Shown: positions 1 to 64,000 of the stretch, in pieces | Position numbering within the stretch: the stretch's first letter is position 1 | Layout of the letters: each line of letters begins with the position of its first letter | NCBI GenBank assembly: GCA_947499555.1 | Contig: CANMOU010000004.1 | Location: forward strand, 183,328 to 247,327 | Source of the DNA: an uncultured Roseovarius sp. | Lineage (GTDB): Bacteria; Pseudomonadota; Alphaproteobacteria; Rhodobacterales; Rhodobacteraceae | Reading direction: 5' to 3' | DNA length: 64,000 nt | Program-made: the position numbers and the translations under genes | The notes under the pieces: generated by a model | What the model was told of the DNA's origin: nothing | The model's database searches: none | What the model saw: the letters and a program-made list of their open reading frames with translations, nothing else

Positions 1-320
1 AATGTCCGTGCTCCCGCCGCCGCGTTGAAGTCGGCTACGTCATTTGGGCCGCTGGAATTGGTTGTCGTGTTGGCATTTAGATTTGACTGTGCAGCGTTGT
101 TGTTCGTGAACCCCCGCAAATCACCTGTCGAGAACAAGACGCCTGTATCCGACGGCGTCACACCAGGGGCGATTGCATCGCCATCTGTATAAATTCCGGA
201 AGAATCCCGGTCGCCCGTATAGGTGGCGTTCACAATGGTCACACCATCGCCGAATATCGTCTGTGCCATCTGCTCTGCAGTGGCAAACCGATTGATAGGG
301 AGTTCAACTCCTGCAACCAT
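1..320 (-). CDS. Partial secreted surface protein, N-terminal part (choice-of-anchor-like)
   Basis: Open reading frame entering from the left edge on the minus strand with ATG at 320-318 and no stop inside the window, so only about 106 N-terminal residues are seen. The start MVAGVELPINRFATAEQMAQTI is followed by a stretch rich in Asp, Asn, Thr and Gly (GDGVTIVNATYTGDRDSSGIYTDGD). It has no classical signal peptide. This style of N-terminus is common in large roseobacterial extracellular proteins with choice-of-anchor L or Ca-binding repeats that leave by type I secretion. That family name is an inference from the visible part only; the C-terminus, which would carry the secretion signal, is missing. 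Confidence 0.6.
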   Translation of the reverse strand, partial: MVAGVELPINRFATAEQMAQTIFGDGVTIVNATYTGDRDSSGIYTDGDAIAPGVTPSDTGVLFSTGDLRGFTNNNAAQSNLNANTTTNSSGPNDVADFNAAAGART

Positions 321-611
321 TGCGTCCCGCCTCTCGCCAAAGACAGACCGCAACCGGTGTCATCCCAATGATGTCATGGAATGCTGAAGGGCGAGATTTC
401 TTGGATTCGTCCCCTCAAAAAGGCTTACGCCTCACCGCTCACTGTCCTGCCTCGATCTTCTTTTTTTGGATGCTTTAGCATGAAAAATTGATCTTGTTAA
501 GCTTTGAAAACGCATTGAGAACCGGTTGAGTCTTCCGCGCATCGCTTGATTGGGATTTGCGGTTTTGTTGCTTCCGCGTTAGGGCTTCGGAAGGAAAGTT
601 CAGGACCTTTA
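321..611. other. Intergenic region between divergent genes
   Basis: About 290 bases separate the minus-strand surface protein gene from dapE. No convincing ORF, tRNA or terminator is seen. It should hold promoters for both genes; no -35/-10 pair stands out clearly. Confidence 0.4.
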
Positions 612-1772
612 ATGCCGCACGCGTCACACAGACCTGTTGATCCAGTCGATCTGACTGCGCGCCTCGTGCGCTGCCCCTCTGTCACACCTGAAGAGGGTGG
701 GGCGCTTGAGCTGTTGGAGGCCGAACTGAGTCAAGCCGGGTTCTTTTGTCAGCGCATCGATCGCGCCGGAACACCAAACCTATTTGCCCGCTGGGGCGAT
801 AAGGGCGCGGCCCGTAGCTTTGGGTTTAACGGACACACCGATGTTGTGCCCGTGGGCGATGAGGGCGCATGGACCTGTCCGCCATTTACCGCCAATATTC
901 GAGACGGCAGGCTCTGGGGGCGCGGGGCGACTGACATGAAATCCGGCGTCGCCGCTTTTGTTGCGGCTGCGATCGACCACGTGCAAGAGACACCACCAGA
1001 CGGGGCCGTCATCCTGACCATAACAGGCGATGAGGAGGGCGATGCCACCGACGGGACCGTGGCACTTCTGGACTGGATGGACACACATGGTGAACGGATG
1101 GATGTCTGCCTTGTCGGCGAACCCACCTGCCCCGAGACCATGGGCGAGATGATCAAGATCGGGAGGCGCGGATCAATGTCGGCCTGGATCACTCTTACCG
1201 GCGTCCAGGGCCATTCCGCATATCCACATCGCGCGGTTAACCCGCTTCCGGCTATGGCACGCCTGGTTGATTGGCTTGCGTCGCATCGTTTGGATGACGG
1301 CACCGAGCATTTCGATCCATCGACATTGGCAGTCGTCAATATCGACACATGCAACCCGACAACCAATGTCATCCCGGCATCCTGTCAGGCGACCGTTAAC
1401 ATTCGTTTCAACGATGCCCATTCCGGCGCGAGCCTCAGCCAGTGGTTGACATCGCAGGTCCAGCAGGTGGCGAGGGAATTTGGTGTCGAAAACGAAACAC
1501 GCATCAAGATTTCCGGAGAGAGCTTCCTGACCCCGCCCGGGCCCTTGTCGGCCCTTGTTTCCAAAGCGGTTAAAGCCGAAACGGGTTTGACGCCAACGCT
1601 TTCGACATCTGGGGGCACGTCCGACGCGCGCTTTATCAAGGACCATTGCGCAGTGGTCGAGTTCGGCCTTGTCGGCAAGACAATGCATCAGATCGACGAA
1701 CATGTGGAACTCAAACAGATTCACGACCTCAAGGCGATCTACAGGCGGGTCTTGTCGGATTACTTTTCCTAG
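612..1772 (+). CDS. dapE: Succinyl-diaminopimelate desuccinylase
   Basis: Cytoplasmic M20 metallohydrolase that removes succinate from N-succinyl-LL-diaminopimelate in the lysine and peptidoglycan-precursor pathway. The 386-aa product, starting at the ATG at 612, has the usual family length; the in-frame extension to 546 adds residues with no family counterpart. Visible motifs are the first metal site [12 protein letters not shown] (near residue 72), [10 protein letters not shown] (near 103), the catalytic acidic pair in TGDEEGDA (near 138), and the late metal-binding His region MHQIDEHV (near 357). The stop codon is one base before the start of the next gene, so the two are probably co-transcribed. 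Confidence 0.95.
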
Positions 1773-1773
1773 C

Positions 1774-2388
1774 ATGACCGCCCGGCCAAGACTTATTGTC
1801 ATGCTGAAAGAACCCCGCGCCGGGCGGGTCAAGACACGCCTCGGGCACGACATTGGCATGACATGCGCCGCATGGTGGTTCCGCCATCAGACACAGGCGC
1901 TTTTGCGTCGGCTATATGTCCAGAAACGCTGGGATATGATCCTTGCGGTCGCCCCGGACTATGCCGGTCTAAACAGCCGCGCCTGGCCACCGTACCTGCC
2001 CCGACTTGCGCAAGGTTCGGGTGATCTTGGCATGCGAATGCTGCGTATCTTGCGACATCATCCACGCAGCCCGGTCTGCCTAATTGGCGGGGATATTCCT
2101 GGCATAACAGCGCACCATATCGCGCGCGCTTTTGGCGCATTGGGATCTAACGATATGGTGTTTGGGCCAGCCGAGGATGGTGGCTTCTGGCTGATCGGTC
2201 GCAAAGCTGGTTGCACTTTGCCGCCTCGCATGTTCAGAGATGTCCGCTGGTCGACGGAGGACGCTCTGTCCGACACGATCGGCAACCTGCCAGAGAAGCG
2301 GATTGCCTTGATTGAAGAGTTACGCGATGTCGACGACGCCTCTGATCTTGCATGGATTTCGGCGAAACGGCATGTCAATCGCGGATAG
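1774..2388 (+). CDS. DUF2064 family glycosyltransferase-like protein
   Basis: 204-aa protein of the TIGR04282/DUF2064 family, which has a GT-A nucleotide-sugar-transferase fold. The N-terminal RPRLIVMLKEPRAGRVKTRL matches the family start (nucleotide-binding K-x-P-x-x-G-x-x-K-T-R-L). The middle has LIGGDIPGI (an SD/GD-type metal site) and the family signature GPAEDGGFWLIG. It is co-directional with dapE with a single-base gap. Members have been linked to arsenosugar synthesis in some organisms, but no arsenic methyltransferase or radical SAM partner is nearby, so the acceptor is unknown. Confidence 0.85.
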   Translation: MTARPRLIVMLKEPRAGRVKTRLGHDIGMTCAAWWFRHQTQALLRRLYVQKRWDMILAVAPDYAGLNSRAWPPYLPRLAQGSGDLGMRMLRILRHHPRSPVCLIGGDIPGITAHHIARAFGALGSNDMVFGPAEDGGFWLIGRKAGCTLPPRMFRDVRWSTEDALSDTIGNLPEKRIALIEELRDVDDASDLAWISAKRHVNRG

Positions 2389-2421
2389 AACCCGCATTCG
2401 CTTCGTGGTAGGTCCAGCATC

Positions 2422-4683
2422 ATGAGCAAACTGCCCACCAAGCCAGAAATCCTGCAATGGATCACCGACAACCCCTCGCTGACTTCAAAGCGCGATATCG
2501 CGAAGGCGTTTGGCATTAAGGGCGCGGCGCGGATCGACCTCAAGCGCATGCTGAAAGAGCTTGAAGCAGAGGGGCACTTGCAAAAGCGCAAGAATACCTA
2601 TCGCGACCCGGGCAAACTGCCACCGGTGAGCATCCTGCAGGTTAATGATCAGACGCCCGATGGTGAACTCCTGGCACGTCCCTTGGAATGGCATGGCGAC
2701 GGTGCCGAGCCTGTGGTCATGCTGATCCCGCGCGCCTCGGACCCGGCACTGGGGCCGGGAGACCGAATTCTTGCGCGTTTGCAAGAGGTGCAGGGAGACG
2801 CGCACCAATATGAGGCGCGCCTTATCCGGCGGATCGGAACCAATCCGCGTAAGGTCCTGGGCGTCTTCCGAAAGCGTGCCGAGGGCGGGCGAATTCTGCC
2901 GATCGACAAAGGGGACGGCAAAGAGTGGGTCGTCGCCGCAGGCGCGACCGCCGGTGCCAAAGACGGAGAATTGGTAGAAGCGGAACAGGCAGGCCCGAAA
3001 GACCGCATGGGACTACCCCGTGCTCGGATACTCGACAGGCTCGGCGACCCCACAGCCCCCAAGGCCGTGTCCTTAATCGCCATTCACCAACATGGGATTC
3101 CCGATGACTTTCCCGATGACGTGATCGAAGAGGCAGATACGAAAAAGCCCGCAGGCCTGAAAGGCCGTGAAGACCTCCGAGAGATGCCGCTTGTGACGAT
3201 AGATCCGGCGGATGCTCGTGACCATGACGATGCCGTCTGGGCGCATGAAGATGATGATCCGAAAAACGAAGGTGGCTACGTTGTCTGGGTCGCGATTGCC
3301 GATGTCGCCCACTATGTTACTTCCGGTTCCGCACTCGACGCCGAAGCACGCAAACGCGGCAATTCCAGCTATTTCCCAGATCGCGTGGTGCCCATGCTGC
3401 CCGATCGGCTCTCTGGAGATTTGTGCTCATTGCATGAAGGCGTGCCGCGTGCCTGCATTGCCGTGCGCATGCAAATCAATGCCCATGGTGAGAAGATAGG
3501 TCATCGTTTTGTGCGCGGCCTCATGCGGTCAGCCGCGTCTTTGAACTATCGCGAAGTGCAAGAGGCTCGGGATGGAGCGCCGAATGAAAAATGCGCTTCG
3601 TTGGTGGACAGTGTTGTCGCGCCTCTTTACGCTGCTCATGCAGCCCTCAGCGAGGCGCGCAAGCGCCGCCAGCCGCTTGATCTGGACCTGCCGGAACGCA
3701 AGGTCGTGCTGGGCGATGACGGCAAGGTGCTTTCAGTCAATTTCGCCGATAGGCTGGATGCGCACCGCCTGATTGAAGACATGATGGTGCTGGCCAATGT
3801 AGCGGCGGCCGAGACACTCATCGCAAAGAAATCGCCACTGCTTTTCCGGGTTCACGAAGAACCACCACCGGAAAAACTCGATACTTTGCGCGACGTGGCA
3901 GAGGCGGCTGGTCTGACGCTGGCAAAGGGGCAAGTCCTTAAGACATCTCATATCAATCAATTGCTGACCGGTGCGGCGGGAACCGATCACTCTGAAGTCG
4001 TCAATCTGGCGACGCTGCGGGCGATGACGCAGGCCTATTATGCTCCTTCCAATTTCGGCCATTTCGGCCTGGCCCTGCAGGCTTACGCGCATTTTACATC
4101 ACCCATCCGCCGTTACGCCGACCTTATCGTGCACCGCGCGCTTATTTCCGCTCATGGATGGGGCGACGATGGCTTGAGCAAGGCAGACGAGGAGCGCCTG
4201 CAAGGAACGGCCGAGCACATTTCAGAAACAGAGCGCCGTTCTATGACCGCAGAACGCGACACCAATGACCGGTATCTGGCTGCCTTTTTGTCCGAGAGGG
4301 TCGGAGAAGAATTTAAGGGGCGCATCAGTGGCATTGCCAAGTTTGGCGCCTTTGTCCGACTGGATGAAACCGGAGCCGATGGGCTTATCCCTATGCGCGC
4401 CCTGGGGCGCGAGTATTTCCGTTTTGATCGCAATTCCGCAACGCTAATGGGCGAGGACACTGGAACGATCATCGGCCTTGGCCAACGCGTCATTGTGCGC
4501 CTTGCAGAGGCTGCTCCGGTCACGGGTGGGCTGGCGCTTGATCTGGTACGGCTTGAAGGGCAAAGCGTTGTGCCCGGGCCAAAACGGGGGCGAGGCAAAG
4601 GCCCAGCACCAAAGCGCAAAATGGCCCGCGACAAAAAGAAATCCACAAAGGCCAAACGCACAGTATCCCGCAAACGTCGCTAG
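2422..4683 (+). CDS. rnr: Ribonuclease R
   Basis: 3'-to-5' processive exoribonuclease that degrades structured RNA and acts in rRNA, tmRNA and mRNA turnover. 753 aa. Residues 1-65 form a winged-helix RNB N-terminal domain (TSKRDIAKAFGIKGAARIDL), followed by cold-shock domains. The RNB catalytic centre DPADARDHDDAVW lies near residue 262 with the clustered Mg-binding Asp residues intact. An S1 domain spans about 630-705 (GRISGIAKFGAFVRLDETGADGLI), and the protein ends in a Lys/Arg-rich tail. It starts 33 bp after the DUF2064 gene. Its stop overlaps by four bases the stop of the convergent antiporter gene. Confidence 0.97.
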   Translation: MSKLPTKPEILQWITDNPSLTSKRDIAKAFGIKGAARIDLKRMLKELEAEGHLQKRKNTYRDPGKLPPVSILQVNDQTPDGELLARPLEWHGDGAEPVVMLIPRASDPALGPGDRILARLQEVQGDAHQYEARLIRRIGTNPRKVLGVFRKRAEGGRILPIDKGDGKEWVVAAGATAGAKDGELVEAEQAGPKDRMGLPRARILDRLGDPTAPKAVSLIAIHQHGIPDDFPDDVIEEADTKKPAGLKGREDLREMPLVTIDPADARDHDDAVWAHEDDDPKNEGGYVVWVAIADVAHYVTSGSALDAEARKRGNSSYFPDRVVPMLPDRLSGDLCSLHEGVPRACIAVRMQINAHGEKIGHRFVRGLMRSAASLNYREVQEARDGAPNEKCASLVDSVVAPLYAAHAALSEARKRRQPLDLDLPERKVVLGDDGKVLSVNFADRLDAHRLIEDMMVLANVAAAETLIAKKSPLLFRVHEEPPPEKLDTLRDVAEAAGLTLAKGQVLKTSHINQLLTGAAGTDHSEVVNLATLRAMTQAYYAPSNFGHFGLALQAYAHFTSPIRRYADLIVHRALISAHGWGDDGLSKADEERLQGTAEHISETERRSMTAERDTNDRYLAAFLSERVGEEFKGRISGIAKFGAFVRLDETGADGLIPMRALGREYFRFDRNSATLMGEDTGTIIGLGQRVIVRLAEAAPVTGGLALDLVRLEGQSVVPGPKRGRGKGPAPKRKMARDKKKSTKAKRTVSRKRR

Positions 4684-5633
4684 GCGCTTGCGACCAGCCA
4701 GACCAGGTATGCCAGATATGCTGCCAGCAGCGTCGCGCCTTCGCGCCGCCCGATCCGCGCGCCAGTCGAAGCAAATATGACAAAAATCGCTGCTGCGGCC
4801 AGAAAAACAAGCGTATCGATAACAGATGTTGGTAAAGGCGCACCCAGTGGAAACACAATCGCAGTAATGCCCAGGATCCCGAGGATATTGAAGATATTGC
4901 TGCCGATGATGTTACCGAATGCGACATCACTCTGACCTTTGCGCGCAGCAATAACCGACGTGACGAGCTCTGGCATAGAGGTTCCGATTGCGACAACTGT
5001 CAGGCCAATCACAGCGTCACTTATGCCAAAATTCTGGGCCAAGCCGACCGCGCCGATGACCAGAATCCGCGCACCAAGTATCGTGATGAGAAGGCCCGCC
5101 AAAAGGCCAATAACAGCGCGCGACATCCGCAGCGGTGCCTCGACCACGAGTGCCGCCTCAGCTTCATAAACGTCAGAGGCTAGGGAAGATGCGTTTCTTT
5201 CGCGTCTCAACGTGAAAACCAGATAGGCCACGAGCCCAATGAAGAGACCCAAACCGGCAAGTCTCGGAATCTTATCCCAAAACACAAGTCCCGCCGCGAC
5301 AAATGTTGCAATCAGCATCACCGACCCGTCGCGGGCCAAGACCCCCTTGGTGACCGCTATCGGTGACAGAAGCGCAGCGATGCCAGCGATCAGGAGTATA
5401 TTCCCGATGTTGCTGCCAATGACATTTCCAAGCGCGATTCCGGGCGATCCGATCCAGGCCGCCTGAAGACTGGTAACAAGTTCCGGGGATGATGTGCCAA
5501 ACCCGACAAGTGTCAGGCCGATGACCATCGGTGAGACATCAAAGCCACGCGCCACATGAACCGCGTTGCGGACCAAAAGCTCACCGCCCAGGATCAAGGC
5601 GGCAAGGCCGCCCAAAACGTATAAAGGATCCAC
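4680..5633 (-). CDS. Calcium/sodium antiporter (CaCA, YrbG type)
   Basis: 317-aa inner-membrane K+-independent Ca2+/Na+ exchanger family protein. Two inverted halves each carry the alpha-repeat: GFGTSSPELVTS with ALGNVIGSNIGNI in the first half, and AIGTSMPELVTS with AFGNIIGSNIFNI in the second, which form the ion-binding centre. About ten hydrophobic segments are visible. The start codon is GTG at 5633-5631 (GTG GAT CCT). It is convergent with rnr. Confidence 0.93.
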   Translation of the reverse strand: MDPLYVLGGLAALILGGELLVRNAVHVARGFDVSPMVIGLTLVGFGTSSPELVTSLQAAWIGSPGIALGNVIGSNIGNILLIAGIAALLSPIAVTKGVLARDGSVMLIATFVAAGLVFWDKIPRLAGLGLFIGLVAYLVFTLRRERNASSLASDVYEAEAALVVEAPLRMSRAVIGLLAGLLITILGARILVIGAVGLAQNFGISDAVIGLTVVAIGTSMPELVTSVIAARKGQSDVAFGNIIGSNIFNILGILGITAIVFPLGAPLPTSVIDTLVFLAAAAIFVIFASTGARIGRREGATLLAAYLAYLVWLVASA

Positions 5634-5827
5634 TTGGGTCTCACTCCAATGCCATTGCCCATCGCCAGAGCAGAGCTTAAATGCTGCCTCTTCCTGGTCC
5701 GTTCAAGAGCAGTAAGAAGAACATTTCTGCATCGCACCATTTACGCAGGACTATCATTGCTTTTCGCCAGCAAACCACGATACCATCCTGACATTAGATG
5801 TCACCATATTGGCGCATACTCTACCCC

Positions 5828-6532
5828 ATGAGCCGCACCACCCGTTTGTTCCAACTTATGCAAGCTTTCCGGACGCTGCCGCCGCCCGCTACAGCAACGC
5901 GCCTTGCGGAGCTACTTGGTGTGACGCCCCGAACAATCTACCGCGATATTGAGGCGCTTCGCGGTCTGGGCGCCGTGATCGATGGCGCGTCTGGCTTTGG
6001 CTATACCCTTATCGAAGACGCCGCACTGCCCCCTCTCAGCTTCGATGATGATGAGTTGGAAGCGCTGGTCTTTGGGTTGCGCGAAGTGAGCGAGGTTGGC
6101 GATGACGCGCTCGCAGAAGCTGCCAAATCAGCGCTTGCCAAGCTGCGTGCGCGCCTTCCGGCAAGCCAGGCACACCGGTTGGAACACGCCGTCTTGAACG
6201 CAGTCAGCTTTCGTCCTCTGCCAGAGCCGGGCGTGGACGCATCGCGGCTGCGCAAAGCCACTTGGGATGAGAAGACCATCCGCTTTGATTACACTGACGC
6301 AGAGGGCCGTGAAACGTCACGCGAGGTTGACCCGCTTTCCGTCGTCTTCATGCAGGCGTCCCTTTGTCTTCTTGCTTGGTGCCATTTGCGTAATGATTTC
6401 CGCGCCTTTCGTCTTGACCGAATGCGGGCATTGGAACTAACCGGTGCTTCATTTCGCCCAAGACGAGTGGCGATGTTGCGAGATTGTCTTGCTCGGATGT
6501 GCGATCACGTTGAAGCCGCGGCCGCGACATAG
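5828..6532 (+). CDS. YafY-type HTH and WYL-domain transcriptional regulator
   Basis: 234-aa cytoplasmic regulator. Residues 1-60 carry a DeoR/HTH_11-type helix-turn-helix (ATRLAELLGVTPRTIYRDIEAL). Residues about 150-205 form the WYL ligand-sensing domain (IRFDYTDAEGRETSREVDPL ... FRAFRLDRM). The ATG at 5828 was chosen over 5798 because family members begin MSRTTRLFQLMQ. The target is unknown; it stands alone between divergent and co-directional neighbours that give no clear substrate hint. Confidence 0.88.
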   Translation: MSRTTRLFQLMQAFRTLPPPATATRLAELLGVTPRTIYRDIEALRGLGAVIDGASGFGYTLIEDAALPPLSFDDDELEALVFGLREVSEVGDDALAEAAKSALAKLRARLPASQAHRLEHAVLNAVSFRPLPEPGVDASRLRKATWDEKTIRFDYTDAEGRETSREVDPLSVVFMQASLCLLAWCHLRNDFRAFRLDRMRALELTGASFRPRRVAMLRDCLARMCDHVEAAAAT

Positions 6533-6618
6533 GCGGAGCCTCGCGACAATGTGGATTGACGGCTTTTTGCGGATCGGTTTTCAGGTTACACTAAGAAAAA
6601 CCCGAAAAGGGCTCGAGC

Positions 6619-7977
6619 ATGTACGTCAAGAGAAGTCTCTCAGCAGCTTTGGCTGCCTCGCTTGCGGTTACGGCCTCTGCGGCGCCGCTGGAAAGCTCGC
6701 TCCGGCCGCAATTGCGACCGGTTTCACCGCCGGCCGCGACAGCCTCAGAGCCGGAAACGGTGGTGAGAACGTCGCTTGCGCGAAGTCTTCGCCCTCAGGC
6801 GCGCCCAGACCGCCTTGCCACAGCCGCGCCCGAGCCAGAAGCTCTCACTGTTGCAGCGTCGAACCCGGCGTTCAATCAATGGGTTCAACGCTTTCGCAGC
6901 CGCGCACGGTCAGCCGGCATTTCAGGAGCGACCTTTGATCGGGCCTTTCGCGGCGTCAGTTATAATTCGGATGTGGTTTCCAAGGACCGCAACCAGGCCG
7001 AGTTCAAACGTCAGATTTGGGATTACCTCGACAGCGCCGCTTCGCCCGAACGTGTCGACCTGGGACGCAAAGCCCTGCGCAATCATAACCGTGCGCTGAG
7101 CCGGATCGAAAAGGCATATGGTGTCGAAAAAGAAGTCATCACCGCCGTCTGGGGCCTCGAAAGTCGCTATGGCTCTCGAACCGGGGATATCCCGGTGATA
7201 GAGGCGCTGGCCACGCTTGCTTTTGACGGAAGGCGGGGCGCGTTCTTCGAAAAGCAGCTGATCGCTGCGCTTAAGATTCTGCAATCGGGCGATGTTACAC
7301 CGCAGAATTTCAAGGGGTCGTGGGCAGGAGCGATGGGTCATACCCAGTTTATCCCGACGTCTTACGAGGCGTATGCAGTTGATTTCACAGGTGACGGCAA
7401 GCGCGATATCTGGTCAAAGAATGACCCGTCAGATGCGCTGGCCTCGACGGCGGCCTATCTGAAGCGCTTCGGCTGGCGCAAGGGCATGCCATGGGGCGTA
7501 GAAGTGCGGGTGCCGAATGGCGCACGATTTGGCAACACCAAACGCATGCCATCCGATTGGGCCAGTCGCGGTGTTGTCGGCATCGATGGTCGTCCCGTCC
7601 GCGATTACGGTGCCGCCCGCATTCTTCAGCCCGCAGGACCGCAAGGCGCATCCTTCATGGTTTTTTCCAATTTCGACGTGATCAAGCGGTACAACAACGC
7701 CGATGCCTACGCGATTGGCGTGGGCCATCTTGCAGACCGCATCGCAGGTCGTCCGGAGATTCAGGCAAGCTGGCCGAGGGGGTATGAACCCGTCAGCTTT
7801 GAGGAACGTAAAGAGATACAACGCAGGCTCAAGCGTAAGGGATATCCGCTAGAGAAAATCGACGGCATCATAGGGCCCAACACGCGCAAATCGATTATCG
7901 CCTATCAACGCTCCATCGGGACCAACGCAGATGGGCACCCTTCACGCACATTGCTTAACCAGCTGCGGACGCGTTGA
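6619..7977 (+). CDS. MltB-type lytic murein transglycosylase
   Basis: 452-aa periplasmic enzyme that cleaves the MurNAc-GlcNAc bond to 1,6-anhydro products. Residues 1-22 are a signal peptide (MYVKRSLSAALAASLAVTASAA). A Pro/Arg-rich linker with repeated LRPQ(L/A)RP motifs covers about 25-70. The SLT_2 domain spans about 85-385, with the catalytic Glu in AVWGLESRYGS (near 181) and GAMGHTQFIPTSY. Residues about 395-450 form a peptidoglycan-binding domain (EIQRRLKRKGYPLEKIDGII). Its 3' end overlaps the convergent methyltransferase gene by 23 bp. Confidence 0.94.
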   Translation: MYVKRSLSAALAASLAVTASAAPLESSLRPQLRPVSPPAATASEPETVVRTSLARSLRPQARPDRLATAAPEPEALTVAASNPAFNQWVQRFRSRARSAGISGATFDRAFRGVSYNSDVVSKDRNQAEFKRQIWDYLDSAASPERVDLGRKALRNHNRALSRIEKAYGVEKEVITAVWGLESRYGSRTGDIPVIEALATLAFDGRRGAFFEKQLIAALKILQSGDVTPQNFKGSWAGAMGHTQFIPTSYEAYAVDFTGDGKRDIWSKNDPSDALASTAAYLKRFGWRKGMPWGVEVRVPNGARFGNTKRMPSDWASRGVVGIDGRPVRDYGAARILQPAGPQGASFMVFSNFDVIKRYNNADAYAIGVGHLADRIAGRPEIQASWPRGYEPVSFEERKEIQRRLKRKGYPLEKIDGIIGPNTRKSIIAYQRSIGTNADGHPSRTLLNQLRTR

Positions 7978-8812
7978 ACACATTGAGCTTGGCAGGCACC
8001 AAAAGCCCATTTGGTTCGTCGAATTCGGCAAAGGCATCGCAGAGCAATTGACCGACTTTCGCGGCATCTTCTTCGGTGCCGCCCATCTCGCGCAGAATAC
8101 GCGCCGCCGGGCCCTCGCTTCCAGCAAATTCGGCCACTTCTGCAAGGCTGCCCGTGGGTGTGAGCAGAATGTCATGCGCGCTGGCCTGCACCTGCGTAAA
8201 CCCCGCCCTGTCTAGAATGTCGAGAACATAGTCCTGCTCGGCAAAGGCCATCGGTCCAGGCGCACGCGGATCTGGTGGTGGTGGCGCGCCGACGACTGAC
8301 TTGGCCGCCTCCATCGGGTACAGAAACCAGGGGTTATGCGCAAAAGAACACCAGGTCACGAAACTGATCCGCCCACCTGGTCTAAGAGCAGCCGCAAGAT
8401 TGGCAAAGGCCGCATAGGGATCATCAAAGAACATCACCCCAAAACGCGACACGACATGATGCGCATCCATCTTTGACAGATCAAAGACCTGCGCATCTGC
8501 CTCAAAGCAGTCAACATGGGTCAGACCGGCCGCCATGACGCGCTCCTTGGCCATACCAAGCATAGGGGCTGAGACATCAACGCCAACAACGCGACCCGTC
8601 TCGCCGACCTTTTCGGCCAGGGCCAATAGGCTTGCGCCAGTGCCACAACCTATATCGACAACCCGTTCTCCCGGAGACACCTTTGTCTGGCTCAGAAGGA
8701 GCTTCAAAACCGGTTCCAGCAAGGCATCGAAAAAGGCCTGTTTCTTCACCCAGGCCGCGCCCATGGCGCCGCCCCAGAATTCGGCTTGTTCAGTGTTGAC
8801 GATCCGACTCAT
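7955..8812 (-). CDS. Class I SAM-dependent methyltransferase
   Basis: 285-aa soluble protein with SAM motif I VVDIGCGTGASLLALA near residue 50 and the following acidic loop GVDVSAPMLGMAKE; the topology matches UbiE-like methyltransferases. The start at 8812 forms an ATGA overlap with the agmatinase stop, which favours it over the upstream ATG at 8839. It is the last gene of the coupled minus-strand operon (aminopeptidase, NlpC/P60, agmatinase, methyltransferase). The methyl acceptor cannot be told from the sequence. Confidence 0.88.
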   Translation of the reverse strand: MSRIVNTEQAEFWGGAMGAAWVKKQAFFDALLEPVLKLLLSQTKVSPGERVVDIGCGTGASLLALAEKVGETGRVVGVDVSAPMLGMAKERVMAAGLTHVDCFEADAQVFDLSKMDAHHVVSRFGVMFFDDPYAAFANLAAALRPGGRISFVTWCSFAHNPWFLYPMEAAKSVVGAPPPPDPRAPGPMAFAEQDYVLDILDRAGFTQVQASAHDILLTPTGSLAEVAEFAGSEGPAARILREMGGTEEDAAKVGQLLCDAFAEFDEPNGLLVPAKLNVFNASAAG

Positions 8813-9771
8813 CGCTTTTGGTTTGCCGCCATGACGCACAGGATTTCGAACATGATCGAAACGCCTAGAAATGCCGTATTGCCGGTGGTGTCAAACGGGG
8901 GCGACACTTCGACCATATCGGCACCAATAATGTTCACGCCAGCGAGCTCACGACAGACCTGCAAGGCCTGAAAGCTGTTAGGGCCGCCCACCTCCGGTGT
9001 CCCTGTACCGGGTGCGAATGTGGGGTCGACGAAATCAATGTCATAGCTGACATAAGTGCCCCCTTCCCCCACAATATCCCGTGCCTCGGCCATCACATCC
9101 TCGACGCCGCGCGCGAAAAACTCTTCGATCAGGATCAGCCGGATACCTTCCGCCGCCGCGAAATCGCGATCTTCTTCATCATACATCGAGCCGCGCAACC
9201 CGATCTGCACCACGCGTTTTGGATCAAGCAGCCCCTCTTCCACAGCTCGCCGGAAAGGTGTGCCGTGGGTGTACATCTGACCGCCAAAGTAGCTGTGGAA
9301 CAGATCCGTGTGGCTGTCGAAGTGGATCATGCCCACCGGTCCATCTTTGGCCACAGCGCGCAGGACCGGCAGCGACGTCAGGTGATCACCGCCCGCAGTC
9401 AACGGCGTGATCCCAGCGGCCAAAACATCGGTATAGAACGTGGTAATCCGGGCCATGCTGTCTTCGATATTGGCCGGGTTTGGCCCAACATCACCAAGGT
9501 CGGCGCAATTGAGCGCCTCGAACGGTCGTGTCCCGTTGTAGGCATGTTGCGCCCGGATCATTGTCGAGGCATCGCGCAGTTGTCGCGGCCCATGGCGTGG
9601 GCCCGGGCGGTTCGTGGTTCCACTGTCCCAAGGCACGCCAATAAGACCGACATCGATATCCCCGAATCTGGCATCGCCCTTTTGGACAAGTGGCAGACGC
9701 ATGAAAGTCGGGACACCGGCAAAACGGGGCAATTCCATGCCGGAGACAGGTTGAAAAAACGCATTACTCAT
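8809..9771 (-). CDS. speB: Agmatinase / ureohydrolase family enzyme
   Basis: 320-aa manganese ureohydrolase that hydrolyses agmatine or a related guanidino compound to urea and an amine. All metal-site motifs are present: TAGGDHLTSLP, HFDSHTDL (near residue 150), and SYDIDFVDPTFAPGTGTPEVGG (from about 240). An N-terminal PWDSGTTNRPG loop is typical of agmatinases and guanidinobutyrases. Start and stop both overlap neighbours as ATGA, so translation is coupled. Substrate within the ureohydrolase family (agmatine, guanidinobutyrate, guanidinopropionate) is not settled by sequence alone. Confidence 0.88.
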   Translation of the reverse strand: MSNAFFQPVSGMELPRFAGVPTFMRLPLVQKGDARFGDIDVGLIGVPWDSGTTNRPGPRHGPRQLRDASTMIRAQHAYNGTRPFEALNCADLGDVGPNPANIEDSMARITTFYTDVLAAGITPLTAGGDHLTSLPVLRAVAKDGPVGMIHFDSHTDLFHSYFGGQMYTHGTPFRRAVEEGLLDPKRVVQIGLRGSMYDEEDRDFAAAEGIRLILIEEFFARGVEDVMAEARDIVGEGGTYVSYDIDFVDPTFAPGTGTPEVGGPNSFQALQVCRELAGVNIIGADMVEVSPPFDTTGNTAFLGVSIMFEILCVMAANQKR

Positions 9772-10634
9772 TGGGGTATCTCCAATCGTTTGCGCGTGAT
9801 CACCGGGCCACCACCCTGCGTCTCAATCCGCGCGATAGCATCCTTGAGTGGTTCAAGCACCGTTGTCATATGAAAAGCATTGGCATGCAGAAGTGTCTTG
9901 TCGTCTACGGCCAACGCCACGTGACCTTGCCAGAAAAGCAGATCGCCGCGCATAAGGGCGGAATCCTCGGACAAGATGATGCCAAGTTCTGCGGCTTGCA
10001 TATCACTGTCACCAGGACACGGGACATCGCAAGCCACACAGGCGGCTTGAATCAATCCTGAACAATCTATTCCAAACGCCGAATTGCCACCCCAAAGATA
10101 AGGCGTACCAAGAAACAGCTCCGCGACCCCAACCGGGTCCTCCGCGACCATGCCAAGTGGCGCAAGATGCCCACTGGGCACGTAGAGATCCCGAGGCAGG
10201 GTGCCCCGGCCCCACGCGATCCTAGACCAGTCACCAATTTCATCCACAACCGCAAGACGCGCATCAAATGGAAGAGGCGTCACGCGTCCCATCTCTTTGA
10301 GACCCGGCGTGGATTTTCCATAGCTGCGCGCGGCTGATACCCTGTGGGTCGGCGTGTCCGCGGGGTGTCCGTTAAGGCTTGCCGCTTCTATCCAGCCGAC
10401 ATAGCCATCCTTCTCGGCATATCCAAAAACCCAGGCCTCTTGCACATCCAAGCACATGAAAGCTTCGCCGCGCAAAAGCTGCCGGTCACGTGTTCCGCCC
10501 GGTCCGGAACAAAGATCCGCAACAACTGCGGCAACATGTTTTGGCTCTGCTTCTACATAGCGATCCGCCTCGATGTGGCCCTTAAGATGCGCCGCGGCCA
10601 CTTTGCCGTTGAAGGGTGTGCGCCGCCGGTCCAT
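9768..10634 (-). CDS. C40 (NlpC/P60) family peptidase
   Basis: 288-aa cysteine peptidase. Residues about 1-160 hold SH3b-like segments, and the NlpC/P60 domain follows with LGTPYLWGGNSAFGIDCSGL (catalytic Cys), WQGHVALAV (catalytic His) and LLHANAF (third residue). It resembles YkfC-type gamma-D-glutamyl peptidases. No signal peptide is visible, so it probably acts on imported murein peptides in the cytoplasm. The start at 10634 shares one base with the aminopeptidase stop (TGATG). Pairing with a leucyl aminopeptidase supports a peptide-recycling role (inference). Confidence 0.9.
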   Translation of the reverse strand: MDRRRTPFNGKVAAAHLKGHIEADRYVEAEPKHVAAVVADLCSGPGGTRDRQLLRGEAFMCLDVQEAWVFGYAEKDGYVGWIEAASLNGHPADTPTHRVSAARSYGKSTPGLKEMGRVTPLPFDARLAVVDEIGDWSRIAWGRGTLPRDLYVPSGHLAPLGMVAEDPVGVAELFLGTPYLWGGNSAFGIDCSGLIQAACVACDVPCPGDSDMQAAELGIILSEDSALMRGDLLFWQGHVALAVDDKTLLHANAFHMTTVLEPLKDAIARIETQGGGPVITRKRLEIPQ

Positions 10635-12013
10635 CAGAGGTCCAGCACCGTTGGAAGCGCCTGCAAGATGGCACGCGCACCCATGCCAACGCCACCTTTC
10701 GGTCGCGCCGGAGCGGCTGTCGGATTCCAACCGTAGATATCGAAATGCGCATAGGGTGTTTCGCCTGCAAAGCGCCTCAGAAAAAGGGCTGCCGTGATGG
10801 CGCCAGCGAAGCCACCCTTTGGTGCGTTGTCAAGATCGGCAATGCCAGGTTCAATCATCGACTCGTAGGGGGGATGGAAGGGCAAACGCCAGACAGGGTC
10901 GGCAACCTTTTTCGCCGCCTCTTGGAGGGCCGCAGCGAAATCCGCGTTATCCGTGAAGAATGGGGCAAGATCCGGACCTACCGCCACCCGCGCCGCACCG
11001 GTAAGCGTGGCCATGGAAATCAGGAAATCGGGATCGTCCTCAGCGGCAAAGCTGAGCGCATCTGCCAGAACAAGGCGACCTTCGGCATCTGTGTTGTTGA
11101 TCTCGACGGTCAGGCCGCTGCGCGACGTCAAGATGTCACCCGGTCGGTACGAATTGCCGCTCACCGCGTTTTCCACCGCCGGAACAAGCACACGCAATTG
11201 CAGAGGCAAATTCAGCCCCATGATCATGTGCGCAAGCCCAAGAACCGTGGCCGCTCCGCCCATATCTTTCTTCATCAGACCCATGCTTGCGCCTGGCTTG
11301 AGGTTCAAACCCCCGGTGTCAAAACAGACACCTTTGCCAACAAGCGTGAGCTTCGGGCCTTTGTCGCCCCACCGCATATCGACAAGGCGCGGAGCCTGCT
11401 CTGCCGCACGGCCAACGGCATGCACCATAGGGAAATTATGCTCAAGCAGCGCCTCTCCGCGGATGACATTGATCTGGGCTCCTAACTGGTCAGCCAGTTT
11501 GGCGCAAACCGCCTCCAACTCGACCGGCCCCATATCCCACGTCGGGGTATTGATCAGATCTCTGGTCAGCACCTCACCTGCCGCGATAGTTTCCAGACGC
11601 CTTGCATCTATGCCTTCCGGCGCGACCAGACGGGCCTTGGCCGGTTTTTGTGCGCGGTACCGATCAAAAGTATATCCAGCCAGTAGCCAGCCAAGTGCGG
11701 CTTCTTCCAGGTCGTCCATCTTGGTTGCGGAAAGTACATAATCACCTTCCGGCAACTGCGCGGCAACTGATGCAAGGTGAAACCGCCCACGTGATCGCGC
11801 CGTGTCTGACCCAAGCCCGGCCAAGGCAAAAGCGACGTCGCCAGTCTCGCCCGGAACTAGGAGGGTCTGGCCCAAGCTGGCGGTGAACTCCGAAGCGGCC
11901 ACCCAAGCTCGCACCCGATCTGGCTGGCCGGAAAGCCAGGCATCAAGACCGTCCTGTTCGATCACATGCAACGGGACTGCATTTGGATTGGGGGAAGCAA
12001 ACTGAAGCGACAT
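10634..12013 (-). CDS. Leucyl aminopeptidase family protein (M17)
   Basis: 459-aa di-zinc aminopeptidase. The N-terminal third is the less conserved macro-like domain. The C-terminal M17 catalytic domain carries GKGVCFDTGGLNLKPGASM (metal and Lys ligands), MKKDMGGAA, and the M17 signature NNTDAEGRLVLADAL (near residue 307). It is slightly shorter than E. coli PepA (503 aa). It is the first gene of a four-gene coupled operon. Likely role: removing N-terminal residues from peptides, including L-Ala from murein peptides given the adjacent NlpC/P60 gene. Confidence 0.93.
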   Translation of the reverse strand: MSLQFASPNPNAVPLHVIEQDGLDAWLSGQPDRVRAWVAASEFTASLGQTLLVPGETGDVAFALAGLGSDTARSRGRFHLASVAAQLPEGDYVLSATKMDDLEEAALGWLLAGYTFDRYRAQKPAKARLVAPEGIDARRLETIAAGEVLTRDLINTPTWDMGPVELEAVCAKLADQLGAQINVIRGEALLEHNFPMVHAVGRAAEQAPRLVDMRWGDKGPKLTLVGKGVCFDTGGLNLKPGASMGLMKKDMGGAATVLGLAHMIMGLNLPLQLRVLVPAVENAVSGNSYRPGDILTSRSGLTVEINNTDAEGRLVLADALSFAAEDDPDFLISMATLTGAARVAVGPDLAPFFTDNADFAAALQEAAKKVADPVWRLPFHPPYESMIEPGIADLDNAPKGGFAGAITAALFLRRFAGETPYAHFDIYGWNPTAAPARPKGGVGMGARAILQALPTVLDL

Positions 12014-12078
12014 GCACGGGAACCTTGATCGAAGCGCGGTTTGCTTAACCTACCCGCAACTGCGCTGCCTGCAAGCGT

Positions 12079-12426
12079 TCAGATGGAGTAATCCTGCAGA
12101 TCCCAAATCTCATAAAGGGAGGATTCGCCAATCCGGAGAAGGCGCGCCAAAGTCGCCGCAAGCGCCACCCAATCTTCGTCATCGATACATTTTGTGACGT
12201 CTGATGCGACGCCTGCAAGTTTCTGCATGCCGATCTGCTCTGCTATCGCGATTAGGCTTCGCGCGTTCTTGCGCATATCAAACAGCTCATTGGCACGGTA
12301 GCATCGCTCTGTATGCGACAGACGTGCCGCCAATTCCTCGAGCGCGCGGCAAACGACATTTTCGGCCCCGGCATCGCCCAACTGTCTGTAAAGCTGTTCC
12401 AGACGGTCAGAATCCAGGCTGACCAT
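12079..12426 (-). CDS. Conserved helical protein resembling a degenerate Hpt module
   Basis: 115-aa all-helical protein of unknown function. The ATG at 12426 is preceded by GGAG at a spacing of nine bases; the upstream GTG at 12471 has poorer spacing. The segment MRKNARSLIAIAEQIGMQKLAGVASDV resembles the phospho-acceptor helix region of histidine phosphotransfer domains, but the usual His-x-x-Lys-Gly is absent. The gene stands 65 bp from the aminopeptidase operon and diverges from the carbonic anhydrase gene. Confidence is good that it is coding, low for the Hpt likeness. Confidence 0.7.
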   Translation of the reverse strand: MVSLDSDRLEQLYRQLGDAGAENVVCRALEELAARLSHTERCYRANELFDMRKNARSLIAIAEQIGMQKLAGVASDVTKCIDDEDWVALAATLARLLRIGESSLYEIWDLQDYSI

Positions 12427-12611
12427 CTCTTTTTGCTCCAAAAGAGTTACTTGTTCCACGTCTCTACCCACGTTCCTTCGCCCCCGTTGGCCTTAAGGGA
12501 AGTAAGGTGTCAAAGTTCCCAAATCCTTGCCTGTCACTCAAATTCTCTCTCGAATTCTCCTAGAATTGGAAGTATCAAACGGGTCGATGGGACACTAATG
12601 AGGCGTATGCG

Positions 12612-13262
12612 ATGAAGAGGGTCCGCCCGCTTCCGAATTACCTTATCCAGCGATATCAAGGCTGGAAGGCGACAAAGTACAAAGACAATCAAGCGTGGTA
12701 CCGCCATTTGGCGCATGAAGGCCAGCATCCACGCGCGATGGTCATCTGCTGCTGCGACAGCCGGGTGCATGTCACGGCCGTATTCGGCGCGGACCAGGGG
12801 GAGTTCTTCTTGCACCGCAACATCGCCAACCTGGTGCCACCATTTACCGAAGACGGCTCGCAGCACGGCACCTCCGCGGCCGTTGAATATGCCGTGACGG
12901 CACTCAAAGTCGCGCATGTCATCGTTCTTGGCCATTCGAATTGCGGCGGCGTACGCGGCTGCGAAGCGATGTGCTCGGGTGAAGCCCCCGAGATGGAAAG
13001 CAAGACAAGCTTTGTGGGCCGCTGGATGGATATCCTTCGGCCAGGCTTTGAACGGGTGAAAGACATTGAAGACAAAGAAGAGCGGATAGCCGCGCTTGAA
13101 AAACAGGCAGTAATTGTTTCGCTGGAAAACCTGATGTCTTTCCCCTTCGTGCGGGATGCGATCGCTGACGGTAACCTGACGGTCCACGGTTTGTGGCACG
13201 ACATCGGCGAGGGTGAAATCGAGCACTACAGCGCCACGGACGAAAAATTCGTGCCCGTCTAG
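12612..13262 (+). CDS. Beta-class carbonic anhydrase
   Basis: 216-aa zinc enzyme interconverting CO2 and bicarbonate. The zinc ligands and catalytic dyad are visible: C47-x-D49-x-R51 in ICCCDSRV, then HSNCGGVRG for the His and second Cys ligand. No signal peptide is present, so it is cytoplasmic. It lies 82 bp upstream of the bicarbonate-transporter-like gene and on the same strand, which fits supply or retention of bicarbonate. Confidence 0.95.
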   Translation: MKRVRPLPNYLIQRYQGWKATKYKDNQAWYRHLAHEGQHPRAMVICCCDSRVHVTAVFGADQGEFFLHRNIANLVPPFTEDGSQHGTSAAVEYAVTALKVAHVIVLGHSNCGGVRGCEAMCSGEAPEMESKTSFVGRWMDILRPGFERVKDIEDKEERIAALEKQAVIVSLENLMSFPFVRDAIADGNLTVHGLWHDIGEGEIEHYSATDEKFVPV

Positions 13263-13344
13263 CCAAACGCCAGGAACAAACAGCAACCTGTCTTTTCTTT
13301 GCTGAGAAATCTGCTACGTCCCCTGCAATTGGGACAGGACGCAT

Positions 13345-14322
13345 ATGACTGAAATTTTCTCACTTGCGGCAGACAACTTGATCTCGCCAATCGTATTGTC
13401 CTTTGCGCTAGGACTGGCAGCAGCTCTGGCGCGCTCGGACCTTTCTGTGCCGGAAGCGGCGGCGAAGGCGCTTTCGATTTACCTGCTTTTCGCCATTGGC
13501 TTCAAAGGCGGGGTTAGTGTTGCCGACCACGGCATTGACGCCACTTTGGGGCTGACGCTTCTCGCCGGCATGATCCTATCGGCAAGCCTGCCTTTTATCG
13601 CTTTCGTGCTCTTGCAACTCGTCTCAAAGATGGACCGGCTCAACGCTGCCGCCGTTGCGGGCCACTATGGCTCGATTTCGATTGTCACCTTCGTCGCCGC
13701 CACCTCTGTCCTCGAAAGCCGAGGCATTGCTTCAGAAGGCTACATGGTGGCCGTTGCGGCCGCGATGGAAGCGCCCGCCATTCTGTCTGCTCTCTGGCTT
13801 GTATCCCGTGGCGAGAAATCGGGACGCATGGATTCAGGCCTCTGGCGCGAAATCCTGCTGAATGGCTCGATCGTACTTTTGGTCGGCTCTTTCCTAATCG
13901 GCTGGGTCACCGGACCAGAGGGGCTGAAGGAGATTGACAGTTTCATTGTTGCCCCGTTCAAAGGCGTGCTTTGCCTGTTCCTTCTGGATATGGGGCTTGT
14001 CGCCGGACGCGGCATGAAGAAAGGGCGAGGGGCAATTGGCCTAGGGGGCTTGGCTTTTGGCCTGCTGATGCCGGTTATTGGCAGTCTCACAGGGCTGGTT
14101 GCAGCCTTGGTTTTGGGTCTTTCGACCGGTGGCACGGTTCTCTTGATGGTTCTTTCCGCATCAGCCAGCTACATCGCGGTACCTGCCGCCATGCGGGTTG
14201 CCCTGCCCGAGGCCAATCCATCCATTTACCTGACACTCTCGCTGGGCGTGACTTTCCCATTTAACCTTGTGCTCGGCATCCCACTTTATGTGGCCATTGC
14301 CACCGCCGCGACAGGAGGCTGA
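13345..14322 (+). CDS. sbtA: Sodium-dependent bicarbonate transporter (SbtA-like)
   Basis: 325-aa integral membrane protein of the SbtA/DUF897 family with about ten hydrophobic segments in two inverted halves. Characteristic segments are ALSIYLLFAIGFKGGVS, AGHYGSISIVTF and SASASYIAVPAAMRVALPEANPS; the last is a family hallmark. It probably imports bicarbonate with Na+. It starts after the carbonic anhydrase and its stop is one base before the PII gene, an arrangement also seen in cyanobacteria (SbtA-SbtB). Transport substrate is inferred from family and neighbours. Confidence 0.9.
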   Translation: MTEIFSLAADNLISPIVLSFALGLAAALARSDLSVPEAAAKALSIYLLFAIGFKGGVSVADHGIDATLGLTLLAGMILSASLPFIAFVLLQLVSKMDRLNAAAVAGHYGSISIVTFVAATSVLESRGIASEGYMVAVAAAMEAPAILSALWLVSRGEKSGRMDSGLWREILLNGSIVLLVGSFLIGWVTGPEGLKEIDSFIVAPFKGVLCLFLLDMGLVAGRGMKKGRGAIGLGGLAFGLLMPVIGSLTGLVAALVLGLSTGGTVLLMVLSASASYIAVPAAMRVALPEANPSIYLTLSLGVTFPFNLVLGIPLYVAIATAATGG

Positions 14323-14323
14323 C

Positions 14324-14635
14324 ATGCAGACCCATAAAGCCAAACGTGTGGAGATCACGATTGAGAAGGTGATGCAAAGCCGTCTGACAGATGCGCTGCA
14401 GAAGGCAGATGTCACAGGGTATACCGTTTTGCCGGTTTTTGGCGGCTCTGGGCGATCAGGGGAATGGAACCGCTCCGGTCAGGTCGGGCGCGCGGATGGC
14501 ATGGTGCAGGTCGTCTGCATCATCCGGCCAGAACGGCTCGATGTGCTGCTCGAAGCTGCGTTTTCGGTCGTCGAGCGGCATATCGGTGTCGTCTGTGTCA
14601 CCGATTGTGAGGTTCTGCGGGCGGAGCGTTTCTAA
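14324..14635 (+). CDS. sbtB: SbtB-like PII signalling protein
   Basis: 103-aa PII-superfamily protein (ferredoxin-like fold; KRVEITIEKVMQSRLTDALQ at the N-terminus, GVVCVTDCEVLRAERF at the C-terminus). The T-loop region GGSGRSGEWNRSGQVGRADG differs from GlnB/GlnK and lacks the uridylylated Tyr motif. In cyanobacteria SbtB binds adenine nucleotides and gates SbtA. ATG 14324 is preceded by AGGAGG at 14313-14318, inside the end of sbtA. The C-terminal redox loop of cyanobacterial SbtB is not evident, although two Cys residues are present near the C-terminus. Confidence 0.88.
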   Translation: MQTHKAKRVEITIEKVMQSRLTDALQKADVTGYTVLPVFGGSGRSGEWNRSGQVGRADGMVQVVCIIRPERLDVLLEAAFSVVERHIGVVCVTDCEVLRAERF

Positions 14636-14654
14636 CGCCGCCCGGCAAAATACT

Positions 14655-16277
14655 TTACTGAAGGAACATCCCGTCAGGCCATTCAATCGTGTGAGAGAGT
14701 TTCACAGATTGAGTTTCACCTGCAGGAAGATCGAACGTCCAGGCAACCACACCGCGCTTGCCGTCCAGATCTGTTTCGGCGGCCTTTGGCTGCGCCTGCC
14801 AATTGATTTCCAGATCCTCTTGCTCAGAATACGGCACCCGGTCAATCAGCCTGACAGGCCAAACTTGGCCGGTCAGGTTTTCGACCTCAATGCGCACATC
14901 CTCGGTCATTTCGTTGGATTTGGTGATAACGCCCCTGTCCCCTTCGTTGCGATCCAGAACGGTGCGGGTAAGGCGCAAACCGTCAATCGGCCCGAACGAC
15001 ACCTCTGCCTCAGCACCGGCTGCCACAAGTTGCAATGCACGTTGACCAACGAACCGCCCATCGAGGTAAAAGCTGGCTTCGGCGGACGGCAACAAAAGCT
15101 CACCCATGTCATTGGTGAATTCCGCCATCAGAAAGGCCGTTTGGTCACTTAGCGGAACAGCTTGCGCAACAAGGTTCGCTTTCGTCTCCAGCACACCCAG
15201 CGCAAGGCGTACCCGATCTGCGCCCGACGCCACAGAGACAGCTCCAGGATAGATATATGTCACTGAGAGCCCGTCAAAACTGGCCTCGGCTTCTTCGACG
15301 GCAATGGGTTCAGCGAGGACACGACCTTCGGCATGGTCAGCAAACGCCTCAAGGCTCTGAACCGAACCACGAACCTGTACATCGGACTCGTAGATACGGC
15401 GCAACCAGGGCCAAACGTCGCTTGGCACTGTCTGTTCGCTGGGCCGCACGGTTGATAAGGTCAGGGTGGCGTTTTCCCAGTTTTCACCCGTGTATTGCGA
15501 CACATAAGCCCCTCGTTCGAGCTGCATCACACCGGTGTCGCGCGCCAGGCGCACATCATAAACGGGCTGCCAGCCCGCGTCGGCCGTGTTGTAGGTAACG
15601 GTCAGCACGCCCTCTGTCTCAGCCTCGGCCGTAACAGAAACAGCCAGAAAAGCACGCTCTTCCTCTTCCGGAACCAGTGCCGAAAGCGCCTTGCGCGCGT
15701 CTTCAAGCTCTTTGCTGAGATCCTTCAGCGCGAGCGTTGCTTCCTCTGCACGGCGTTCGGCCTCATGAGCGGACCGTAAGGCAGAAAGGGTTTCTTCGCC
15801 AATCATAGAAGACAGGTCTCGAAGTGCCGTCACATCAAGCTCGGCCACGCCTTCACCTTCTCCGAGTTTCTCAAGAAATCCTACGCGCGCTTGTGCCGCT
15901 TCTGCCTCTAGGCGGATCGACGCGATTTCACCTTCCGCAGTACGCAGGGCCGCTTCGAGACGTTCCACCTCAGCACGTGCGCCCTGAAGCTCTGCGGTCT
16001 CTTCCGTGCTGCGGGGCGGGACAAAATCGTCTCTGGCCGTAACACTGCCCAATTTCGCACCCAACACCTGCACCCGCACAGAAGCCAGAGGCGTGGAGCG
16101 AGGCAAATCTGTCAAGATCAGCTGATGCTGCCCTGCGGGAATAGTGTAGGGCACTTCGCGGGTAATCGTTGCGCCCTGCGGATAAAGCGTGACCGTACTC
16201 ACGTCGCTAGAAAGAGCAAAATCATCGGCCAGTGCGGGGAAAGGCAGGGCCGCCAAAAACAAAGGGAATGCGCGCAT
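14655..16277 (-). CDS. DUF4139 (MuiA-family) protein, exported
   Basis: 540-aa protein with an N-terminal signal peptide (MRAFPLFLAALPFPALA). A DUF4140-type N-terminal region (VTLYPQGATITREV) is followed by a coiled coil at about 95-190 rich in Glu, Ala and Arg, then the DUF4139 beta-rich domain with the conserved VTYNTADAGWQPVYDVRL near 230. Family members are called mucoidy inhibitor A homologues; molecular function is unknown. It is convergent with sbtB with a 19-bp gap. Confidence 0.85.
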   Translation of the reverse strand: MRAFPLFLAALPFPALADDFALSSDVSTVTLYPQGATITREVPYTIPAGQHQLILTDLPRSTPLASVRVQVLGAKLGSVTARDDFVPPRSTEETAELQGARAEVERLEAALRTAEGEIASIRLEAEAAQARVGFLEKLGEGEGVAELDVTALRDLSSMIGEETLSALRSAHEAERRAEEATLALKDLSKELEDARKALSALVPEEEERAFLAVSVTAEAETEGVLTVTYNTADAGWQPVYDVRLARDTGVMQLERGAYVSQYTGENWENATLTLSTVRPSEQTVPSDVWPWLRRIYESDVQVRGSVQSLEAFADHAEGRVLAEPIAVEEAEASFDGLSVTYIYPGAVSVASGADRVRLALGVLETKANLVAQAVPLSDQTAFLMAEFTNDMGELLLPSAEASFYLDGRFVGQRALQLVAAGAEAEVSFGPIDGLRLTRTVLDRNEGDRGVITKSNEMTEDVRIEVENLTGQVWPVRLIDRVPYSEQEDLEINWQAQPKAAETDLDGKRGVVAWTFDLPAGETQSVKLSHTIEWPDGMFLQ

Positions 16278-16368
16278 AGTATATACTCCTGAAACTATGA
16301 TCTTTGGATCACCTCGTCCATTAGACGCAGGTCAATCTGCTTTTCTTGGGAGCATAATGATTTTTAAC

Positions 16369-16397
16369 AAAAAACGCCGCCCATCGTATGGGCGGCG
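16369..16397 (-). terminator. Rho-independent terminator of asd
   Basis: Perfect 10-bp stem: CGCCGCCCAT at 16375-16384 pairs with ATGGGCGGCG at 16388-16397 around a 3-nt loop. Read on the minus strand it is followed by six U (A-run 16369-16374). It lies just downstream of asd. Confidence 0.9.
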
Positions 16398-16427
16398 CAA
16401 AAAGTTCTTGCGATCAGCCGAATAAAA

Positions 16428-17450
16428 TCAGCCTTTTTTCAGAACCCGGTTGCCCAGCGTTTCTGCGATTTGAACCGCATTAAGCGCCGCGCCTTTGCGT
16501 AGGTTGTCACTTACACACCACAGGTTCAGGCCATTGTCGATCGTGCTGTCCTGACGGATACGGCTGATGAAGGTGGCATAATCGCCCACACATTCGCGCG
16601 GCGTGACATATCCACCATCCTCGCGCTTGTCGATCACCATCACGCCCGGTGCCTCACGCAGAATGTCGCGTGCCTCATCTTCGTCGAGGAATTCCTCAAA
16701 CTCGATATTGACCGCTTCTGAATGCCCCACGAAAACCGGCACACGCACGCAGGTGGCCGTGACCTTGATCGACGGATCGACGATCTTCTTGGTTTCAACG
16801 ACCATCTTCCACTCTTCCTTGGTCGAGCCGTCTTCCATGAACTTGTCGATATGCGGAATGACGTTGAACGCGATGTCCTTGGTATAGACATTGCGTTGGT
16901 AGTCAGCCGTTGGATTGTATTGCGCCTTGGTCTGATCCCAAAGCTCATCAATTGCGTCTTTGCCCGAGCCAGAAACCGACTGATAAGTGCTTACCACCAC
17001 GCGCTTGATTTTGGCGCGTTCATGCAAAGGCTTCAGAGCCACAACCATCTGTGCCGTGGAACAGTTCGGGTTTGCGATGATGTTACGCTTGGCGTATTGC
17101 TCGACCGCTTCGGGGTTACATTCCGGCACCACAAGAGGAATATCCGGGTCGTAACGATACAGCGAGCTGTTATCAATCACAACGCAGCCTGCCGCCGCTG
17201 CTTTCGGTGCGTAGGTCTTGGTCGCATCAGAGCCAATGGCAAAAAGCGCGATGTCCCAGCCTGTGAAATCAAACGTGTCCAGATCCTGGGTCTTCAAAGT
17301 TCGCTCGCCAAAGCTGACTTCTGTGCCGAGCGACCGGCGGCTTGCAAGTGCCGCGATCTCATCGACCGGAAACTGGCGTTCTGCCAGAATGTTCAGCATT
17401 TCGCGGCCCACATTGCCGGTGGCACCCGCGACGACGACTTTGTACCCCAT
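16428..17450 (-). CDS. asd: Aspartate-semialdehyde dehydrogenase
   Basis: 340-aa NADP-dependent enzyme that reduces aspartyl phosphate to aspartate semialdehyde, the branch point to lysine/DAP, threonine and methionine. N-terminal nucleotide-binding motif VVAGATGNVGREML, catalytic Cys in NPNCSTAQMV (near residue 130), substrate-binding VSTYQSVSGSGKDAIDEL and C-terminal active-site His segment VFVGHSEAVNIEF are all present. Length is normal. It is followed by a strong terminator and is divergent from the ArsR-type gene. Confidence 0.97.
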   Translation of the reverse strand: MGYKVVVAGATGNVGREMLNILAERQFPVDEIAALASRRSLGTEVSFGERTLKTQDLDTFDFTGWDIALFAIGSDATKTYAPKAAAAGCVVIDNSSLYRYDPDIPLVVPECNPEAVEQYAKRNIIANPNCSTAQMVVALKPLHERAKIKRVVVSTYQSVSGSGKDAIDELWDQTKAQYNPTADYQRNVYTKDIAFNVIPHIDKFMEDGSTKEEWKMVVETKKIVDPSIKVTATCVRVPVFVGHSEAVNIEFEEFLDEDEARDILREAPGVMVIDKREDGGYVTPRECVGDYATFISRIRQDSTIDNGLNLWCVSDNLRKGAALNAVQIAETLGNRVLKKG

Positions 17451-17538
17451 TTCGGGAATCCTTCTGTTCGTGGTTCAACGGCGCGCTCTTAGCGCAGAGA
17501 AGCCTGATATAAAAGGCCCTGTGACAATCAGAACCGCG

Positions 17539-17600
17539 TTATTTCAACAATTTTCGAAATAACTCTTGTCACGAGAATTTATTTCTATATTTTTAGAAAT
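17539..17600 (+). promoter_or_regulatory. Two palindromes, candidate ArsR operators
   Basis: TTATTTC (17539-17545) and GAAATAA (17556-17562) form an inverted repeat with a 10-nt centre. ATTTCTA (17581-17587) and TAGAAAT (17594-17600) form a second one ending directly against the ATG of the ArsR-type gene. Both share ATTTC...GAAAT arms, as expected for tandem sites of one dimeric repressor. No Shine-Dalgarno is seen between the second palindrome and the ATG. Confidence 0.6.
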
Positions 17601-17945
17601 ATGAAAAAGACATCGATTCCTGATCTTCCTGTCGAACGCGCGGCGTCTACCTTTGCCGCACTGGGAAGTGAACAGCGGCTGGAAGTTTTGCGCGCGTTGG
17701 TTCGGGCCGGACCAGAGGGGCTTCGCATCGGCGAGCTTGGGGATCGCACAGGCGTCACAGGTTCGACGCTTACCCATCACATGAAAATTCTGTCACAGGC
17801 CGGACTGGTGACGCAGGAAAAACAGGGTCGCAGCATCATATGCGCCGCCGTCGCCTATGACGAATTGCGCGAGCTGAGCGAGTTTCTGCTGCGGGAATGC
17901 TGTGCTGATCTCGAAGAGACACATGAGGATAAAGACCATGGTTGA
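17601..17945 (+). CDS. ArsR/SmtB-family winged-helix repressor
   Basis: 114-aa dimeric DNA-binding protein. The recognition helix region is IGELGDRTGVTGSTLTHHMKILSQAGLV, followed by a beta-wing (EKQGRSIICAAV). The alpha-3 ELCVCDL metal site of classical ArsR is absent, but a C-terminal LLRECCADLEETHEDKDHG supplies a Cys pair, acids and His residues that could sense a metal or metalloid. It overlaps the permease gene by 8 bp, and two palindromes upstream are probably its own operators. Confidence 0.88.
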   Translation: MKKTSIPDLPVERAASTFAALGSEQRLEVLRALVRAGPEGLRIGELGDRTGVTGSTLTHHMKILSQAGLVTQEKQGRSIICAAVAYDELRELSEFLLRECCADLEETHEDKDHG

Positions 17946-18966
17946 TATATCTGGCCCCCAGCTTCGCAGTGCTTTGCGCGGTCTGGACAAGGTCTGGGTG
18001 ACCATCGTTGCAATCCTGGCAGCACTCGCCGTATTCGCCCCAGCGCAGATCTGGCCCACCTTGCTATTCACGAGCAAAGCGCTTCTGAATACGGCACCTT
18101 TTATCATTTTTGCCGTTCTGGCAGTCGCCTATATGAAGGCCACTGGGGCAGAAACGCTTCTGGCCAAGGCATTCGAAGGCAATCAAGTGCGCATGATCGT
18201 CCTCGCGGCACTGCTTGGCGGTTTGTCGCCCTTCTGCAGTTGCGAGGTCATCCCGTTTATCGCAGCGATGCTCGCACTTGGGGCACCTCTTGGTGCGGTC
18301 ATGGCGTTTTGGCTTGCCTCGCCCCTGATGGACCCGGCGATGTTTCTGATCACTTCCGGTGAATTGGGCTGGAATTTCGCCATCGGCAAAACGGTGTCTG
18401 CCGTCGGTCTTGGCCTATTTGGCGGCTTTGCGACTATGCTTTTGGCCCGGACAGTGGTTTTTGCTGATCCGTTGCGTGAAAAGCCTCAGGTGGGGGGATG
18501 CTGCGGCGTGCAAAAGCCGTTTGAAGGCAAACCTGTCTGGATGTTCTGGATCGAGGACAACCGCACTCAGGTGTTCAGACATAACATTTTGGAAAATGGC
18601 CATTTTCTTCTGAAATGGCTGGCTCTTGCCTACGTCTTCGAATCCCTGATGGTGCGCTACATTCCGGCCGAAAAAATCGCGGATGTTCTGGGCGGCGAGG
18701 GTATTGGCACGATCATCCTCGGCGCAGTCGTCGGCGCCCCGGCCTATCTGAACGGGTATGCCGCTGTGCCGTTGGTAAGCGGTCTTCTGGAAAAGGGCAT
18801 GAGCGACGGAGCCGCCATGAGTTTTGTCGTCGCTGGCGGTGTAAGCTCTATTCCCGCTGCGATTGCGGTCTGGGCACTGGTCAAACCTCGTGTTTTCGCG
18901 GCCTATCTGGGTTTTGCCATCACCGGAGCAGTGCTTGCCGGCCTCGCCTGGCAGGCCGTTGCATGA
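17938..18966 (+). CDS. DUF318-type permease (metal/metalloid efflux candidate)
   Basis: 342-aa membrane protein of the YraQ/ArsP-like (UPF0718) permease superfamily with two halves of about four hydrophobic segments each. The first half carries LSPFCSCEVIPFIAAML (Cys-Ser-Cys), the second VGAPAYLNGYAAVPLVSGLL. A central loop has GGCCGVQKPF. The Cys motifs and coupling to an ArsR-type repressor suggest efflux of a soft metal or (organo)arsenical; related proteins are annotated as ArsP or as Cu/Zn efflux transporters. Start ATG 17938 lies inside the end of the repressor gene; the in-frame ATG at 17902 is less likely. Confidence 0.8.
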   Translation: MVDISGPQLRSALRGLDKVWVTIVAILAALAVFAPAQIWPTLLFTSKALLNTAPFIIFAVLAVAYMKATGAETLLAKAFEGNQVRMIVLAALLGGLSPFCSCEVIPFIAAMLALGAPLGAVMAFWLASPLMDPAMFLITSGELGWNFAIGKTVSAVGLGLFGGFATMLLARTVVFADPLREKPQVGGCCGVQKPFEGKPVWMFWIEDNRTQVFRHNILENGHFLLKWLALAYVFESLMVRYIPAEKIADVLGGEGIGTIILGAVVGAPAYLNGYAAVPLVSGLLEKGMSDGAAMSFVVAGGVSSIPAAIAVWALVKPRVFAAYLGFAITGAVLAGLAWQAVA

Positions 18967-19024
18967 CGCGGCGATCACTCTGAAAACAGGTAAAAAGCAT
19001 CATCGGCGAATTGATGCGCTGTGA

Positions 19025-19058
19025 GCCGCTTTTTTGCCGCACCGGCACAAAAAAGCCG
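19025..19058. other. Hairpin with flanking T6 and A6 runs
   Basis: TGCCG (19035-19039) and CGGCA (19043-19047) form a perfect stem with a 3-nt loop; the flanking GCTTTTTT (from 19028) and AAAAAAGC (to 19056) can extend it with small bulges. It is between the permease gene and the capsule ATPase gene. The large inverted repeat could end permease transcription, but the U-run is not placed as in a standard terminator on the plus strand. Confidence 0.4.
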
Positions 19059-19169
19059 TGTTTCATTGTAAGTTAGGCGAGATTTCAGACATAATACCCT
19101 CGAAAGCGGCTAATCCGGTTTTAACCCAGCCCCGCTAAGAGGGCGCGTAGAGCAGTTCGGAGCGGTTAC

Positions 19170-19829
19170 ATGCTCGAGTTCGACAATGTGAGTAAGTCCT
19201 TTTGGACCGGCACGCAGCGCAAGGTGATACTTGACCGCGTGTCTTTCCGTGTCGAACTGGGCCGCAGCCTTGGCATTCTGGCTCCTAACGGCACGGGCAA
19301 GACCACTTTGATCAACATAATGGCTGGTCTGGAAAAGCCTGATGAGGGTGAAGTTCGGCGCGGCTGCCGGATCAGTTTTCCTTTGGGTTTCATGGGCGGC
19401 GTTGTCAGCCGAGTGTCCGCCAAGGAAAACGCGCGATACATTGCGCGGCTCTATGGACTCGATCCCGACTATGTCGAAGCGTATTGCCGGTATGTCTGCA
19501 ATCTGGGTGAATACTTCGACCAGCCGCTTGGCACTTATTCGTCCGGCATGAGATCACGCTTTGCCCTGGCACTCATGCTGGCGCTTGATTTTGACATGTA
19601 TCTGATTGACGAAGGCATGCCGAGTTCAACGGATGTCGAGTTCAACCGCCGCGCCGGTGACATCTTGCGAGAGCGCCTCCAAACGACCACCGTTGTCATC
19701 GTGTCACACCAGCCAGCAACGCTGGAGAAATTTGCGCGAGAGGCTGCCGTTCTGATGGACGGCCAACTGCACATGTTCGATACCTTGGAAGAGGCAAAGC
19801 AGCTTTATGACTATGAAACCCAAGGCTAG
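19170..19829 (+). CDS. kpsT: Capsule polysaccharide ABC exporter ATPase (KpsT-like)
   Basis: 219-aa ABC ATPase. Walker A is LAPNGTGKTTLINIMAGL (from about residue 37), the signature is GTYSSGMRSRFALALML, Walker B is MYLIDEGM, and the switch His is in VIVSHQP. The YSSGM signature and length are typical of KpsT/CtrD/Wzt-type polysaccharide exporters. Its normal partner, a KpsM permease, is not adjacent; the next gene is the KpsE-like protein, overlapping by 23 bp. Confidence 0.9.
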   Translation: MLEFDNVSKSFWTGTQRKVILDRVSFRVELGRSLGILAPNGTGKTTLINIMAGLEKPDEGEVRRGCRISFPLGFMGGVVSRVSAKENARYIARLYGLDPDYVEAYCRYVCNLGEYFDQPLGTYSSGMRSRFALALMLALDFDMYLIDEGMPSSTDVEFNRRAGDILRERLQTTTVVIVSHQPATLEKFAREAAVLMDGQLHMFDTLEEAKQLYDYETQG

Positions 19830-21411
19830 AAAATTTCGGATCCGGCGAAATGCGCCTGCCGCACCCAAAAGCGGCGCTTCTGCGCAGACAGATCCCGGTG
19901 ATGACGTTGCAATCCCGGAAGATACATCTGCGGTCACATCCAACGAGCCATCAGACCAGGCGGCGAAGCCGTCTTTGGATATCGACGAAATCCGAAAAGA
20001 AGGATTGACCGGCCGCCAGCTTCGCATGGCGCGTCGGATGGCACAGAAGCACGGTTTGGCACCGACATCGGATTTCGATGCGGTCCGGCTCTTGCGCGCG
20101 CGCGGCATCGATCCTTTCCAGCGCGCCAGCATTGTTGAACTGGTGTCTTCAGCCGCAAGTGGCGCGGATAAAGCCGGAAGACAAAAGGACGAAATCCAAC
20201 TGCCGCAGACGGTCGAGCGCGAGCATATCAACCTGCCTGCGGCTGACATGAGCCCGGCAGAGCGACGGGCAGAGCAGATCAAGAGTATTCAGCAAGACAT
20301 CGCGTCAAGACGCCGTCGCAAGCTGATGCTTCTCCTATCAAGATTGGCAGTCTTCGTACTTCTTCCGACATTGATCGCCGGGTACTACTTCTTTGCCATC
20401 GCCTCGCCGATGTACACCACGAAATCAGAGTTTCTGATCCTGACAGCAGACGGCGCAGGAACCTCTGCTGGCGGGCTTGGTGGGCTTCTGCCGAGTCAAT
20501 TTGCCACCGGACAAGATTCAATCGCCACGCAGTCTTACCTACAATCGAAAGATGCGATGTTGCGGCTCGACAGGGATCTGGGTTTTCGCGATCACTTCAG
20601 CCAAGAAACGATCGATCCGCTGCAACGTCTTGATTCTGACGCCACGAACGAAGCTGTCTACAAGGTCTACAGAAAATACGTGAAGCTGGGCTATGATCCC
20701 ACTGAGGGTGTCATCCGGATGGAGCTTTCGTCGGCTGATCCGGAGACTAGTCGCGTGTTCTCTGAGCGACTGATTGAATATGCCGAAGAACGTGTTGACC
20801 AGCTCAGTCAGGAAAAACGGTTCGATGCGGTCAAGACAGCTGTGCAAAGCTTGCAGGAAGCAAAAGAGGAACGTCGGGCGGCGCAACGACGGCTCGTCGA
20901 GTTGCAGGAAGGCACAATTCTCGACCCAGAGGGGGAAATTGCCAATATCCGGAGTTTGATCGGGAATGTCGAACTTCAGCTTCAGGAGAAGCAGCTCGCG
21001 TTGAATACACAATTGAACAATTCCAGGCCGAACCAGGCTCGAGTCGAGGCGCTTCGCACCGAGGTTGACGTGCTTCAGGCCGAGCTGGACAAGCAGAACG
21101 CCCGCCTCAACCGTGCAACCGAGACATCATCGTCGCTTGCATCACAAGCCTCTGAAATTCAGATAGCGCAGGCAGATCTCGCAACAGCGGATCTTGTGTT
21201 GCAATCCGCTCTCGAAACGAAGCGGCAGTCTGAAATCGAAGCCAACAAACAGGTGCGTTACCTGACCGTCGCAGTCAAACCCGTTTCCTCGCAAGACCCG
21301 TCCTATCCAAGGTCCTTTGAGAACACATTGCTTGCCTTTCTCATCTTTACCGGTATCTACCTGCTGTTGTCGCTGACAGCGTCCGTGCTTAGAGAACAGG
21401 TTTCCTCTTGA
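19807..21411 (+). CDS. kpsE: Capsule polysaccharide export inner-membrane protein (KpsE/CtrB-like)
   Basis: 534-aa polysaccharide co-polymerase/adaptor. It has an unusually long cytoplasmic N-terminus (about 170 residues, starting basic and then acidic, with [21 protein letters not shown]), a TM segment at about 175-197, a periplasmic domain with [17 protein letters not shown] and coiled coil at about 335-480, and a C-terminal TM at about 507-525. E. coli KpsE is about 380 aa, so the extra length is the N-terminal extension. Together with KpsT it would connect to an outer-membrane channel. ATG 19807 overlaps kpsT; ATG 19813 is an alternative. Confidence 0.87.
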
Positions 21412-21415
21412 TCCG

Positions 21416-22249
21416 ATGAAGATCGTCGACATCTCAGGTCTGCAGGTTGGAAATGGTCAACCACTTACGGTCATTGCGGGTCCATGCCAGATGGAAAGTG
21501 CAGATCATGCATTGATGATCGCAGACGCCATGAAAACTGCCTGCGATGCAGCCGGGGCACAGTATATCTTCAAAGCTTCCTTCGATAAGGCCAACCGGAC
21601 GTCTCTTTCCGGCAAGCGGGGCGTCGGCCTTGCCGACGGGCTAGAGATATTGGCGAAGGTGAAGTCCACTGTGGCAGTGCCGGTCCTGACCGACGTCCAC
21701 TCACCCGAGCAGTGCGGACCCGTGGCCGAGATCGTGGACGTGCTCCAAATCCCCGCTTTTCTGTGCCGCCAGACGGACTTGTTGCTTGCTGCCGGTGAAA
21801 CAGGTGCGACCATCAACATAAAAAAAGGTCAATTTCTTGCGCCTTGGGACATGCCAAATGTCATTTCCAAGTTAGAAAGCACCGGCAATACTCGGATTCT
21901 CTTAACAGAACGAGGCTCGTCCTTTGGTTACAACACGCTTGTCGCTGATATGCGATCATTACCGCAGATGGCCTCTACAGGATACCCGGTCGTGATGGAT
22001 GCGACCCATTCGGTCCAACAACCAGGTGGGATGGGTGGCAGTTCCGGAGGCCAACGTGAGTTTGCGCCCGTTATGGCACGTGCCGCGGTTTCACTTGGTG
22101 TCGCAGCTGTCTTTATCGAGACCCACGAAGACCCCGACAACGCACCCTCGGATGGTCCCAATATGATCCCCTTGAAAGAGATGGCTGCTCTTGTGCAAAG
22201 CCTGATGCATTTCGACAAGCTAGCGAAAACAGACCCAATTCGTCTTTGA
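21416..22249 (+). CDS. kdsA: 3-deoxy-8-phosphooctulonate synthase
   Basis: 277-aa class I/II DAHP-synthase-fold enzyme that condenses phosphoenolpyruvate with arabinose 5-phosphate to Kdo 8-phosphate. Motifs: [59 protein letters not shown] and the late [17 protein letters not shown]. It starts four bases after the KpsE-like gene. Kdo serves lipopolysaccharide and the reducing-end linker of ABC-dependent capsules, so its position behind kpsTE fits capsule synthesis. Confidence 0.96.
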
Positions 22250-22268
22250 TCCAATGGAAGACTTTTAG

Positions 22269-23765
22269 ATGACCAAACCTTTGCCCGATGTGACACCCAA
22301 TACGTGGGAATTTCTGCGCGACGCGATGATCAAGCCCACCGGGTTTCGCGAGTATGATGCGCGCTGGAAATATCCAGATGAAATCAACCTGCCTGGCGTG
22401 ACAGCGTTGGGTCTTGGCCTAGGCACGCAGATCCACCTTCGCGGAATTGAGCCGGTCATCGCGGTTGGGAATGATTACCGCGATTATTCCCTTTCTATCA
22501 AAAACGCGCTCATTCTTGGGCTGATGCGGGCAGGCATTCAGGTGAAAGATATCGGACCTGCCCTTTCGCCTATGGCTTACTTTTCACAATTTCACCTTGA
22601 TGTACCGGCGGTGGCCATGGTCACGGCATCGCACAATCCGAACGGATGGACCGGGGTAAAGATGGGGTTTGACCGTCCACTGACACACGGGCCGGACGAG
22701 ATGGGCGAACTGCGTGACATTGTGCTGAATGGAGAAGGAAAACCACGCCCCGGAGGTGGGTATGAATTTGTTGACGGCGTGCGCGATGCCTATCTCGACG
22801 ACCTTGTGGGCGATTTCAAGATGACCCGCAAACTCCGCGTCGTCTGCGCCACTGGCAATGGCACCGCCTCTGCATTTGCACCCGTGCTCTTTGAGCGCCT
22901 CGGAGTTGAGGTTATCCCGTCGCATAACGAACTCGATTACACCTTCCCCAATTACAACCCCAATCCCGAGGCCATGGAAATGTTGCATGACATGGCCGAT
23001 ACAGTGAAAGCGACCGGTGCGGATTTTGCGCTTGGTTTCGATGGCGATGGGGACCGCTGCGGTGTGGTCGATGACGAGGGTGAGGAGATTTTCGCCGACA
23101 AGGTCGGCGTGATCATGGCGCGCGACCTCAGCAAACTGTACCCCAACGCCACCTTCGTCGCAGATGTCAAATCTACCGGCCTGTTCGCAGCAGATCCCGA
23201 GCTTAAGAAAAACGGCGTGAAGGCGGATTACTGGAAAACCGGGCACAGCCACATGAAGCGACGCGTCAAGGAAATTGGTGCGTTGGCCGGTTTTGAGAAG
23301 TCAGGGCATTACTTTCTGGCCGAGCCCGTTGGTCGTGGCTACGACTGCGGCATGCGGGTTGCAGTCGAGATCTGCAAGCTGATGGATCGCAATCCTGATA
23401 TGTCGATGTCGGACCTTCGCAAAGCCTTGCCAACCACTTATTCGACACCCACCATGTCCCCCTACTGCTCCGACACGGAAAAGTACGACGTCTTGGAAAG
23501 GCTGGTCGAAAAACTGGTCGCCAAGCACGAGGCCAATGAGGAATTCGCCGGACAATCCATCGAAGAGGTCGTCACAGTAAACGGAGCTCGCGTCATTCTG
23601 GCAAACGGCAGTTGGGGGCTGGTGCGCGCATCGTCGAACACGCCCAATCTTGTTGTCGTCTGTGAAAGCGCCGAGTCTGATGCGGAGATGCGGGATATCT
23701 TTAACGAGATTGACGCGGTTATTCGCACGGAGCCTTCCGTAGGCGAATACGATCAGAAAATCTGA
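22269..23765 (+). CDS. Phosphomannomutase/phosphoglucomutase
   Basis: 498-aa alpha-D-phosphohexomutase. The phosphoserine loop is TASHNPNGWTGVKMG (near residue 119), the Mg loop is GFDGDGDRCGVVDDEG (near 257), the sugar-recognition loop is GFEKSGHYF and a C-terminal phosphate-binding loop is VRASSNTPNLVV. It supplies mannose 1-phosphate or glucose 1-phosphate for nucleotide sugars and follows kdsA by 19 bp, supporting a polysaccharide-synthesis operon. Confidence 0.94.
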   Translation: MTKPLPDVTPNTWEFLRDAMIKPTGFREYDARWKYPDEINLPGVTALGLGLGTQIHLRGIEPVIAVGNDYRDYSLSIKNALILGLMRAGIQVKDIGPALSPMAYFSQFHLDVPAVAMVTASHNPNGWTGVKMGFDRPLTHGPDEMGELRDIVLNGEGKPRPGGGYEFVDGVRDAYLDDLVGDFKMTRKLRVVCATGNGTASAFAPVLFERLGVEVIPSHNELDYTFPNYNPNPEAMEMLHDMADTVKATGADFALGFDGDGDRCGVVDDEGEEIFADKVGVIMARDLSKLYPNATFVADVKSTGLFAADPELKKNGVKADYWKTGHSHMKRRVKEIGALAGFEKSGHYFLAEPVGRGYDCGMRVAVEICKLMDRNPDMSMSDLRKALPTTYSTPTMSPYCSDTEKYDVLERLVEKLVAKHEANEEFAGQSIEEVVTVNGARVILANGSWGLVRASSNTPNLVVVCESAESDAEMRDIFNEIDAVIRTEPSVGEYDQKI

Positions 23766-23817
23766 TCCCAGACTGGCGCTCGCACTCAGGTAGAATTTCA
23801 CGACAGGAGAGACACCG

Positions 23818-24468
23818 GTGGCGGAAATTATTCTTGTACGTCATGGTCAGGCTAATAGCACCGCCACGGACGAAGCAAGCTATGACCGTTTATCGGATCT
23901 CGGGCGCAAACAGGCGACGTGGCTTGGGGAATACCTGCATCAAACCAATCCGCGTTTTGACAGGGTCTTTACCGGAACGCTTAGCCGCCAGTTCGAAACC
24001 GCCAGGGCGATGGGCTACACGGCACCATCGCAAGATGTACGCCTGAATGAGCTAAGCTATTTTGCACTGGCCGATGCCGCGCAAGCCGAACACGGCGTGC
24101 CGACACCCCAGACGACGGCTGATTTCGCCACACATCTTCCTCTCTTGATGGAGCTTTGGATCACGGACCAGCTAAAAGATGTGCCCGAGACGTTCGAGAC
24201 GTTTGCCGCGCGCATCACCGATCTGATTGATGAAATGTGTCGCATGGCGGGACGCACGCTTTTGGTAACGTCGGGCGGTGTTATCGGCATGGCCATGCGC
24301 CACGCCCTGCATCTGGACGAGCGGGGCATGGCAAAGATCATGCTGCAAGTGACCAACGCTTCGGTGCATCGCTTGCATTTTGTACATGAGACATTGATGG
24401 TCGGCGGGTTCAACGCCACGCCGCATTTGGATGCGCCAGACCGTATCCATGCCCGAACTTTTGTGTGA
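23818..24468 (+). CDS. Histidine phosphatase family protein
   Basis: 216-aa phosphoglycerate-mutase-like phosphatase. The phospho-accepting His is in the N-terminal IILVRHGQAN; the second conserved His-containing region TSGGVIGMAMRHALH is C-terminal. The start is GTG at 23818 (GTG GCG GAA), with AGGAGAG upstream. Substrate unknown. It overlaps the GST region only if the GST gene is started too early. Confidence 0.88.
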   Translation: MAEIILVRHGQANSTATDEASYDRLSDLGRKQATWLGEYLHQTNPRFDRVFTGTLSRQFETARAMGYTAPSQDVRLNELSYFALADAAQAEHGVPTPQTTADFATHLPLLMELWITDQLKDVPETFETFAARITDLIDEMCRMAGRTLLVTSGGVIGMAMRHALHLDERGMAKIMLQVTNASVHRLHFVHETLMVGGFNATPHLDAPDRIHARTFV

Positions 24469-24482
24469 AGGAGCCCAATGGA

Positions 24483-25100
24483 ATGAAGTTTTTCTATGCT
24501 CCTGGGACGGTCGCCATTGCAACCGGCCTACTCTTAGAGGAAGTGGGGCTTCCGTTTGAAGCGGTAAGACTGAGTTTTGCTGACGGCGAGCAGACGAAGC
24601 CCGACTACCGGGCAATCAACCCAAAAGGACGCGTGCCCGCATTGGTTACCGAGCAGGGAATTCTAACCGAAACGGGTGCCATTGCCGAATTCATTGCCGC
24701 ACAAGTGCCAGCACTGGGTCTTGTTCCAGACGATCCGTGGCAAGCCGCGCAAATGCGTGCCGTCACCTACTATCTGGCCTCGACCTTTCACGTGAACCAT
24801 GCGCATGGGCCTCGTGGAATTCGCTGGGCAAATGAAGAAAGCTCACTGGCGGATATGCGGGCCAAACTACCCAGCACGATGACCGAAAGTTGCAATTATA
24901 TTGAAGACAACTGTGCTTTGGCTCCCTTTGTTATGGGCGCCGAGATGACAATTGCTGATCCTTGGCTTTTTGCCATCTGCACCTGGCTGGAGGGCGACGG
25001 TGTCGACATCAATAACCATCCCAAGCTGGCGGCTCATTTTGCGCTTATGTCCGCACGCCCCTCGGCAAGAAGGATCAAGAAATATGGCCTATTGCGCTAG
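24483..25100 (+). CDS. Glutathione S-transferase family protein
   Basis: 205-aa GST. The thioredoxin-like N-terminal domain (MKFFYAPGTVAIATGLLLEE) includes the GSH-binding KGRVPALVTEQGILTETGAI loop with cis-Pro and Glu-Thr; the C-terminal helical domain carries VMGAEMTIADPWLFAI, the N-capping hallmark. ATG 24483 is preceded by AAGGAG at 24468-24473. Physiological substrate is unknown. Confidence 0.9.
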   Translation: MKFFYAPGTVAIATGLLLEEVGLPFEAVRLSFADGEQTKPDYRAINPKGRVPALVTEQGILTETGAIAEFIAAQVPALGLVPDDPWQAAQMRAVTYYLASTFHVNHAHGPRGIRWANEESSLADMRAKLPSTMTESCNYIEDNCALAPFVMGAEMTIADPWLFAICTWLEGDGVDINNHPKLAAHFALMSARPSARRIKKYGLLR

Positions 25101-25109
25101 GATCACGCC

Positions 25110-26171
25110 ATGACTCATCTATGGGTCAGAGCAGAAAGCCGCGAGAACGAAGATCGCGTCGGCCTTACGCCTGAGGGTGCCGCAAGTCTTATCAAACATG
25201 GTATTGCAGTGACCGTCGAGGAAAGCGCGTCGCGTGTGATACCGATTAAGAACTACCGCGATAGCGGGTGTCAGATCGCTGCAGAGCATAGCTGGCCCCA
25301 AGCGCCCAGAGACGCGATTATATTCGGCCTCAAGGAACTGCCCGATGATGGCAGCGCCCTGCCGCATCGTCACATCATGTTTGGCCACGCCTTCAAGGGC
25401 CAATTTTCCGGCCAACGACTGCTCAAGCGTTTCAAAGTTGGGGGAGGCACGCTTTACGACCTGGAATACCTGGTCGATACGACAGGACGGCGCTTGGCCG
25501 CCTTCGGGTATTGGGCTGGATATGCTGGTGCGGCGGTCAGCCTGATCGCCTGGGCGACACAACAAGACGGTAGGGAATGCCCGGCTGTCGGTGCTTATGA
25601 CAACAAGTCAGCTCTTCTTGAAGACCTCGAAGCGCTTTTGAATTCGGTCGGCCGATCGCGGCCACGCGCGATCGTTGTCGGAGCCTTGGGGCGCGTGGGG
25701 ACAGGGGCGGCAGATCTCTGCGAAGTGATGGGTGTCGCCACCACAAAGTGGGATTTGGCCGAGACAGCACATGGCGGCCCTTTCCCGGAGATTTTGGATC
25801 ATGACATTTTTCTCAACTGTATTTTCGCACGCCCCGGCACCCCGGTCTTCGTGTCAAAAGAGGCCTTAAGTGCCCAACGCAGACTGTCGGTCATCGGCGA
25901 TGTTGCCTGTGACCCTGACAGTGATTACAACCCTGTTCCTATTTACAAAGAGGCAACGAGTTGGGAAGAACCCGTCACGCGGGTACACGCGTCGCCACCC
26001 TTGGATGTGATGGCAATCGACAATCTGCCATCGCTTCTGCCGCTGGAATCCTCAATCGACTATGCCGTTCAACTCTTGCCAACGCTACAAGCCCTTGACA
26101 ATCTAGACGGCGGCGTCTGGGCACGCGCAAAATCGGAATTCCAAAGCCACATGAAGGGGCTTAAGCTATGA
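25110..26171 (+). CDS. Saccharopine dehydrogenase (lysine-forming type, LYS1/LKR-like)
   Basis: 353-aa enzyme of the alanine dehydrogenase/transhydrogenase N-terminal fold: LWVRAESRENEDRVGLTPEGA at the start, GHAFKGQFSG, DLEYLVDTTGRRLAAFGYWAGYAG, then the NAD site VVGALGRVGTGAADLCEV. It matches NAD-dependent saccharopine dehydrogenases that interconvert saccharopine with lysine plus 2-oxoglutarate. It overlaps the next gene as ATGA. In bacteria such pairs usually act in lysine breakdown (lysine-ketoglutarate reductase) rather than synthesis. Confidence 0.88.
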   Translation: MTHLWVRAESRENEDRVGLTPEGAASLIKHGIAVTVEESASRVIPIKNYRDSGCQIAAEHSWPQAPRDAIIFGLKELPDDGSALPHRHIMFGHAFKGQFSGQRLLKRFKVGGGTLYDLEYLVDTTGRRLAAFGYWAGYAGAAVSLIAWATQQDGRECPAVGAYDNKSALLEDLEALLNSVGRSRPRAIVVGALGRVGTGAADLCEVMGVATTKWDLAETAHGGPFPEILDHDIFLNCIFARPGTPVFVSKEALSAQRRLSVIGDVACDPDSDYNPVPIYKEATSWEEPVTRVHASPPLDVMAIDNLPSLLPLESSIDYAVQLLPTLQALDNLDGGVWARAKSEFQSHMKGLKL

Positions 26172-27310
26172 CAATTCACTGGTGTGGCACTGGCCTTTCG
26201 GCGATCCCGGGATTGCGGCGATTGCTTGAAGCGAGCCACGATGTGGTTGTTTGGAACCGCACGGTAAGTAAAGCCATCGAGGCCGTTGGTGATCTGACGG
26301 ATCGTGTCCATGCCTTTGAGTTTGACACTCTGTCCGGCGATGTGACTGAAGGCGATGTTGTCGTCTCGATGCTGCCCGGTGACTGGCACGTGCCTTTGGC
26401 CGAGATGTGCATCAACAAGGGCGCGCATTTCGTGTCATCCTCTTACATTGCACCGGAGATGCGAGAGCTTCACGCCAAGGCTGTTTTGCGCGGTGTTTGC
26501 GTTGTCAACGAAATTGGTCTGGATCCAGGGATCGACCACCTGATGGCGCATCATCTGGTGGCCGACTACGTTGCATCGTCAGCATTCAACGCAGAGAATG
26601 ATCTTTCTTTCCTCTCCTATTGCGGTGGGATTCCAAAAATCACCAACGCCTTTCGCTACAAGTTCAGCTGGTCACCACTAGGCGTGCTAAAGGCGCTGCG
26701 CTCACCCTCGCGGTCCGTTCGCAACTTCACAGAACTCAATGTCACCAGACCTTGGGATGCGATCAGGTCTTATCAAGCGCCTTTGCCGATCCCCGAGACT
26801 TTCGAAGTATACCCAAACCGGGATTCTTTGCCGTTCATGGAGGATTACCGTTTTGAGCCGACCTGGCGGATCAAGGAATTCGTGCGTGGAACTTTGAGGC
26901 TTAATGGCTGGGCCGAAGCCTGGGCAGATGTCTTTGCCGAGGTGGAAACGCTCCAAGGAGAGGCCGGGGAGCAACGGCTGAAGGACATGTCAGATCAGTT
27001 CTGGCAGGACAATGCCTATGCCGAAGGGGAACCCGACCGGGTCGTGCTTTGTGTCGATCTCAAAGCAGAACATGCTGGCGAGACGGTTTGGCACAAAACC
27101 TTCGTCATGGATGCATGGGGAGATGAGCGGAGCTCGGCAATGGCGCGGCTCGTGTCCATTCCGGTCTCGCTTGCCGTTGAGGCTGTACTCAATCATGAAA
27201 TCCCTGCAGGCGTCACTCCTGCGCCCAGCGACCCCAAATTGGTCTTACGTTTTCTTGGCGTAGTCGACAGGCTTGCCCAGCATCTACAATTGGTCGACCA
27301 TATGGCCTGA
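26168..27310 (+). CDS. Saccharopine dehydrogenase (glutamate-forming type, LYS9-like)
   Basis: 380-aa saccharopine dehydrogenase/homospermidine-synthase-fold protein with a Rossmann start (MTIHWCGTGLSAIPGLRRLL), SSYIAPEMRELHAKAVLRGV, the conserved NEIGLDPGIDHLMAHHL, and SYCGGIPKITNAFRYKFSWSP. It would oxidise saccharopine to glutamate and 2-aminoadipate 6-semialdehyde. Translationally coupled to the LKR-like gene by an ATGA overlap, so the two probably act in sequence. Confidence 0.9.
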   Translation: MTIHWCGTGLSAIPGLRRLLEASHDVVVWNRTVSKAIEAVGDLTDRVHAFEFDTLSGDVTEGDVVVSMLPGDWHVPLAEMCINKGAHFVSSSYIAPEMRELHAKAVLRGVCVVNEIGLDPGIDHLMAHHLVADYVASSAFNAENDLSFLSYCGGIPKITNAFRYKFSWSPLGVLKALRSPSRSVRNFTELNVTRPWDAIRSYQAPLPIPETFEVYPNRDSLPFMEDYRFEPTWRIKEFVRGTLRLNGWAEAWADVFAEVETLQGEAGEQRLKDMSDQFWQDNAYAEGEPDRVVLCVDLKAEHAGETVWHKTFVMDAWGDERSSAMARLVSIPVSLAVEAVLNHEIPAGVTPAPSDPKLVLRFLGVVDRLAQHLQLVDHMA

Positions 27311-27423
27311 CCTCAAGCTTCCTTTAACGCTTTCTGCAATGCCAAGATCATTACTGGAGTTTGCAGATCCGTACTGCTTGGCGGATGTTCGGGTTTCAGC
27401 AGAACCTGATTTCACGACGTTCC

Positions 27424-29439
27424 CTACACGAAATCGCGTGGAATTTCCTCGTCCCACGTCTGTCGGTACACCTCTTCATTTCCCAGATACGCCTCTAGTT
27501 CACCCTTCAAAATGAAATGTGTTTTCGTGGCGTGCATGCGTGTGCGCGTGCGGGACGTGACCTGCCAATCGCCCCTCGATACCTCTTCTGTCCAAATAAT
27601 GTCTAACCGCGCGCTCAATGGGTCATCAGGGTGAATGCGGTAGGTCTCTTCACGCGTCGAGGCCGTTGTCCAGCCGTCAAGCTCGAGATGTCGAACACGG
27701 CCTTCATCCTGCCAAAGACGGCAGGTGATTTCACCGGTGGCTAAATCCGTATGAAAGCCATTTTCATATTCTGGCGAGCTCAAAAGCTCTGTCTTCAACG
27801 GAACTGCACTTTCAGGGGCGGGAAATTTCGACAACACCGCATCGCCTTCTGAGGAAGGCCTGACTGGCAAGGAAAGTGCACTTTTGCCGGTTAAGATTTT
27901 CAAAGTAACCTTTTCGGGCATCGGCCAGACGATCGGCCAGTAGGCGGTGGAGAGCGCAATGCGCACTCTGTTTCCTTTGCCAAAGTGATGTGCGCAATCA
28001 TTCAGCTTGAGCCTGATACAGGTCCGCTCCGATGGCTTCATGAGCGACGGGTTTTCATGGCATTTCCGATGGGTCAGGTTGAGCACACCATAGCTTACCC
28101 GCGTCGCTGCGCCATTTGGCATCACGTCACTCAGCACGGCGGCTATCATCGCGACAGGCTGCCCGGTTTCCAGTTCCAGCTCAAGTTCTGGCGTGCCAAG
28201 GATATCACAACCTTCCGTCAGAACCGGCGTGTCAAAAACAAGCGAACCGCCTGCTTCAGCGCGTTGGTCTCCGGGGCCATCCGGGTCAAGACCAAAAGCA
28301 CACCACCGTCCGCCAGCCATGCCAACGTTTTGAGGAGAGCAAAGCGTCAATGGGACAGTCCTGTCTGGCTTCTGCCCCAAACCATTCGAATTTAGCCACC
28401 ATTTTACTGGCGAGAGTCGTTGATTTGGCCAGCCATCCTCAGCCACCCAACGCCCCGGGCGGTCTTCGTAAAAGGTTTGAGGCTCAACACCATTCTGAAC
28501 CCAAGCGCGCAAACGAGGCTCATCCATGATGCCGGTATCGATGTCTTTCAGCCAGTAATCCCACCAGCGCAGGCACTCCTGCAGAAAACCAATCGCCGGC
28601 CCGGGTTTGGCAAAATGCGGGTACTTATGCGCCCAAGGTCCAACCAGACCTTTACTAGGGCTTCTCAGCCCCTCCAGCAGCCGGAAAACTGCGTTTGAAT
28701 ACCCGTCCGCCCAGCCGCCAACGGCATAAACCGCGGCTTTGATCTTTGAGAAATCCTCGCAGATAGACCCGTGTTTCCAGAAATCATCGCGTCGTTGATG
28801 GCGAAGCCACTCCGCGATCCAGAATCCACTACCCTTGAGGCGCTCAAGCCAGATGTCTTTCCAACGATCACCAACAACGAGAGGATCCGGCGGGGTGGTG
28901 TTCAACGAAAACATGTAGCTGGACCACCACGGGTTATCCATCAGCAGACACCCGCCCATGTAGTGAATGTCATCCGCGTAACGGTCATCGGTCGAACAGA
29001 TCGAAACGACTGCTTTCAGCGCATCAGGTTGGCGCGCTGCAACCTGAAGCCCGTTGAAGCCACCCCACGAGATACCGATCATACCGACGGATCCGCTACA
29101 CCACGGTTGAGCGGTGATCCAGTTGATCACGCCAAGCGCATCATCCTGTTCCTGCTTTAGGTATTCGCCTGTCATAACGCCGTCGCTATCACCCGAACCG
29201 CGCATATCGACCCGGATGGCTGCATAGCCGTGACCCGCGAAGTAAGGATGGGTCAGCGCATCACGTTCGGCTGTGCCATCGCTTCGGCGATAGGGAAGAT
29301 ACTCCAAAATCGCCGGAACCTGATCTGAACCCTTGGGTTTCCATATCTTCGCGGCAAGGCGCACGCCATCCGGCATCTCGATAAAGACCGGGTCCATGAC
29401 CTCGATCTCGTGCGGAAACTCTGTGATCTTTTTCATCAT
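27424..29439 (-). CDS. CocE/NonD family hydrolase (S15 type)
   Basis: 671-aa alpha/beta hydrolase of the cocaine esterase / glutaryl acylase / Xaa-Pro dipeptidyl-peptidase group. N-terminal EMPDGVRLAAKIWKPKG, nucleophile elbow GMIGISWGGFNGLQ (Ser124), WWDYWLK with the lid region, and a C-terminal jelly-roll domain (from about 375). No signal peptide. It lies 62 bp downstream of a TRAP transporter operon on the same strand, so it may hydrolyse the imported compound (amide, ester or peptide); the substrate is unknown. Confidence 0.9.
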   Translation of the reverse strand: MMKKITEFPHEIEVMDPVFIEMPDGVRLAAKIWKPKGSDQVPAILEYLPYRRSDGTAERDALTHPYFAGHGYAAIRVDMRGSGDSDGVMTGEYLKQEQDDALGVINWITAQPWCSGSVGMIGISWGGFNGLQVAARQPDALKAVVSICSTDDRYADDIHYMGGCLLMDNPWWSSYMFSLNTTPPDPLVVGDRWKDIWLERLKGSGFWIAEWLRHQRRDDFWKHGSICEDFSKIKAAVYAVGGWADGYSNAVFRLLEGLRSPSKGLVGPWAHKYPHFAKPGPAIGFLQECLRWWDYWLKDIDTGIMDEPRLRAWVQNGVEPQTFYEDRPGRWVAEDGWPNQRLSPVKWWLNSNGLGQKPDRTVPLTLCSPQNVGMAGGRWCAFGLDPDGPGDQRAEAGGSLVFDTPVLTEGCDILGTPELELELETGQPVAMIAAVLSDVMPNGAATRVSYGVLNLTHRKCHENPSLMKPSERTCIRLKLNDCAHHFGKGNRVRIALSTAYWPIVWPMPEKVTLKILTGKSALSLPVRPSSEGDAVLSKFPAPESAVPLKTELLSSPEYENGFHTDLATGEITCRLWQDEGRVRHLELDGWTTASTREETYRIHPDDPLSARLDIIWTEEVSRGDWQVTSRTRTRMHATKTHFILKGELEAYLGNEEVYRQTWDEEIPRDFV

Positions 29440-29501
29440 TCGCCTATCGATCCGAAACCACTCTTGTACGTTTCAGGCCAGAGTCAATTCCTCTCGCCTT
29501 G

Positions 29502-30902
29502 CTACGCCAAGCTGGGCAGCCAGAGAACGATGGCTGGGAAAGCAACGAGAAGCGCAATTGTGATCGCGTCGGCGACGAAAAACGGCGTGACGCCTTTGAA
29601 CACATCCTGCACGCTAAGGTCATCACGCACACCAGCAACCACAAAACAGTTCAGCCCGATGGGCGGTGTAATCAGACAGAACTCCGCCATCTTCACCACG
29701 AGGATACCAAACCAGATGGCGCACATCTCTCCGGACATACCAAAGGTGCTGTCAGCCGCCAGCACTTCCTCACCCCCGTTTAACGCCATGACCGCAGGAT
29801 AAACCACGGGTAAAGTGAGCAGGAGCATCCCGATGGCGTCCATAAACATACCCAGCACAGCGTAGGCCAGAAGGATGCAAACGAGGATGAGCATCGGAGA
29901 CACGGTAAGCGATGTAATCCAGTCAGAAAATGCGCCCGGAAGATCCGCAAAGCCAAGGAACCTGACATAGATCAGAACGCCCCAGATGATTGTAAAGATC
30001 ATGACGGTCAGTTTTGCGGTCTCTAGCAAGGCAGCTTTCAACTCGCCCCACCTCATGCCGCGGTAAAGCGCCATACAAAACACGATGAACGCACCTACCG
30101 CACCGCCTTCTGTCGGTGTGCCCCAGGCGTCCCCAAATGGGTTGTACACAAAAAAGATAATAATCACGACCACGGCCACAATAGGAAGGGCTGCGGGCAA
30201 GGAGGCAAACTTTTCACCCCAGGAGAAGCCGCGAACAGGTGGCCCAACTGTCTTGAAAACAACTGCGATGGTTACAATTAGAATTCCGTAGACAAGTGCC
30301 GAAAATGCACCGGGCACAAATCCCGCCAGCAGAAGCTTACCCACGTCCTGTTCGACGATAAGCGCATAGATCACAAGGATGGCAGAGGGCGGAATGAGAC
30401 TAGCCAAAGTTCCACCCGCCGCAACAACACCGGCAGCAAACTGTTTGTTATATCCAATCTTGAGCATCTCAGGAATGGCAATACGGGCGAACACTGCAGA
30501 TGTTGCAACGCTGGCACCGCTCACGGCGGCAAAGCCTGCGGTGGCGAAAACGGTTGATACGGCAAGGCCACCGGGAACCCATGCGATCCAGCGCTTTGCT
30601 GCCTCAAATAGCGCTTTGGTCAACCCGGCGTAATACGCAAGATATCCAATCAGAATAAAGGTCGGGATCAAACTGAGCGCATGCGCGCTGACCTTGGAGT
30701 AAGGCTCCTGTCCGGCGATGCGCAAGCTGATCTGAAACGCTTTCCAAAACCTGTCCGGGTCATAGTCAAATCCGTTCCAACGCAACCAAACCAACCCGAT
30801 AAAACCCGCAAATGCCGCGGCAAAACCAACACGCATGCCGAGGAACACAAGCGTAACCATGCCGCCGGTCACCCAAAGGCCAATCGTGATCTCATCCATC
30901 AC
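29502..30902 (-). CDS. TRAP transporter large permease (DctM-type)
   Basis: 466-aa protein of the DctM/IT superfamily with about a dozen TM segments, including the family motifs GASVATSAVFARIAIPEM, AAGGTLASLIPPSAILVIY and VKMAEFCLITPPIGLNCFV. It forms the Na+-coupled membrane part with the small permease; its start overlaps the small-permease stop as ATGA. Length is somewhat above the 425-aa norm because of a longer central loop near FKTVGPPVRGFSW. Confidence 0.93.
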   Translation of the reverse strand: MMDEITIGLWVTGGMVTLVFLGMRVGFAAAFAGFIGLVWLRWNGFDYDPDRFWKAFQISLRIAGQEPYSKVSAHALSLIPTFILIGYLAYYAGLTKALFEAAKRWIAWVPGGLAVSTVFATAGFAAVSGASVATSAVFARIAIPEMLKIGYNKQFAAGVVAAGGTLASLIPPSAILVIYALIVEQDVGKLLLAGFVPGAFSALVYGILIVTIAVVFKTVGPPVRGFSWGEKFASLPAALPIVAVVVIIIFFVYNPFGDAWGTPTEGGAVGAFIVFCMALYRGMRWGELKAALLETAKLTVMIFTIIWGVLIYVRFLGFADLPGAFSDWITSLTVSPMLILVCILLAYAVLGMFMDAIGMLLLTLPVVYPAVMALNGGEEVLAADSTFGMSGEMCAIWFGILVVKMAEFCLITPPIGLNCFVVAGVRDDLSVQDVFKGVTPFFVADAITIALLVAFPAIVLWLPSLA

Positions 30903-31528
30903 TCGCGCCCTTCCAATTGATCAGCTTCGGCACGCGCCTGATCTTCTATGGATTGGGTGAGCGGAACAGCAACGGGGCGCTCTAGACCGAGCACAAATGC
31001 ACGACCGTAGCCCACAAGTTGCAGCAGCAAACGCAAGGACAGCAACGCAAAAGCAATCGGAACGACAAGTTTATATGGCCAGGTTGGCATGTTGATGTCG
31101 TCAAAACTATCGCGACTGCACAAAGGGCGCGCGCAGTCAAAGGCACGGTCAAACAGCTCATAGGCGCCAACAGTCAGACAAATCATCAGGAAGAGCATCA
31201 GAAAGACCAGGACGCTTTCAACCACCCATAAAACGCGACCCGAGAAACGACCGACGAGAATGTCCATGCGGATATGCGTGCCGTCGCGTTGTGCATAAGC
31301 AACTCCAAGAATTGCAATAATCGGCATCAACGCTTCAATCCAGTTTGTATACCCAGCGAGAGGCCATTCAAAAAACTCTCGTCCACCGACAGATCGTACG
31401 GCCAGAAACATCAGGCTAAGCACAGCTAGGCCGCAAATGAGCGCGAAGGCTCGTTCGACTTTAAACAAATACCGGTCAAGACGGCTGAGAAGCCCGTCAT
31501 CTTCCAGCACGGCGGATGATCCGGCCAT
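30899..31528 (-). CDS. TRAP transporter small permease (DctQ-type)
   Basis: 209-aa four-TM protein. GYTNWIEALMPIIAILGVAYAQRDGTHIRMDIL is the family core. The ATG at 31528 has a GGGGGA ribosome site close upstream; ATG 31540 gives four more residues without one. A central insertion with several Cys (FDCARPLCSRDSF) sits between TM3 and TM4 and is longer than usual. Confidence 0.88.
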   Translation of the reverse strand: MAGSSAVLEDDGLLSRLDRYLFKVERAFALICGLAVLSLMFLAVRSVGGREFFEWPLAGYTNWIEALMPIIAILGVAYAQRDGTHIRMDILVGRFSGRVLWVVESVLVFLMLFLMICLTVGAYELFDRAFDCARPLCSRDSFDDINMPTWPYKLVVPIAFALLSLRLLLQLVGYGRAFVLGLERPVAVPLTQSIEDQARAEADQLEGRE

Positions 31529-31593
31529 GCTTTCCCCCATTCGCTTAGAAGCTAGGCCCCAGATCGTCTGTCCGGGGCCTTGTCAAAACTGAG

Positions 31594-32610
31594 TCAGCTT
31601 CCGCTGCGATGATCTTCGAGCGTCTTAATGACCAGATCGTAAAGCTCCTGACCCGGCAAGCCCTGAGATTCCATATCCGCAATCCACGCCTCGCGAATTG
31701 GGTCAGCAGCCTTGGCACGGAACGCTTCGATCTCGCTGTCTGCGATCTCGACCTTCTGGACACCTTTTTCTTCCAAGACACTGTCCCACTTCTTCAGTAG
31801 CTCGCCATAGTTCGTGAGGTAATGATCAAGCGCCTCAGAAACGGAGCTGTCCAAAGCCTCACGATGCTCGTCTGACAACCCTTCGTAAGCGTCGATATTC
31901 ACGACAACGGGGCAATTCACCGTGCCGGGGTTCAGGTTCGCTGTCCACCAATCGGCTTGGTTGATTGTGCCAAAGCTCAGATGCGCATGCTGCGCAAATG
32001 CCACCGTGTCCACAACGCCAGACTCCATCGCCTGATAAGCCTCCGTCGCGGTGACCGATGTCGGAACACCGCCAACAGCTTCAAACGCTTTACCAAGGCC
32101 ACCTGTTGCGCGCACACGCATGCCCTCGAATTCGGCCAGCTCGTCACGAGGTTCGCCCGTACCTACAATATTGTATTGCGGCATCGGCGAAGTCATCAGA
32201 AGTCTGGCATTCCACTGTGCCATCTCTTCCGCCGCAGCAGGGTGATTATAGACAGCTGAAGACACCGCAACCTCTTCTTCAAGATTGCTGACGCCCAGGA
32301 AGGGCAGTTCTAGTACGGTGATGACACGGTTTTTGTCACGGTGATAGCCCGCACAAAACTGGGCCATCTCGAATGCGCCGATGGAAATGCCATCGAGGTT
32401 CTCTTTGTTTTTCGACAAACCGCCGTAGCTGATATTTAAGGTGAACTCGCCATTTGTCTTCTCACTGACCAACTCGGCAAGCTTCTCAACATGCTCCGTA
32501 AAGGCTCGGCGCTTGCCCCAAAGCGACACATTCCATTCCGTGGCGAGCGCTTCTCCGGCAAAGGCGAATGACAGCGCGGCTGTGACGCCGGCTCCAAACA
32601 GTTTTTGCAT
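31594..32610 (-). CDS. TRAP transporter substrate-binding protein (DctP-type)
   Basis: 338-aa periplasmic binding protein with a signal peptide ending ...GEALA before TEWNVSLWG. DctP features: RVRATGGLGKAFEAVGGVPTSV with the conserved Arg that binds a carboxylate, and GVVDTVAFAQHAHLSFGTINQAD. It is the first gene of the operon dctP-dctQ-dctM-hydrolase. The ligand is probably an organic acid, given the conserved Arg; identity unknown. Confidence 0.9.
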   Translation of the reverse strand: MQKLFGAGVTAALSFAFAGEALATEWNVSLWGKRRAFTEHVEKLAELVSEKTNGEFTLNISYGGLSKNKENLDGISIGAFEMAQFCAGYHRDKNRVITVLELPFLGVSNLEEEVAVSSAVYNHPAAAEEMAQWNARLLMTSPMPQYNIVGTGEPRDELAEFEGMRVRATGGLGKAFEAVGGVPTSVTATEAYQAMESGVVDTVAFAQHAHLSFGTINQADWWTANLNPGTVNCPVVVNIDAYEGLSDEHREALDSSVSEALDHYLTNYGELLKKWDSVLEEKGVQKVEIADSEIEAFRAKAADPIREAWIADMESQGLPGQELYDLVIKTLEDHRSGS

Positions 32611-32710
32611 TTGTTCTCTCCCTATGTTGTGCAGCAGATATTAGGCGGCTGAGCGGTACAGGCAACAGGTGAATCTCTTTGGCCATCCAAATGAAAATGG
32701 CCTTCACCAG

Positions 32711-32747
32711 AAGAAAACCCCGATGCTGCGACAGAGCACCGGGGTTT
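32711..32747 (-). terminator. Rho-independent terminator after msrA
   Basis: AAACCCCG (32715-32722) pairs with CGGGGTTT (32740-32747), and inner TGCT/AGCA extends the stem. On the minus strand it is followed by TTTTCTTCT. It lies 30 bp beyond the msrA stop and upstream of the TRAP operon. Confidence 0.85.
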
Positions 32748-32778
32748 GTTGATTTCTTCAAACTATCAGGGGAAGCCC

Positions 32779-33288
32779 CTATTCTGCAGCTTGCCGCCTC
32801 GGCAGTACCCAGTTCGGACGCGGGAAATGGCACGTGTAGCCATTCGGTAACCGCTCAAGATAGTCCTGATGTTCCGGCTCGGCCTCCCAGAAGTCACCGA
32901 CCGGCTCCAGCTCGGTAACAACCTGCCCCGGCCAAAGCCCACTTGCATTCACATCGGCGATGGTGTCTTCGGCGACAGCCTTCTGCGCGTCAGAGACGTA
33001 GTAGATGGCCGAACGATAGCTCATGCCGCGATCATTGCCCTGCCGGTTTGGCGTCGTGGGATCATGTATCTGAAAGAAGAACTCGAGCAACTGGCGAAAG
33101 CTGATCTTGTCAGGATCAAACAGAATTTCGATACCTTCTGCATGGGTGCCATGGTTGCGGTACGTGGCGTTTGGCACGTCACCACCAGTATAACCAACAC
33201 GCGTCTTCTGAACCCCCGGCAGCTTGCGAATAAGATCTTGCATGCCCCAAAAGCACCCACCAGCCAATACAGCGCGTTCTTCCGCCAT
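32779..33288 (-). CDS. msrA: Peptide-methionine (S)-S-oxide reductase
   Basis: 169-aa repair enzyme that reduces the S-epimer of methionine sulfoxide. The catalytic motif [10 protein letters not shown] is at the N-terminus; [12 protein letters not shown] and [19 protein letters not shown] follow. No signal peptide. The start shares a base with the msrB stop (TGATG), so the pair is translationally coupled. Confidence 0.96.
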
Positions 33289-33731
33289 CAGACATCCTCC
33301 ACTTGATTCAGATAGTCACCATAGCCTTCTGCCTCCATCTCGTCACGATGAATGAAGCGCAATGACGCTGAATTGATGCAATACCGAAGGCCGCCGCGAT
33401 CCTTGGGGCCATCTGGAAAGACGTGGCCCAAATGGCTGTCACCATGGGCGCTGCGCACTTCGGTACGGATCATGCCATGCGTTTTATCGTGATGTTCCGT
33501 GACATGTGCTGGCTCAATTGGCTTCGTGAAGCTGGGCCAGCCGCAACCTGATTCAAATTTGTCTGACGACGCGAACAACGGCTCACCAGACACGATGTCC
33601 ACGTAGATTCCGGGTTGCTTGTTGTCATTATACGCACCGGTGAAGGGGCGCTCGGTGCCATTTTGCTGGGTAACCCGGTATTGCTCGGGCGTCAGTTTTG
33701 CCAAAGCGGCGTCACTTTTTTCGTACTTCAT
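33288..33731 (-). CDS. msrB: Peptide-methionine (R)-S-oxide reductase, zinc-free form
   Basis: 147-aa enzyme that reduces the R-epimer of methionine sulfoxide. The catalytic Cys is in [11 protein letters not shown] and the His-rich core [12 protein letters not shown] is intact. The two CxxC zinc pairs of E. coli MsrB are missing ([13 protein letters not shown] and [11 protein letters not shown] occupy those places), while the Cys in ESGCGWPSF could act as the resolving Cys. It has no signal peptide and is coupled to msrA. Confidence 0.95.
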
Positions 33732-33835
33732 CTCGAGCCTCTTCCTTAATCTAGTTGGAAAATGGCGCTTTGCAGGAGCTTTGCAACCCTTCTGTCGATG
33801 CTGGCTGTTTTCCGCAGCGCCGCCTCCTCAGCATT

Positions 33836-33881
33836 AAAAAAGATGCGGGGCGCACGCAAACAAACACGCGCACGCCCCGCA
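33836..33881 (-). terminator. Rho-independent terminator of the glp operon
   Basis: TGCGGGGCG (33844-33852) pairs with CGCCCCGCA (33873-33881); on the minus strand the stem is followed by TCTTTTTT (A-run 33836-33841). It lies 19 bp beyond the glpV stop. Confidence 0.92.
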
Positions 33882-33899
33882 CTTGGGAGAAACCGAAGT

Positions 33900-35621
33900 T
33901 TACTGCCAGGACTTGATCAGCTCGTCATAAGAGACGGTCTTGGGCTCTTCGTCCTCGTTTTCGAGCTTGGCATAAGGTGCACCCGGCTGATCGAACCAAT
34001 ACTGCGGATCCTGTGGCTCGTTCATGACTGGCCCGAGATCACCTTGAACACCAGCTCGCTCCAGACGCTCAAGCACACGTTCCTGGTCGGCACAGAGTGA
34101 ATCCAGTGCTTCCTGAGGTGTCTTGGCCCCCGACATCGCATCGCCGATGTTCTGCCACCAGAGCTGTGCAAGTTTCGGATAGTCCGGAACATTGGTGCCG
34201 GTGGGCGACCACTGTACCCGTGCAGGTGAGCGGTAGAATTCGATCAGACCACCAAGCTTGTCCGCGCGCTGCGTAAAGTGATCAGAGTTGATGGTGCTCT
34301 CACGAATGAACGTCAGACCAACATCCGCTTTCTTCAGATCAACTGTCTTGGACACCACAAACTGCGCGTAGAGCCACGCCGCCTTGGCACGGTCCACAGG
34401 AGTCGATTGCATCAGCGTCCACGAACCCGCATCTTGGTAACCAATCTTCTGGCCTTCTTTCCAGTAGACGCCGTGTGGCGACGGGGCCATGCGCCACTTG
34501 GGCGTACCATCGTCATTCATCACTGGCAGACCCGGCTCAACCGTGGCTGCGGTAAAGGCGGTGTACCAGAACATTTGCTGCGCAACATTGCCCTGCGCCG
34601 GGATTGGTCCGGCCTCAGAGAAGGTCATGCCAGCCGCCGCCGGGGGAGAGTACTTTTGCAGCCATTCAATGGCCTTGGTCACGGCATAAACCGCCGCCGG
34701 GCCGTTGGTGGCACCGCCGCGCGCGACGCAGGAGCCTGTCGGCTGCGAATTCTCGTTCACCCGAATGCCCCACTCATCGACGGGCAGGCCATTGGGCTCA
34801 CCCACATCGCCCATACCGGCCATGGACATCCACGCATCGGTATAACGCCAGCCAAGCGAGGGGTCTTTCTTGCCGTAGTCCATGTTGCCAAAGACTTCAC
34901 CTTCTACGCCCAGATGCGACAGGTCACGCCCGGTAAAGAACTCGGCAATATCCTCATACGCCGTCCAGTTGACAGGAACACCAAGGTCATAGCCATAGGC
35001 CTCTTTGAAGTCGGCCTTGTTCTTCTCGTCATTGAACCAGTCATAGCGGAACCAGTAGAGGTTCGCGAATTGCTGGTCGGGCAGCTGATACAGTTTGCCA
35101 TCTGGTCCCGTGGTGAAGGACGTACCGATAAAGTCATCAACATCGAGTGTCGGCAAGGTCACATCCGCACCCTCGCCCGCCATCCAGTCGGTCAGGTTGC
35201 GCACCTGCTGGTAGCGCCAGTGCGTGCCGATGAGGTCGGAGTCGTTGATATAGGCGTCATAGATATTCTCGCCCGACTGCATTTGTGTTTGCAGCTTCTC
35301 GACCACGTCGCCTTCGCCGATCAGGTCATGTGTTACCTTGATGCCGGTGATCGCGGTGAAGGCAGGCGCCAGAACCTGCGATTCATATTCATGCGTGGTG
35401 ATGGTTTCTGAGACGACCTTGATCTCCATGCCTTCAAACGGCTTGGCCGCATCGACAAAGAACTGCATCTCTGCCTCTTGCGCCGCGCGGTCGAGCACGG
35501 AAAGACCCGCGATTTCGTTGTCGAGAAACTCCATCGCCTCTTCCATACCGGCCCAGGCCGTGCTGCCCATCAGGGCAAGACCAGCCGCCAGCGCGGTGGT
35601 TGATTTCAATCTAAAGTTCAT
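33900..35621 (-). CDS. glpV: Glycerol ABC transporter substrate-binding protein
   Basis: 573-aa periplasmic binding protein with a cleavable signal peptide (MNFRLKSTTALAAGLALMGSTAWA). The body has the SBP_bac_1-type core (FEGMEIKVVSETITTHEYESQ, ITGIKVTHDLIGEGDVVEKL) and is longer than usual sugar-binding proteins, as is known for the glycerol-binding member. It is the last gene of the glp operon, preceded by the DUF2160 gene, and followed by a strong terminator. A good GGAGGAAAC ribosome site precedes ATG 35621. Confidence 0.9.
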   Translation of the reverse strand: MNFRLKSTTALAAGLALMGSTAWAGMEEAMEFLDNEIAGLSVLDRAAQEAEMQFFVDAAKPFEGMEIKVVSETITTHEYESQVLAPAFTAITGIKVTHDLIGEGDVVEKLQTQMQSGENIYDAYINDSDLIGTHWRYQQVRNLTDWMAGEGADVTLPTLDVDDFIGTSFTTGPDGKLYQLPDQQFANLYWFRYDWFNDEKNKADFKEAYGYDLGVPVNWTAYEDIAEFFTGRDLSHLGVEGEVFGNMDYGKKDPSLGWRYTDAWMSMAGMGDVGEPNGLPVDEWGIRVNENSQPTGSCVARGGATNGPAAVYAVTKAIEWLQKYSPPAAAGMTFSEAGPIPAQGNVAQQMFWYTAFTAATVEPGLPVMNDDGTPKWRMAPSPHGVYWKEGQKIGYQDAGSWTLMQSTPVDRAKAAWLYAQFVVSKTVDLKKADVGLTFIRESTINSDHFTQRADKLGGLIEFYRSPARVQWSPTGTNVPDYPKLAQLWWQNIGDAMSGAKTPQEALDSLCADQERVLERLERAGVQGDLGPVMNEPQDPQYWFDQPGAPYAKLENEDEEPKTVSYDELIKSWQ

Positions 35622-35695
35622 TGTTTCCTCCCATTGGTTATTCGAACTTTGAAAATTGGTGACCTATCGGGGGACGGCCACCGACGTATTGACGA

Positions 35696-35968
35696 TCAGA
35701 CCCATCGGAACACCGCAAAGGCATAGATCGCGCAGACGAGTAAGGCGTAGGGCTGGCTTGCACCCACGAGGCCCAGCCAGGCCAGATTGATAAAGGCCGA
35801 ACCCAAAAGCGTGATGAAAAGCCGATCCCCCCGCGTGGTTTCAATGCGCAGAACGCCCACACGCGGGGTTTCAGGATACTTGATCGCAAGAATCGTGAAG
35901 GTGATAAGAAGGACCGCTATGACACCGAAGAAGGCGGCGGTGGGCCATGTCCATGCCATCCATTCCAT
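35696..35968 (-). CDS. glpU: DUF2160 membrane protein of the glycerol transporter
   Basis: 90-aa protein with two or three hydrophobic segments (TAAFFGVIAVLLITFTILAI, LFITLLGSAFINLAWLGLVG, ALLVCAIYAFAVF). DUF2160 proteins accompany the glycerol ABC transporter between the permeases and the binding protein. Start ATG 35968 is the family start MEWMAWTWPTAAFFG; longer in-frame extension to 36076 is not conserved. Precise role in transport is unknown. Confidence 0.88.
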   Translation of the reverse strand: MEWMAWTWPTAAFFGVIAVLLITFTILAIKYPETPRVGVLRIETTRGDRLFITLLGSAFINLAWLGLVGASQPYALLVCAIYAFAVFRWV

Positions 35969-35969
35969 T

Positions 35970-36212
35970 TTACAAAAACCTATCTTCGACAAGGAATTCC
36001 TGAACCTTCCTGGAGATATCTCGCTTCCACTTTCGGTCTTCTGACATCCCTTCATCTTCCAGCACAAATCGTGCAAAAGGTTCTGCGGTTACTTCAACAT
36101 AGCGTTCTATCGGTTTGTACCTCGCTTCGCAGAAGCCCCATTCCACACAAAGCCAGGAAAGAATGCGATCTGCTTCTTGCTCGGAATGAGTAGTAATTTC
36201 TGATTGGAGCAT
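35970..36212 (-). CDS. Small soluble protein inside the glp operon (unknown)
   Basis: 80-aa acidic protein without TM segments: EADRILSWLCVEWGFCEARYKPIERYVEVTAEPFARFVLEDEG. The ATG at 36212 shares a base with the glpQ stop (TGATG), and the stop lies one base before glpU, so it is fully embedded and coupled in the operon. I do not recognise a family. It has two Cys residues in WLCVEWGFCEARY. It is not one of the genes described for rhizobial glpDSTPQUV operons, as far as I know. Confidence 0.7.
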   Translation of the reverse strand: MLQSEITTHSEQEADRILSWLCVEWGFCEARYKPIERYVEVTAEPFARFVLEDEGMSEDRKWKRDISRKVQEFLVEDRFL

Positions 36213-37057
36213 CACACCCTCCCCAGGGCAAAGCCCTTGGCGATGTAGTTACGCACGAAATAAATGACCAAGGCTCCCGGTACGATGGTCAGAACCCCTG
36301 CCGCTGCGAGCACGCCCCAGTCGATCCCTGCGGCGCCTTGCGTGCGGGTCATGATCGCAGCAATAGGCTTGGCATCCACGGTGGTGAGCGTGCGGCTAAG
36401 CAGAAGTTCGACCCACGAGAACATGAAGCAGAAGAATGCCGCGACGCCGATCCCCGATGCGATCAGCGGCATGAAGATCTTCACGAAGAACCGCGGGAAG
36501 GAATAGCCATCGATATAGGCCGTTTCATCAATCTCCTTCGGCACACCCCGCATGAAGCCCTCAAGGATCCACACCGCCAAGGGCACGTTGAAAAGACAAT
36601 GCGCCAAGGCCACGGCGATATGCGTGTCGAAAAGACCCACCGAGGAATAAAGCTGAAAGAAAGGCAACGCGAAGACCGCAGGCGGTGCCATCCGGTTCGT
36701 GAGAAGCCAGAAGAAAAGATGCTTATCACCCATAAAGCTGTAGCGCGAAAAGGCATAGGCGGCAGGCAAGGCTACGGCGATGGAGATCACTGTGTTGATC
36801 ACCACGTAGATAAGCGAGTTAATGTAACCCGAATACCAAGCGGGATCGGTCAGGATCGTCTTGTAATTGTCGAGCGTTGGATTGTCCGGCCAAAGCGTGA
36901 AGGTGTTCAGGATCTCCGTGTTGGTCTTCAGGCTCATGTTCAGCAGCCAATAGATTGGCAGCATCAGGAAGATCAGGTAAAGCCCCATGACGATGGCGCG
37001 CGAATTGATGCCCGGGATTGACGAGGACCGTGTTTGCGGTGCGGTTGTATCGGCCAT
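36212..37057 (-). CDS. glpQ: Glycerol ABC transporter permease (second)
   Basis: 281-aa inner-membrane permease of the MalG type with about six TM segments and the EAA loop EGFMRGVPKEIDETAYIDGYSFPRFFVKIFMPL, which contacts the ATPase. It is preceded by glpP with a 3-bp gap and coupled to the downstream 80-aa gene. Normal length. Confidence 0.93.
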   Translation of the reverse strand: MADTTAPQTRSSSIPGINSRAIVMGLYLIFLMLPIYWLLNMSLKTNTEILNTFTLWPDNPTLDNYKTILTDPAWYSGYINSLIYVVINTVISIAVALPAAYAFSRYSFMGDKHLFFWLLTNRMAPPAVFALPFFQLYSSVGLFDTHIAVALAHCLFNVPLAVWILEGFMRGVPKEIDETAYIDGYSFPRFFVKIFMPLIASGIGVAAFFCFMFSWVELLLSRTLTTVDAKPIAAIMTRTQGAAGIDWGVLAAAGVLTIVPGALVIYFVRNYIAKGFALGRV

Positions 37058-37060
37058 CGC

Positions 37061-37933
37061 TTACCCCTCCCGCCGATCAAGATTGGTCATCACAGTGTAG
37101 AACACCCAGGAGATGAGCAGGATCACGAGGAAATACATGATCGAGAAGGCAGCTGCCGGGCCAAGGTCAAACTGCCCCAGCGCCATCTTCACCAAATCGA
37201 TGCTAAGGAAGGTCGTTGCGCTGCCCGGCCCACCGCCGGTGACGACAAAGGGCTCTGTATAGATCATGAAACTGTCCATGAAGCGCAAAAGGATCGCGAT
37301 CATCAAAACACCCGCCATCTTGGGCAATTCGATATAGCGAAACACCTTCCAGCGAGACGCCTGATCAATCTTGGCCGCCTGATAGTATGCATCCGGGATA
37401 GATTGCAGCCCGGCATAGGCCAGTAAGGCCACAAGCGACGTCCAGTGCCAGACATCCATGACGATCACAGTGATCCAGGCATCAAAAGGGTCTTGGGTGT
37501 AGTTATAGTCGACACCGATGCTCGAAAGCGTGTGACCCAGAAGTCCGATATCGACCCGGCCGAAGATCTGCCAGATTGTGCCCACCACGTTCCAGGGGAT
37601 AAGCAGCGGGAGCGACATCAGCACCAGGCACACTGTGACCCAGACGCCCTTTTTGGGCATGTTGAGGGCAACGAATATGCCCAGCGGAATTTCAATTGCC
37701 AGAATGATCGCCGAGAACATGAGCTGCCGGCCCAGCGCATCCCACATCCGATCCGAGGCCAAAAGTTCCTCGAACCATTCCAGACCGGCCCAGAAGAACT
37801 GATTGTTACCGAACGTATCCTGCACGGAGTAATTGACCACCGTCATCAGCGGAATGACCGCAGAGAACGCCACAAGCAGCAAAACGGGCAACACAAGGAA
37901 CCATGCCTTTTGGTTCGGGGTCTTTTCCATCAC
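37061..37933 (-). CDS. glpP: Glycerol ABC transporter permease (first)
   Basis: 290-aa permease of the MalF type with about six TM segments and the EAA-type loop AGLQSIPDAYYQAAKIDQASRWKVFRYIELPKM. Its start overlaps the glpT stop as ATGA. It pairs with glpQ to form the channel. Confidence 0.93.
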   Translation of the reverse strand: MMEKTPNQKAWFLVLPVLLLVAFSAVIPLMTVVNYSVQDTFGNNQFFWAGLEWFEELLASDRMWDALGRQLMFSAIILAIEIPLGIFVALNMPKKGVWVTVCLVLMSLPLLIPWNVVGTIWQIFGRVDIGLLGHTLSSIGVDYNYTQDPFDAWITVIVMDVWHWTSLVALLAYAGLQSIPDAYYQAAKIDQASRWKVFRYIELPKMAGVLMIAILLRFMDSFMIYTEPFVVTGGGPGSATTFLSIDLVKMALGQFDLGPAAAFSIMYFLVILLISWVFYTVMTNLDRREG

Positions 37934-39006
37934 GCCGCCTCCCCCTTCGCCAGCCAGTCGTCAACGTAGACATTCACTCGATCCGGATCGAAAGTGACCC
38001 GTGTCATATCGGGCGAGATGGATTGGCCTTCGCCAGCCATGATGTTGATCTCATTTCCAAATAGATCGGCTCGCACGATTTTGTGTCTGCCAACATCCTC
38101 AACCCGGCGCACTTTTACCGGTAGGCCGTCATCTTCGGACAGCGACACAAACTCCGGCCGAACGCCAAGCTCAACTTTGCCAGACAGAGGCCCGTAGGCG
38201 CGGGACAGCGACACTGTCACGCCATGTACCTTGGCCCTTTTGCCCTCTACATCGGCAGGGATCAGGTTCATGCCGGGAGAGCCAATGAAGTAGCCAACGA
38301 ACGTATGTTCAGGCCGTTCAAAGAGCTCTTGTGGCGTGCCAATTTGCACGACGCGGCCATCATGCATGACGACAACCTTATTCGCGAAAGTCAGCGCCTC
38401 GGTCTGGTCATGGGTTACGTAGATCATTGTATGACCAAACTGCTGATGTAGCTGCTTGAGCTGCGTGCGCAGCTCCCATTTCATATGCGGGTCAATCACT
38501 GTCAGCGGTTCGTCAAAGAGCAGCGCATTGACGTCTTCGCGCACCATGCCCCGCCCAAGGCTGATCTTTTGCTTGGCATCCGCTGTTAACCCGCGTGCCT
38601 TGCGGTCAAGTGTATCTTCCAGTCCGATCATCGCGGCAATCTCTTGCACTCGCGCCGCGATATAGCCCGCGTCCGATCCACGGTTCCGCAACGGGAAAGC
38701 AAGATTGTCGCGCACTGTCATCGTGTCGTAGACCACGGGAAACTGGAACACTTGTGCGATGTTGCGGTCGGTTGTGGATGACGCGGTGACGTCAATATCA
38801 TTGAACAGGATACGTCCCTGGCTGGGTTTCAGGAGCCCAGAGATGATATTGAGCAACGTGGTCTTGCCGCAGCCGGACGCTCCGAGCAAAGCGTAGGCCT
38901 CACCATCCGTCCAATCGTGATTCAACTCTTTGAGCGCGTAATCTTCCTCGCCTTTTGGCGACGGGAAGTAGGAATGTGCCAGGTTATCGAGAGTGATCTT
39001 CGCCAT
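37930..39006 (-). CDS. glpT: Glycerol ABC transporter ATPase with degenerate signature motif
   Basis: 358-aa MalK-like ATPase with C-terminal TOBE/regulatory domain. Walker A LGASGCGKTTLLN, Q-loop VFQFPVVYD, Walker B ALLFDEPLTVID and the switch His in YVTHDQTEAL are intact. The LSGGQ signature is replaced by LTADAKQKISLGRG, so this subunit should not support hydrolysis at the site it completes. The other ATPase has the opposite defect. It starts 9 bp after glpS and overlaps glpP as ATGA. Confidence 0.93.
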   Translation of the reverse strand: MAKITLDNLAHSYFPSPKGEEDYALKELNHDWTDGEAYALLGASGCGKTTLLNIISGLLKPSQGRILFNDIDVTASSTTDRNIAQVFQFPVVYDTMTVRDNLAFPLRNRGSDAGYIAARVQEIAAMIGLEDTLDRKARGLTADAKQKISLGRGMVREDVNALLFDEPLTVIDPHMKWELRTQLKQLHQQFGHTMIYVTHDQTEALTFANKVVVMHDGRVVQIGTPQELFERPEHTFVGYFIGSPGMNLIPADVEGKRAKVHGVTVSLSRAYGPLSGKVELGVRPEFVSLSEDDGLPVKVRRVEDVGRHKIVRADLFGNEINIMAGEGQSISPDMTRVTFDPDRVNVYVDDWLAKGEAA

Positions 39007-39015
39007 ACCCGCCCC

Positions 39016-40104
39016 CTATGCCGCCAAAGCGTAAGACGCAGGCGCAACAAGGTCGCCGTCTTCGCTAAAGATGTAGACGTGGCTTGGATCGAGATAGACC
39101 TGCAGCGCCGCACCAATCTTGAGATCATGCACGCCATGCAAAAGCCCCACCCAGCGTTCGCCGTGATGGTCGAGGTGCACGAACGTCTCTGACCCGGTCA
39201 ATTCTGTCACGACCAACCGGGTCTCGAAAGACATCGTACCGGTTGTATGTCCTTCGATTTCAACGTGATTAGGACGGAAACCGGCCAGATACCGCCCGTC
39301 GGCCAATCGCTCTAGCGCGCCCGTCGCGGGCGCAGTTTGCCCGTCACCAAACATGAGTTTCCGACCGGTCTTGCTGATCTTCAGGAAATTCATCGGCGGA
39401 TCGCTGAAAACGCGGGCTGTAATGGCGTCGATTGGCTTGCGATAAACCTCTGGCGTCGCTCCAAATTGCGTCACGCGGCCTTCCCAAAGCGCCGCGGTCG
39501 ATCCACCGAGCAAGAGTGCTTCTTCGGGTTCGGTCGTCGCATATACAAAAACCGAACCAGCCTCTTCAAATATTTTCGGTATTTCTGCGCGCAGCTCTTC
39601 CCGAAGTTTGTAGTCGAGATTTGCCAATGGCTCATCAAGCAGGACAAGACCGGCATCCTTTACAAGAGCCCTTGCAAGCGCGCAGCGCTGCTGCTGCCCA
39701 CCTGACAACTCAAGTGGTTTACGATCAAGCATCGGCGTCAATTTCATCAGATCAGCGGCCTTCTTCACGGCTTCATCAAGTTCTGCTCTGGAAACACCCG
39801 ATATCCGGAGAGGCGACGCGATGTTGTCATATACGCTCATGGAGGGGTAGTTGATGAACTGTTGGTATACCATGGCAACGCCCCGATCCTGTACCCGGAC
39901 ACCTGTCACATCCTCGCCTTCCCAAACGATTTGCCCCGTGCTGGGTGCATCGAGCCCCGCCATCAACCGCATGAGGCTGGTCTTCCCGGACAAAGTCGGC
40001 CCGAGCAGAATGTTCATCGAGCCCTTTTCAAGAACAAGATCGGTGGGATGAATATGCGTCACGCCATTCACCAACTTAGAGATGTTCCTGAGTTCCAATG
40101 TCAT
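39016..40104 (-). CDS. glpS: Glycerol ABC transporter ATPase lacking the switch histidine
   Basis: 362-aa MalK-like ATPase. Walker A is LLGPTLSGKTSLMRLMAGL, the signature LELSGGQQQRCALARALV is canonical, and Walker B is LVLLDEPLANLDY. The H-loop reads VYATTEPEEALLL, so the expected His in T-H-D is Thr. A C-terminal TOBE domain follows (from about 245). It lies 12 bp after the glpD stop. It should form an asymmetric heterodimer with GlpT. Confidence 0.93.
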   Translation of the reverse strand: MTLELRNISKLVNGVTHIHPTDLVLEKGSMNILLGPTLSGKTSLMRLMAGLDAPSTGQIVWEGEDVTGVRVQDRGVAMVYQQFINYPSMSVYDNIASPLRISGVSRAELDEAVKKAADLMKLTPMLDRKPLELSGGQQQRCALARALVKDAGLVLLDEPLANLDYKLREELRAEIPKIFEEAGSVFVYATTEPEEALLLGGSTAALWEGRVTQFGATPEVYRKPIDAITARVFSDPPMNFLKISKTGRKLMFGDGQTAPATGALERLADGRYLAGFRPNHVEIEGHTTGTMSFETRLVVTELTGSETFVHLDHHGERWVGLLHGVHDLKIGAALQVYLDPSHVYIFSEDGDLVAPASYALAA

Positions 40105-40116
40105 CTCAACCCTTTC

Positions 40117-41703
40117 TCATTCCGCCGCTGCCGGGAATTGTTTGCTCAGGTAGTCCGCCATCCATCCATCGAGATTCTGTATCTGCTCTTTGGTTAACCG
40201 CAGCCCAAGCTTGGAACGCCGCCAGACGATGTCTTCGGCCGTGCGCGCATACTCTTTGCAAATGAGCCACTCGACTTCCCGCTGTGTCAGGTCTGCACCA
40301 AAGCACTGACCAAGATCATCGCGCGAATTGGCATCACCCAATACCTCTCGCGCGTCCGTTCCATAAGCTCTGATCAACCTTTTTGCCCAACGGTCATTCA
40401 AAAAACCGAAGCGCTCCTGAAGCGCATCGACAAGCGTCTCAAAACCATCCACCGGAAAATCGCCACCGGGCAACGCGGCGCTTGCCGTCCAGCCGGACCC
40501 CAAGTTTGGAAACACCTCTCCGATCTTATGCAACGCTGCTTCGGCAAGCCGCCGGTATGTGGTTATCTTGCCGCCAAAAATGTGTAGCGCAGGCGCACCA
40601 CGTGCCTTTTCCAAATGCAGAACGTATTCGCGCGTGGTTGCTGTCGCAGATTTCGCACCATCATCGTAAAGGGGGCGCACACCAGAATAAGTCCAAACCA
40701 CATCAGCGTCTGAAATCGGGTCTTTAAGATACTGATTGATAAAATCGATCAGATAGCTTTGCTCTTGATCCGTGATCTGCGGTGTATGGTCTGCTGCGTC
40801 ATGATCAGAGTCTGTTGTTCCGATCAAGGTAAAGTCAGTCTCATAGGGGATGGCGAAAATAATTCGACCGTCGGTGCCCTGAAAGAAATAGCTCTTGTCG
40901 TGGTCAAAAAGCTTCTTGGTGACAATATGGCTGCCCCGCACCAGACGAACGCCACTTTCCTGATTGCTCCTCAACGTGCCACGGAGCACATCGCCAACCC
41001 AAGGGCCGGCGGCATTGACCACCATTTTTGCCGTAAGCTCATACGTCTCGTTTGAAAAACGGTCTGACAGACAAATGCGCCACAAACCATTCTCGGTCGT
41101 TGCGGCAGTTACCTTGGTTCTTGGCCTGATCGACGCACCACGAATTTCGGCGTCGCGCGCGTTGAGCACGACAAGGCGAGAGTCTTCAACCCAGCAATCC
41201 GAGTATTCATAAGCTTTCTGAAAATAATCCTTCAGTGGCGCCCCTTCTGGCCGGCCCTCGAGCCGTAGCGATGATGTCGCCGGCAGAAGTTTCCGGCCTC
41301 CAAGATGATCGTAGATGAAAAGGCCCAAGCGAATAAGCCATGCCGGACGTCGGCCACGCATCCACGGCATCAAGAAACTCAAGAGCCTGGATGTCGGCGT
41401 CGCTGAATCAAATCGCATATCTTTGTGAAAAGGAAGAACGAACCGCATAGGCCATGAGATATGAGGCATCGCGCGCAGCAAGACTTCGCGCTCCATTAAA
41501 GCTTCCCGGACAAGTCTGAACTCGAAATATTCAAGATACCGCAAGCCGCCATGAAACAGTTTCGTGGATGACGCAGATGTTGCGGATCCAATGTCGTTCA
41601 TCTCTGCCAGACAAACCGAAAGACCACGTCCCGCTGCGTCACGGGCGATTCCGCATCCATTGATGCCACCGCCGATAATCAGCAGATCGTAGTCTGGTTT
41701 CAT
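40117..41703 (-). CDS. glpD: Glycerol-3-phosphate dehydrogenase (FAD)
   Basis: 528-aa aerobic, membrane-associated FAD enzyme oxidising glycerol 3-phosphate to dihydroxyacetone phosphate and feeding quinones. FAD-binding YDLLIIGGGINGCGIARDAAGRG at the start, GSATSASSTKLFHGGLRYLE, and C-terminal HIFGGKITTYRRLAE are all present. ATG 41703 has GGGAGG upstream; the in-frame extension to 41907 lies in the regulatory region. It is the first gene of the glp operon and diverges from glpR. No glycerol kinase gene is in the window, so it must be elsewhere. Confidence 0.96.
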   Translation of the reverse strand: MKPDYDLLIIGGGINGCGIARDAAGRGLSVCLAEMNDIGSATSASSTKLFHGGLRYLEYFEFRLVREALMEREVLLRAMPHISWPMRFVLPFHKDMRFDSATPTSRLLSFLMPWMRGRRPAWLIRLGLFIYDHLGGRKLLPATSSLRLEGRPEGAPLKDYFQKAYEYSDCWVEDSRLVVLNARDAEIRGASIRPRTKVTAATTENGLWRICLSDRFSNETYELTAKMVVNAAGPWVGDVLRGTLRSNQESGVRLVRGSHIVTKKLFDHDKSYFFQGTDGRIIFAIPYETDFTLIGTTDSDHDAADHTPQITDQEQSYLIDFINQYLKDPISDADVVWTYSGVRPLYDDGAKSATATTREYVLHLEKARGAPALHIFGGKITTYRRLAEAALHKIGEVFPNLGSGWTASAALPGGDFPVDGFETLVDALQERFGFLNDRWAKRLIRAYGTDAREVLGDANSRDDLGQCFGADLTQREVEWLICKEYARTAEDIVWRRSKLGLRLTKEQIQNLDGWMADYLSKQFPAAAE

Positions 41704-41778
41704 CGAAGCCCTCCCGTGCAGCGCCGCGCGCCGCACACATATTCGGTGACAAAAAACGATCGCTAATGGAAGACAAAA

Positions 41779-41899
41779 ATGTTCGTTTTTTATCGTTTTG
41801 GCAAAACCCATTGAAAATATGGGGCTTTTTCGCTGAGACGGTGGGCGGTCACATGTTCGTATGGCGCGCGAATTTTGAAAAGCGAAAATAAACGAGCAT
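41779..41899. promoter_or_regulatory. glpD-glpR divergent regulatory region with GlpR-type half-sites
   Basis: The 258-bp gap between glpD and glpR has two exact ATGTTCGT half-sites (41779-41786 and 41853-41860) and ACGAGCAT at 41892-41899, which is close to the inverted half. E. coli GlpR binds WATGTTCGWTAWCGAACATW, so the half-site match is exact for the left arm. Both genes are likely repressed by GlpR until glycerol 3-phosphate is present. Confidence 0.65.
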
Positions 41900-41961
41900 C
41901 TGATCAAGCGATCTGTAGAATAACCGCGCGACTCGGCGAAACGGACTGGTCAGGACAACCA

Positions 41962-42726
41962 ATGGCTCAAACCCTGCGAAAACCAGAAATCATCGGCATC
42001 GCGCGACGCGAGGGCAAAGTCACTGTGGAACGGCTTGTCGACCATTTCGGAGTCACGCCTCAAACCATTCGCCGAGATCTGACCGAACTTGCAGATGCGG
42101 GCCAGCTTGAGCGGGTTCATGGCGGTGCGGTCCTTCCCTCGACCACAGTCAATATCGGCTACAAGGAACGACGCGAACTCAATCAGTCCGCAAAAGTCGA
42201 TATCGCGCGCCTTTGTGCCCGGCACATTCCGCATGATTGCTCGGTATTCCTGAATATCGGCACAACGACCGAGGCTATCGCCGCCGAACTTCTGCACCAT
42301 CAGGGTTTACTCGTGGTGACCAACAACACAAACATTGCCATGATCCTGGCCGGCAACCCAAATGTCGAAGTGGTTGTCACCGGCGGCAATCTGAGGCGCT
42401 CGGATGGCGGGCTAGTCGGCGAGTTGGCGAAGCAGACGATTGATCAATTTCGCTTTGACCTGGCGGTGATTGGCTGTTCAGCCCTAAGCGAAGGCGGCGA
42501 CATTCTCGATTTTGACATCCAGGAAGTTGGCGTTAGCAAAGCGATCATCCGCCAAAGCCAGGCGGTTTTTCTGGCTGCCGATGCATCAAAATTCGAAAGA
42601 CGTGCACCAGCAAAGATCGCCGACCTTTCGGAAGTCGATATCTTCTTCACTGATCTTCAGGTCTCTGACAGATGCGAACAGTTTTGCGCGGTGAATGGCA
42701 CCAAGATCGAACTTGCAAGCACGTAA
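41962..42726 (+). CDS. glpR: DeoR-family glycerol regulon repressor
   Basis: 254-aa repressor. N-terminal DeoR HTH (VERLVDHFGVTPQTIRRDLTELADAGQLERVHGGAV) and a C-terminal sugar-phosphate-sensing domain with LNIGTTTEAIAAEL and the ADASKFERRAPAKI loop. The ATG at 41962, preceded by AGGA, gives the usual length; the frame open from 41875 crosses the probable operator. It diverges from glpD and probably senses glycerol 3-phosphate. Confidence 0.92.
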   Translation: MAQTLRKPEIIGIARREGKVTVERLVDHFGVTPQTIRRDLTELADAGQLERVHGGAVLPSTTVNIGYKERRELNQSAKVDIARLCARHIPHDCSVFLNIGTTTEAIAAELLHHQGLLVVTNNTNIAMILAGNPNVEVVVTGGNLRRSDGGLVGELAKQTIDQFRFDLAVIGCSALSEGGDILDFDIQEVGVSKAIIRQSQAVFLAADASKFERRAPAKIADLSEVDIFFTDLQVSDRCEQFCAVNGTKIELAST

Positions 42727-43010
42727 GCCTCTTCGAATCAGTTCAGAATTTGGTGACGAGATGGAAACAATCCAGATTTTGTTGATGGGATTGTCGAATT
42801 TATCTGCGCGGCAGCAAAAACATCTGGCTCAAACTGACGTTACGTAAGATCTTTCAGGCGCCAATCTAAAATATTGAAATACAAACGTAATCCCTGTTTC
42901 CGGGTCCAAAACCAACTCTATTCCCACTGATTTCCGCAACCGCCTCGAGCGATCTCTTCGACATCGCATTTGGGGCAACGCGACACCCAAGCGCGCAACA
43001 GGAGGAAGGC
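42727..43010. other. Intergenic region after glpR
   Basis: About 284 bases without a recognisable gene. A minus-strand frame at 42829-43101 has basic, low-information composition and no ribosome site, and is probably not coding. Confidence 0.4.
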
Positions 43011-43175
43011 ATGACAGAATTGCTAAAGCATTATGTACCGGCCCTCGGCGCATTCTTCGTCGAAGCAGCAGCAGACGTTGTGATTGGGGGAAAAACCACA
43101 AACCACTTCAATACTCAAAAGGTCTGCCGCGACGAGATCGTTGCGCTCTTTGAAGACAAGCTGCGCGTGCATTGA
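43011..43175 (+). CDS. Small 54-aa protein (unknown)
   Basis: ATG at 43011 sits behind a near-perfect AGGAGGAAGG ribosome site, which is the main support. The product begins MTELLKHYVPALGAFFVEAA and ends EIVALFEDKLRVH; the N-terminal half is amphipathic to hydrophobic and the C-terminal half charged. No family recognised. It could also be the surviving start of a decayed longer gene, because no homologous continuation is visible after the stop. Confidence 0.5.
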   Translation: MTELLKHYVPALGAFFVEAAADVVIGGKTTNHFNTQKVCRDEIVALFEDKLRVH

Positions 43176-43297
43176 GCAGTTTCTGGGCGGTTGGCACCAC
43201 CGAGCGCGGAGGATAGATCAGATCGACGATCGATACTTCTCGCTTGATCGCTCAAATCGGCCCGAACAAACTTTCGTCGAGCGAATAGATATATGGG

Positions 43298-44065
43298 TCA
43301 TTTTCTACCTGCAAAACAGCCGATCTTGACACCATCGGCCTGTAACGCAGCACGCACAGAGCGGGCAATTTCTATCGCTTCCGGCGTATCGCCATGCATG
43401 CAAATCGTGTCGATTTTTGCCGGAATGCGGGTTCCATTTTCTGTGATGATGGCGCCCTCCTGCACCATTGCTGCGATCCGAGGTCCGGCCAGCTTGGCAT
43501 CGTGGATAACGGCACCCGGCTGCGAACGATCCACGAGAGTGGCATCCTCGTTATAGGCACGATCTGCAAAAATTTCTCCTGCCCAGGCGCAGCCCAGTTT
43601 CTCTACCGCTTGCTGTTGCGCGGTACAGGCCAAAACCATAACGATAAGGTCCGGGGCAATAGAAAGCGCTGCTTCATATGCGGCCTCAGCCATCTCTGCA
43701 TCCTCCGAACACATATTGGCCAAGGCACCATGCAGCTTGAGATGACGAACCTCATGACCAAAGGCACGGGCCATGCCGACATGCGCGGCAACCTGATATC
43801 GGATCATGTTCTGAAGCGTGTTTTTGGGCAGGTGCATCTTGAAACGCCCAAACCCGGCAATATCGGCAAACCCTGGATGCGCGCCTATCCCGACATTGTT
43901 CGCCGCCGCCAGAGCAAATGTCTTTTCCATAACGTCAGGGTCGCCGGCATGTCCGCCGCATGCGATATTGGCAGACGTGATGATTTTCATCAGTTCCGCA
44001 TCGTTCCCCATGCGCCATGACCCAAAGCTCTCGCCCATGTCGGCGTTCAGATCGATTTGCGTCAT
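43298..44065 (-). CDS. pxpA: 5-oxoprolinase subunit A (LamB/YcsF)
   Basis: 255-aa TIM-barrel-like subunit of the ATP-dependent PxpABC enzyme that opens 5-oxoproline (pyroglutamate) to glutamate. Family motifs: IDLNADMGESFGSWRMGND at the start, SANIACGGHAGDP, GAHPGFADIAGFGR, VRHLKLHGAL and CMHGDTPEAIEIA. It is two bases after pxpC and is the last gene of the operon. Confidence 0.95.
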   Translation of the reverse strand: MTQIDLNADMGESFGSWRMGNDAELMKIITSANIACGGHAGDPDVMEKTFALAAANNVGIGAHPGFADIAGFGRFKMHLPKNTLQNMIRYQVAAHVGMARAFGHEVRHLKLHGALANMCSEDAEMAEAAYEAALSIAPDLIVMVLACTAQQQAVEKLGCAWAGEIFADRAYNEDATLVDRSQPGAVIHDAKLAGPRIAAMVQEGAIITENGTRIPAKIDTICMHGDTPEAIEIARSVRAALQADGVKIGCFAGRK

Positions 44066-44067
44066 GA

Positions 44068-45090
44068 TTAATCTCCTGCAAAGGGGTCTTCGGTTGCGCT
44101 GATTGCGCCGCTGATCAGAGTGTAGCTTGAAAGATTATTGATATCTCGGGGATCGCGCACCCGAGGCGTTACCCGGGATGAGAGACTGCGAAGCGCGGCT
44201 TGAGCGGCCTTTTCATGCGCCACAGCCTCTTCAAAGCTATAGAGACGAAACCGGATTTTGGCTCCAACTGGTGCTTGCGCCACCTTTGGAAGATCGGATG
44301 GCAGGACGGTCGCAATCCGAGGGTATCCTCCGGTGGTTTGGCTTTCGCACATAAGCACATAGGGGGCACCATCGCCAGTGATCTGAATATCGCCCGGCAC
44401 GATAATCTCCGAAACAACGCTAAGGCCCCCTTTAGCAGCAAACCCTTCCCCATCGGGGTTAAGCCTTATGCCCTGCCGGTTTGCCCGTGCATCACGCGCG
44501 AAACCCGTCTGCAAGAACCGCTGTAGCGTTTCACCGCCAAAATGATCGGTCTGCAGAGACGAAACAATTCCGATCTCACCTCCGTGAAAGCGATCGTCAC
44601 TCGCGAGCAGCATATCAACGCGTCCGCCCCTGTCACCGTTCAGCTCAAGCGCCTGGCCAGTGGACAAAATCGTGCCAAGACCTGCAGCAAGATGTGTGGA
44701 TTGAGCACCCATCATTTTGGTTGCGGCGATGCCACCGCCAAAACTCAGGTATCCGATGGCGCCGGCACGAATGCCCCCGATCTTGAGAACGCTTCCGGCT
44801 GGCAACAGATGCGTGCAATGCCACTCAGCAGGCGATGCATCAATCGTCGCGACCATTGGCGCGCCCGTCAGTGCGATACGGGTATCTACATTGGTTCGAA
44901 AACTACCGCCCATACCCACCATCTCCAGGGCCGCAGTGACCGGTTGGGCAAGCAAGGCGGAGGCTTCATAAAGCGCGTTCCTGTCCATCGCGCCGCCACG
45001 CGTCAGACCTTGCGCAATGTGTCCTAGACGGCCAAGGTCTTGGACGGTGATAGCAGGCCCCCCATCTAAAACTTCCAAGAGTGGGGTCAT
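44068..45090 (-). CDS. pxpC: 5-oxoprolinase subunit C (biotin-dependent carboxyltransferase family)
   Basis: 340-aa AHS2-domain protein (EVLDGGPAITVQDLGRLGHIAQGLTRGGAMD, FGGGIAA, QTTGGYPRIATVLPSDLPKVAQA). The start at 45090 gives an ATGA overlap with pxpB; a longer start at 45105 is less likely. With PxpB it provides the carboxyltransferase-like half of the oxoprolinase. Confidence 0.93.
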   Translation of the reverse strand: MTPLLEVLDGGPAITVQDLGRLGHIAQGLTRGGAMDRNALYEASALLAQPVTAALEMVGMGGSFRTNVDTRIALTGAPMVATIDASPAEWHCTHLLPAGSVLKIGGIRAGAIGYLSFGGGIAATKMMGAQSTHLAAGLGTILSTGQALELNGDRGGRVDMLLASDDRFHGGEIGIVSSLQTDHFGGETLQRFLQTGFARDARANRQGIRLNPDGEGFAAKGGLSVVSEIIVPGDIQITGDGAPYVLMCESQTTGGYPRIATVLPSDLPKVAQAPVGAKIRFRLYSFEEAVAHEKAAQAALRSLSSRVTPRVRDPRDINNLSSYTLISGAISATEDPFAGD

Positions 45091-45818
45091 CCTATGCACT
45101 CCCACTCTGCCCCACCGAAACTGTCTCCACCTTCAAGATGAGACAATTCAGAAAGTGTGATTGGCGCAAATCGAACTTCGTCTCCCGGTGAAAAAGCGAA
45201 AGGTATTTCGCGATGAGGATCGAAGGGCCGGAAGGCGGTTTGTCCAACATGGCGCCAGCCTGTGGGTGTTGCGGTGGCAAAGATGACAAATTGCCGTATC
45301 GCAATGACGAGCGCACCTGCAGGCACATTAGGTGTAAGCTCGGATTGGCGTGGAATATCCCATTTCTCGGGCAGCAAGCCGAGATAGGGTTGGCCGGGCG
45401 CAAAGCCGAGCGTGATGACACGGGTACGCGACCCAACAAGCTGTTCGAGGGCAGCTTTTTTGCTGACCCCGGCGGCATTCGCGGCGTCTTTCAACTGTGG
45501 CGCCACATGCGATTCAAAACACATCGGCAAAGTCCAAAGCTTGCGATCCGGTGGCAAGCTGACATCAAACCAATCGCGGGTATCCAAAAGCGCGAGAAGC
45601 CTTTGGCGGATGTCATCATAAGAGACGTCCGTTAGGTCCACAGAAAGAAATGTCGATACCAGTGAGGATGCGGTTTCCTGAACATCTCCCCAGGCCTGCG
45701 CGTCGACCGCCGCGCGAAAAGCAATCGCCGCAAGATTGGCACTTTCCGACAATGTCTCACCAAAAGTTACAACGACACCTGCCAACCCAACCCGGGCAAC
45801 TTTCGGATAGTCACTCAT
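45087..45818 (-). CDS. pxpB: 5-oxoprolinase subunit B
   Basis: 243-aa AHS1-domain (KipI-like) protein with the core VITLGFAPGQPYLGLLPEKW and GALVIAIRQFVIFATATPTGWRHVGQT. The start overlaps the end of the SBF-like carrier gene by 8 bp, and the stop overlaps pxpC. Family members are often mis-annotated as allophanate hydrolase subunits. Confidence 0.93.
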   Translation of the reverse strand: MSDYPKVARVGLAGVVVTFGETLSESANLAAIAFRAAVDAQAWGDVQETASSLVSTFLSVDLTDVSYDDIRQRLLALLDTRDWFDVSLPPDRKLWTLPMCFESHVAPQLKDAANAAGVSKKAALEQLVGSRTRVITLGFAPGQPYLGLLPEKWDIPRQSELTPNVPAGALVIAIRQFVIFATATPTGWRHVGQTAFRPFDPHREIPFAFSPGDEVRFAPITLSELSHLEGGDSFGGAEWECIG

Positions 45819-46746
45819 GAGTCGGAACCAGACGGTAAAGACCGGCCAGGAGGATCGGAGTGAGATACATGGGCAATTGCCAGCAGGCGACGAAAATCAT
45901 GATTGGCGCCATAATGTCCGACGGCAGAGCCACCAGGAACAAAGCGATGTTTCGGTTGCCCGCGGCAAGGGCCAGCGGCCCCGCCACGTGGGCAAGGGGA
46001 CCTGACGCCAGCACGGCAACTGTGACTGCTTGCAGGCCAAAACTCAGGCAGAAGGCTGCCAGCACCCATAAAAGGGCGGTGCCGGGGTCCACTTTGAGAG
46101 CCGGCCCCAAGGCCACCATCAATCCAATCACGATAATGGCAAAGAAAAGAACGGCGGCGCCATCCATCGCGCGCGTTTGGTCTACATTTGGGTTCGGCAG
46201 AAGCAATCGCCGCAATCCAAACCCAACCATTGCAGCGCCAACGATTGTTGCGAGGGCACGAAGACCCACTTCGACCAAATGACCGGGCGCGCCCACTAAA
46301 GGTACAAAGTGCAGGACTATCATCACGGTCAGGGGAAAGATCGCGGTGCCCAAGACAAGGATTTGCATCATGCGAGCGGGGTCGTGACGCAAAATGATCG
46401 CAAGCGACGCGCCACCGGAAATCGTTGGGGCAGATGCCGCAAGCACGAGGGCAAGCGCAAGGGGTGAGTGCAAGAGCCCGGCAAGCCATAGCAAAACAGC
46501 CAGAGTAAGCGGCAGACAAACTTGAAGGACGATCACGGCCGGAAGGCTCCAGCGCAGATCGCTCAGGGCCCCAAACGCGCCTTTGGCTCCTATCCGGAAT
46601 GCGGTAATCACGATCAGGATGGCAACCATCTCGGGGAGAAAGGGTGCCATCGCCGCAGCCAGCCCTGGCAGGCAGATGCCCGCAACAAGACCGATGATCA
46701 TCAGCAATCGGGAGTGATTGGCACATATCGAGAGAGCCCGTATCAC
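45811..46746 (-). CDS. SBF-like (bile acid:sodium symporter family) membrane protein
   Basis: 311-aa protein with about nine or ten hydrophobic segments and BART-superfamily features (AASAPTISGGASLAIIL in the first half and AAGNRNIALFLVALP in the second, the crossover helices). The start is GTG at 46746 immediately after the TRAP large-permease stop (TAGGTG), so translation is coupled. It may import or export a compound handled by PxpABC; the substrate is unknown. Confidence 0.82.
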   Translation of the reverse strand: MIRALSICANHSRLLMIIGLVAGICLPGLAAAMAPFLPEMVAILIVITAFRIGAKGAFGALSDLRWSLPAVIVLQVCLPLTLAVLLWLAGLLHSPLALALVLAASAPTISGGASLAIILRHDPARMMQILVLGTAIFPLTVMIVLHFVPLVGAPGHLVEVGLRALATIVGAAMVGFGLRRLLLPNPNVDQTRAMDGAAVLFFAIIVIGLMVALGPALKVDPGTALLWVLAAFCLSFGLQAVTVAVLASGPLAHVAGPLALAAGNRNIALFLVALPSDIMAPIMIFVACWQLPMYLTPILLAGLYRLVPTHE

Positions 46747-48060
46747 CTAGTTGGCTTGCCGAATGTTTTCCGGCAACCAGGTGGCAATTTCTGGGATCGC
46801 GATGAGCACAAAAACCATAAGCACCATGATGAGGAACATGGGCAGGGCGGCTTTCGTGATATAGCCCATTTCATGGTCCGTCATACCCTGTAACACAAAG
46901 AGGTTGAATCCGATTGGGGGCGTGATCTGTGCCATCTCCACCACGACGACGACGAAGATCCCAAACCAGATCAGGTCAATCCCCGCCTCACGCACCATAG
47001 GCTCGACGACCGCCATGGTCAGCACAACGGCAGAAATCCCATCCAAGAACATCCCGAGGATCACGTAGAAGACCAGCAGAGCCATCAATAGCTGAAACCG
47101 CGTCATCTCGAGGGCTGCAATCCAGTCGGCCAGCGCACGCGGAATGCCTGTAAACCCCATGGACTGTTTGAGAAACGCCGCCCCGGCTAGGATAAGCGCA
47201 ATCATGGCCGATGTACGCATCGCGCCCATCAGTGAGGCCGAAAAGCTGTCCCAGTTGAGTGATCTCTGCGAGGCGGCGAGCAGCAGCGCGCCAATGACGC
47301 CGATCGCAGATGCTTCCGTCGCTGTCGCATAGCCCAGATACATTGACCCGATGACCGTCAGGATGAGAGCAAAGACAGGTATCAGGAATCGGGAATTCTT
47401 CAGCTTCTCGGTGAAACGCATGCCCTTTTCCAGCTTTGGGTTCCAGGACTTCGAGGTTTTTGAGACAAAGGCCACATAGGCCATGAACATGCCCGCCAGG
47501 ATCAGTCCCGGGAAAACACCAGCGAAGAAAAGCTTTGTGATACTTTCATTGACCGTGACGCCATAGACGATCAGCGCCAGAGAAGGTGGGATCATCAGCC
47601 CAAGAGTAGCCGCGCCCGCAAGCGTGCCGATCACCATGTTTTCTGGGTAATCCCGCGCGCGCAGCTCCGGGATCGACATCTTGCCAACAGTTGTCAGCGT
47701 GGCCGCAGATGAGCCTGAAACGGCGGCAAAGACGGTACACCCCACGATATTGGTGTGCACAAGTCCACCCGGCAACCGAGCGAGCCAGGGCGAAAGTCCG
47801 CGAAACATGTCTTCCGAAAGCCGGGTTCTGAAGAGGATTTCACCCATCCAGATGAACATAGGCAAAGCCGTGAGCGTCCAGCTCGACGAAGAGGCCCAAA
47901 TCTCGGACACCATATTTGCGCCGGTCTGCAGGTTCTTTGTTGTCAGAAACTCCGACGCAATCCACGCGCTGCCAACAAGGGATAGACCGACCCAAAGCCC
48001 GGACCCCAGCAGAATGAACAGCGCAAGGATGAGAATGAGGGTGATCGTGACAATGCTCAT
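46747..48060 (-). CDS. TRAP transporter large permease (DctM-type), pyroglutamate locus
   Basis: 437-aa IT-superfamily permease, normal length, with GSSAATLTTVGKMSIPEL, AGAATLGLMIPPSLALIVYG and EMAQITPPIGFNLFVLQGM. Its start overlaps the small-permease stop as ATGA. It forms the second TRAP system of the window. Confidence 0.94.
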   Translation of the reverse strand: MSIVTITLILILALFILLGSGLWVGLSLVGSAWIASEFLTTKNLQTGANMVSEIWASSSSWTLTALPMFIWMGEILFRTRLSEDMFRGLSPWLARLPGGLVHTNIVGCTVFAAVSGSSAATLTTVGKMSIPELRARDYPENMVIGTLAGAATLGLMIPPSLALIVYGVTVNESITKLFFAGVFPGLILAGMFMAYVAFVSKTSKSWNPKLEKGMRFTEKLKNSRFLIPVFALILTVIGSMYLGYATATEASAIGVIGALLLAASQRSLNWDSFSASLMGAMRTSAMIALILAGAAFLKQSMGFTGIPRALADWIAALEMTRFQLLMALLVFYVILGMFLDGISAVVLTMAVVEPMVREAGIDLIWFGIFVVVVVEMAQITPPIGFNLFVLQGMTDHEMGYITKAALPMFLIMVLMVFVLIAIPEIATWLPENIRQAN

Positions 48061-48578
48061 TCTGCGTGGCTTTCGATTGTGTCACGGACAATTCGATGCT
48101 CGCCGCGCAAAATAAGATGAAGAAGGTTGTCCAACATGCACAGTGTCAGCAAAGCCCCGCCCACCACCATGACCGATTGCGGCATCCAGAGTTGGATCGC
48201 ATCCTGACCCTGACTTACTTCGTTAAATCGCCATGAGAAATAAACGAACTCATAGGCGTAATAGGTGAAGTACGCGCTTATCACGGCACCGGCACCAAAG
48301 CACCAAAGCTCCATGGCATATCTGATGCGGTCGGGCACGGCATTGAGCAGAATTGAAACCCGAATATGTGCGCCGCGCCCCAACGCGTTTGCGAATGCAA
48401 AGAAAGAAGCTGCCGCCATCGCATATCCAGCGTAGTTCGGCGCCCCGGGAAAAACTTCACCGGTCCAGCGCGCAAGCATCTGCAACACGATCAACCCAAG
48501 GATAGAGATGAGACAGAGCGCAGCAATCACACCGCTCAGGCGATAAAGAAAGTCAAGAATCCGGCGTAGCAAAGCCAT
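48057..48578 (-). CDS. TRAP transporter small permease (DctQ-type), pyroglutamate locus
   Basis: 173-aa four-TM protein (ALCLISILGLIVLQMLARW; NALGRGAHIRVSILL is the family motif). The start at 48578 has AAAGGA upstream; the frame extends to 48623 without a ribosome site. Coupled to the large permease. Confidence 0.9.
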   Translation of the reverse strand: MALLRRILDFLYRLSGVIAALCLISILGLIVLQMLARWTGEVFPGAPNYAGYAMAAASFFAFANALGRGAHIRVSILLNAVPDRIRYAMELWCFGAGAVISAYFTYYAYEFVYFSWRFNEVSQGQDAIQLWMPQSVMVVGGALLTLCMLDNLLHLILRGEHRIVRDTIESHAE

Positions 48579-48684
48579 CGAACTGTCCTTTGTTTCCAAT
48601 TGGATTTCGCATTGATGCTGCACCGGTTTTGCCGGGTCTTTGGGTTAAGTGGCCCGCCTCGTCACGCAGGCCACCCAAGGTCGT

Positions 48685-49659
48685 TCAGTTGGCGGCTTTA
48701 TACGCATCGATGATGGCTGCGCCTTCTTCCCCAGCGGTCTCTAGCCACTCGGCAGCCATCGTCTCTCCGACGCCTTTAAGCTCTTCAACAAGCCCATCCC
48801 CGGCAGGACCGACAGTCATGCCACCGTCAGCCAGCCCATCCATCGTGAACTGGGTGTAGCCGATAGCCTTTTCGAGACCGGCCGCCGCCGCCGCATCAGC
48901 GCATCCGGTGATGATTTCCTTGTTGGCGTCGGACACCCCGGCCCAGACTTCTGAATTGACCATCACCGAATTGCGCGGCAACCAGGCATTTACTTCATAG
49001 AAATGTGTAAGGCTTTCCCAGACTTTGCGATCATAGCCGGTCGCCCCGGAAGAGATCATGGACTCAGCCACACCTGTTGCGAAGGCCTGGCTGATCTCAG
49101 CCGCCTCAATTGTAACAGGAAGCATGCCGGTCAACTCGGCCAGCCGGGCGGTTGTGGAGTTGTAGGACCGAAATTTGACGCCTTCCATATCGGCGACCGA
49201 GTTGACCTCTTTCTTGAAGTAGAGGCCTTGCGGCGGCCAAGGCACGGAGTAAAGCAGGGTCAAGTTTTGCTCAGCGAGAACTTTTTCGATGGTTGGCCGG
49301 GCAATCTCTGCCAGCTTCTCAGCATCCTCAAAGGACGTCGCCAGGAACGGTACGTTATCATAAGAGAACACCGCATCCTCATTGGCGTGGGCCGACAAAA
49401 GACGTTCGCCAATTGGCACCTGACCAGTCTGAATGGCGCGCTTGATATCAGCACCGCCAAATAGCGAACCGCCAGGATGCGTCGTTATACTAATTTCGCC
49501 ACCGGTTCCTTCGGTGACGCATTCGGCAAATCCCGCCGCGTTCTCGGAATGATAGTTTGACGCGGAATACGCTAGCGGCATGTCCCAATTTTCCGCCGCA
49601 ACGGCGGGAAGGGCCAAAGCCGTCGTCGCCGCGACAGTTAATGTGGTCTTGAGTTTCAT
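48685..49659 (-). CDS. TRAP transporter substrate-binding protein (DctP-type), pyroglutamate locus
   Basis: 324-aa periplasmic protein with a signal peptide ending ALPAVAA before ENWDMPLAYSASNYHSE. The conserved ligand Arg is in GVKFRSYNSTTARLAELTG, which differs from the usual RVRxxP motif. It starts a seven-gene minus-strand operon (dctP, dctQ, dctM, SBF-like, pxpB, pxpC, pxpA), so 5-oxoproline or a precursor is a plausible ligand. Confidence 0.9.
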   Translation of the reverse strand: MKLKTTLTVAATTALALPAVAAENWDMPLAYSASNYHSENAAGFAECVTEGTGGEISITTHPGGSLFGGADIKRAIQTGQVPIGERLLSAHANEDAVFSYDNVPFLATSFEDAEKLAEIARPTIEKVLAEQNLTLLYSVPWPPQGLYFKKEVNSVADMEGVKFRSYNSTTARLAELTGMLPVTIEAAEISQAFATGVAESMISSGATGYDRKVWESLTHFYEVNAWLPRNSVMVNSEVWAGVSDANKEIITGCADAAAAAGLEKAIGYTQFTMDGLADGGMTVGPAGDGLVEELKGVGETMAAEWLETAGEEGAAIIDAYKAAN

Positions 49660-49967
49660 GAAGTCTCTCCCTTTTGGTTATTCCTTTAGCGAACCGGGTC
49701 GGCGCAGTTGGAGTCAAGCGCAACTTTGGTTGTCAGCCAGGGTTTGCCCGTTCTGATTGACACTCGGAATTTTGGTCTGTTGTCCGCTTGAGGCAGCACA
49801 AACCGAAATCTTCCAAGCAAAGCAAAGCTCGGCTCTGCCGCCCTTGCGTCGATTGGAATCGTGTTCAGCAATCTGTTTACCTCGCATTTGACCAAAAGCA
49901 TGCCCATATCAAACGTTTCGTCAACATTTTATTGACAAAATATCGATAATTCTTTCTTATCAGCCCT
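49660..49967. promoter_or_regulatory. Divergent control region of the pyroglutamate locus
   Basis: 308 bases between dctP (minus) and the MarR gene (plus). Near the MarR start, GTCAA (49920-49924) and TTGAC (49932-49936) form an inverted repeat, overlapping a TTGACA -35-like box (49932-49937); a TCTTAT -10-like box lies 17 bases on (49955-49960). That promoter would start transcription almost at the ATG (49968), where no ribosome site is seen, so the MarR message may be leaderless. Confidence 0.5.
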
Positions 49968-50483
49968 ATGACAGATGATTTCTTGGGCCCAGTCGTCAGC
50001 TCCGCACATCTTGCTTCCGGCAGTTTTCCGGAAATCAGCGAGATGGAATTTGCACTGACATTGGCCAATAACGCCTTTCACCGCTGGATGGTCCGCTGCA
50101 TGGCAACGGCTGGCTATGCTGATCTTTCCCCTCTGGAGATCTTGGTCTTGCACACGGTATTTCACCGCGAAAAACCAAAGAAGCTCGCAGATATCTGCCT
50201 CGTGTTGAACATAGAGGACACGCACACCGTCAATTACGCGGTCCGTAAGTTGAAAACGGCTGGATTGGTGAACGAAGGACGTCAGGGAAAAGAAAAGACA
50301 GTCCAGGTGACCGACTTGGGCGCACAAGCATGCAAGGATTACCGCGAGGTTCGTGAACGGCTGCTCCTGCGCAGCCTGAAAGCCCTTGAACTTGATCCAA
50401 AACAGGTAAGTAGGTTGGCCGCGCTGATGCGTTCGCTCAGTGGGCAATATGATCAGGCGGCACGTGCTGCGACAACATACTAA
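49968..50483 (+). CDS. MarR-family winged-helix regulator
   Basis: 171-aa regulator with a helical N-terminal dimer region and a winged helix (LADICLVLNIEDTHTVNYAVRKLKTAGLVNEGRQGKEKTVQVTDLG). Similar to predicted MarR proteins next to TRAP/catabolic operons. It diverges from the TRAP-pxp operon and is followed by the racemase-family gene, so it probably controls both. Confidence 0.88.
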   Translation: MTDDFLGPVVSSAHLASGSFPEISEMEFALTLANNAFHRWMVRCMATAGYADLSPLEILVLHTVFHREKPKKLADICLVLNIEDTHTVNYAVRKLKTAGLVNEGRQGKEKTVQVTDLGAQACKDYREVRERLLLRSLKALELDPKQVSRLAALMRSLSGQYDQAARAATTY

Positions 50484-50523
50484 CGATCTTGCCAAAGACC
50501 TCGCGCTCTGGCTTGGTTAACGC

Positions 50524-51189
50524 ATGATCGGTATTCTGATGCTCGACACTGCGTTCCCCCGAGTTCTGGGAGATGTCGGCAATCCAAGAAGCTTTGACTA
50601 TACCGTGCGGTACGCCGTTGTTCCTGGTGCGACTCCTGAAGCCATCGTATGCGGAGACACGGCGCCTTGGGTGGACGCATTTATCAAAGCAGGCCGGAAA
50701 CTGGTTGAAGAAGGTTGCACCGGACTGGCAACCACCTGTGGTTTTCTGACCCCGCTGCGTGTCGAGGTCGAGAAGGCGGCTGGTGTATCGGTTGTTTCCT
50801 CCTCCCTGGAGCAGATACCGGAGCTTTTAGAGAAAGGATCACAGCCCGGTATTCTGACGATATCCGCTGAATCCTTGAAAGAAGCACACTTGAATGCGGC
50901 GGGCGTTCCGCTCGACACACCCATTCAAGGGGTTGATGGGGGCCATTTTTCGAGAACCATTTTAGATAACCGCACAACACTCGACACCACGCTTGCAGAA
51001 CAGGAGATGGTGGCAGCCGCGCGCGCGCTGTGTGCAGCACATCCAGAGGTTGACTCCATTGTGCTGGAATGCACCAACATGCCGCCATATGCCGAAGCCA
51101 TTGAATTGGCGACAGGGATAAAAGTTGTTTCGATCCTGACAGCGATTGATACGCTGCAAGCTTCCCTTCCCCTGAAAGCGGAAGACTAA
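50524..51189 (+). CDS. Aspartate/glutamate racemase family protein
   Basis: 221-aa protein of the Asp/Glu/hydantoin racemase superfamily. Two cysteines sit at the expected catalytic places: GLATTCGFLTPLR (near residue 71) and IVLECTNMPPYAEAI (near 182). The neighbourhood (5-oxoprolinase, TRAP uptake) points to a glutamate- or 5-oxoproline-related substrate. Reaction (racemisation, or decarboxylase/isomerase as in related proteins) is not fixed by sequence. Confidence 0.85.
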   Translation: MIGILMLDTAFPRVLGDVGNPRSFDYTVRYAVVPGATPEAIVCGDTAPWVDAFIKAGRKLVEEGCTGLATTCGFLTPLRVEVEKAAGVSVVSSSLEQIPELLEKGSQPGILTISAESLKEAHLNAAGVPLDTPIQGVDGGHFSRTILDNRTTLDTTLAEQEMVAAARALCAAHPEVDSIVLECTNMPPYAEAIELATGIKVVSILTAIDTLQASLPLKAED

Positions 51190-51307
51190 GGGAATGACTG
51201 GCTGCTTGGGGGCGTCCGGTAGGCCTGCAACCAAATTTGCGAAGGACCAATTCCCAAGCACGTGGCAGGGGCTCACTAACAGGTTTAATGGGATTAAAAA
51301 GAAGATT

Positions 51308-51321
51308 TGGTGGAGCCTAGG
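51308..51321 (-). other. Candidate attachment site: antisense tRNA/tmRNA 3'-end-like string
   Basis: TGGTGGAGCCTAGG on the plus strand is CCTAGGCTCCACCA on the minus strand, which has the form of a tRNA or tmRNA 3' end with CCA. The sequence beyond it is not tRNA-like. This is what a left attachment core next to an integrase would look like if the intact gene lies at the far end of the element, outside the window. It is not proven. Confidence 0.35.
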
Positions 51322-51338
51322 TCCGTATAACCCTTGTC

Positions 51339-51424
51339 GCAGACTGTTTCATGCCGTCCCAAATTTCCATATGATTCAAACAGCATAGCGGGATATTTAT
51401 TTCATACCGTTGCAGACTGTCTCA
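51339..51424 (+). repeat. Direct repeats upstream of the integrase (candidate arm-type sites)
   Basis: GCAGACTGTTTCA at 51339-51351 and GCAGACTGTCTCA at 51412-51424 differ at one position. TTTCATGCCGT (51347-51357) and TTTCATACCGT (51400-51410) are a second pair, also with one change. They lie between the attachment-like string and the integrase start, where arm-binding sites of tyrosine integrases are normally found. Confidence 0.55.
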
Positions 51425-51464
51425 AATAATCTTATACTTTGCGGTGGGAAAAACGGTGGGAAAA

Positions 51465-52667
51465 ATGCCCAACAACCTAACTGCCAGAAAAGTTCAGACT
51501 GTTACCGAGCCGGGAATGTATAGCGACGGACAGGGCCTGTACCTTTGCGTAGCCCCCGGCGGCACCAAATCCTGGATTCTGCGCACCACGATTAAAGGCA
51601 GGCGAACGGCCAATGGGAACCCCTATCGCGTCGAAATTGGCTTGGGGTCAGTTGCTGACGTTTCATTGGCTAAGGCAAGAGAAGAAGCCTCCCCGCTTCG
51701 GCTTCAAGCACGCAAAGGTATAAATCCGCTGGATGAGCGCCGTCGCCAGATGCTCACATTCGAACAGGCCGCAAGAAAGGTCTATGAGGGTCTTCTGCCA
51801 ACGTGGCGCAATGAAAAGCACGCGCAGACCTGGTGGAGCACCGTAAACAAGCATGCCAATTCGCAATTCGGCAATCGCCCGATAGAAAGCGTCACAAGTG
51901 CTGACATACTTGATGTACTGGGGCCTATCTGGGTTGAGCGCCATGAAACGGCAAAGCGACTGAGCCAGCGCCTGTCCACGATATTCGATTGGGCGAGAGG
52001 TGCCGGTCACTACCCAAATCCCAATCCGGTTGATGGCCTCAAGAAATCCCTGCCCCACGTCAAGCGTCGTGCCGTTCATATGGCGGCACTGCCGTGGGAA
52101 GAGCTACCGGCGTTTATGTCTGTGTTATCTGAACGCAGCGGAGTATCTGCACGGACACTGGAGTTCATTATTCTGACCGCGTCCAGATCCGGTGAGGCAC
52201 GGGGCGCGCGCTGGTCCGAGTTTGATTTCAAGTCGAAGGTTTGGACGGTGCCTGCGGATCGCATGAAACGCGGGATTGAGCATCGCGTGCCGCTTTGTGA
52301 TGAAGCTTTGGCTGTGCTTGAGAAGGTTCGCGGTCTGGATGTTGAGTTTGTGTTTCCGGCAACATCACGCGACAACCGCGGCAAGGTACGTGAGCAATCG
52401 GTCATGGTGTTCAAGGCATTGCTAAGACGCATGCGACGGGAAGGTTTCACCGTGCATGGGTTCCGTTCGACGTTCCGGGATTGGTGCAGTGAAAGTGCCC
52501 ATGCTGATCGTGAGGTCGCCGAAGCTTCCCTTGCCCATGCCGTCGGGAATGAAACCGAGCGGTCGTATGCCCGCAGTGATCTGTTCGACCGCAGACGCAG
52601 CTTGATGGATGCCTGGGGGCAGTATGTGGTTGGGAAATCTGGGGATGTCGTGAGGATGGTGCTGTGA
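51465..52667 (+). CDS. Tyrosine-type integrase (DUF4102/P4-like)
   Basis: 400-aa site-specific recombinase. N-terminal DUF4102 domain (VTEPGMYSDGQGLYLCVAPGGTKSWILR), SAM-like core-binding region around 95-190, and catalytic domain with Arg in TASRSGEARG (near 241), His-x-x-Arg in VHGFRSTFRDW (near 331), His in LAHAVGNETERSY and the nucleophile Tyr near 367. Start ATG 51465 was chosen; GTG 51444 adds seven residues. Related integrases insert at tRNA/tmRNA 3' ends. Its stop overlaps the next gene as GTGA. Confidence 0.95.
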   Translation: MPNNLTARKVQTVTEPGMYSDGQGLYLCVAPGGTKSWILRTTIKGRRTANGNPYRVEIGLGSVADVSLAKAREEASPLRLQARKGINPLDERRRQMLTFEQAARKVYEGLLPTWRNEKHAQTWWSTVNKHANSQFGNRPIESVTSADILDVLGPIWVERHETAKRLSQRLSTIFDWARGAGHYPNPNPVDGLKKSLPHVKRRAVHMAALPWEELPAFMSVLSERSGVSARTLEFIILTASRSGEARGARWSEFDFKSKVWTVPADRMKRGIEHRVPLCDEALAVLEKVRGLDVEFVFPATSRDNRGKVREQSVMVFKALLRRMRREGFTVHGFRSTFRDWCSESAHADREVAEASLAHAVGNETERSYARSDLFDRRRSLMDAWGQYVVGKSGDVVRMVL

Positions 52668-53101
52668 GCGATAGACACAAGTTCGACATCTACGAATACA
52701 CTGCCATCTTTATGGCGTTGAAAAAGCATGGTTTTCCCGAGACGTTTCTCAATCGGGTTCTAAAAAAGGTCCAATCCAACACAAGCTTTAAGGGCATAGG
52801 CAGACCGGGCAAGAAGCCGCGCCAAAGCGTCGACGCACAAAGAGCACAGTTTATTGGAAAACTCAGAGAGGATTGGCCGGACGATACCGACCAAGACCTC
52901 ATATCACATGCAAAGATGTTTGGTGTATTTGAACGCAAAATCATCGAAAACAAATTGCCGAAAGACTTCATGGACGAGATGCCCGCCGAGATGCTGTCCG
53001 ACCTTCAATCTCGATCGGGACTTATATCTCGTCTATTTCCAGCTTCTTCTGATTTGAGGGCCTCGGTAAGCAGAGGCAAAAAAATATTGAGCGAAGACTG
53101 A
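52664..53101 (+). CDS. Hypothetical protein coupled to the integrase
   Basis: 145-aa soluble, basic protein starting at GTG 52664, overlapping the integrase stop (GTGA). Features: EYTAIFMALKKHGFPETFLNRVLKKV, GRPGKKPRQSVDAQRA and IGKLREDWPDDTDQDLISHAKMFGVF. No family recognised. Coupling to int suggests a role in integration/excision or element maintenance (inference). Confidence 0.75.
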   Translation: MSDRHKFDIYEYTAIFMALKKHGFPETFLNRVLKKVQSNTSFKGIGRPGKKPRQSVDAQRAQFIGKLREDWPDDTDQDLISHAKMFGVFERKIIENKLPKDFMDEMPAEMLSDLQSRSGLISRLFPASSDLRASVSRGKKILSED

Positions 53102-53223
53102 TCTAATTTGCGGAAAATTAAGACCTAGTTTTCCGAAAATGACCCTGTGTATGGGTAGCCTCTAATTCTATCAGCACAACGCTAACAGGCGCAGATTGCG
53201 CCAAAGCCTGCGAGGTGCTGAAT
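53102..53223 (+). promoter_or_regulatory. Control region before alpA-like gene
   Basis: CGGAAAA (53111-53117) and TTTTCCG (53129-53135) form an inverted repeat with an 11-nt centre. GGCGCA-GAT-TGCGCC (53188-53202) is a perfect hairpin about 20 bases before the alpA-like start. Either could be an operator for the AlpA-like protein or a helper-phage factor. Confidence 0.45.
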
Positions 53224-53424
53224 ATGACGGCAGAGAACCACGACAAACTGATTTCCGTACGGGATACCGCAGCAGCATTTGGCTGCAGTGTTGCCACTGT
53301 ATGGCGCCGGGTTGCGGACGGAACTATCCCCCAACCTGTGAAGATCGGCAGCATGACCCGCTGGTCGCTTCTTGAAATCAACGACGCGATCGAAAAAGCC
53401 AAGAACGAAAGGGTGGCCGCCTAA
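53224..53424 (+). CDS. AlpA-like helix-turn-helix regulator
   Basis: 66-aa DNA-binding protein: LISVRDTAAAFGCSVATVWRRVADGTIPQPVKIGSMTRWSLLEIND is the AlpA/MerR-like HTH with the P-x-K-x-G-x-x-x-R-W wing. ATG 53224 has GAGGTG at 53212-53217. AlpA proteins activate excision or the lytic operon in P4-like satellites, PICIs and prophages. It heads the coupled gene chain of this element. Confidence 0.92.
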   Translation: MTAENHDKLISVRDTAAAFGCSVATVWRRVADGTIPQPVKIGSMTRWSLLEINDAIEKAKNERVAA

Positions 53425-53624
53425 TGAAAAGCCCCTGCGTGCGTGCAGGGGCCTTTGCAGATTGTCTTCGTAAATTGGATGACGGGAAGATACTGCAAAG
53501 CTCGCTGCCAATCAACAGCCCTGATCTGACAAAGATCACGGCTGAGGTTCATCAATCTCACAATGAGGAGGATCACCTTCTTCCAGGCCCCATCATCAAA
53601 GCGCATTGGGGGGTGGCGGCATGA
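53424..53624 (+). CDS. Doubtful 66-aa ORF after alpA-like gene
   Basis: The ATG shares a base with the alpA-like stop (TAATG) and the stop overlaps the next gene as ATGA, which fits the coupling style of this element. Against it, the first 30 bases form a GC-rich hairpin followed by CTTTG, which resembles a terminator, and the protein (MKSPCVRAGAFADCLRKLDD) matches no family known to me. It may be real or only a linker. Confidence 0.4.
   Translation: MKSPCVRAGAFADCLRKLDDGKILQSSLPINSPDLTKITAEVHQSHNEEDHLLPGPIIKAHWGVAA
53431..53456 (+). terminator. Terminator-like hairpin after alpA-like gene
   Basis: GCCCCTGC (53431-53438) and GCAGGGGC (53445-53452) form an 8-bp perfect stem around GTGCGT, preceded by AAAA and followed by CTTTG. 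The T-run is weak (three T), so it may attenuate rather than stop transcription into the downstream genes. Confidence 0.55.
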
Positions 53625-53872
53625 AGACTGCAACAGACATCAAAGTCTTCCAGACAGTTTCAATCTGGTGGGGGGAACGCGGCTTCTCCGTTCGTGGCTA
53701 CTATCGCGGCGTAAGTTACTTCATTGAGAAATTCGACAGTCTAGATAGCGCAGTGGAGTGCGCGTTCGCGACAAATCGAAAACAACGGTCAGTCGCGCTG
53801 GTTCCAATCAAAGAAGAATTTGAGGAATTCGCCCGAAAAGCGGTTGAAGCACTGATCGGCGGTGCCGCATGA
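53621..53872 (+). CDS. Hypothetical small protein of the element
   Basis: 83-aa soluble protein: MKTATDIKVFQTVSIWWGER, then RGYYRGVSYFIEKFDSLDSAVECAF. The ATG at 53621 overlaps the preceding stop (ATGA), and its own stop overlaps the next gene as ATGA. Unknown function; coding is supported by the unbroken coupling chain. Confidence 0.65.
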   Translation: MKTATDIKVFQTVSIWWGERGFSVRGYYRGVSYFIEKFDSLDSAVECAFATNRKQRSVALVPIKEEFEEFARKAVEALIGGAA

Positions 53873-54264
53873 CCTCAATCCTCAAACAACACATGCCAGA
53901 CCCATACAAGCGGGTGGCGCGTAGCGTTGGCTATGCTCTGCTTCTTGGCCACGCCGATGCATGGCACGGTCTCTCGGTCATCGCAACGGCACGCCTTACC
54001 TTAAAGGAACGCGCGGCTATGTCCTGGGCGCTGCTTCGGAGCTTGCCGCGCGACAATGTTGTCGATGTCGCAAGCGCGGTTCTGCCCGATCAAACTGGTA
54101 CGCCCATTCCGCCGCTCTTCAACGCTATGGATGATGCCTCGCATTGGGCTGCCAACGCCAACAGCGAGGAACTTGAGGCCTATTGCTTGGCCAGCTTCAA
54201 CCGCATGGCGCCACATCGCCAGAGGGCCTTTCTCGACTTTGTTCAGGGGAGGGTTGCGGCATGA
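53869..54264 (+). CDS. Hypothetical protein of the element
   Basis: 131-aa helical protein (ARLTLKERAAMSWALLRSLPRDNVVDVASAVL; NGSEELEAYCLASFNRM-like C-terminal half). Starts in ATGA overlap with the preceding gene and ends in ATGA overlap with the next. It is not recognised; it probably belongs to the replication/control module because of its place before the RepA-like gene. Confidence 0.7.
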   Translation: MTSILKQHMPDPYKRVARSVGYALLLGHADAWHGLSVIATARLTLKERAAMSWALLRSLPRDNVVDVASAVLPDQTGTPIPPLFNAMDDASHWAANANSEELEAYCLASFNRMAPHRQRAFLDFVQGRVAA

Positions 54265-54482
54265 CAGATCGCAACGTGGAAGAACTTCTACACCATATGC
54301 CCGCTGTCCATCGTCGGGCTGAGACTGGTTGGGCCAAGGGTTTTACGGACTCAATCATCAAACAAGCAAGGCGCCGGAATTGGCGCCCTAGTCCAAAGCA
54401 AATCGGGATCATGCGCTGGCTCGTGTCTGAGCTCTTTGCTGAGGTGGAAGACCTTGATCTGATTGAGAGGTTTGAGCCGTGA
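54261..54482 (+). CDS. Hypothetical small protein before the RepA-like gene
   Basis: 73-aa basic protein (MTDRNVEELLHHMPAVHRRAETGWAKGFTDSI, then ARRRNWRPSPKQIGIMRWLVSELF). The 'SPKQ..IM..LV.EL' segment resembles small phage proteins near replication genes. Starts at 54261 in ATGA overlap; its stop overlaps the RepA-like GTG as GTGA. Confidence 0.7.
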   Translation: MTDRNVEELLHHMPAVHRRAETGWAKGFTDSIIKQARRRNWRPSPKQIGIMRWLVSELFAEVEDLDLIERFEP

Positions 54483-55573
54483 GCACAATCGTCAATATGG
54501 ACCACAGGGCAGGTGCCGGTGAGCGGTCGCAATTCTATTGCGCGGCCACGCTCAAGGACCGCGCCGTGAAGCCGCGTGAATGGTTGGCAGAGGGCCTCAT
54601 TCCCCTGAACACGGTCACCTTGTTCTCTGGCGATGGGGGCACTGGCAAGAGCCTGTTGTCGCTTCAATTGGCGGTCAGTGTGGCCGCCGGCCGTGCCTGG
54701 ATTGGAAAGCCTGTGGCCGACGGCGCCGTCATCTACATGAGCGCCGAAGATGACGACGATGAGCTGCACCGTCGTCTCGACGATATCCTGAAGGCTGGCA
54801 AGTGCACGTATGACGATTTGAAAGGCCTCACGATGCGGTCGCTGGCTGGTGAGGACGCCCTGTTGGCCGTGGACAGCCAGATGAACCTGATGCGCACCGA
54901 GCTTTTCAAAGAACTGGACGCTCGTGCGGCTGATGAAGCGCCAACACTGATCGTCATTGACACCTTGGCTGATGTTTATCCCGCCAACGAAAACGACCGC
55001 GCCAAGGTGCGCCAATTCATCGGTATTCTCCGAGGCCTTGCTCTCAAGCGCCGCTGCGCTGTTCTTCTCCTGGGGCACCCTTCGCTGACCGGGCTCAACA
55101 GTGGGTCCGGATCCTCTGGATCAACGGCCTGGAACAACTCGGTCCGGTCGCGGCTCTACCTGTCGCGAATCACAGACAATGGCTTTGAGGCGGATCCGGA
55201 TCGCCGGGTGATGACCACGATGAAGGCCAACTACGGGCGCATCGGCGAAGAGACCCACATGAAATGGCAGGCTGGTGTGTTCGTCGAAGAGCAATCAGAC
55301 GAAGGCCTCGACAAGCTCGCAGCAGGCGCCAAAGCGCAGCGCGTGTTCATGAAACTGTTGGCGACTTTCACCGCTCAAGGGCGCCGGGTGAACCACGCTG
55401 GCGGCACCACATACGCACCGAAGATCTTCTCCGAACACCCTGACGCAGAGGGCATGACAAAGCGCGCCATGAAGGCGGCCATGGAGGGTTTGTTGGCGGC
55501 GGGAAAGATCAAAATAGACACCGAAGGACCAGCCTCAAAACGGCGTTCTTTCATCGTGGAGGTGGCCCAATGA
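54479..55573 (+). CDS. RepA-like AAA_25 family ATPase (replication)
   Basis: 364-aa RecA/DnaB-fold helicase-like ATPase. Walker A LFSGDGGTGKSLLSLQLA (near residue 50), an acidic MSAEDDDDELHRRLDDIL patch, Walker B LIVIDTLADVYPANENDR (near 158), and a sensor-type segment LLGHPSLTGLNSGSGSSGSTAW. A C-terminal winged-helix-like region follows. The start is GTG 54479. Such proteins drive replication of plasmids, satellites and prophages; a repeat cluster lies directly after it. Confidence 0.9.
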   Translation: MSTIVNMDHRAGAGERSQFYCAATLKDRAVKPREWLAEGLIPLNTVTLFSGDGGTGKSLLSLQLAVSVAAGRAWIGKPVADGAVIYMSAEDDDDELHRRLDDILKAGKCTYDDLKGLTMRSLAGEDALLAVDSQMNLMRTELFKELDARAADEAPTLIVIDTLADVYPANENDRAKVRQFIGILRGLALKRRCAVLLLGHPSLTGLNSGSGSSGSTAWNNSVRSRLYLSRITDNGFEADPDRRVMTTMKANYGRIGEETHMKWQAGVFVEEQSDEGLDKLAAGAKAQRVFMKLLATFTAQGRRVNHAGGTTYAPKIFSEHPDAEGMTKRAMKAAMEGLLAAGKIKIDTEGPASKRRSFIVEVAQ

Positions 55574-55830
55574 GAAACGTTCCAACCCCCTTCCAACCCT
55601 CAATTCCAACCCCTGCCAAAGTGGGTTCCAACCCCGTTCCAACCCCCCTCCCAACCCCTGGGTTCCACTATCCCCATACCCCTATAGGGTATGCGCACCC
55701 CTTTTTGGGGGATGCGCACCCTACTTTTGGCAAGCCGAGCGCCCTGCGCGTAGCGCGCAACGGTCGCCGCTTGTCTCCCTTCTCAGCAAAACAAGAACAC
55801 CACTCAACACATGAGGCACGTCATGGCTAA
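55570..55830 (+). CDS. Doubtful ORF over the repeat cluster
   Basis: 86-aa frame starting in ATGA overlap with the RepA-like gene and running into the terminase gene. It is dominated by Pro-Thr-Pro repeats (IPTPAKVGSNPVPTPLPTP) that simply reflect the repeated TTCCAACCCC DNA. It may be a by-product of an origin rather than a functional protein, although coupling is preserved. Confidence 0.3.
   Translation: MRNVPTPFQPSIPTPAKVGSNPVPTPLPTPGFHYPHTPIGYAHPFLGDAHPTFGKPSALRVARNGRRLSPFSAKQEHHSTHEARHG
55580..55658 (+). repeat. Iteron-like TTCCAACCCC array
   Basis: Copies of TTCCAACCC(C/T) start at 55580, 55591, 55604, 55626 and 55637, with a variant CTCCCAACCCC at 55648. Start-to-start distances are 11, 13, 22, 11 and 11, close to one or two helical turns, so a protein could bind them on one face. 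The array lies directly after the RepA-like gene. Confidence 0.75.
55675..55721. repeat. Palindrome and paired repeat next to the iteron-like array
   Basis: CATACCC (55675-55681) and GGGTATG (55687-55693) form an inverted repeat around CTATA. ATGCGCACCC occurs at 55691-55700 and again at 55712-55721, 21 bp apart (two helical turns). CCCC-TTTTT-GGGG (55698-55710) forms a hairpin between them. Together with the iteron-like array this looks like a replication origin or a control site. Confidence 0.65.
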
Positions 55831-56383
55831 GGCACCGAAGAAACCCAGAAGCAAAGACGGCCGCTTTGCAGAAGGCAACAACATCTGGACGCTGAGAAAG
55901 TCTCACGGTCGGACACCGATCTTCGAGACGCCCGACGAGCTTTGGAAAGCCTGTTGCGAATACTTCGACTGGGTCGTGAAGCATCCGCTCTTCGAAGAAC
56001 GTGCCTTCGCATACCAGGCCGAGGTCGTGCTTGCCGATGTCACCAAAATTCGGGCGATGACGATTGCGGGTCTCTGCAATTTCCTCGGCATTACGCAGGA
56101 AACCTGGAACGATTGGCGAAAAAGGCGTTCGGATTTATCTGAAATCATCTCTCAAGTTGAGGCGGTGATCTGGCAACAAAAGTTCGAGGGTGCCGCGGCA
56201 GGTTTGCTGAACGCAAACATCATCTCCCGTGAGCTTGGGCTTGCAGAGAAGCGCGAGCACAGCGGTGCGGATGGGGAACCGTTTGAGCGAGAGCAGCTCT
56301 CAAAACTCGAAGTGGCCCGTCAGATTGCGTTCATTCTGGCTGAAGCTGCTGAGCACAATCCCAATCAACCAGACAATTCTTGA
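55823..56383 (+). CDS. Phage small terminase subunit (gp3-like)
   Basis: 186-aa DNA-packaging protein of the GP3_package type. Strong family features: RKSHGRTPIFETPDELWKAC near the start, CEYFDWVVKHPLFEERAFAYQAEV, the HTH MTIAGLCNFLGITQETWNDW, and the C-terminal QKFEGAAAGLLNANIISREL with GLAEKREHSGADG. ATG 55823 has GAGG at 55813-55816. It would recognise pac/cos DNA. No large terminase is next to it, which is unusual for a prophage and typical for satellites that redirect packaging. Confidence 0.92.
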   Translation: MAKAPKKPRSKDGRFAEGNNIWTLRKSHGRTPIFETPDELWKACCEYFDWVVKHPLFEERAFAYQAEVVLADVTKIRAMTIAGLCNFLGITQETWNDWRKRRSDLSEIISQVEAVIWQQKFEGAAAGLLNANIISRELGLAEKREHSGADGEPFEREQLSKLEVARQIAFILAEAAEHNPNQPDNS

Positions 56384-56401
56384 GACCAAGGAGACAAAAG
56401 C

Positions 56402-57034
56402 ATGGCACGAAACACAAAGAAACCAGTGGATCTGGAAACCCTTCACAAGCGGCTCTCTGATCAGGAGAGGCTGGTTGCTGATCTGCGGGTTCAGCAAACT
56501 GACGCGATCTTGGCCGACGAGAAATTCGATATCGCCAAGCTGCGCACAGCCATCGAGGAAATGCACGCGCTTGAGGAGGCCGTTGCAGAATTCAAGCGCC
56601 GGGAAGAGGACCGGGCAATTGCCGAGGCGGAGGCCGCACAAGCCGCATCTGCGGAAGAGCGGCTGGAAAAACGTATCGCCGACATCCGCAGCATGGCAGT
56701 TCGTCGAGAGCAGGCGATACAAGACGCTGAAACCGCAGCGCGGGCGTTCACAGACGCTGTCTTGCGGGCCGAAAACGAACGGCAGACCCTGCAAGCTGCG
56801 TTGCATTCTCTCACAGGCAAGGTACCCAGTTGCCTGATGCCAGGTGGGCAGGAAGATCGGCTTTCCAAGTCTTTTTCGGCGGTGCTTTCTGAAGCTCTGC
56901 GCAAAGGATCGTACGGTGATCTCAAACTGAGACCAGGTCTCAAAACGGCAGACCAATCCTGGTTGGCCAGTGAAATGGAAGCCGCCCGGGACATAGAGGC
57001 GGCACTTTTGAGCCTTGAAGGTGAGGAGGCGTAG
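56402..57034 (+). CDS. Coiled-coil protein, candidate ejection/scaffold protein
   Basis: 210-aa protein that is almost entirely helical: residues about 15-125 are a charged coiled coil rich in Glu, Arg, Ala and Lys (AEFKRREEDRAIAEAEAAQAASAEERLEKR). A more globular C-terminal part follows (SFSAVLSEALRKGSYGDLKL). AAGGAG precedes ATG 56402. It could be a scaffold or ejection protein, given that two giant virion-type proteins follow. Function is inferred from position only. Confidence 0.7.
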   Translation: MARNTKKPVDLETLHKRLSDQERLVADLRVQQTDAILADEKFDIAKLRTAIEEMHALEEAVAEFKRREEDRAIAEAEAAQAASAEERLEKRIADIRSMAVRREQAIQDAETAARAFTDAVLRAENERQTLQAALHSLTGKVPSCLMPGGQEDRLSKSFSAVLSEALRKGSYGDLKLRPGLKTADQSWLASEMEAARDIEAALLSLEGEEA

Positions 57035-57035
57035 C

Positions 57036-59747
57036 ATGGCGCGTATTCCCACAGCAGTGGATATGGGCCAACGCCCAATCCCAAGATCACGACGAGGCGC
57101 GCCTCAGATCAGTTTGGGTGATGCAACCGCACCGGCTCAGGCGGCGGAAGGCTTGGGCGAAGAGGTGACGCAGATCGGCGAGGTCATGGCTGACCGTGAA
57201 TTCACAGCGCTTGCCAAAGAGCGCGACGCCTATGTCGCGGAGGAACTCAGACGTATCCTCTACGATCCGGAAGACGGCTTCACGACGAAACAGGGACGCA
57301 CTGCGCTTGAAGCGCGGGCGTTCGCTCTGGATCAAATCAAGAAGCTGAAGAACAGCGCTCTGAAAGACATGCCGTCTGCGGCCAGTCGTAAACTTGAATC
57401 CAGCCTGCAGTCTCGCATCGAATCCGCTCATCTTACTGTCGACAAGCACACTGGTGCGGCCCGCAATGACTGGCTCAATGGGGCCTCAGAGGCACGTGTG
57501 AATGCTGCACTTGAGGACAGTCTTTCTGATCCCGACATGCTGGATGCAGCTCTCAGCACGATCCGGTCTGAGTATCAGGGTCGCGCGGCCAGAGAAGGCT
57601 GGTCGCGGGAGGAATACGAGTTCGAACTTTCGCAAGCCGAGTCCACGCTTTTCAAAAACGAAACCCTTCGCATCGCCGATTTGAACCCGGAAAAGGCGCT
57701 GGCGTTTCTTGAGGAGCATCAGGATCAGATTCAGCCCAGCGAATACCTGGTGCTGAAAGGCAAGATCGAGCCGCTTGCCAAAAAGGAAGCCGGGCGCCGC
57801 ATCGGTCGACTGGCGGCCATGCAGGGTGTGTCGGAGGCGTATCTCGTTGCCATCAGAGCCGCCGAAAGCGGTGGCAACGATAGCGCCAAGAACCCAAGAT
57901 CGACAGCGACGGGCCGATACCAATTCACGGCTGGCACTTGGGCTGATGTCATGCGCAAGCATCCTGAGCTGGGCCTGACGGCCGATGGCAGGCTGGACCC
58001 AACGCAACAGGAACTGGCGATCCGGGCATTCACCGCGGATAACGCGAACATTCTCATGGGGTCTGGGATCGAGCCAACAGCTGGCAATCTCTACGCCGCG
58101 CATTTCCTTGGGGCTGGCTCTGCCCTGGTCGTCCTGCGCGCGTCAGACGTGGTTCCGATGTCAGACCTGGTTTCGCCGTCGGTGATCAAGGCCAATCCCT
58201 TCCTTGCTGATATGACGGCTGGCCAATTCCGAGCGTGGTCGCAACGCAAGGGCGGTGGATCAGAAATCGCCTTCTCTGAAACCGCGGGTGGCATCGCAGA
58301 AGTTCTGGAAGCCGCGGGAGATGATCCCGACATTCGCGCTGCAGCCATCACGGAGTTCAACCTTCAGCAGTCCGCAACACTGGCCGCTTCGGAACTGGAA
58401 TCGGCAGAACTCGGTGTGCGGGTCACGACAGGTGAGGCTTCACAGCAGGAAATCGACGCGGCCCGTGATGCAGGCAAGATCACACCAAGCCGATGGGAAA
58501 CGCTAACAGAACAGCGGATCACGCTGGAAGACAAGCGCATCAAGGACGGCAAGGCTATTGAAGATTTCCGAACACACCTTGAGCAAGGCGGTAAGGGCAA
58601 TTCCTACAGCTCCGATCATCGCAAAGCGGTTGACCTGCTGGATGATCAGCTTTCGGCCCAGGTTGAGGCGGCAGGCGGTGCAGCAGAGGATCTGACCACT
58701 GCAAGGATATCGATGCTAGGCACAACGGGGGTAGCACCAAAGGGTCTTGTTGAGGATCTTCGAGGCGGCATTGCCAGCCGGTCTGAAGAGGCGCTGCTGC
58801 TGGCGGACCAGGCGATGCAGGTGGCCCCGCAGGCATTCTCAGGTGTTGAGGGCGGAAGTTCTATCGAAACCGCTGTGCGCGCTTTCCGGGCTTACGCACG
58901 GGTCGGCATGAGTTCCGAGCAAGCAGCTCGGCTGGCGATGCCCACGCCCGAAGAAAAAGAGCAGAACGCGGCTGCTGATGCCCAAATCAACAAAGAACTG
59001 AAGGAAATCGACGCGTCCGTCATCAACCAGTCCTTTGACAGCTGGCTGCCGTTTGATGCGGTGCAACTGCCGCCTCAGACCGAGACCTCGGCCTTGCGCG
59101 ATTATGAGGTTCTCTATCGTGCGGCACGTCGAGATGGCATTTTGCCAGAAGCAGCCCATGAATATGCCATGGCCGGGCTCGCGGACCCGATCAATGGCCT
59201 TTACGGCGTCTCTGCATTCGCCTCGGGGTCATTTAGCGCTGCCAAAGACCCAAACTTCATAGTCAGCGGGCTCTCGGTTGGCGATGTCACTGGCCAGGAT
59301 AACGCAGGGTCTGCGCGCGGTGTCATGCGCCTTCCTCCCGAGCGGTTCTATCCCAAGGTGGATGGCGGTCACGAATACATCGCAGAAGACATCACACAAT
59401 CCCTCGCAAGCATCGACGGCTGGGATGGTGGGGATTGGTGGTTGGTCGCCGACGAGTCCGAGACTGACCGGGCCGTCAGATTGTCCCAGCGTGGGCAGGC
59501 AGAACTGCCAGGCTATCGCGTTTACTTCATCAATGACCGGGGCGAGCTGAATTTCCGGTACTGGCGCATGGAGACGGATGACATCGCAGCGCTTCAGGAA
59601 ACGGCGCGTGAAAAGAACGCGGCGGCTTTCGAGGTAGAACGCAGGGCGTCTGAAATCGACCCAAAGACAGGCAAGCCCAAAGGCAACATTCGGTACGGAA
59701 ATGGGGTTGCCGAAAAATTCCTTCAGCCTTCAGAGGAGGGCAAGTGA
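57036..59747 (+). CDS. Large virion-type protein with lytic transglycosylase domain
   Basis: 903-aa protein. Residues about 60-255 are helical. A transglycosylase domain lies at about 265-385: SEAYLVAIRAAESGGNDSAKN (catalytic Glu), STATGRYQFTAGTWADVM, and LYAAHFLGAGSA. The rest is helical with Asp/Glu-rich segments. The layout matches podovirus-type internal virion (ejection) proteins that open peptidoglycan during DNA entry. GAGGAGG precedes ATG 57036. Its stop is TGATG-coupled to the next giant gene. I see no tape-measure-like long hydrophobic region. Confidence 0.85.
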   Translation: MARIPTAVDMGQRPIPRSRRGAPQISLGDATAPAQAAEGLGEEVTQIGEVMADREFTALAKERDAYVAEELRRILYDPEDGFTTKQGRTALEARAFALDQIKKLKNSALKDMPSAASRKLESSLQSRIESAHLTVDKHTGAARNDWLNGASEARVNAALEDSLSDPDMLDAALSTIRSEYQGRAAREGWSREEYEFELSQAESTLFKNETLRIADLNPEKALAFLEEHQDQIQPSEYLVLKGKIEPLAKKEAGRRIGRLAAMQGVSEAYLVAIRAAESGGNDSAKNPRSTATGRYQFTAGTWADVMRKHPELGLTADGRLDPTQQELAIRAFTADNANILMGSGIEPTAGNLYAAHFLGAGSALVVLRASDVVPMSDLVSPSVIKANPFLADMTAGQFRAWSQRKGGGSEIAFSETAGGIAEVLEAAGDDPDIRAAAITEFNLQQSATLAASELESAELGVRVTTGEASQQEIDAARDAGKITPSRWETLTEQRITLEDKRIKDGKAIEDFRTHLEQGGKGNSYSSDHRKAVDLLDDQLSAQVEAAGGAAEDLTTARISMLGTTGVAPKGLVEDLRGGIASRSEEALLLADQAMQVAPQAFSGVEGGSSIETAVRAFRAYARVGMSSEQAARLAMPTPEEKEQNAAADAQINKELKEIDASVINQSFDSWLPFDAVQLPPQTETSALRDYEVLYRAARRDGILPEAAHEYAMAGLADPINGLYGVSAFASGSFSAAKDPNFIVSGLSVGDVTGQDNAGSARGVMRLPPERFYPKVDGGHEYIAEDITQSLASIDGWDGGDWWLVADESETDRAVRLSQRGQAELPGYRVYFINDRGELNFRYWRMETDDIAALQETAREKNAAAFEVERRASEIDPKTGKPKGNIRYGNGVAEKFLQPSEEGK

Positions 59748-62700
59748 TGGGGTTTTATGAGACACCGCGAAACCAGGTCAGCCCTGCTGACTTCGTCTAT
59801 ATCGACAGCCCGGAGCGCGATAGCATCTCGACCATTGCAGGTGCTGCCTTTCGAACAGAAAACCTAGTCGGGGATGCCTTTCGTAGTGAAGGTAACCTGG
59901 TCACAGCGCTCGAAGCGCAAAGGCGCAGCAAGGGCGTGCTCGGTCTGCAACCCAAGTCGGTGTTCAATGCTTGGGAGCAGATTTCTGGGACAGTTTACGA
60001 GGAGTATTGGGACGCATTTGCGGGCGCACGATCACAAGCCGAAACAAATGCCATCAAACGCGACATCGATGCGCGTCTCCGGGATCGCCAGATACTGGAC
60101 AGAGCTGGTGGACGGGGTATCGCGGCTTCAATGATTGCAGGATTTTTGGATATCCCAACCCTTGTACCTGGGGCGACGGCCTATCGCGGTGCAACTGTCG
60201 GCAGCAGCATCACCCGCAATGCGCTGCGCACTTCAGCAACGGCAGCAGCCGAAGCCGTGGCTGTTGAGGCCATCCTGCATCGCTCTCAGCAAACCAGAAC
60301 CGGCGAAGAAAGCGCCTTTGCCGTCGGAGGGTCTATCATCTTGGGTGGCGTGCTGGGCGGAACGGTCGGCGCCTTCCTTCGCAAGACTCCTAGTGGGGTA
60401 CAGGCCTTCGATGCCGGAGCCGAGTTTCTTAATGGAAAAGACGTGGTCCCTGGTATTGGTTTGGATGCAGACGTTCGCAAGACCGAGGGCATTGGCGCGG
60501 ACGTCGTATCCGTGAGGCCTGAAAGCTCTGACTTTGATCTGCCGACATCAACAGCGCAAAAAGTTGTGGATTACACCCCCTCCGGAACAACCTTCGGGTT
60601 CAGCTTTATCAAGGCGCAAAGCGACGTTGCAAAGAAACTGGGTGTAGAGTTGATCGACATGCCGTTTGCAATTCGCGGTGTCGACAGGCTCGATCTCGAA
60701 CCTTCCGCCGAAACCTTTCAATCCGTCATGCTGGATCGCGTCCGCGTGGAGATAGGACGCGCCTTCAAAGGCCAATATGCCGAATACCGAAAGCAAGCCG
60801 GTATTGGACGTCTGGACGCGCTCACCGGCCGCGTTGGGGACGGAAACCTGACCGAAGCCGAATTCAACCGCCGCGTTGCCATGGCCCTTCGCAGAGGCGA
60901 CGTTGACGAAATTCCCGAAGTTCAGGCTGCAGCACGGTATCTCCGGGCCAAAGTGATTGAACCTTTGAAAGACAAAGCGATCAAGGCTGGCTTGCTGCCC
61001 GAGGATGTCGAAGTGTCGACGGCGGCATCGTATTTCACCCGGATGTGGGATGCCGACGAAATCATCCGCCGGTCAGATGAGTTCCTTGCGCGCATGGGTG
61101 CCAAGTTCCGGGGTGATTTTGAGGCGCTGAGAATGTCTGGTGAGCCAGGCTTCGACTTGTCCGATTTGGAAATCAAAGGTTATGCCGATGAAGCCGCGCA
61201 GAACGTCTTTGAGACGCTGACCGACAGAGGGCGCATTCCAGAGAACTTCGGTGTGACAGTCAAAGTGCGTGGGCCGCTGAAAGAACGCACGCTGAATGTC
61301 CGTGACATTGATTTCGAGGACTTCCTCAACAACGACGCGGAATACGTGATCAACCGCTATGCCCGTGTGATGACCGCGGAAATCGCCCTCAAGGACCGTT
61401 TTGGGTCCACTGACCTCAAGCAACAGATCAGTGACGTGAAAAATGACTATCGCGAACTTATCCAGGCTGCCCCGCGAGGCGAGGAAAGAACCAAGCTGAA
61501 GCAGGAACGTGATCGCATCATTGAACGGATTGAAGCGGTCCGGGATTTGATGCGCGGCAACTATCAGGTTGGCACCAGATCAGGTGTACCCTACCGCGTC
61601 ATGCAAAGCGCGATGACCTACAACTTCATACGCGCACTTGGCGGGTTGGTGTTGTCAGCATTGCCGGATGTGGCACGTATCGCGATGCAAAACGGCATGG
61701 GTCACTTCATGGAGGGTGGGCTTCGACCACTAGCGAGCAATCTCAAGCAGTTCAAGCTGCAGGCCAAACAAGCCCGAGAACTGGCTGGCATTGCAGAAGT
61801 AGAGTTGAACAACCGGCTGATGCGAATTGCCGATGTCGCTGATCCCGTGGGCAACCAGACGCCTGTGGAAAACGCGCTGAACTCAATGGGCGCCTTGGCC
61901 AGTACGCTTTCAGGCGGCACTTATTGGAATGACTTCCTCAAAGGTATGGCCACCCAGGTCACCACCAACCGACTGCGCAGGCTGACGGACAGCGTTGAAG
62001 ACAAAACGTTTCTGAAGCGCCTGAAGGTGAATTCCCGCGACGCGTTGGCAATCAAGGACGCCATGAACAAGCACGGCGTCGAAGTGGGCGGCGTCTTTGA
62101 TCCTCGAGTGGACAAGTGGCCAGAGCGCATCCGCGACATCTATGCCGCTGCTCTGCGCTCGGATGCGGAGACAGTGATCGTCACACCCGGCCTCGGGGAT
62201 AAAGTCCCTGCTGCGGAACATCATTTCTGGCTGAAACCAGCCCTTCAGTTCAAAAGCTTTGCCCTGGCGGCGCATAGCAGGGTTATGCTCGCAGGCCTCC
62301 AGGAAAACCAGACACGCTTTCTGATGTCATCCATGACCATGTCGTCGATGGGTATGTTTGTGTACTGGCTGAAGGTGCAATCCTCGGGGCGTGAGCCTTC
62401 CGAGAACTTGGGTACCTGGCTGGCCGAAGGTATCGACCGGTCGGGTGTGTTCCCATTGATCATGGAGGTCAACAACGTCTTTGAGAGCATTGGAGCCCCT
62501 GGTGTCTACAGCATTCTCAGCATGGGTGAAGACGAAGCCTCCCGCTATGCGGTTCGCAGCACATCCGGCAAGGTCTTGGGACCCACCGCTGGTTTGATAG
62601 AGGACACCGCCACGGTGCTGAGCCGCGTTCTGGCGCAACTGAATCCGTTGGCCAGCGAGAATGCAAAGGACATCAAGGCAGGTGATATAGCTGCGTTGCG

Positions 62701-62788
62701 ACGGCTGATCCCGTTTGGGCGGCACCCAGGCTTTAAAGAGTATCTGGATTTGCATCTGGTACCAAACTTGAAGGCCGGCGTGGAATAG
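59747..62788 (+). CDS. Giant 1013-aa virion-type protein (internal virion / ejection candidate)
   Basis: Very large protein without signal peptide. Residues about 120-210 contain Gly/Ala-rich hydrophobic segments (GGRGIAASMIAGFLDIPTL; FAVGGSIILGGVLGGTVGAFL) that look like glycine-zipper membrane-active stretches. A long helical middle follows, then further hydrophobic patches at about 625-660 and 855-875. This pattern is typical of podovirus internal virion proteins that form a trans-envelope channel. GTG 59744 is an alternative start. Family identity is by pattern, not by a recognised domain. Confidence 0.75.
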   Translation: MGFYETPRNQVSPADFVYIDSPERDSISTIAGAAFRTENLVGDAFRSEGNLVTALEAQRRSKGVLGLQPKSVFNAWEQISGTVYEEYWDAFAGARSQAETNAIKRDIDARLRDRQILDRAGGRGIAASMIAGFLDIPTLVPGATAYRGATVGSSITRNALRTSATAAAEAVAVEAILHRSQQTRTGEESAFAVGGSIILGGVLGGTVGAFLRKTPSGVQAFDAGAEFLNGKDVVPGIGLDADVRKTEGIGADVVSVRPESSDFDLPTSTAQKVVDYTPSGTTFGFSFIKAQSDVAKKLGVELIDMPFAIRGVDRLDLEPSAETFQSVMLDRVRVEIGRAFKGQYAEYRKQAGIGRLDALTGRVGDGNLTEAEFNRRVAMALRRGDVDEIPEVQAAARYLRAKVIEPLKDKAIKAGLLPEDVEVSTAASYFTRMWDADEIIRRSDEFLARMGAKFRGDFEALRMSGEPGFDLSDLEIKGYADEAAQNVFETLTDRGRIPENFGVTVKVRGPLKERTLNVRDIDFEDFLNNDAEYVINRYARVMTAEIALKDRFGSTDLKQQISDVKNDYRELIQAAPRGEERTKLKQERDRIIERIEAVRDLMRGNYQVGTRSGVPYRVMQSAMTYNFIRALGGLVLSALPDVARIAMQNGMGHFMEGGLRPLASNLKQFKLQAKQARELAGIAEVELNNRLMRIADVADPVGNQTPVENALNSMGALASTLSGGTYWNDFLKGMATQVTTNRLRRLTDSVEDKTFLKRLKVNSRDALAIKDAMNKHGVEVGGVFDPRVDKWPERIRDIYAAALRSDAETVIVTPGLGDKVPAAEHHFWLKPALQFKSFALAAHSRVMLAGLQENQTRFLMSSMTMSSMGMFVYWLKVQSSGREPSENLGTWLAEGIDRSGVFPLIMEVNNVFESIGAPGVYSILSMGEDEASRYAVRSTSGKVLGPTAGLIEDTATVLSRVLAQLNPLASENAKDIKAGDIAALRRLIPFGRHPGFKEYLDLHLVPNLKAGVE

Positions 62789-62912
62789 CGAGAATCTACG
62801 GCGTTTGCCAGATCGTCAAAACAGCCGCTAAGCTCCCTACAGTTGATTTGCGTGCCAAAATTTGAGTTCCATAATCCATTTCATCGAACGACTACCATTT
62901 GGAGAAAAGCAG

Positions 62913-63962
62913 ATGTTTAGGTCGATTTCCTTATGCATTGCGGCCGCTTTGTTCGCTCTGACTGGCTGTGTGAGAACCTACCCAACGCCGGAAGTTGACC
63001 GCGCAAGTAACTTTGCGGGGGTCCGTGATCTCGTGGCGCCGGGTGAGACCGCAAGGCTTATCTTGAGTCACGGAATGTGTTCCGCCGAACATGATTTCAG
63101 GTGGGTCCTCAAGCGCTTCAACCAGATCGCAAGGTTTGTAGGCGACGGCAACACAACAAAGTCCTCTGAGGCTCAGTTAGAAGACAGCGTCAAATATAGT
63201 AAAAATGGTGCCGTACAGATCTACAATGGGAAGATCATCGGTAGCGGTGATCGTACCTATCACCTTTCCTTCTTTGTCTGGGGGCGAGCCGTAGATGATG
63301 CCAGAGAAAACCTGGCGAAAGACAGCGGGCGCGCACCTGAGGAAGGCCAACCTCGACGCGCACTGGTCAATAATGCATTGAAGTCGTCGTTGATGAACAA
63401 ATGTCTGATTGATGCCGTCTTTTATCTTGGACCATCGGGAGATGTGATCCGCGAAGGCACCAGAGAATTATGGTGTGAGTTCCTTGGTGGCAATGTCACG
63501 AGTTCAAGCGGCCGTCTGGACGAAACCACCAAGTGCAGTGTTGGTGCGTTGCGCCCAAATTCAAATAGTCTCTCGTTTCTGGTGCCGGAGAGTCTTGGCT
63601 CTAAAGTCCTTTTCGATGGCTTCCGTCAAGTAAATGTCAGCGGTGTTTCCAAGGCTCGGGCGCTTGGGCCCGTTGGCGGGATACATCTGGTCACAAACCA
63701 GGTGCTTCTCTTGGATCAAGCTGGTCTGACAAGTTCTGAGTTAAAGCGATTGGATGACGCCGCAAATCAATCTTCTCTGGCCTCTTTCTTGAGCGAAGTC
63801 CAACCGGCAACCACAATCTTGCGTACGAAAGACGCCACTAGCGACCCGCGTGTCCCAATCGTCGCATACACTGATCCAAATGATGTCCTTGGTTACAGGC
63901 TTTTCGACGATCAGAACCCGGATTGTCCGTCGTCGGAGGTTTTGGGTCAGTTGGCTGCCTGA
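62913..63962 (+). CDS. Lipoprotein of unknown function (element cargo)
   Basis: 349-aa protein with a lipoprotein signal: MFRSISLCIAAALFALTGC ends in the lipobox ALTGC, so it is probably a membrane lipoprotein. The mature part has no recognised domain; ETARLILSHGMCSAEHDFRW near the N-terminus is distinctive. GGAG at 62901-62904 supports ATG 62913 over the in-frame upstream start at 62862. It follows the giant gene after 124 bp, so it may have its own promoter. Phage-encoded lipoproteins sometimes block superinfection, but nothing here shows that directly. Confidence 0.7.
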   Translation: MFRSISLCIAAALFALTGCVRTYPTPEVDRASNFAGVRDLVAPGETARLILSHGMCSAEHDFRWVLKRFNQIARFVGDGNTTKSSEAQLEDSVKYSKNGAVQIYNGKIIGSGDRTYHLSFFVWGRAVDDARENLAKDSGRAPEEGQPRRALVNNALKSSLMNKCLIDAVFYLGPSGDVIREGTRELWCEFLGGNVTSSSGRLDETTKCSVGALRPNSNSLSFLVPESLGSKVLFDGFRQVNVSGVSKARALGPVGGIHLVTNQVLLLDQAGLTSSELKRLDDAANQSSLASFLSEVQPATTILRTKDATSDPRVPIVAYTDPNDVLGYRLFDDQNPDCPSSEVLGQLAA

Positions 63963-64000
63963 TCTAAGGGAGGGTCTGGCGCATCTGATTGGTTTGATTA

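Follow-up and report, generated by a model that had tools for sequence, protein, structure and literature searches.

A candidate capsid-less phage satellite with its own ejection proteins, integrated at a tRNA-Ala gene of an uncultured Roseovarius

The window, i.e. the whole stretch of 64,000 nucleotides that was analysed, lies on contig C4 of an uncultured Roseovarius sp. genome. This contig stops exactly at base 64000, so that 12.7 kb of an integrated element is in view. The features of the element and its surroundings are as follows.

41875..42726, + strand: host gene, glpR-like by eye, with a homologue in the relative G653
51299..51321, no strand: left attachment core, a 23-nt identity to the tRNA-Ala(GGC) site on contig C2; a tRNA site in relatives
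51444..52667, + strand: tyrosine integrase, three integrase domains above the Pfam cut-off
52664..53101, + strand: 145-aa ORF overlapping the integrase end, no family match
53215..53424, + strand: AlpA-like HTH regulator/excisionase (phrog_66, 8e-9; HTH_17 below cut-off)
53606..53872, + strand: 88-aa ORF, from the open reading frame list
53869..54264, + strand: 131-aa ORF, no family match
54183..54482, + strand: 99-aa ORF, from the open reading frame list
54479..55573, + strand: RepA-like AAA_25 replication ATPase/helicase (PF13481, 5e-37; phrog_906, 1e-31)
55579..55660, no strand: iteron-like direct repeats GTTCCAACCCC, from a repeat search
55811..56383, + strand: small terminase subunit TerS of the P22 gp3 type (PF16677, 6e-28; phrog_606, 4e-51)
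56402..57034, + strand: orphan coiled-coil protein, weak matches alone
57036..59747, + strand: ejection protein in the gp15 position with an SLT lytic transglycosylase (LT) domain, 903 aa (phrog_4067, 1e-22)
59744..62788, + strand: gp16-type giant ejection protein, 1014 aa (phrog_342, 2e-97; phrog_16310, 2e-104)
62862..63962, + strand: 366-aa ORF without family match, lipoprotein-like by eye, ending inside the terminal repeat
63924..64000, no strand: 77-nt terminal repeat matching the ends of contigs C10, C9, C1 and C8

The preliminary description of this DNA had read an order of int, an alpA-like gene, a RepA-like gene, origin-like repeats and terS, and these are all present, as judged by Pfam and PHROG matches and by four copies of the repeat with starts within 55579-55636, which possibly form a replication origin. 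The coiled-coil, transglycosylase and giant proteins that it had placed directly after terS were likewise found there, the orphan coiled-coil gene following terS after 18 bp and the subsequent frames overlapping without interruption. TerS is 60% identical with the TerS of locus L003. The LT frame is open from 57015, its 903 residues being counted from the ATG at 57036, and the SLT match (2e-4) falls slightly under its cut-off, with ESGG at residue 277. The giant matches phrog_342 (internal virion protein) over its full length (residues 10-1001 of 1014) as well as a gp16 profile that we built locally, which, together with the PHROG match of the LT protein, upholds the proposed likeness to podovirus internal virion proteins. 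PDB sequence profiles of the giants gave no match, and the 131-aa ORF returned nothing useful from viral contigs.

The preliminary description began the element at 51308; an element is indeed there, and its left attachment core lies 9 bases further left, at 51299. This core is identical with G000:C2:918267-918289 in the same genome and is made up of the 3'-terminal 14 nt of an intact tRNA-Ala(GGC) gene and a further 9 nt. A homologue of the host gene at 41875..42726 stands approx. 0.9 kb past tRNA-Ala in G653, which ties the left flank of the window to this tRNA site; in a search of 20 genomes of the genus, own included, the flank itself matched in its own genome alone. At the other end, the 77-nt repeat is probably an insertion-sequence edge at which the assembly broke. 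As C4 ends inside it, the right end of the element is out of view, which weighs against reading the element as a satellite.

The absence of TerL, portal and coat genes asserted in the preliminary description was confirmed for the visible element, as profiles of TerL, portal, coat, adaptor and nozzle found no match in 51299-64000. Its proposed extension past 64000 fails at the contig end, and what could be read elsewhere contained no such genes: the same profiles found no match in the remainder of C4, and head and tail profiles none on the whole of C5-C10, on C2:900000-932028 or on the other examined ends of C1-C3. The interiors of C1-C3 were covered by PF05876, PF03237 and PF12236 alone, which are weak tests for these genes. 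PF03237 detected one of five TerLs from relatives at E<=0.001 (that of L003), and because it misses most of them its single match in this genome, at C1:217369, carries little weight either way; local TerL profiles found no match at that locus (L029). PF12236 gave 0/1 in the genome and was silent in its controls too. An ordinary prophage running off the window was rejected, given the contig end and the absence of head genes from the parts examined, and in those parts the TerL, portal, coat, adaptor and nozzle genes that would mark a podovirus prophage were not found. A complete prophage split by the assembly, with its remainder in the unassembled gap that separates C4 from the tRNA side (C2:918290-932028), would fit the way in which the C4 and C2 ends face one another at tRNA-Ala and the weak coverage of the C1-C3 interiors. 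We regard it as improbable, both from the negative profile searches and because a unique 10-kb block ought to assemble, whereas contigs C11-C23 are each no longer than about 1.2 kb.

In the podoviruses compared, the TerL-portal-coat-nozzle genes come ahead of the ejection genes. In TL-2011b, where TerS is annotated, terS and LT directly flank the block missing from the window; LT also comes after the TerL-to-nozzle block in 1.138.O, ctHz2215 and the G264 prophage. This arrangement lends weight to a decayed podovirus prophage in which everything from TerL to the tail nozzle was deleted between terS and the ejection genes, followed by interruption by an insertion sequence, as the repeat junction at the right end would also suggest. 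The giant's closest match (57% identity) belongs to an ordinary phage, L030, so that this lineage may have undergone the capture or deletion recently, and the terS-coil-LT-giant order was found in no second genome. The giant occurred in two of 391 genomes of the taxonomic order (its own and one ordinary phage) and, searched alone, had no relative among viral contigs; the coiled-coil protein matched its own genome and one weak coiled coil among 394 family genomes, and RepA one distant Azospirillum match among plasmids. On the other side, terS, coil, LT and giant are intact and tightly packed, LT is preceded by an orphan gene with no match to a gp14 profile (a weak point, as the profile detects 18 of 88 controls), and other genomes harbour conserved elements of a comparable, capsid-less kind. 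On balance we consider such a deletion rather unlikely.

These comparable elements emerged from wider searches. At E<=1e-12, phrog_342 matched 253 of 385 genomes of the class; among the matches listed, only those in the own genome, G971 and G911 extend past the transglycosylase domain. G971 and G911 were rejected as capsid-less relatives, both being ordinary phages. Query A4 matched 88 of 394 family genomes, at full length in G551 alone, and in a first scan of viral contigs its lysozyme-like domain was matched and nothing more; query A5 had one match there, L283. Altogether, six other elements carry a gp16-type ejection protein: those of Pleomorphomonas, a soil MAG, Pontivivens, Thalassobius, G551 and an Eleftheria plasmid. 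With the window included, the gp16 profile matches 7/7 candidates and the terL, portal, coat, adaptor and nozzle profiles 0/7. At least one of these five profiles was matched in 83 of 88 control loci (terL 40/88, portal 45/88, coat 69/88, adaptor 75/88 and nozzle 80/88), and in the five controls without any match no more than 109-5149 bases precede the giant. Five of the six relatives, 12.9-18.9 kb long, lie between direct repeats at a tRNA 3' end.

L136: 15.7 kb, direct repeat of 24 nt (92%), tRNA-Thr
L143: 18.9 kb, direct repeat of 19 nt (100%), tRNA 3' end
L144: 12.9 kb, direct repeat of 19 nt (100%), tRNA 3' end
G551: 13.9 kb, direct repeat of 32 nt (94%), tRNA 3' end
Eleftheria: 14.7 kb, direct repeat of 24 nt (88%), tRNA 3' end

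Elements of the same kind as that in the window, but with other gene sets, thus exist elsewhere. Of the two refuting outcomes named in the preliminary description, a head-gene block downstream and a lack of such elements in any other genome, neither was seen in the DNA covered, which favours the satellite. L135 and L136 carry int and an AlpA-like gene (tblastn, 39%), with a DUF3987 primase (1e-87) in L136. A search of the six relatives and L283 with locally built profiles for three types of TerS gave no match. On the giant tree the capsid-less label requires at least three changes. The dN/dS ratio of the ejection genes is 0.09-0.17 in five of six relatives, where measurable; in the capsid-less twins L135/L136 it is 0.131 for LT and 0.090 for the giant, compared with 0.060 for int, 0.086 for the primase, and 0.070 and 0.132 for two host genes. 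Among L143, L144 and G551 the gp16 ratio is 0.125-0.168 (with dS near-saturated at 1.26-1.68), near the values of three phage-phage gp16 pairs (0.096-0.131). By these sequence comparisons, purifying selection acts on the ejection proteins in five relatives.

The gp16 proteins of L143, L144 and G551 are mutually 71-73% identical, their helicases 33-67%, and 70-74% identical with gp16 of the T7-like phage contigs L284, L286 and L287. In blastn, similarity between satellite and T7-like phage ends at the edges of the gp16 gene, with no other match in the phage parts compared; a single clade for the three gp16 satellites had a p-AU of 0.19. In G551, ACCCACATACTAGNCCTAA, a motif of those T7-like phages, occurs at 7291 and 7439 (with three and one mismatches), upstream of the helicase and gp16. 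At <=3 mismatches, 200 shuffles, further bacterial DNA (733,465 bases) and 80 other podovirus loci (1,573,557 bases) each gave 0 occurrences. We infer that it may act as a promoter. It is clear in one of the three gp16 elements, L143 having one site with four mismatches and L144 none, and the 160 bases upstream of gp16 in the three share no common motif.

The resemblance to one particular phage family, and the position of the G551 gp16 downstream of helper-type motifs, are what one would predict for a competitor expressed late during helper infection. They would also suit an element whose ejection proteins go into helper heads as faulty or competing parts, reduce helper infectivity and mainly inhibit the helper. 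This variant, which is compatible with a satellite, is possible, although we doubt it, since the full-length protein is held under approximately the same constraint as in phages and a poison could be as little as a fragment. Some elements carry defence-like cargo (PDLC03002 helicase, 6e-128, in L143; capP-like, 7e-25, in L136), which might point to superinfection exclusion or defence, with the protein working at the envelope of the resident cell against incoming phage DNA. We think this highly improbable: such a role has no obvious need of complete virion proteins that carry a peptidoglycan domain, and PADLOC gave no match for either the 366-aa protein of the window or, in L143, the helicase adjoining gp16.

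Considering these data together, we favour, with a probability of about 0.55, the reading that the element in the window is a phage satellite that lacks capsid genes, brings its own ejection proteins and has a tRNA-Ala gene as its integration site. The relatives, with their lack of head genes, tRNA repeats, low dN/dS and phage-like gp16, indicate that such satellites are probably real and recurrent. The suggestion in the preliminary description that a satellite supplies its own ejection proteins therefore gains from capsid-less relatives with conserved ejection genes, most with both ends seen, and is held back by the missing right end of the window element and the lack of a second genome with its gene order. 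It also appears reasonably probable that these elements represent an undescribed, recurrent class of 'ejectosome satellites' in Alpha- and Betaproteobacteria, which take the head and the terminase motor from the helper but have their own genes for ejection proteins like those of the helper. The class would have originated at least three times; in one lineage gp16 would be that of a T7-like phage family, and in at least one member of this lineage helicase and gp16 would lie downstream of the promoter of that phage. In such a model, helper infection or induction would trigger AlpA/Int excision, the RepA-like ATPase would replicate the element from the iterons, and its P22-type TerS would pair with the helper TerL to bring satellite DNA into helper heads. 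The LT protein (gp15 position) and giant (gp16 position) would be incorporated at the portal of these heads, alongside the helper's counterparts or in their place, and on the next cell would leave before the DNA, cut peptidoglycan and form a periplasmic/inner-membrane conduit. The satellite would thus contribute a share of the entry machine and depend on the helper for the particle. If this is true, it pays a parasite to take over the control of DNA entry, the shell being dropped while the entry proteins are kept, and a natural system exists for testing whether ejection proteins can be exchanged between particles; the G551/T7-like pairing predicts both helper family and promoter, making the helper question directly testable.

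A PICI-type satellite has int, a regulator, a replication gene and its own TerS, without TerL, portal or coat. The visible 12.7 kb of the window element, whose right end is out of view, has this content, with an AlpA-like regulator, and the dependence on a helper head proposed here would be a further likeness. The PICMIs (phage-inducible chromosomal minimalist islands) of Vibrionaceae have a reduced gene content, modelled as int, AlpA and a DUF3987/DUF5906 primase with fis as integration marker, and the sections of their description considered here name no virion gene (PMC10803314). As in that account, the window holds a small island without capsid genes but with int, AlpA and a replication gene. 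AAA_25 replaces the primase in the window, whereas L136 has all three model genes; instead of fis, a tRNA-Ala core is found in the window and tRNA-Thr in L136, and the window adds TerS and ejection proteins. According to the parts of a satellite review used here, what satellites do is redirect packaging, alter the shape of capsids or produce capsids themselves (PMC11389934), and the review does not contain the word 'ejection'. The capsid-forming PICI (cf-PICI) covered there resemble the window element in that the satellite provides part of the particle; they provide capsids, whereas the window provides ejection proteins, with no coat or portal match in its visible part. In a review of ejection proteins, from which the word 'satellite' is absent, the peptidoglycan hydrolase domain can be on the gp15 or gp16 homologue (PMC8954989). 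The window giant, by its match to phrog_342 ('internal virion protein with endolysin domain'), resembles T7 gp15/gp16 and their P22 homologues, but is encoded by an element without head genes in view. Known satellites take heads, resize heads, redirect packaging or build coats; supplying the entry proteins would be a different strategy.

The element, starting at 51299 of the window, was examined by ORF, Pfam/PHROG and repeat analysis, and its genes, all named ones on the plus strand, are arranged as follows:

From 51299 on, plus strand: integrase, then a 145-aa ORF, an AlpA-like HTH protein, three small ORFs and an AAA_25 ATPase
Between the AAA_25 ATPase and TerS genes: iteron-like GTTCCAACCCC repeats
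Following in order, plus strand: P22-type TerS, a coiled-coil ORF, a 903-aa transglycosylase protein, a 1014-aa giant (gp16-type ejection protein) and a 366-aa ORF

The order proposed in the preliminary description (int, alpA-like, RepA-like ATPase, repeats, terS, coiled-coil ORF, transglycosylase protein, giant) is thus borne out, with a giant of 1014 rather than 1013 aa. Residues 10–1001 of the giant match phrog_342 (2e-97), labelled ‘internal virion protein with endolysin domain’. We consider it somewhat better than an even chance, approximately 55%, that this is a satellite which keeps ejection proteins without a shell; a deleted prophage is the alternative, about half as likely.

Ordinary phages supplied the members for profiles of TerL, portal, coat, adaptor, nozzle, gp14 and gp16; all seven candidates, the window included, matched the gp16 profile only and none of the others. 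Matches to one or more of the five head/tail families were obtained in 83 of 88 control loci (terL 40, portal 45, coat 69, adaptor 75 and nozzle 80), many of which are cut, some of which contributed members to the profiles and few of which are T7-like; the five silent loci hold just 109–5149 bases upstream of the giant. Silence of the gp14 profile counts for little, as it matches in only 18 of the 88 controls. In the window genome (G000), no head/tail match was found in the rest of contig C4, the whole of C5–C10, C2:900000-932028, the fetched ends of C1–C3 or C1:208000-227000, the interiors of C1–C3 being searched with PF05876, PF03237 and PF12236 only, which are weak tests here. The TerL–portal–coat block that the preliminary description found missing is unmatched in the sequence covered, a gap between C4 and C2 lying outside the assembly. 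Separately, an ORF with a TerL-type match at G000:C1:217114-219645 (L029) is flanked, by eye, by mltG-like and cysE-like genes; no capsid genes were seen beside it, and it is perhaps of gene-transfer-agent type.

Extension beyond 64000, which the preliminary description had envisaged, ends at once: the window is G000:C4:183328-247327 and C4 stops at base 64000, while no head gene matched in the rest of the genome sequence covered. The ends of C10, C9, C1 and C8 share the window's last 77 bases, which suggests that assembly stopped at an insertion-sequence edge. At the left, bases 51299-51321 form a 23-nt core that recurs without mismatch at C2:918267-918289, where it takes in the 3′-terminal 14 nt of an intact tRNA-Ala(GGC) gene and the next 9 nt. 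When C2:916999-919999 is compared with 15 genus relatives, the main match in 14 of them stops where the tRNA ends (within 6 bases of its 3′ end in 13, and 26 bases beyond in G123); the fifteenth, G650, matches an inner part of this region only. The DNA after the tRNA is thus not common to the relatives, which makes the site an occupied hotspot. The relative G653 has, ~0.9 kb past its tRNA, a gene sharing 91% identity with window 41875-42726, indicating that the right ends of C4 and C2 face the same tRNA site, and no assembled sequence lies between C4:247327 and C2:932028. The accessory DNA adjoining tRNA-Ala, C2:918290-932028, may belong to the element's island as its opposite end; its ORFs are, by eye, resolvase-like, proteasome-like, USP, fasciclin and thermonuclease.

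In Vibrio phage 1.138.O, ctHz2215, TL-2011b and the G264 prophage, genes for TerL, portal, coat, adaptor and nozzle precede the transglycosylase protein, giant and tail fibre (names in G264 and for unannotated phage genes were assigned by tblastn or position). In the window, the missing TerL-to-nozzle block would fit between terS (end 56383) and the coiled-coil ORF (start 56402), and an ordinary phage contig, L030, encodes the best relative of the giant (57% identity). Among these four, TL-2011b alone has an annotated TerS, immediately upstream of TerL, which does not match the window TerS. Relatives of the latter occur in eight other family genomes; examined by eye, the ORF directly 3′ is TerL-like in G489, G146, G565 and G494 and of unclear kind (478–500 aa) in G228 and G098, and no TerL-like ORF is visible there in G299 and G369, whose loci (L130 and L132) are possibly other satellites.

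Scanned once with the giant, the species-genome collection yielded ten loci: a 3-kb fragment (L138), five ordinary loci and four without head genes. Two of the last, L135 and L136, carry int, an AlpA-like gene, a primase, a transglycosylase/lysozyme protein and giants 92% identical; L143 and L144 (the latter from Thalassobius) carry int, a helicase-like gene, a gene for a small protein and one for a 1280-aa protein in which a lysozyme-like domain is fused to a T7 gp16-type body. Two further capsid-less elements were found in G551 and on an Eleftheria terrae plasmid. The same kind of element exists elsewhere in so far as six capsid-less relatives have the giant, although their gene sets differ from the window's. 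Direct repeats coinciding with a tRNA 3′ end bound five of the six:

L136: repeats of 24 nt (92%), 15.7 kb
L143: repeats of 19 nt, 18.9 kb
L144: repeats of 19 nt, 12.9 kb
G551: repeats of 32 nt (94%), 13.9 kb
Eleftheria: repeats of 24 nt (88%), 14.7 kb

A tRNA search of the L135 locus found none. In their two genomes, L135 and L136 have the same host genes as near neighbours (by eye, hemY-like and tsaD-like). A viral contig (L283, IMGVR_UViG_3300047160_005167, 1-14786) has a giant of L136 type (29%), 10 kb upstream of it and a resolvase-like ORF; it matched gp16 only, with no head/tail or TerS profile match, and is a candidate further capsid-less element. Beside gp16, related ORFs of 329 aa (G551 locus L226, 14567-15556) and 287 aa (Eleftheria locus L194, 11887-12750) share 31% identity over 98 aa and have no PHROG match. 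A conserved 138–142-aa protein (L143 3207-3635, L144 5784-6203, L226 5754-6170; 39–52% identical) also occurs in gp16 elements, the L143 copy having no PHROG or Pfam match. PADLOC matches in cargo (a helicase at L143 14239-16335 and a capP-like gene at L136 15013-15576) raise the possibility of defence genes on these elements.

On a tree of 45 giants made by a quick method, with L031 and L033 labelled phage despite no head gene being seen in their cut loci, the capsid-less label changes four times, at least three changes being forced by supported branches. The window's giant pairs with that of phage L030, those of L135/L136 fall among phages, L143/L144/G551 group near T7-like phages, and the Eleftheria giant is isolated on a long branch. 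Shell-less satellites keeping ejection proteins probably arose several times.

In the comparison of L135 with L136, the transglycosylase/lysozyme protein has a dN/dS of 0.131 and the giant one of 0.090; int (0.060), the primase (0.086) and two host genes (0.070 and 0.132) serve as reference. The gp16 proteins of L143, L144 and G551 are 71–73% identical with dN/dS of 0.125–0.168 (rough values, dS being 1.26–1.68); their helicases are 33–67% identical, and among the integrases those of L143 and G551 alone align, at 26% identity. No other full gene of these elements is as well kept as gp16. Such ratios and conservation are contrary to expectation for a decaying prophage; the ratios cover the groups L135/L136 and L143/L144/G551.

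A gp16-body scan of viral contigs gave four, L284–L287. Three (L284, L286 and L287) are phage-like, with portal, coat, adaptor, nozzle, gp14, gp16 and TerL matched between them, whereas L285 matched gp16 only, yet has 6596 bases identical to L284. Once added to the tree, these three fall inside the L143/L144/G551 group, and their gp16 is 70–74% identical to that of the satellites, no farther than the satellites are among themselves. Similarity between phage and the three satellites ends at the gp16 gene edges (blastn E≤0.01), which gives gp16 the look of a gene acquired singly, without any adjoining phage gene remaining. The motif ACCCACATACTAGNCCTAA stands immediately 3′ of gp16 in these T7-like phage contigs (two mismatches in L286) and also upstream of the coat gene in L287. 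G551 has it twice on the plus strand, at L226 7291-7309 (three mismatches) and 7439-7457 (one mismatch), between the resolvase-like gene and the helicase–gp16 genes. At ≤3 mismatches it was absent from 200 shuffles, 733,465 bases of other bacterial sequence and 1,573,557 bases of 80 other podovirus loci. L143 has a four-mismatch copy between resolvase and helicase, no better than shuffles, and none was found in L144. We infer that the motif is a putative helper RNA polymerase promoter.

From the biology of TerS, the window element's own TerS with a helper TerL would package satellite DNA. Profiles of three TerS types recognised no TerS in the other capsid-less elements. By analogy with T7 and P22 (PMC8954989), the ejection proteins would be incorporated at the portal of the helper head and would act at the next cell entry; interference with the helper and action in the resident cell are competing possible uses. 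Among the full-text literature matches listed (title and start of abstract, with most subscription journals outside coverage), we found no treatment of satellites with ejection or internal virion proteins, which is no proof of absence from print. Literature further considered was PMC11389934, PMC8954989, PMC10803314 and PMC6893505; the Charybdis elements of PMC12324425 are different from the elements here.
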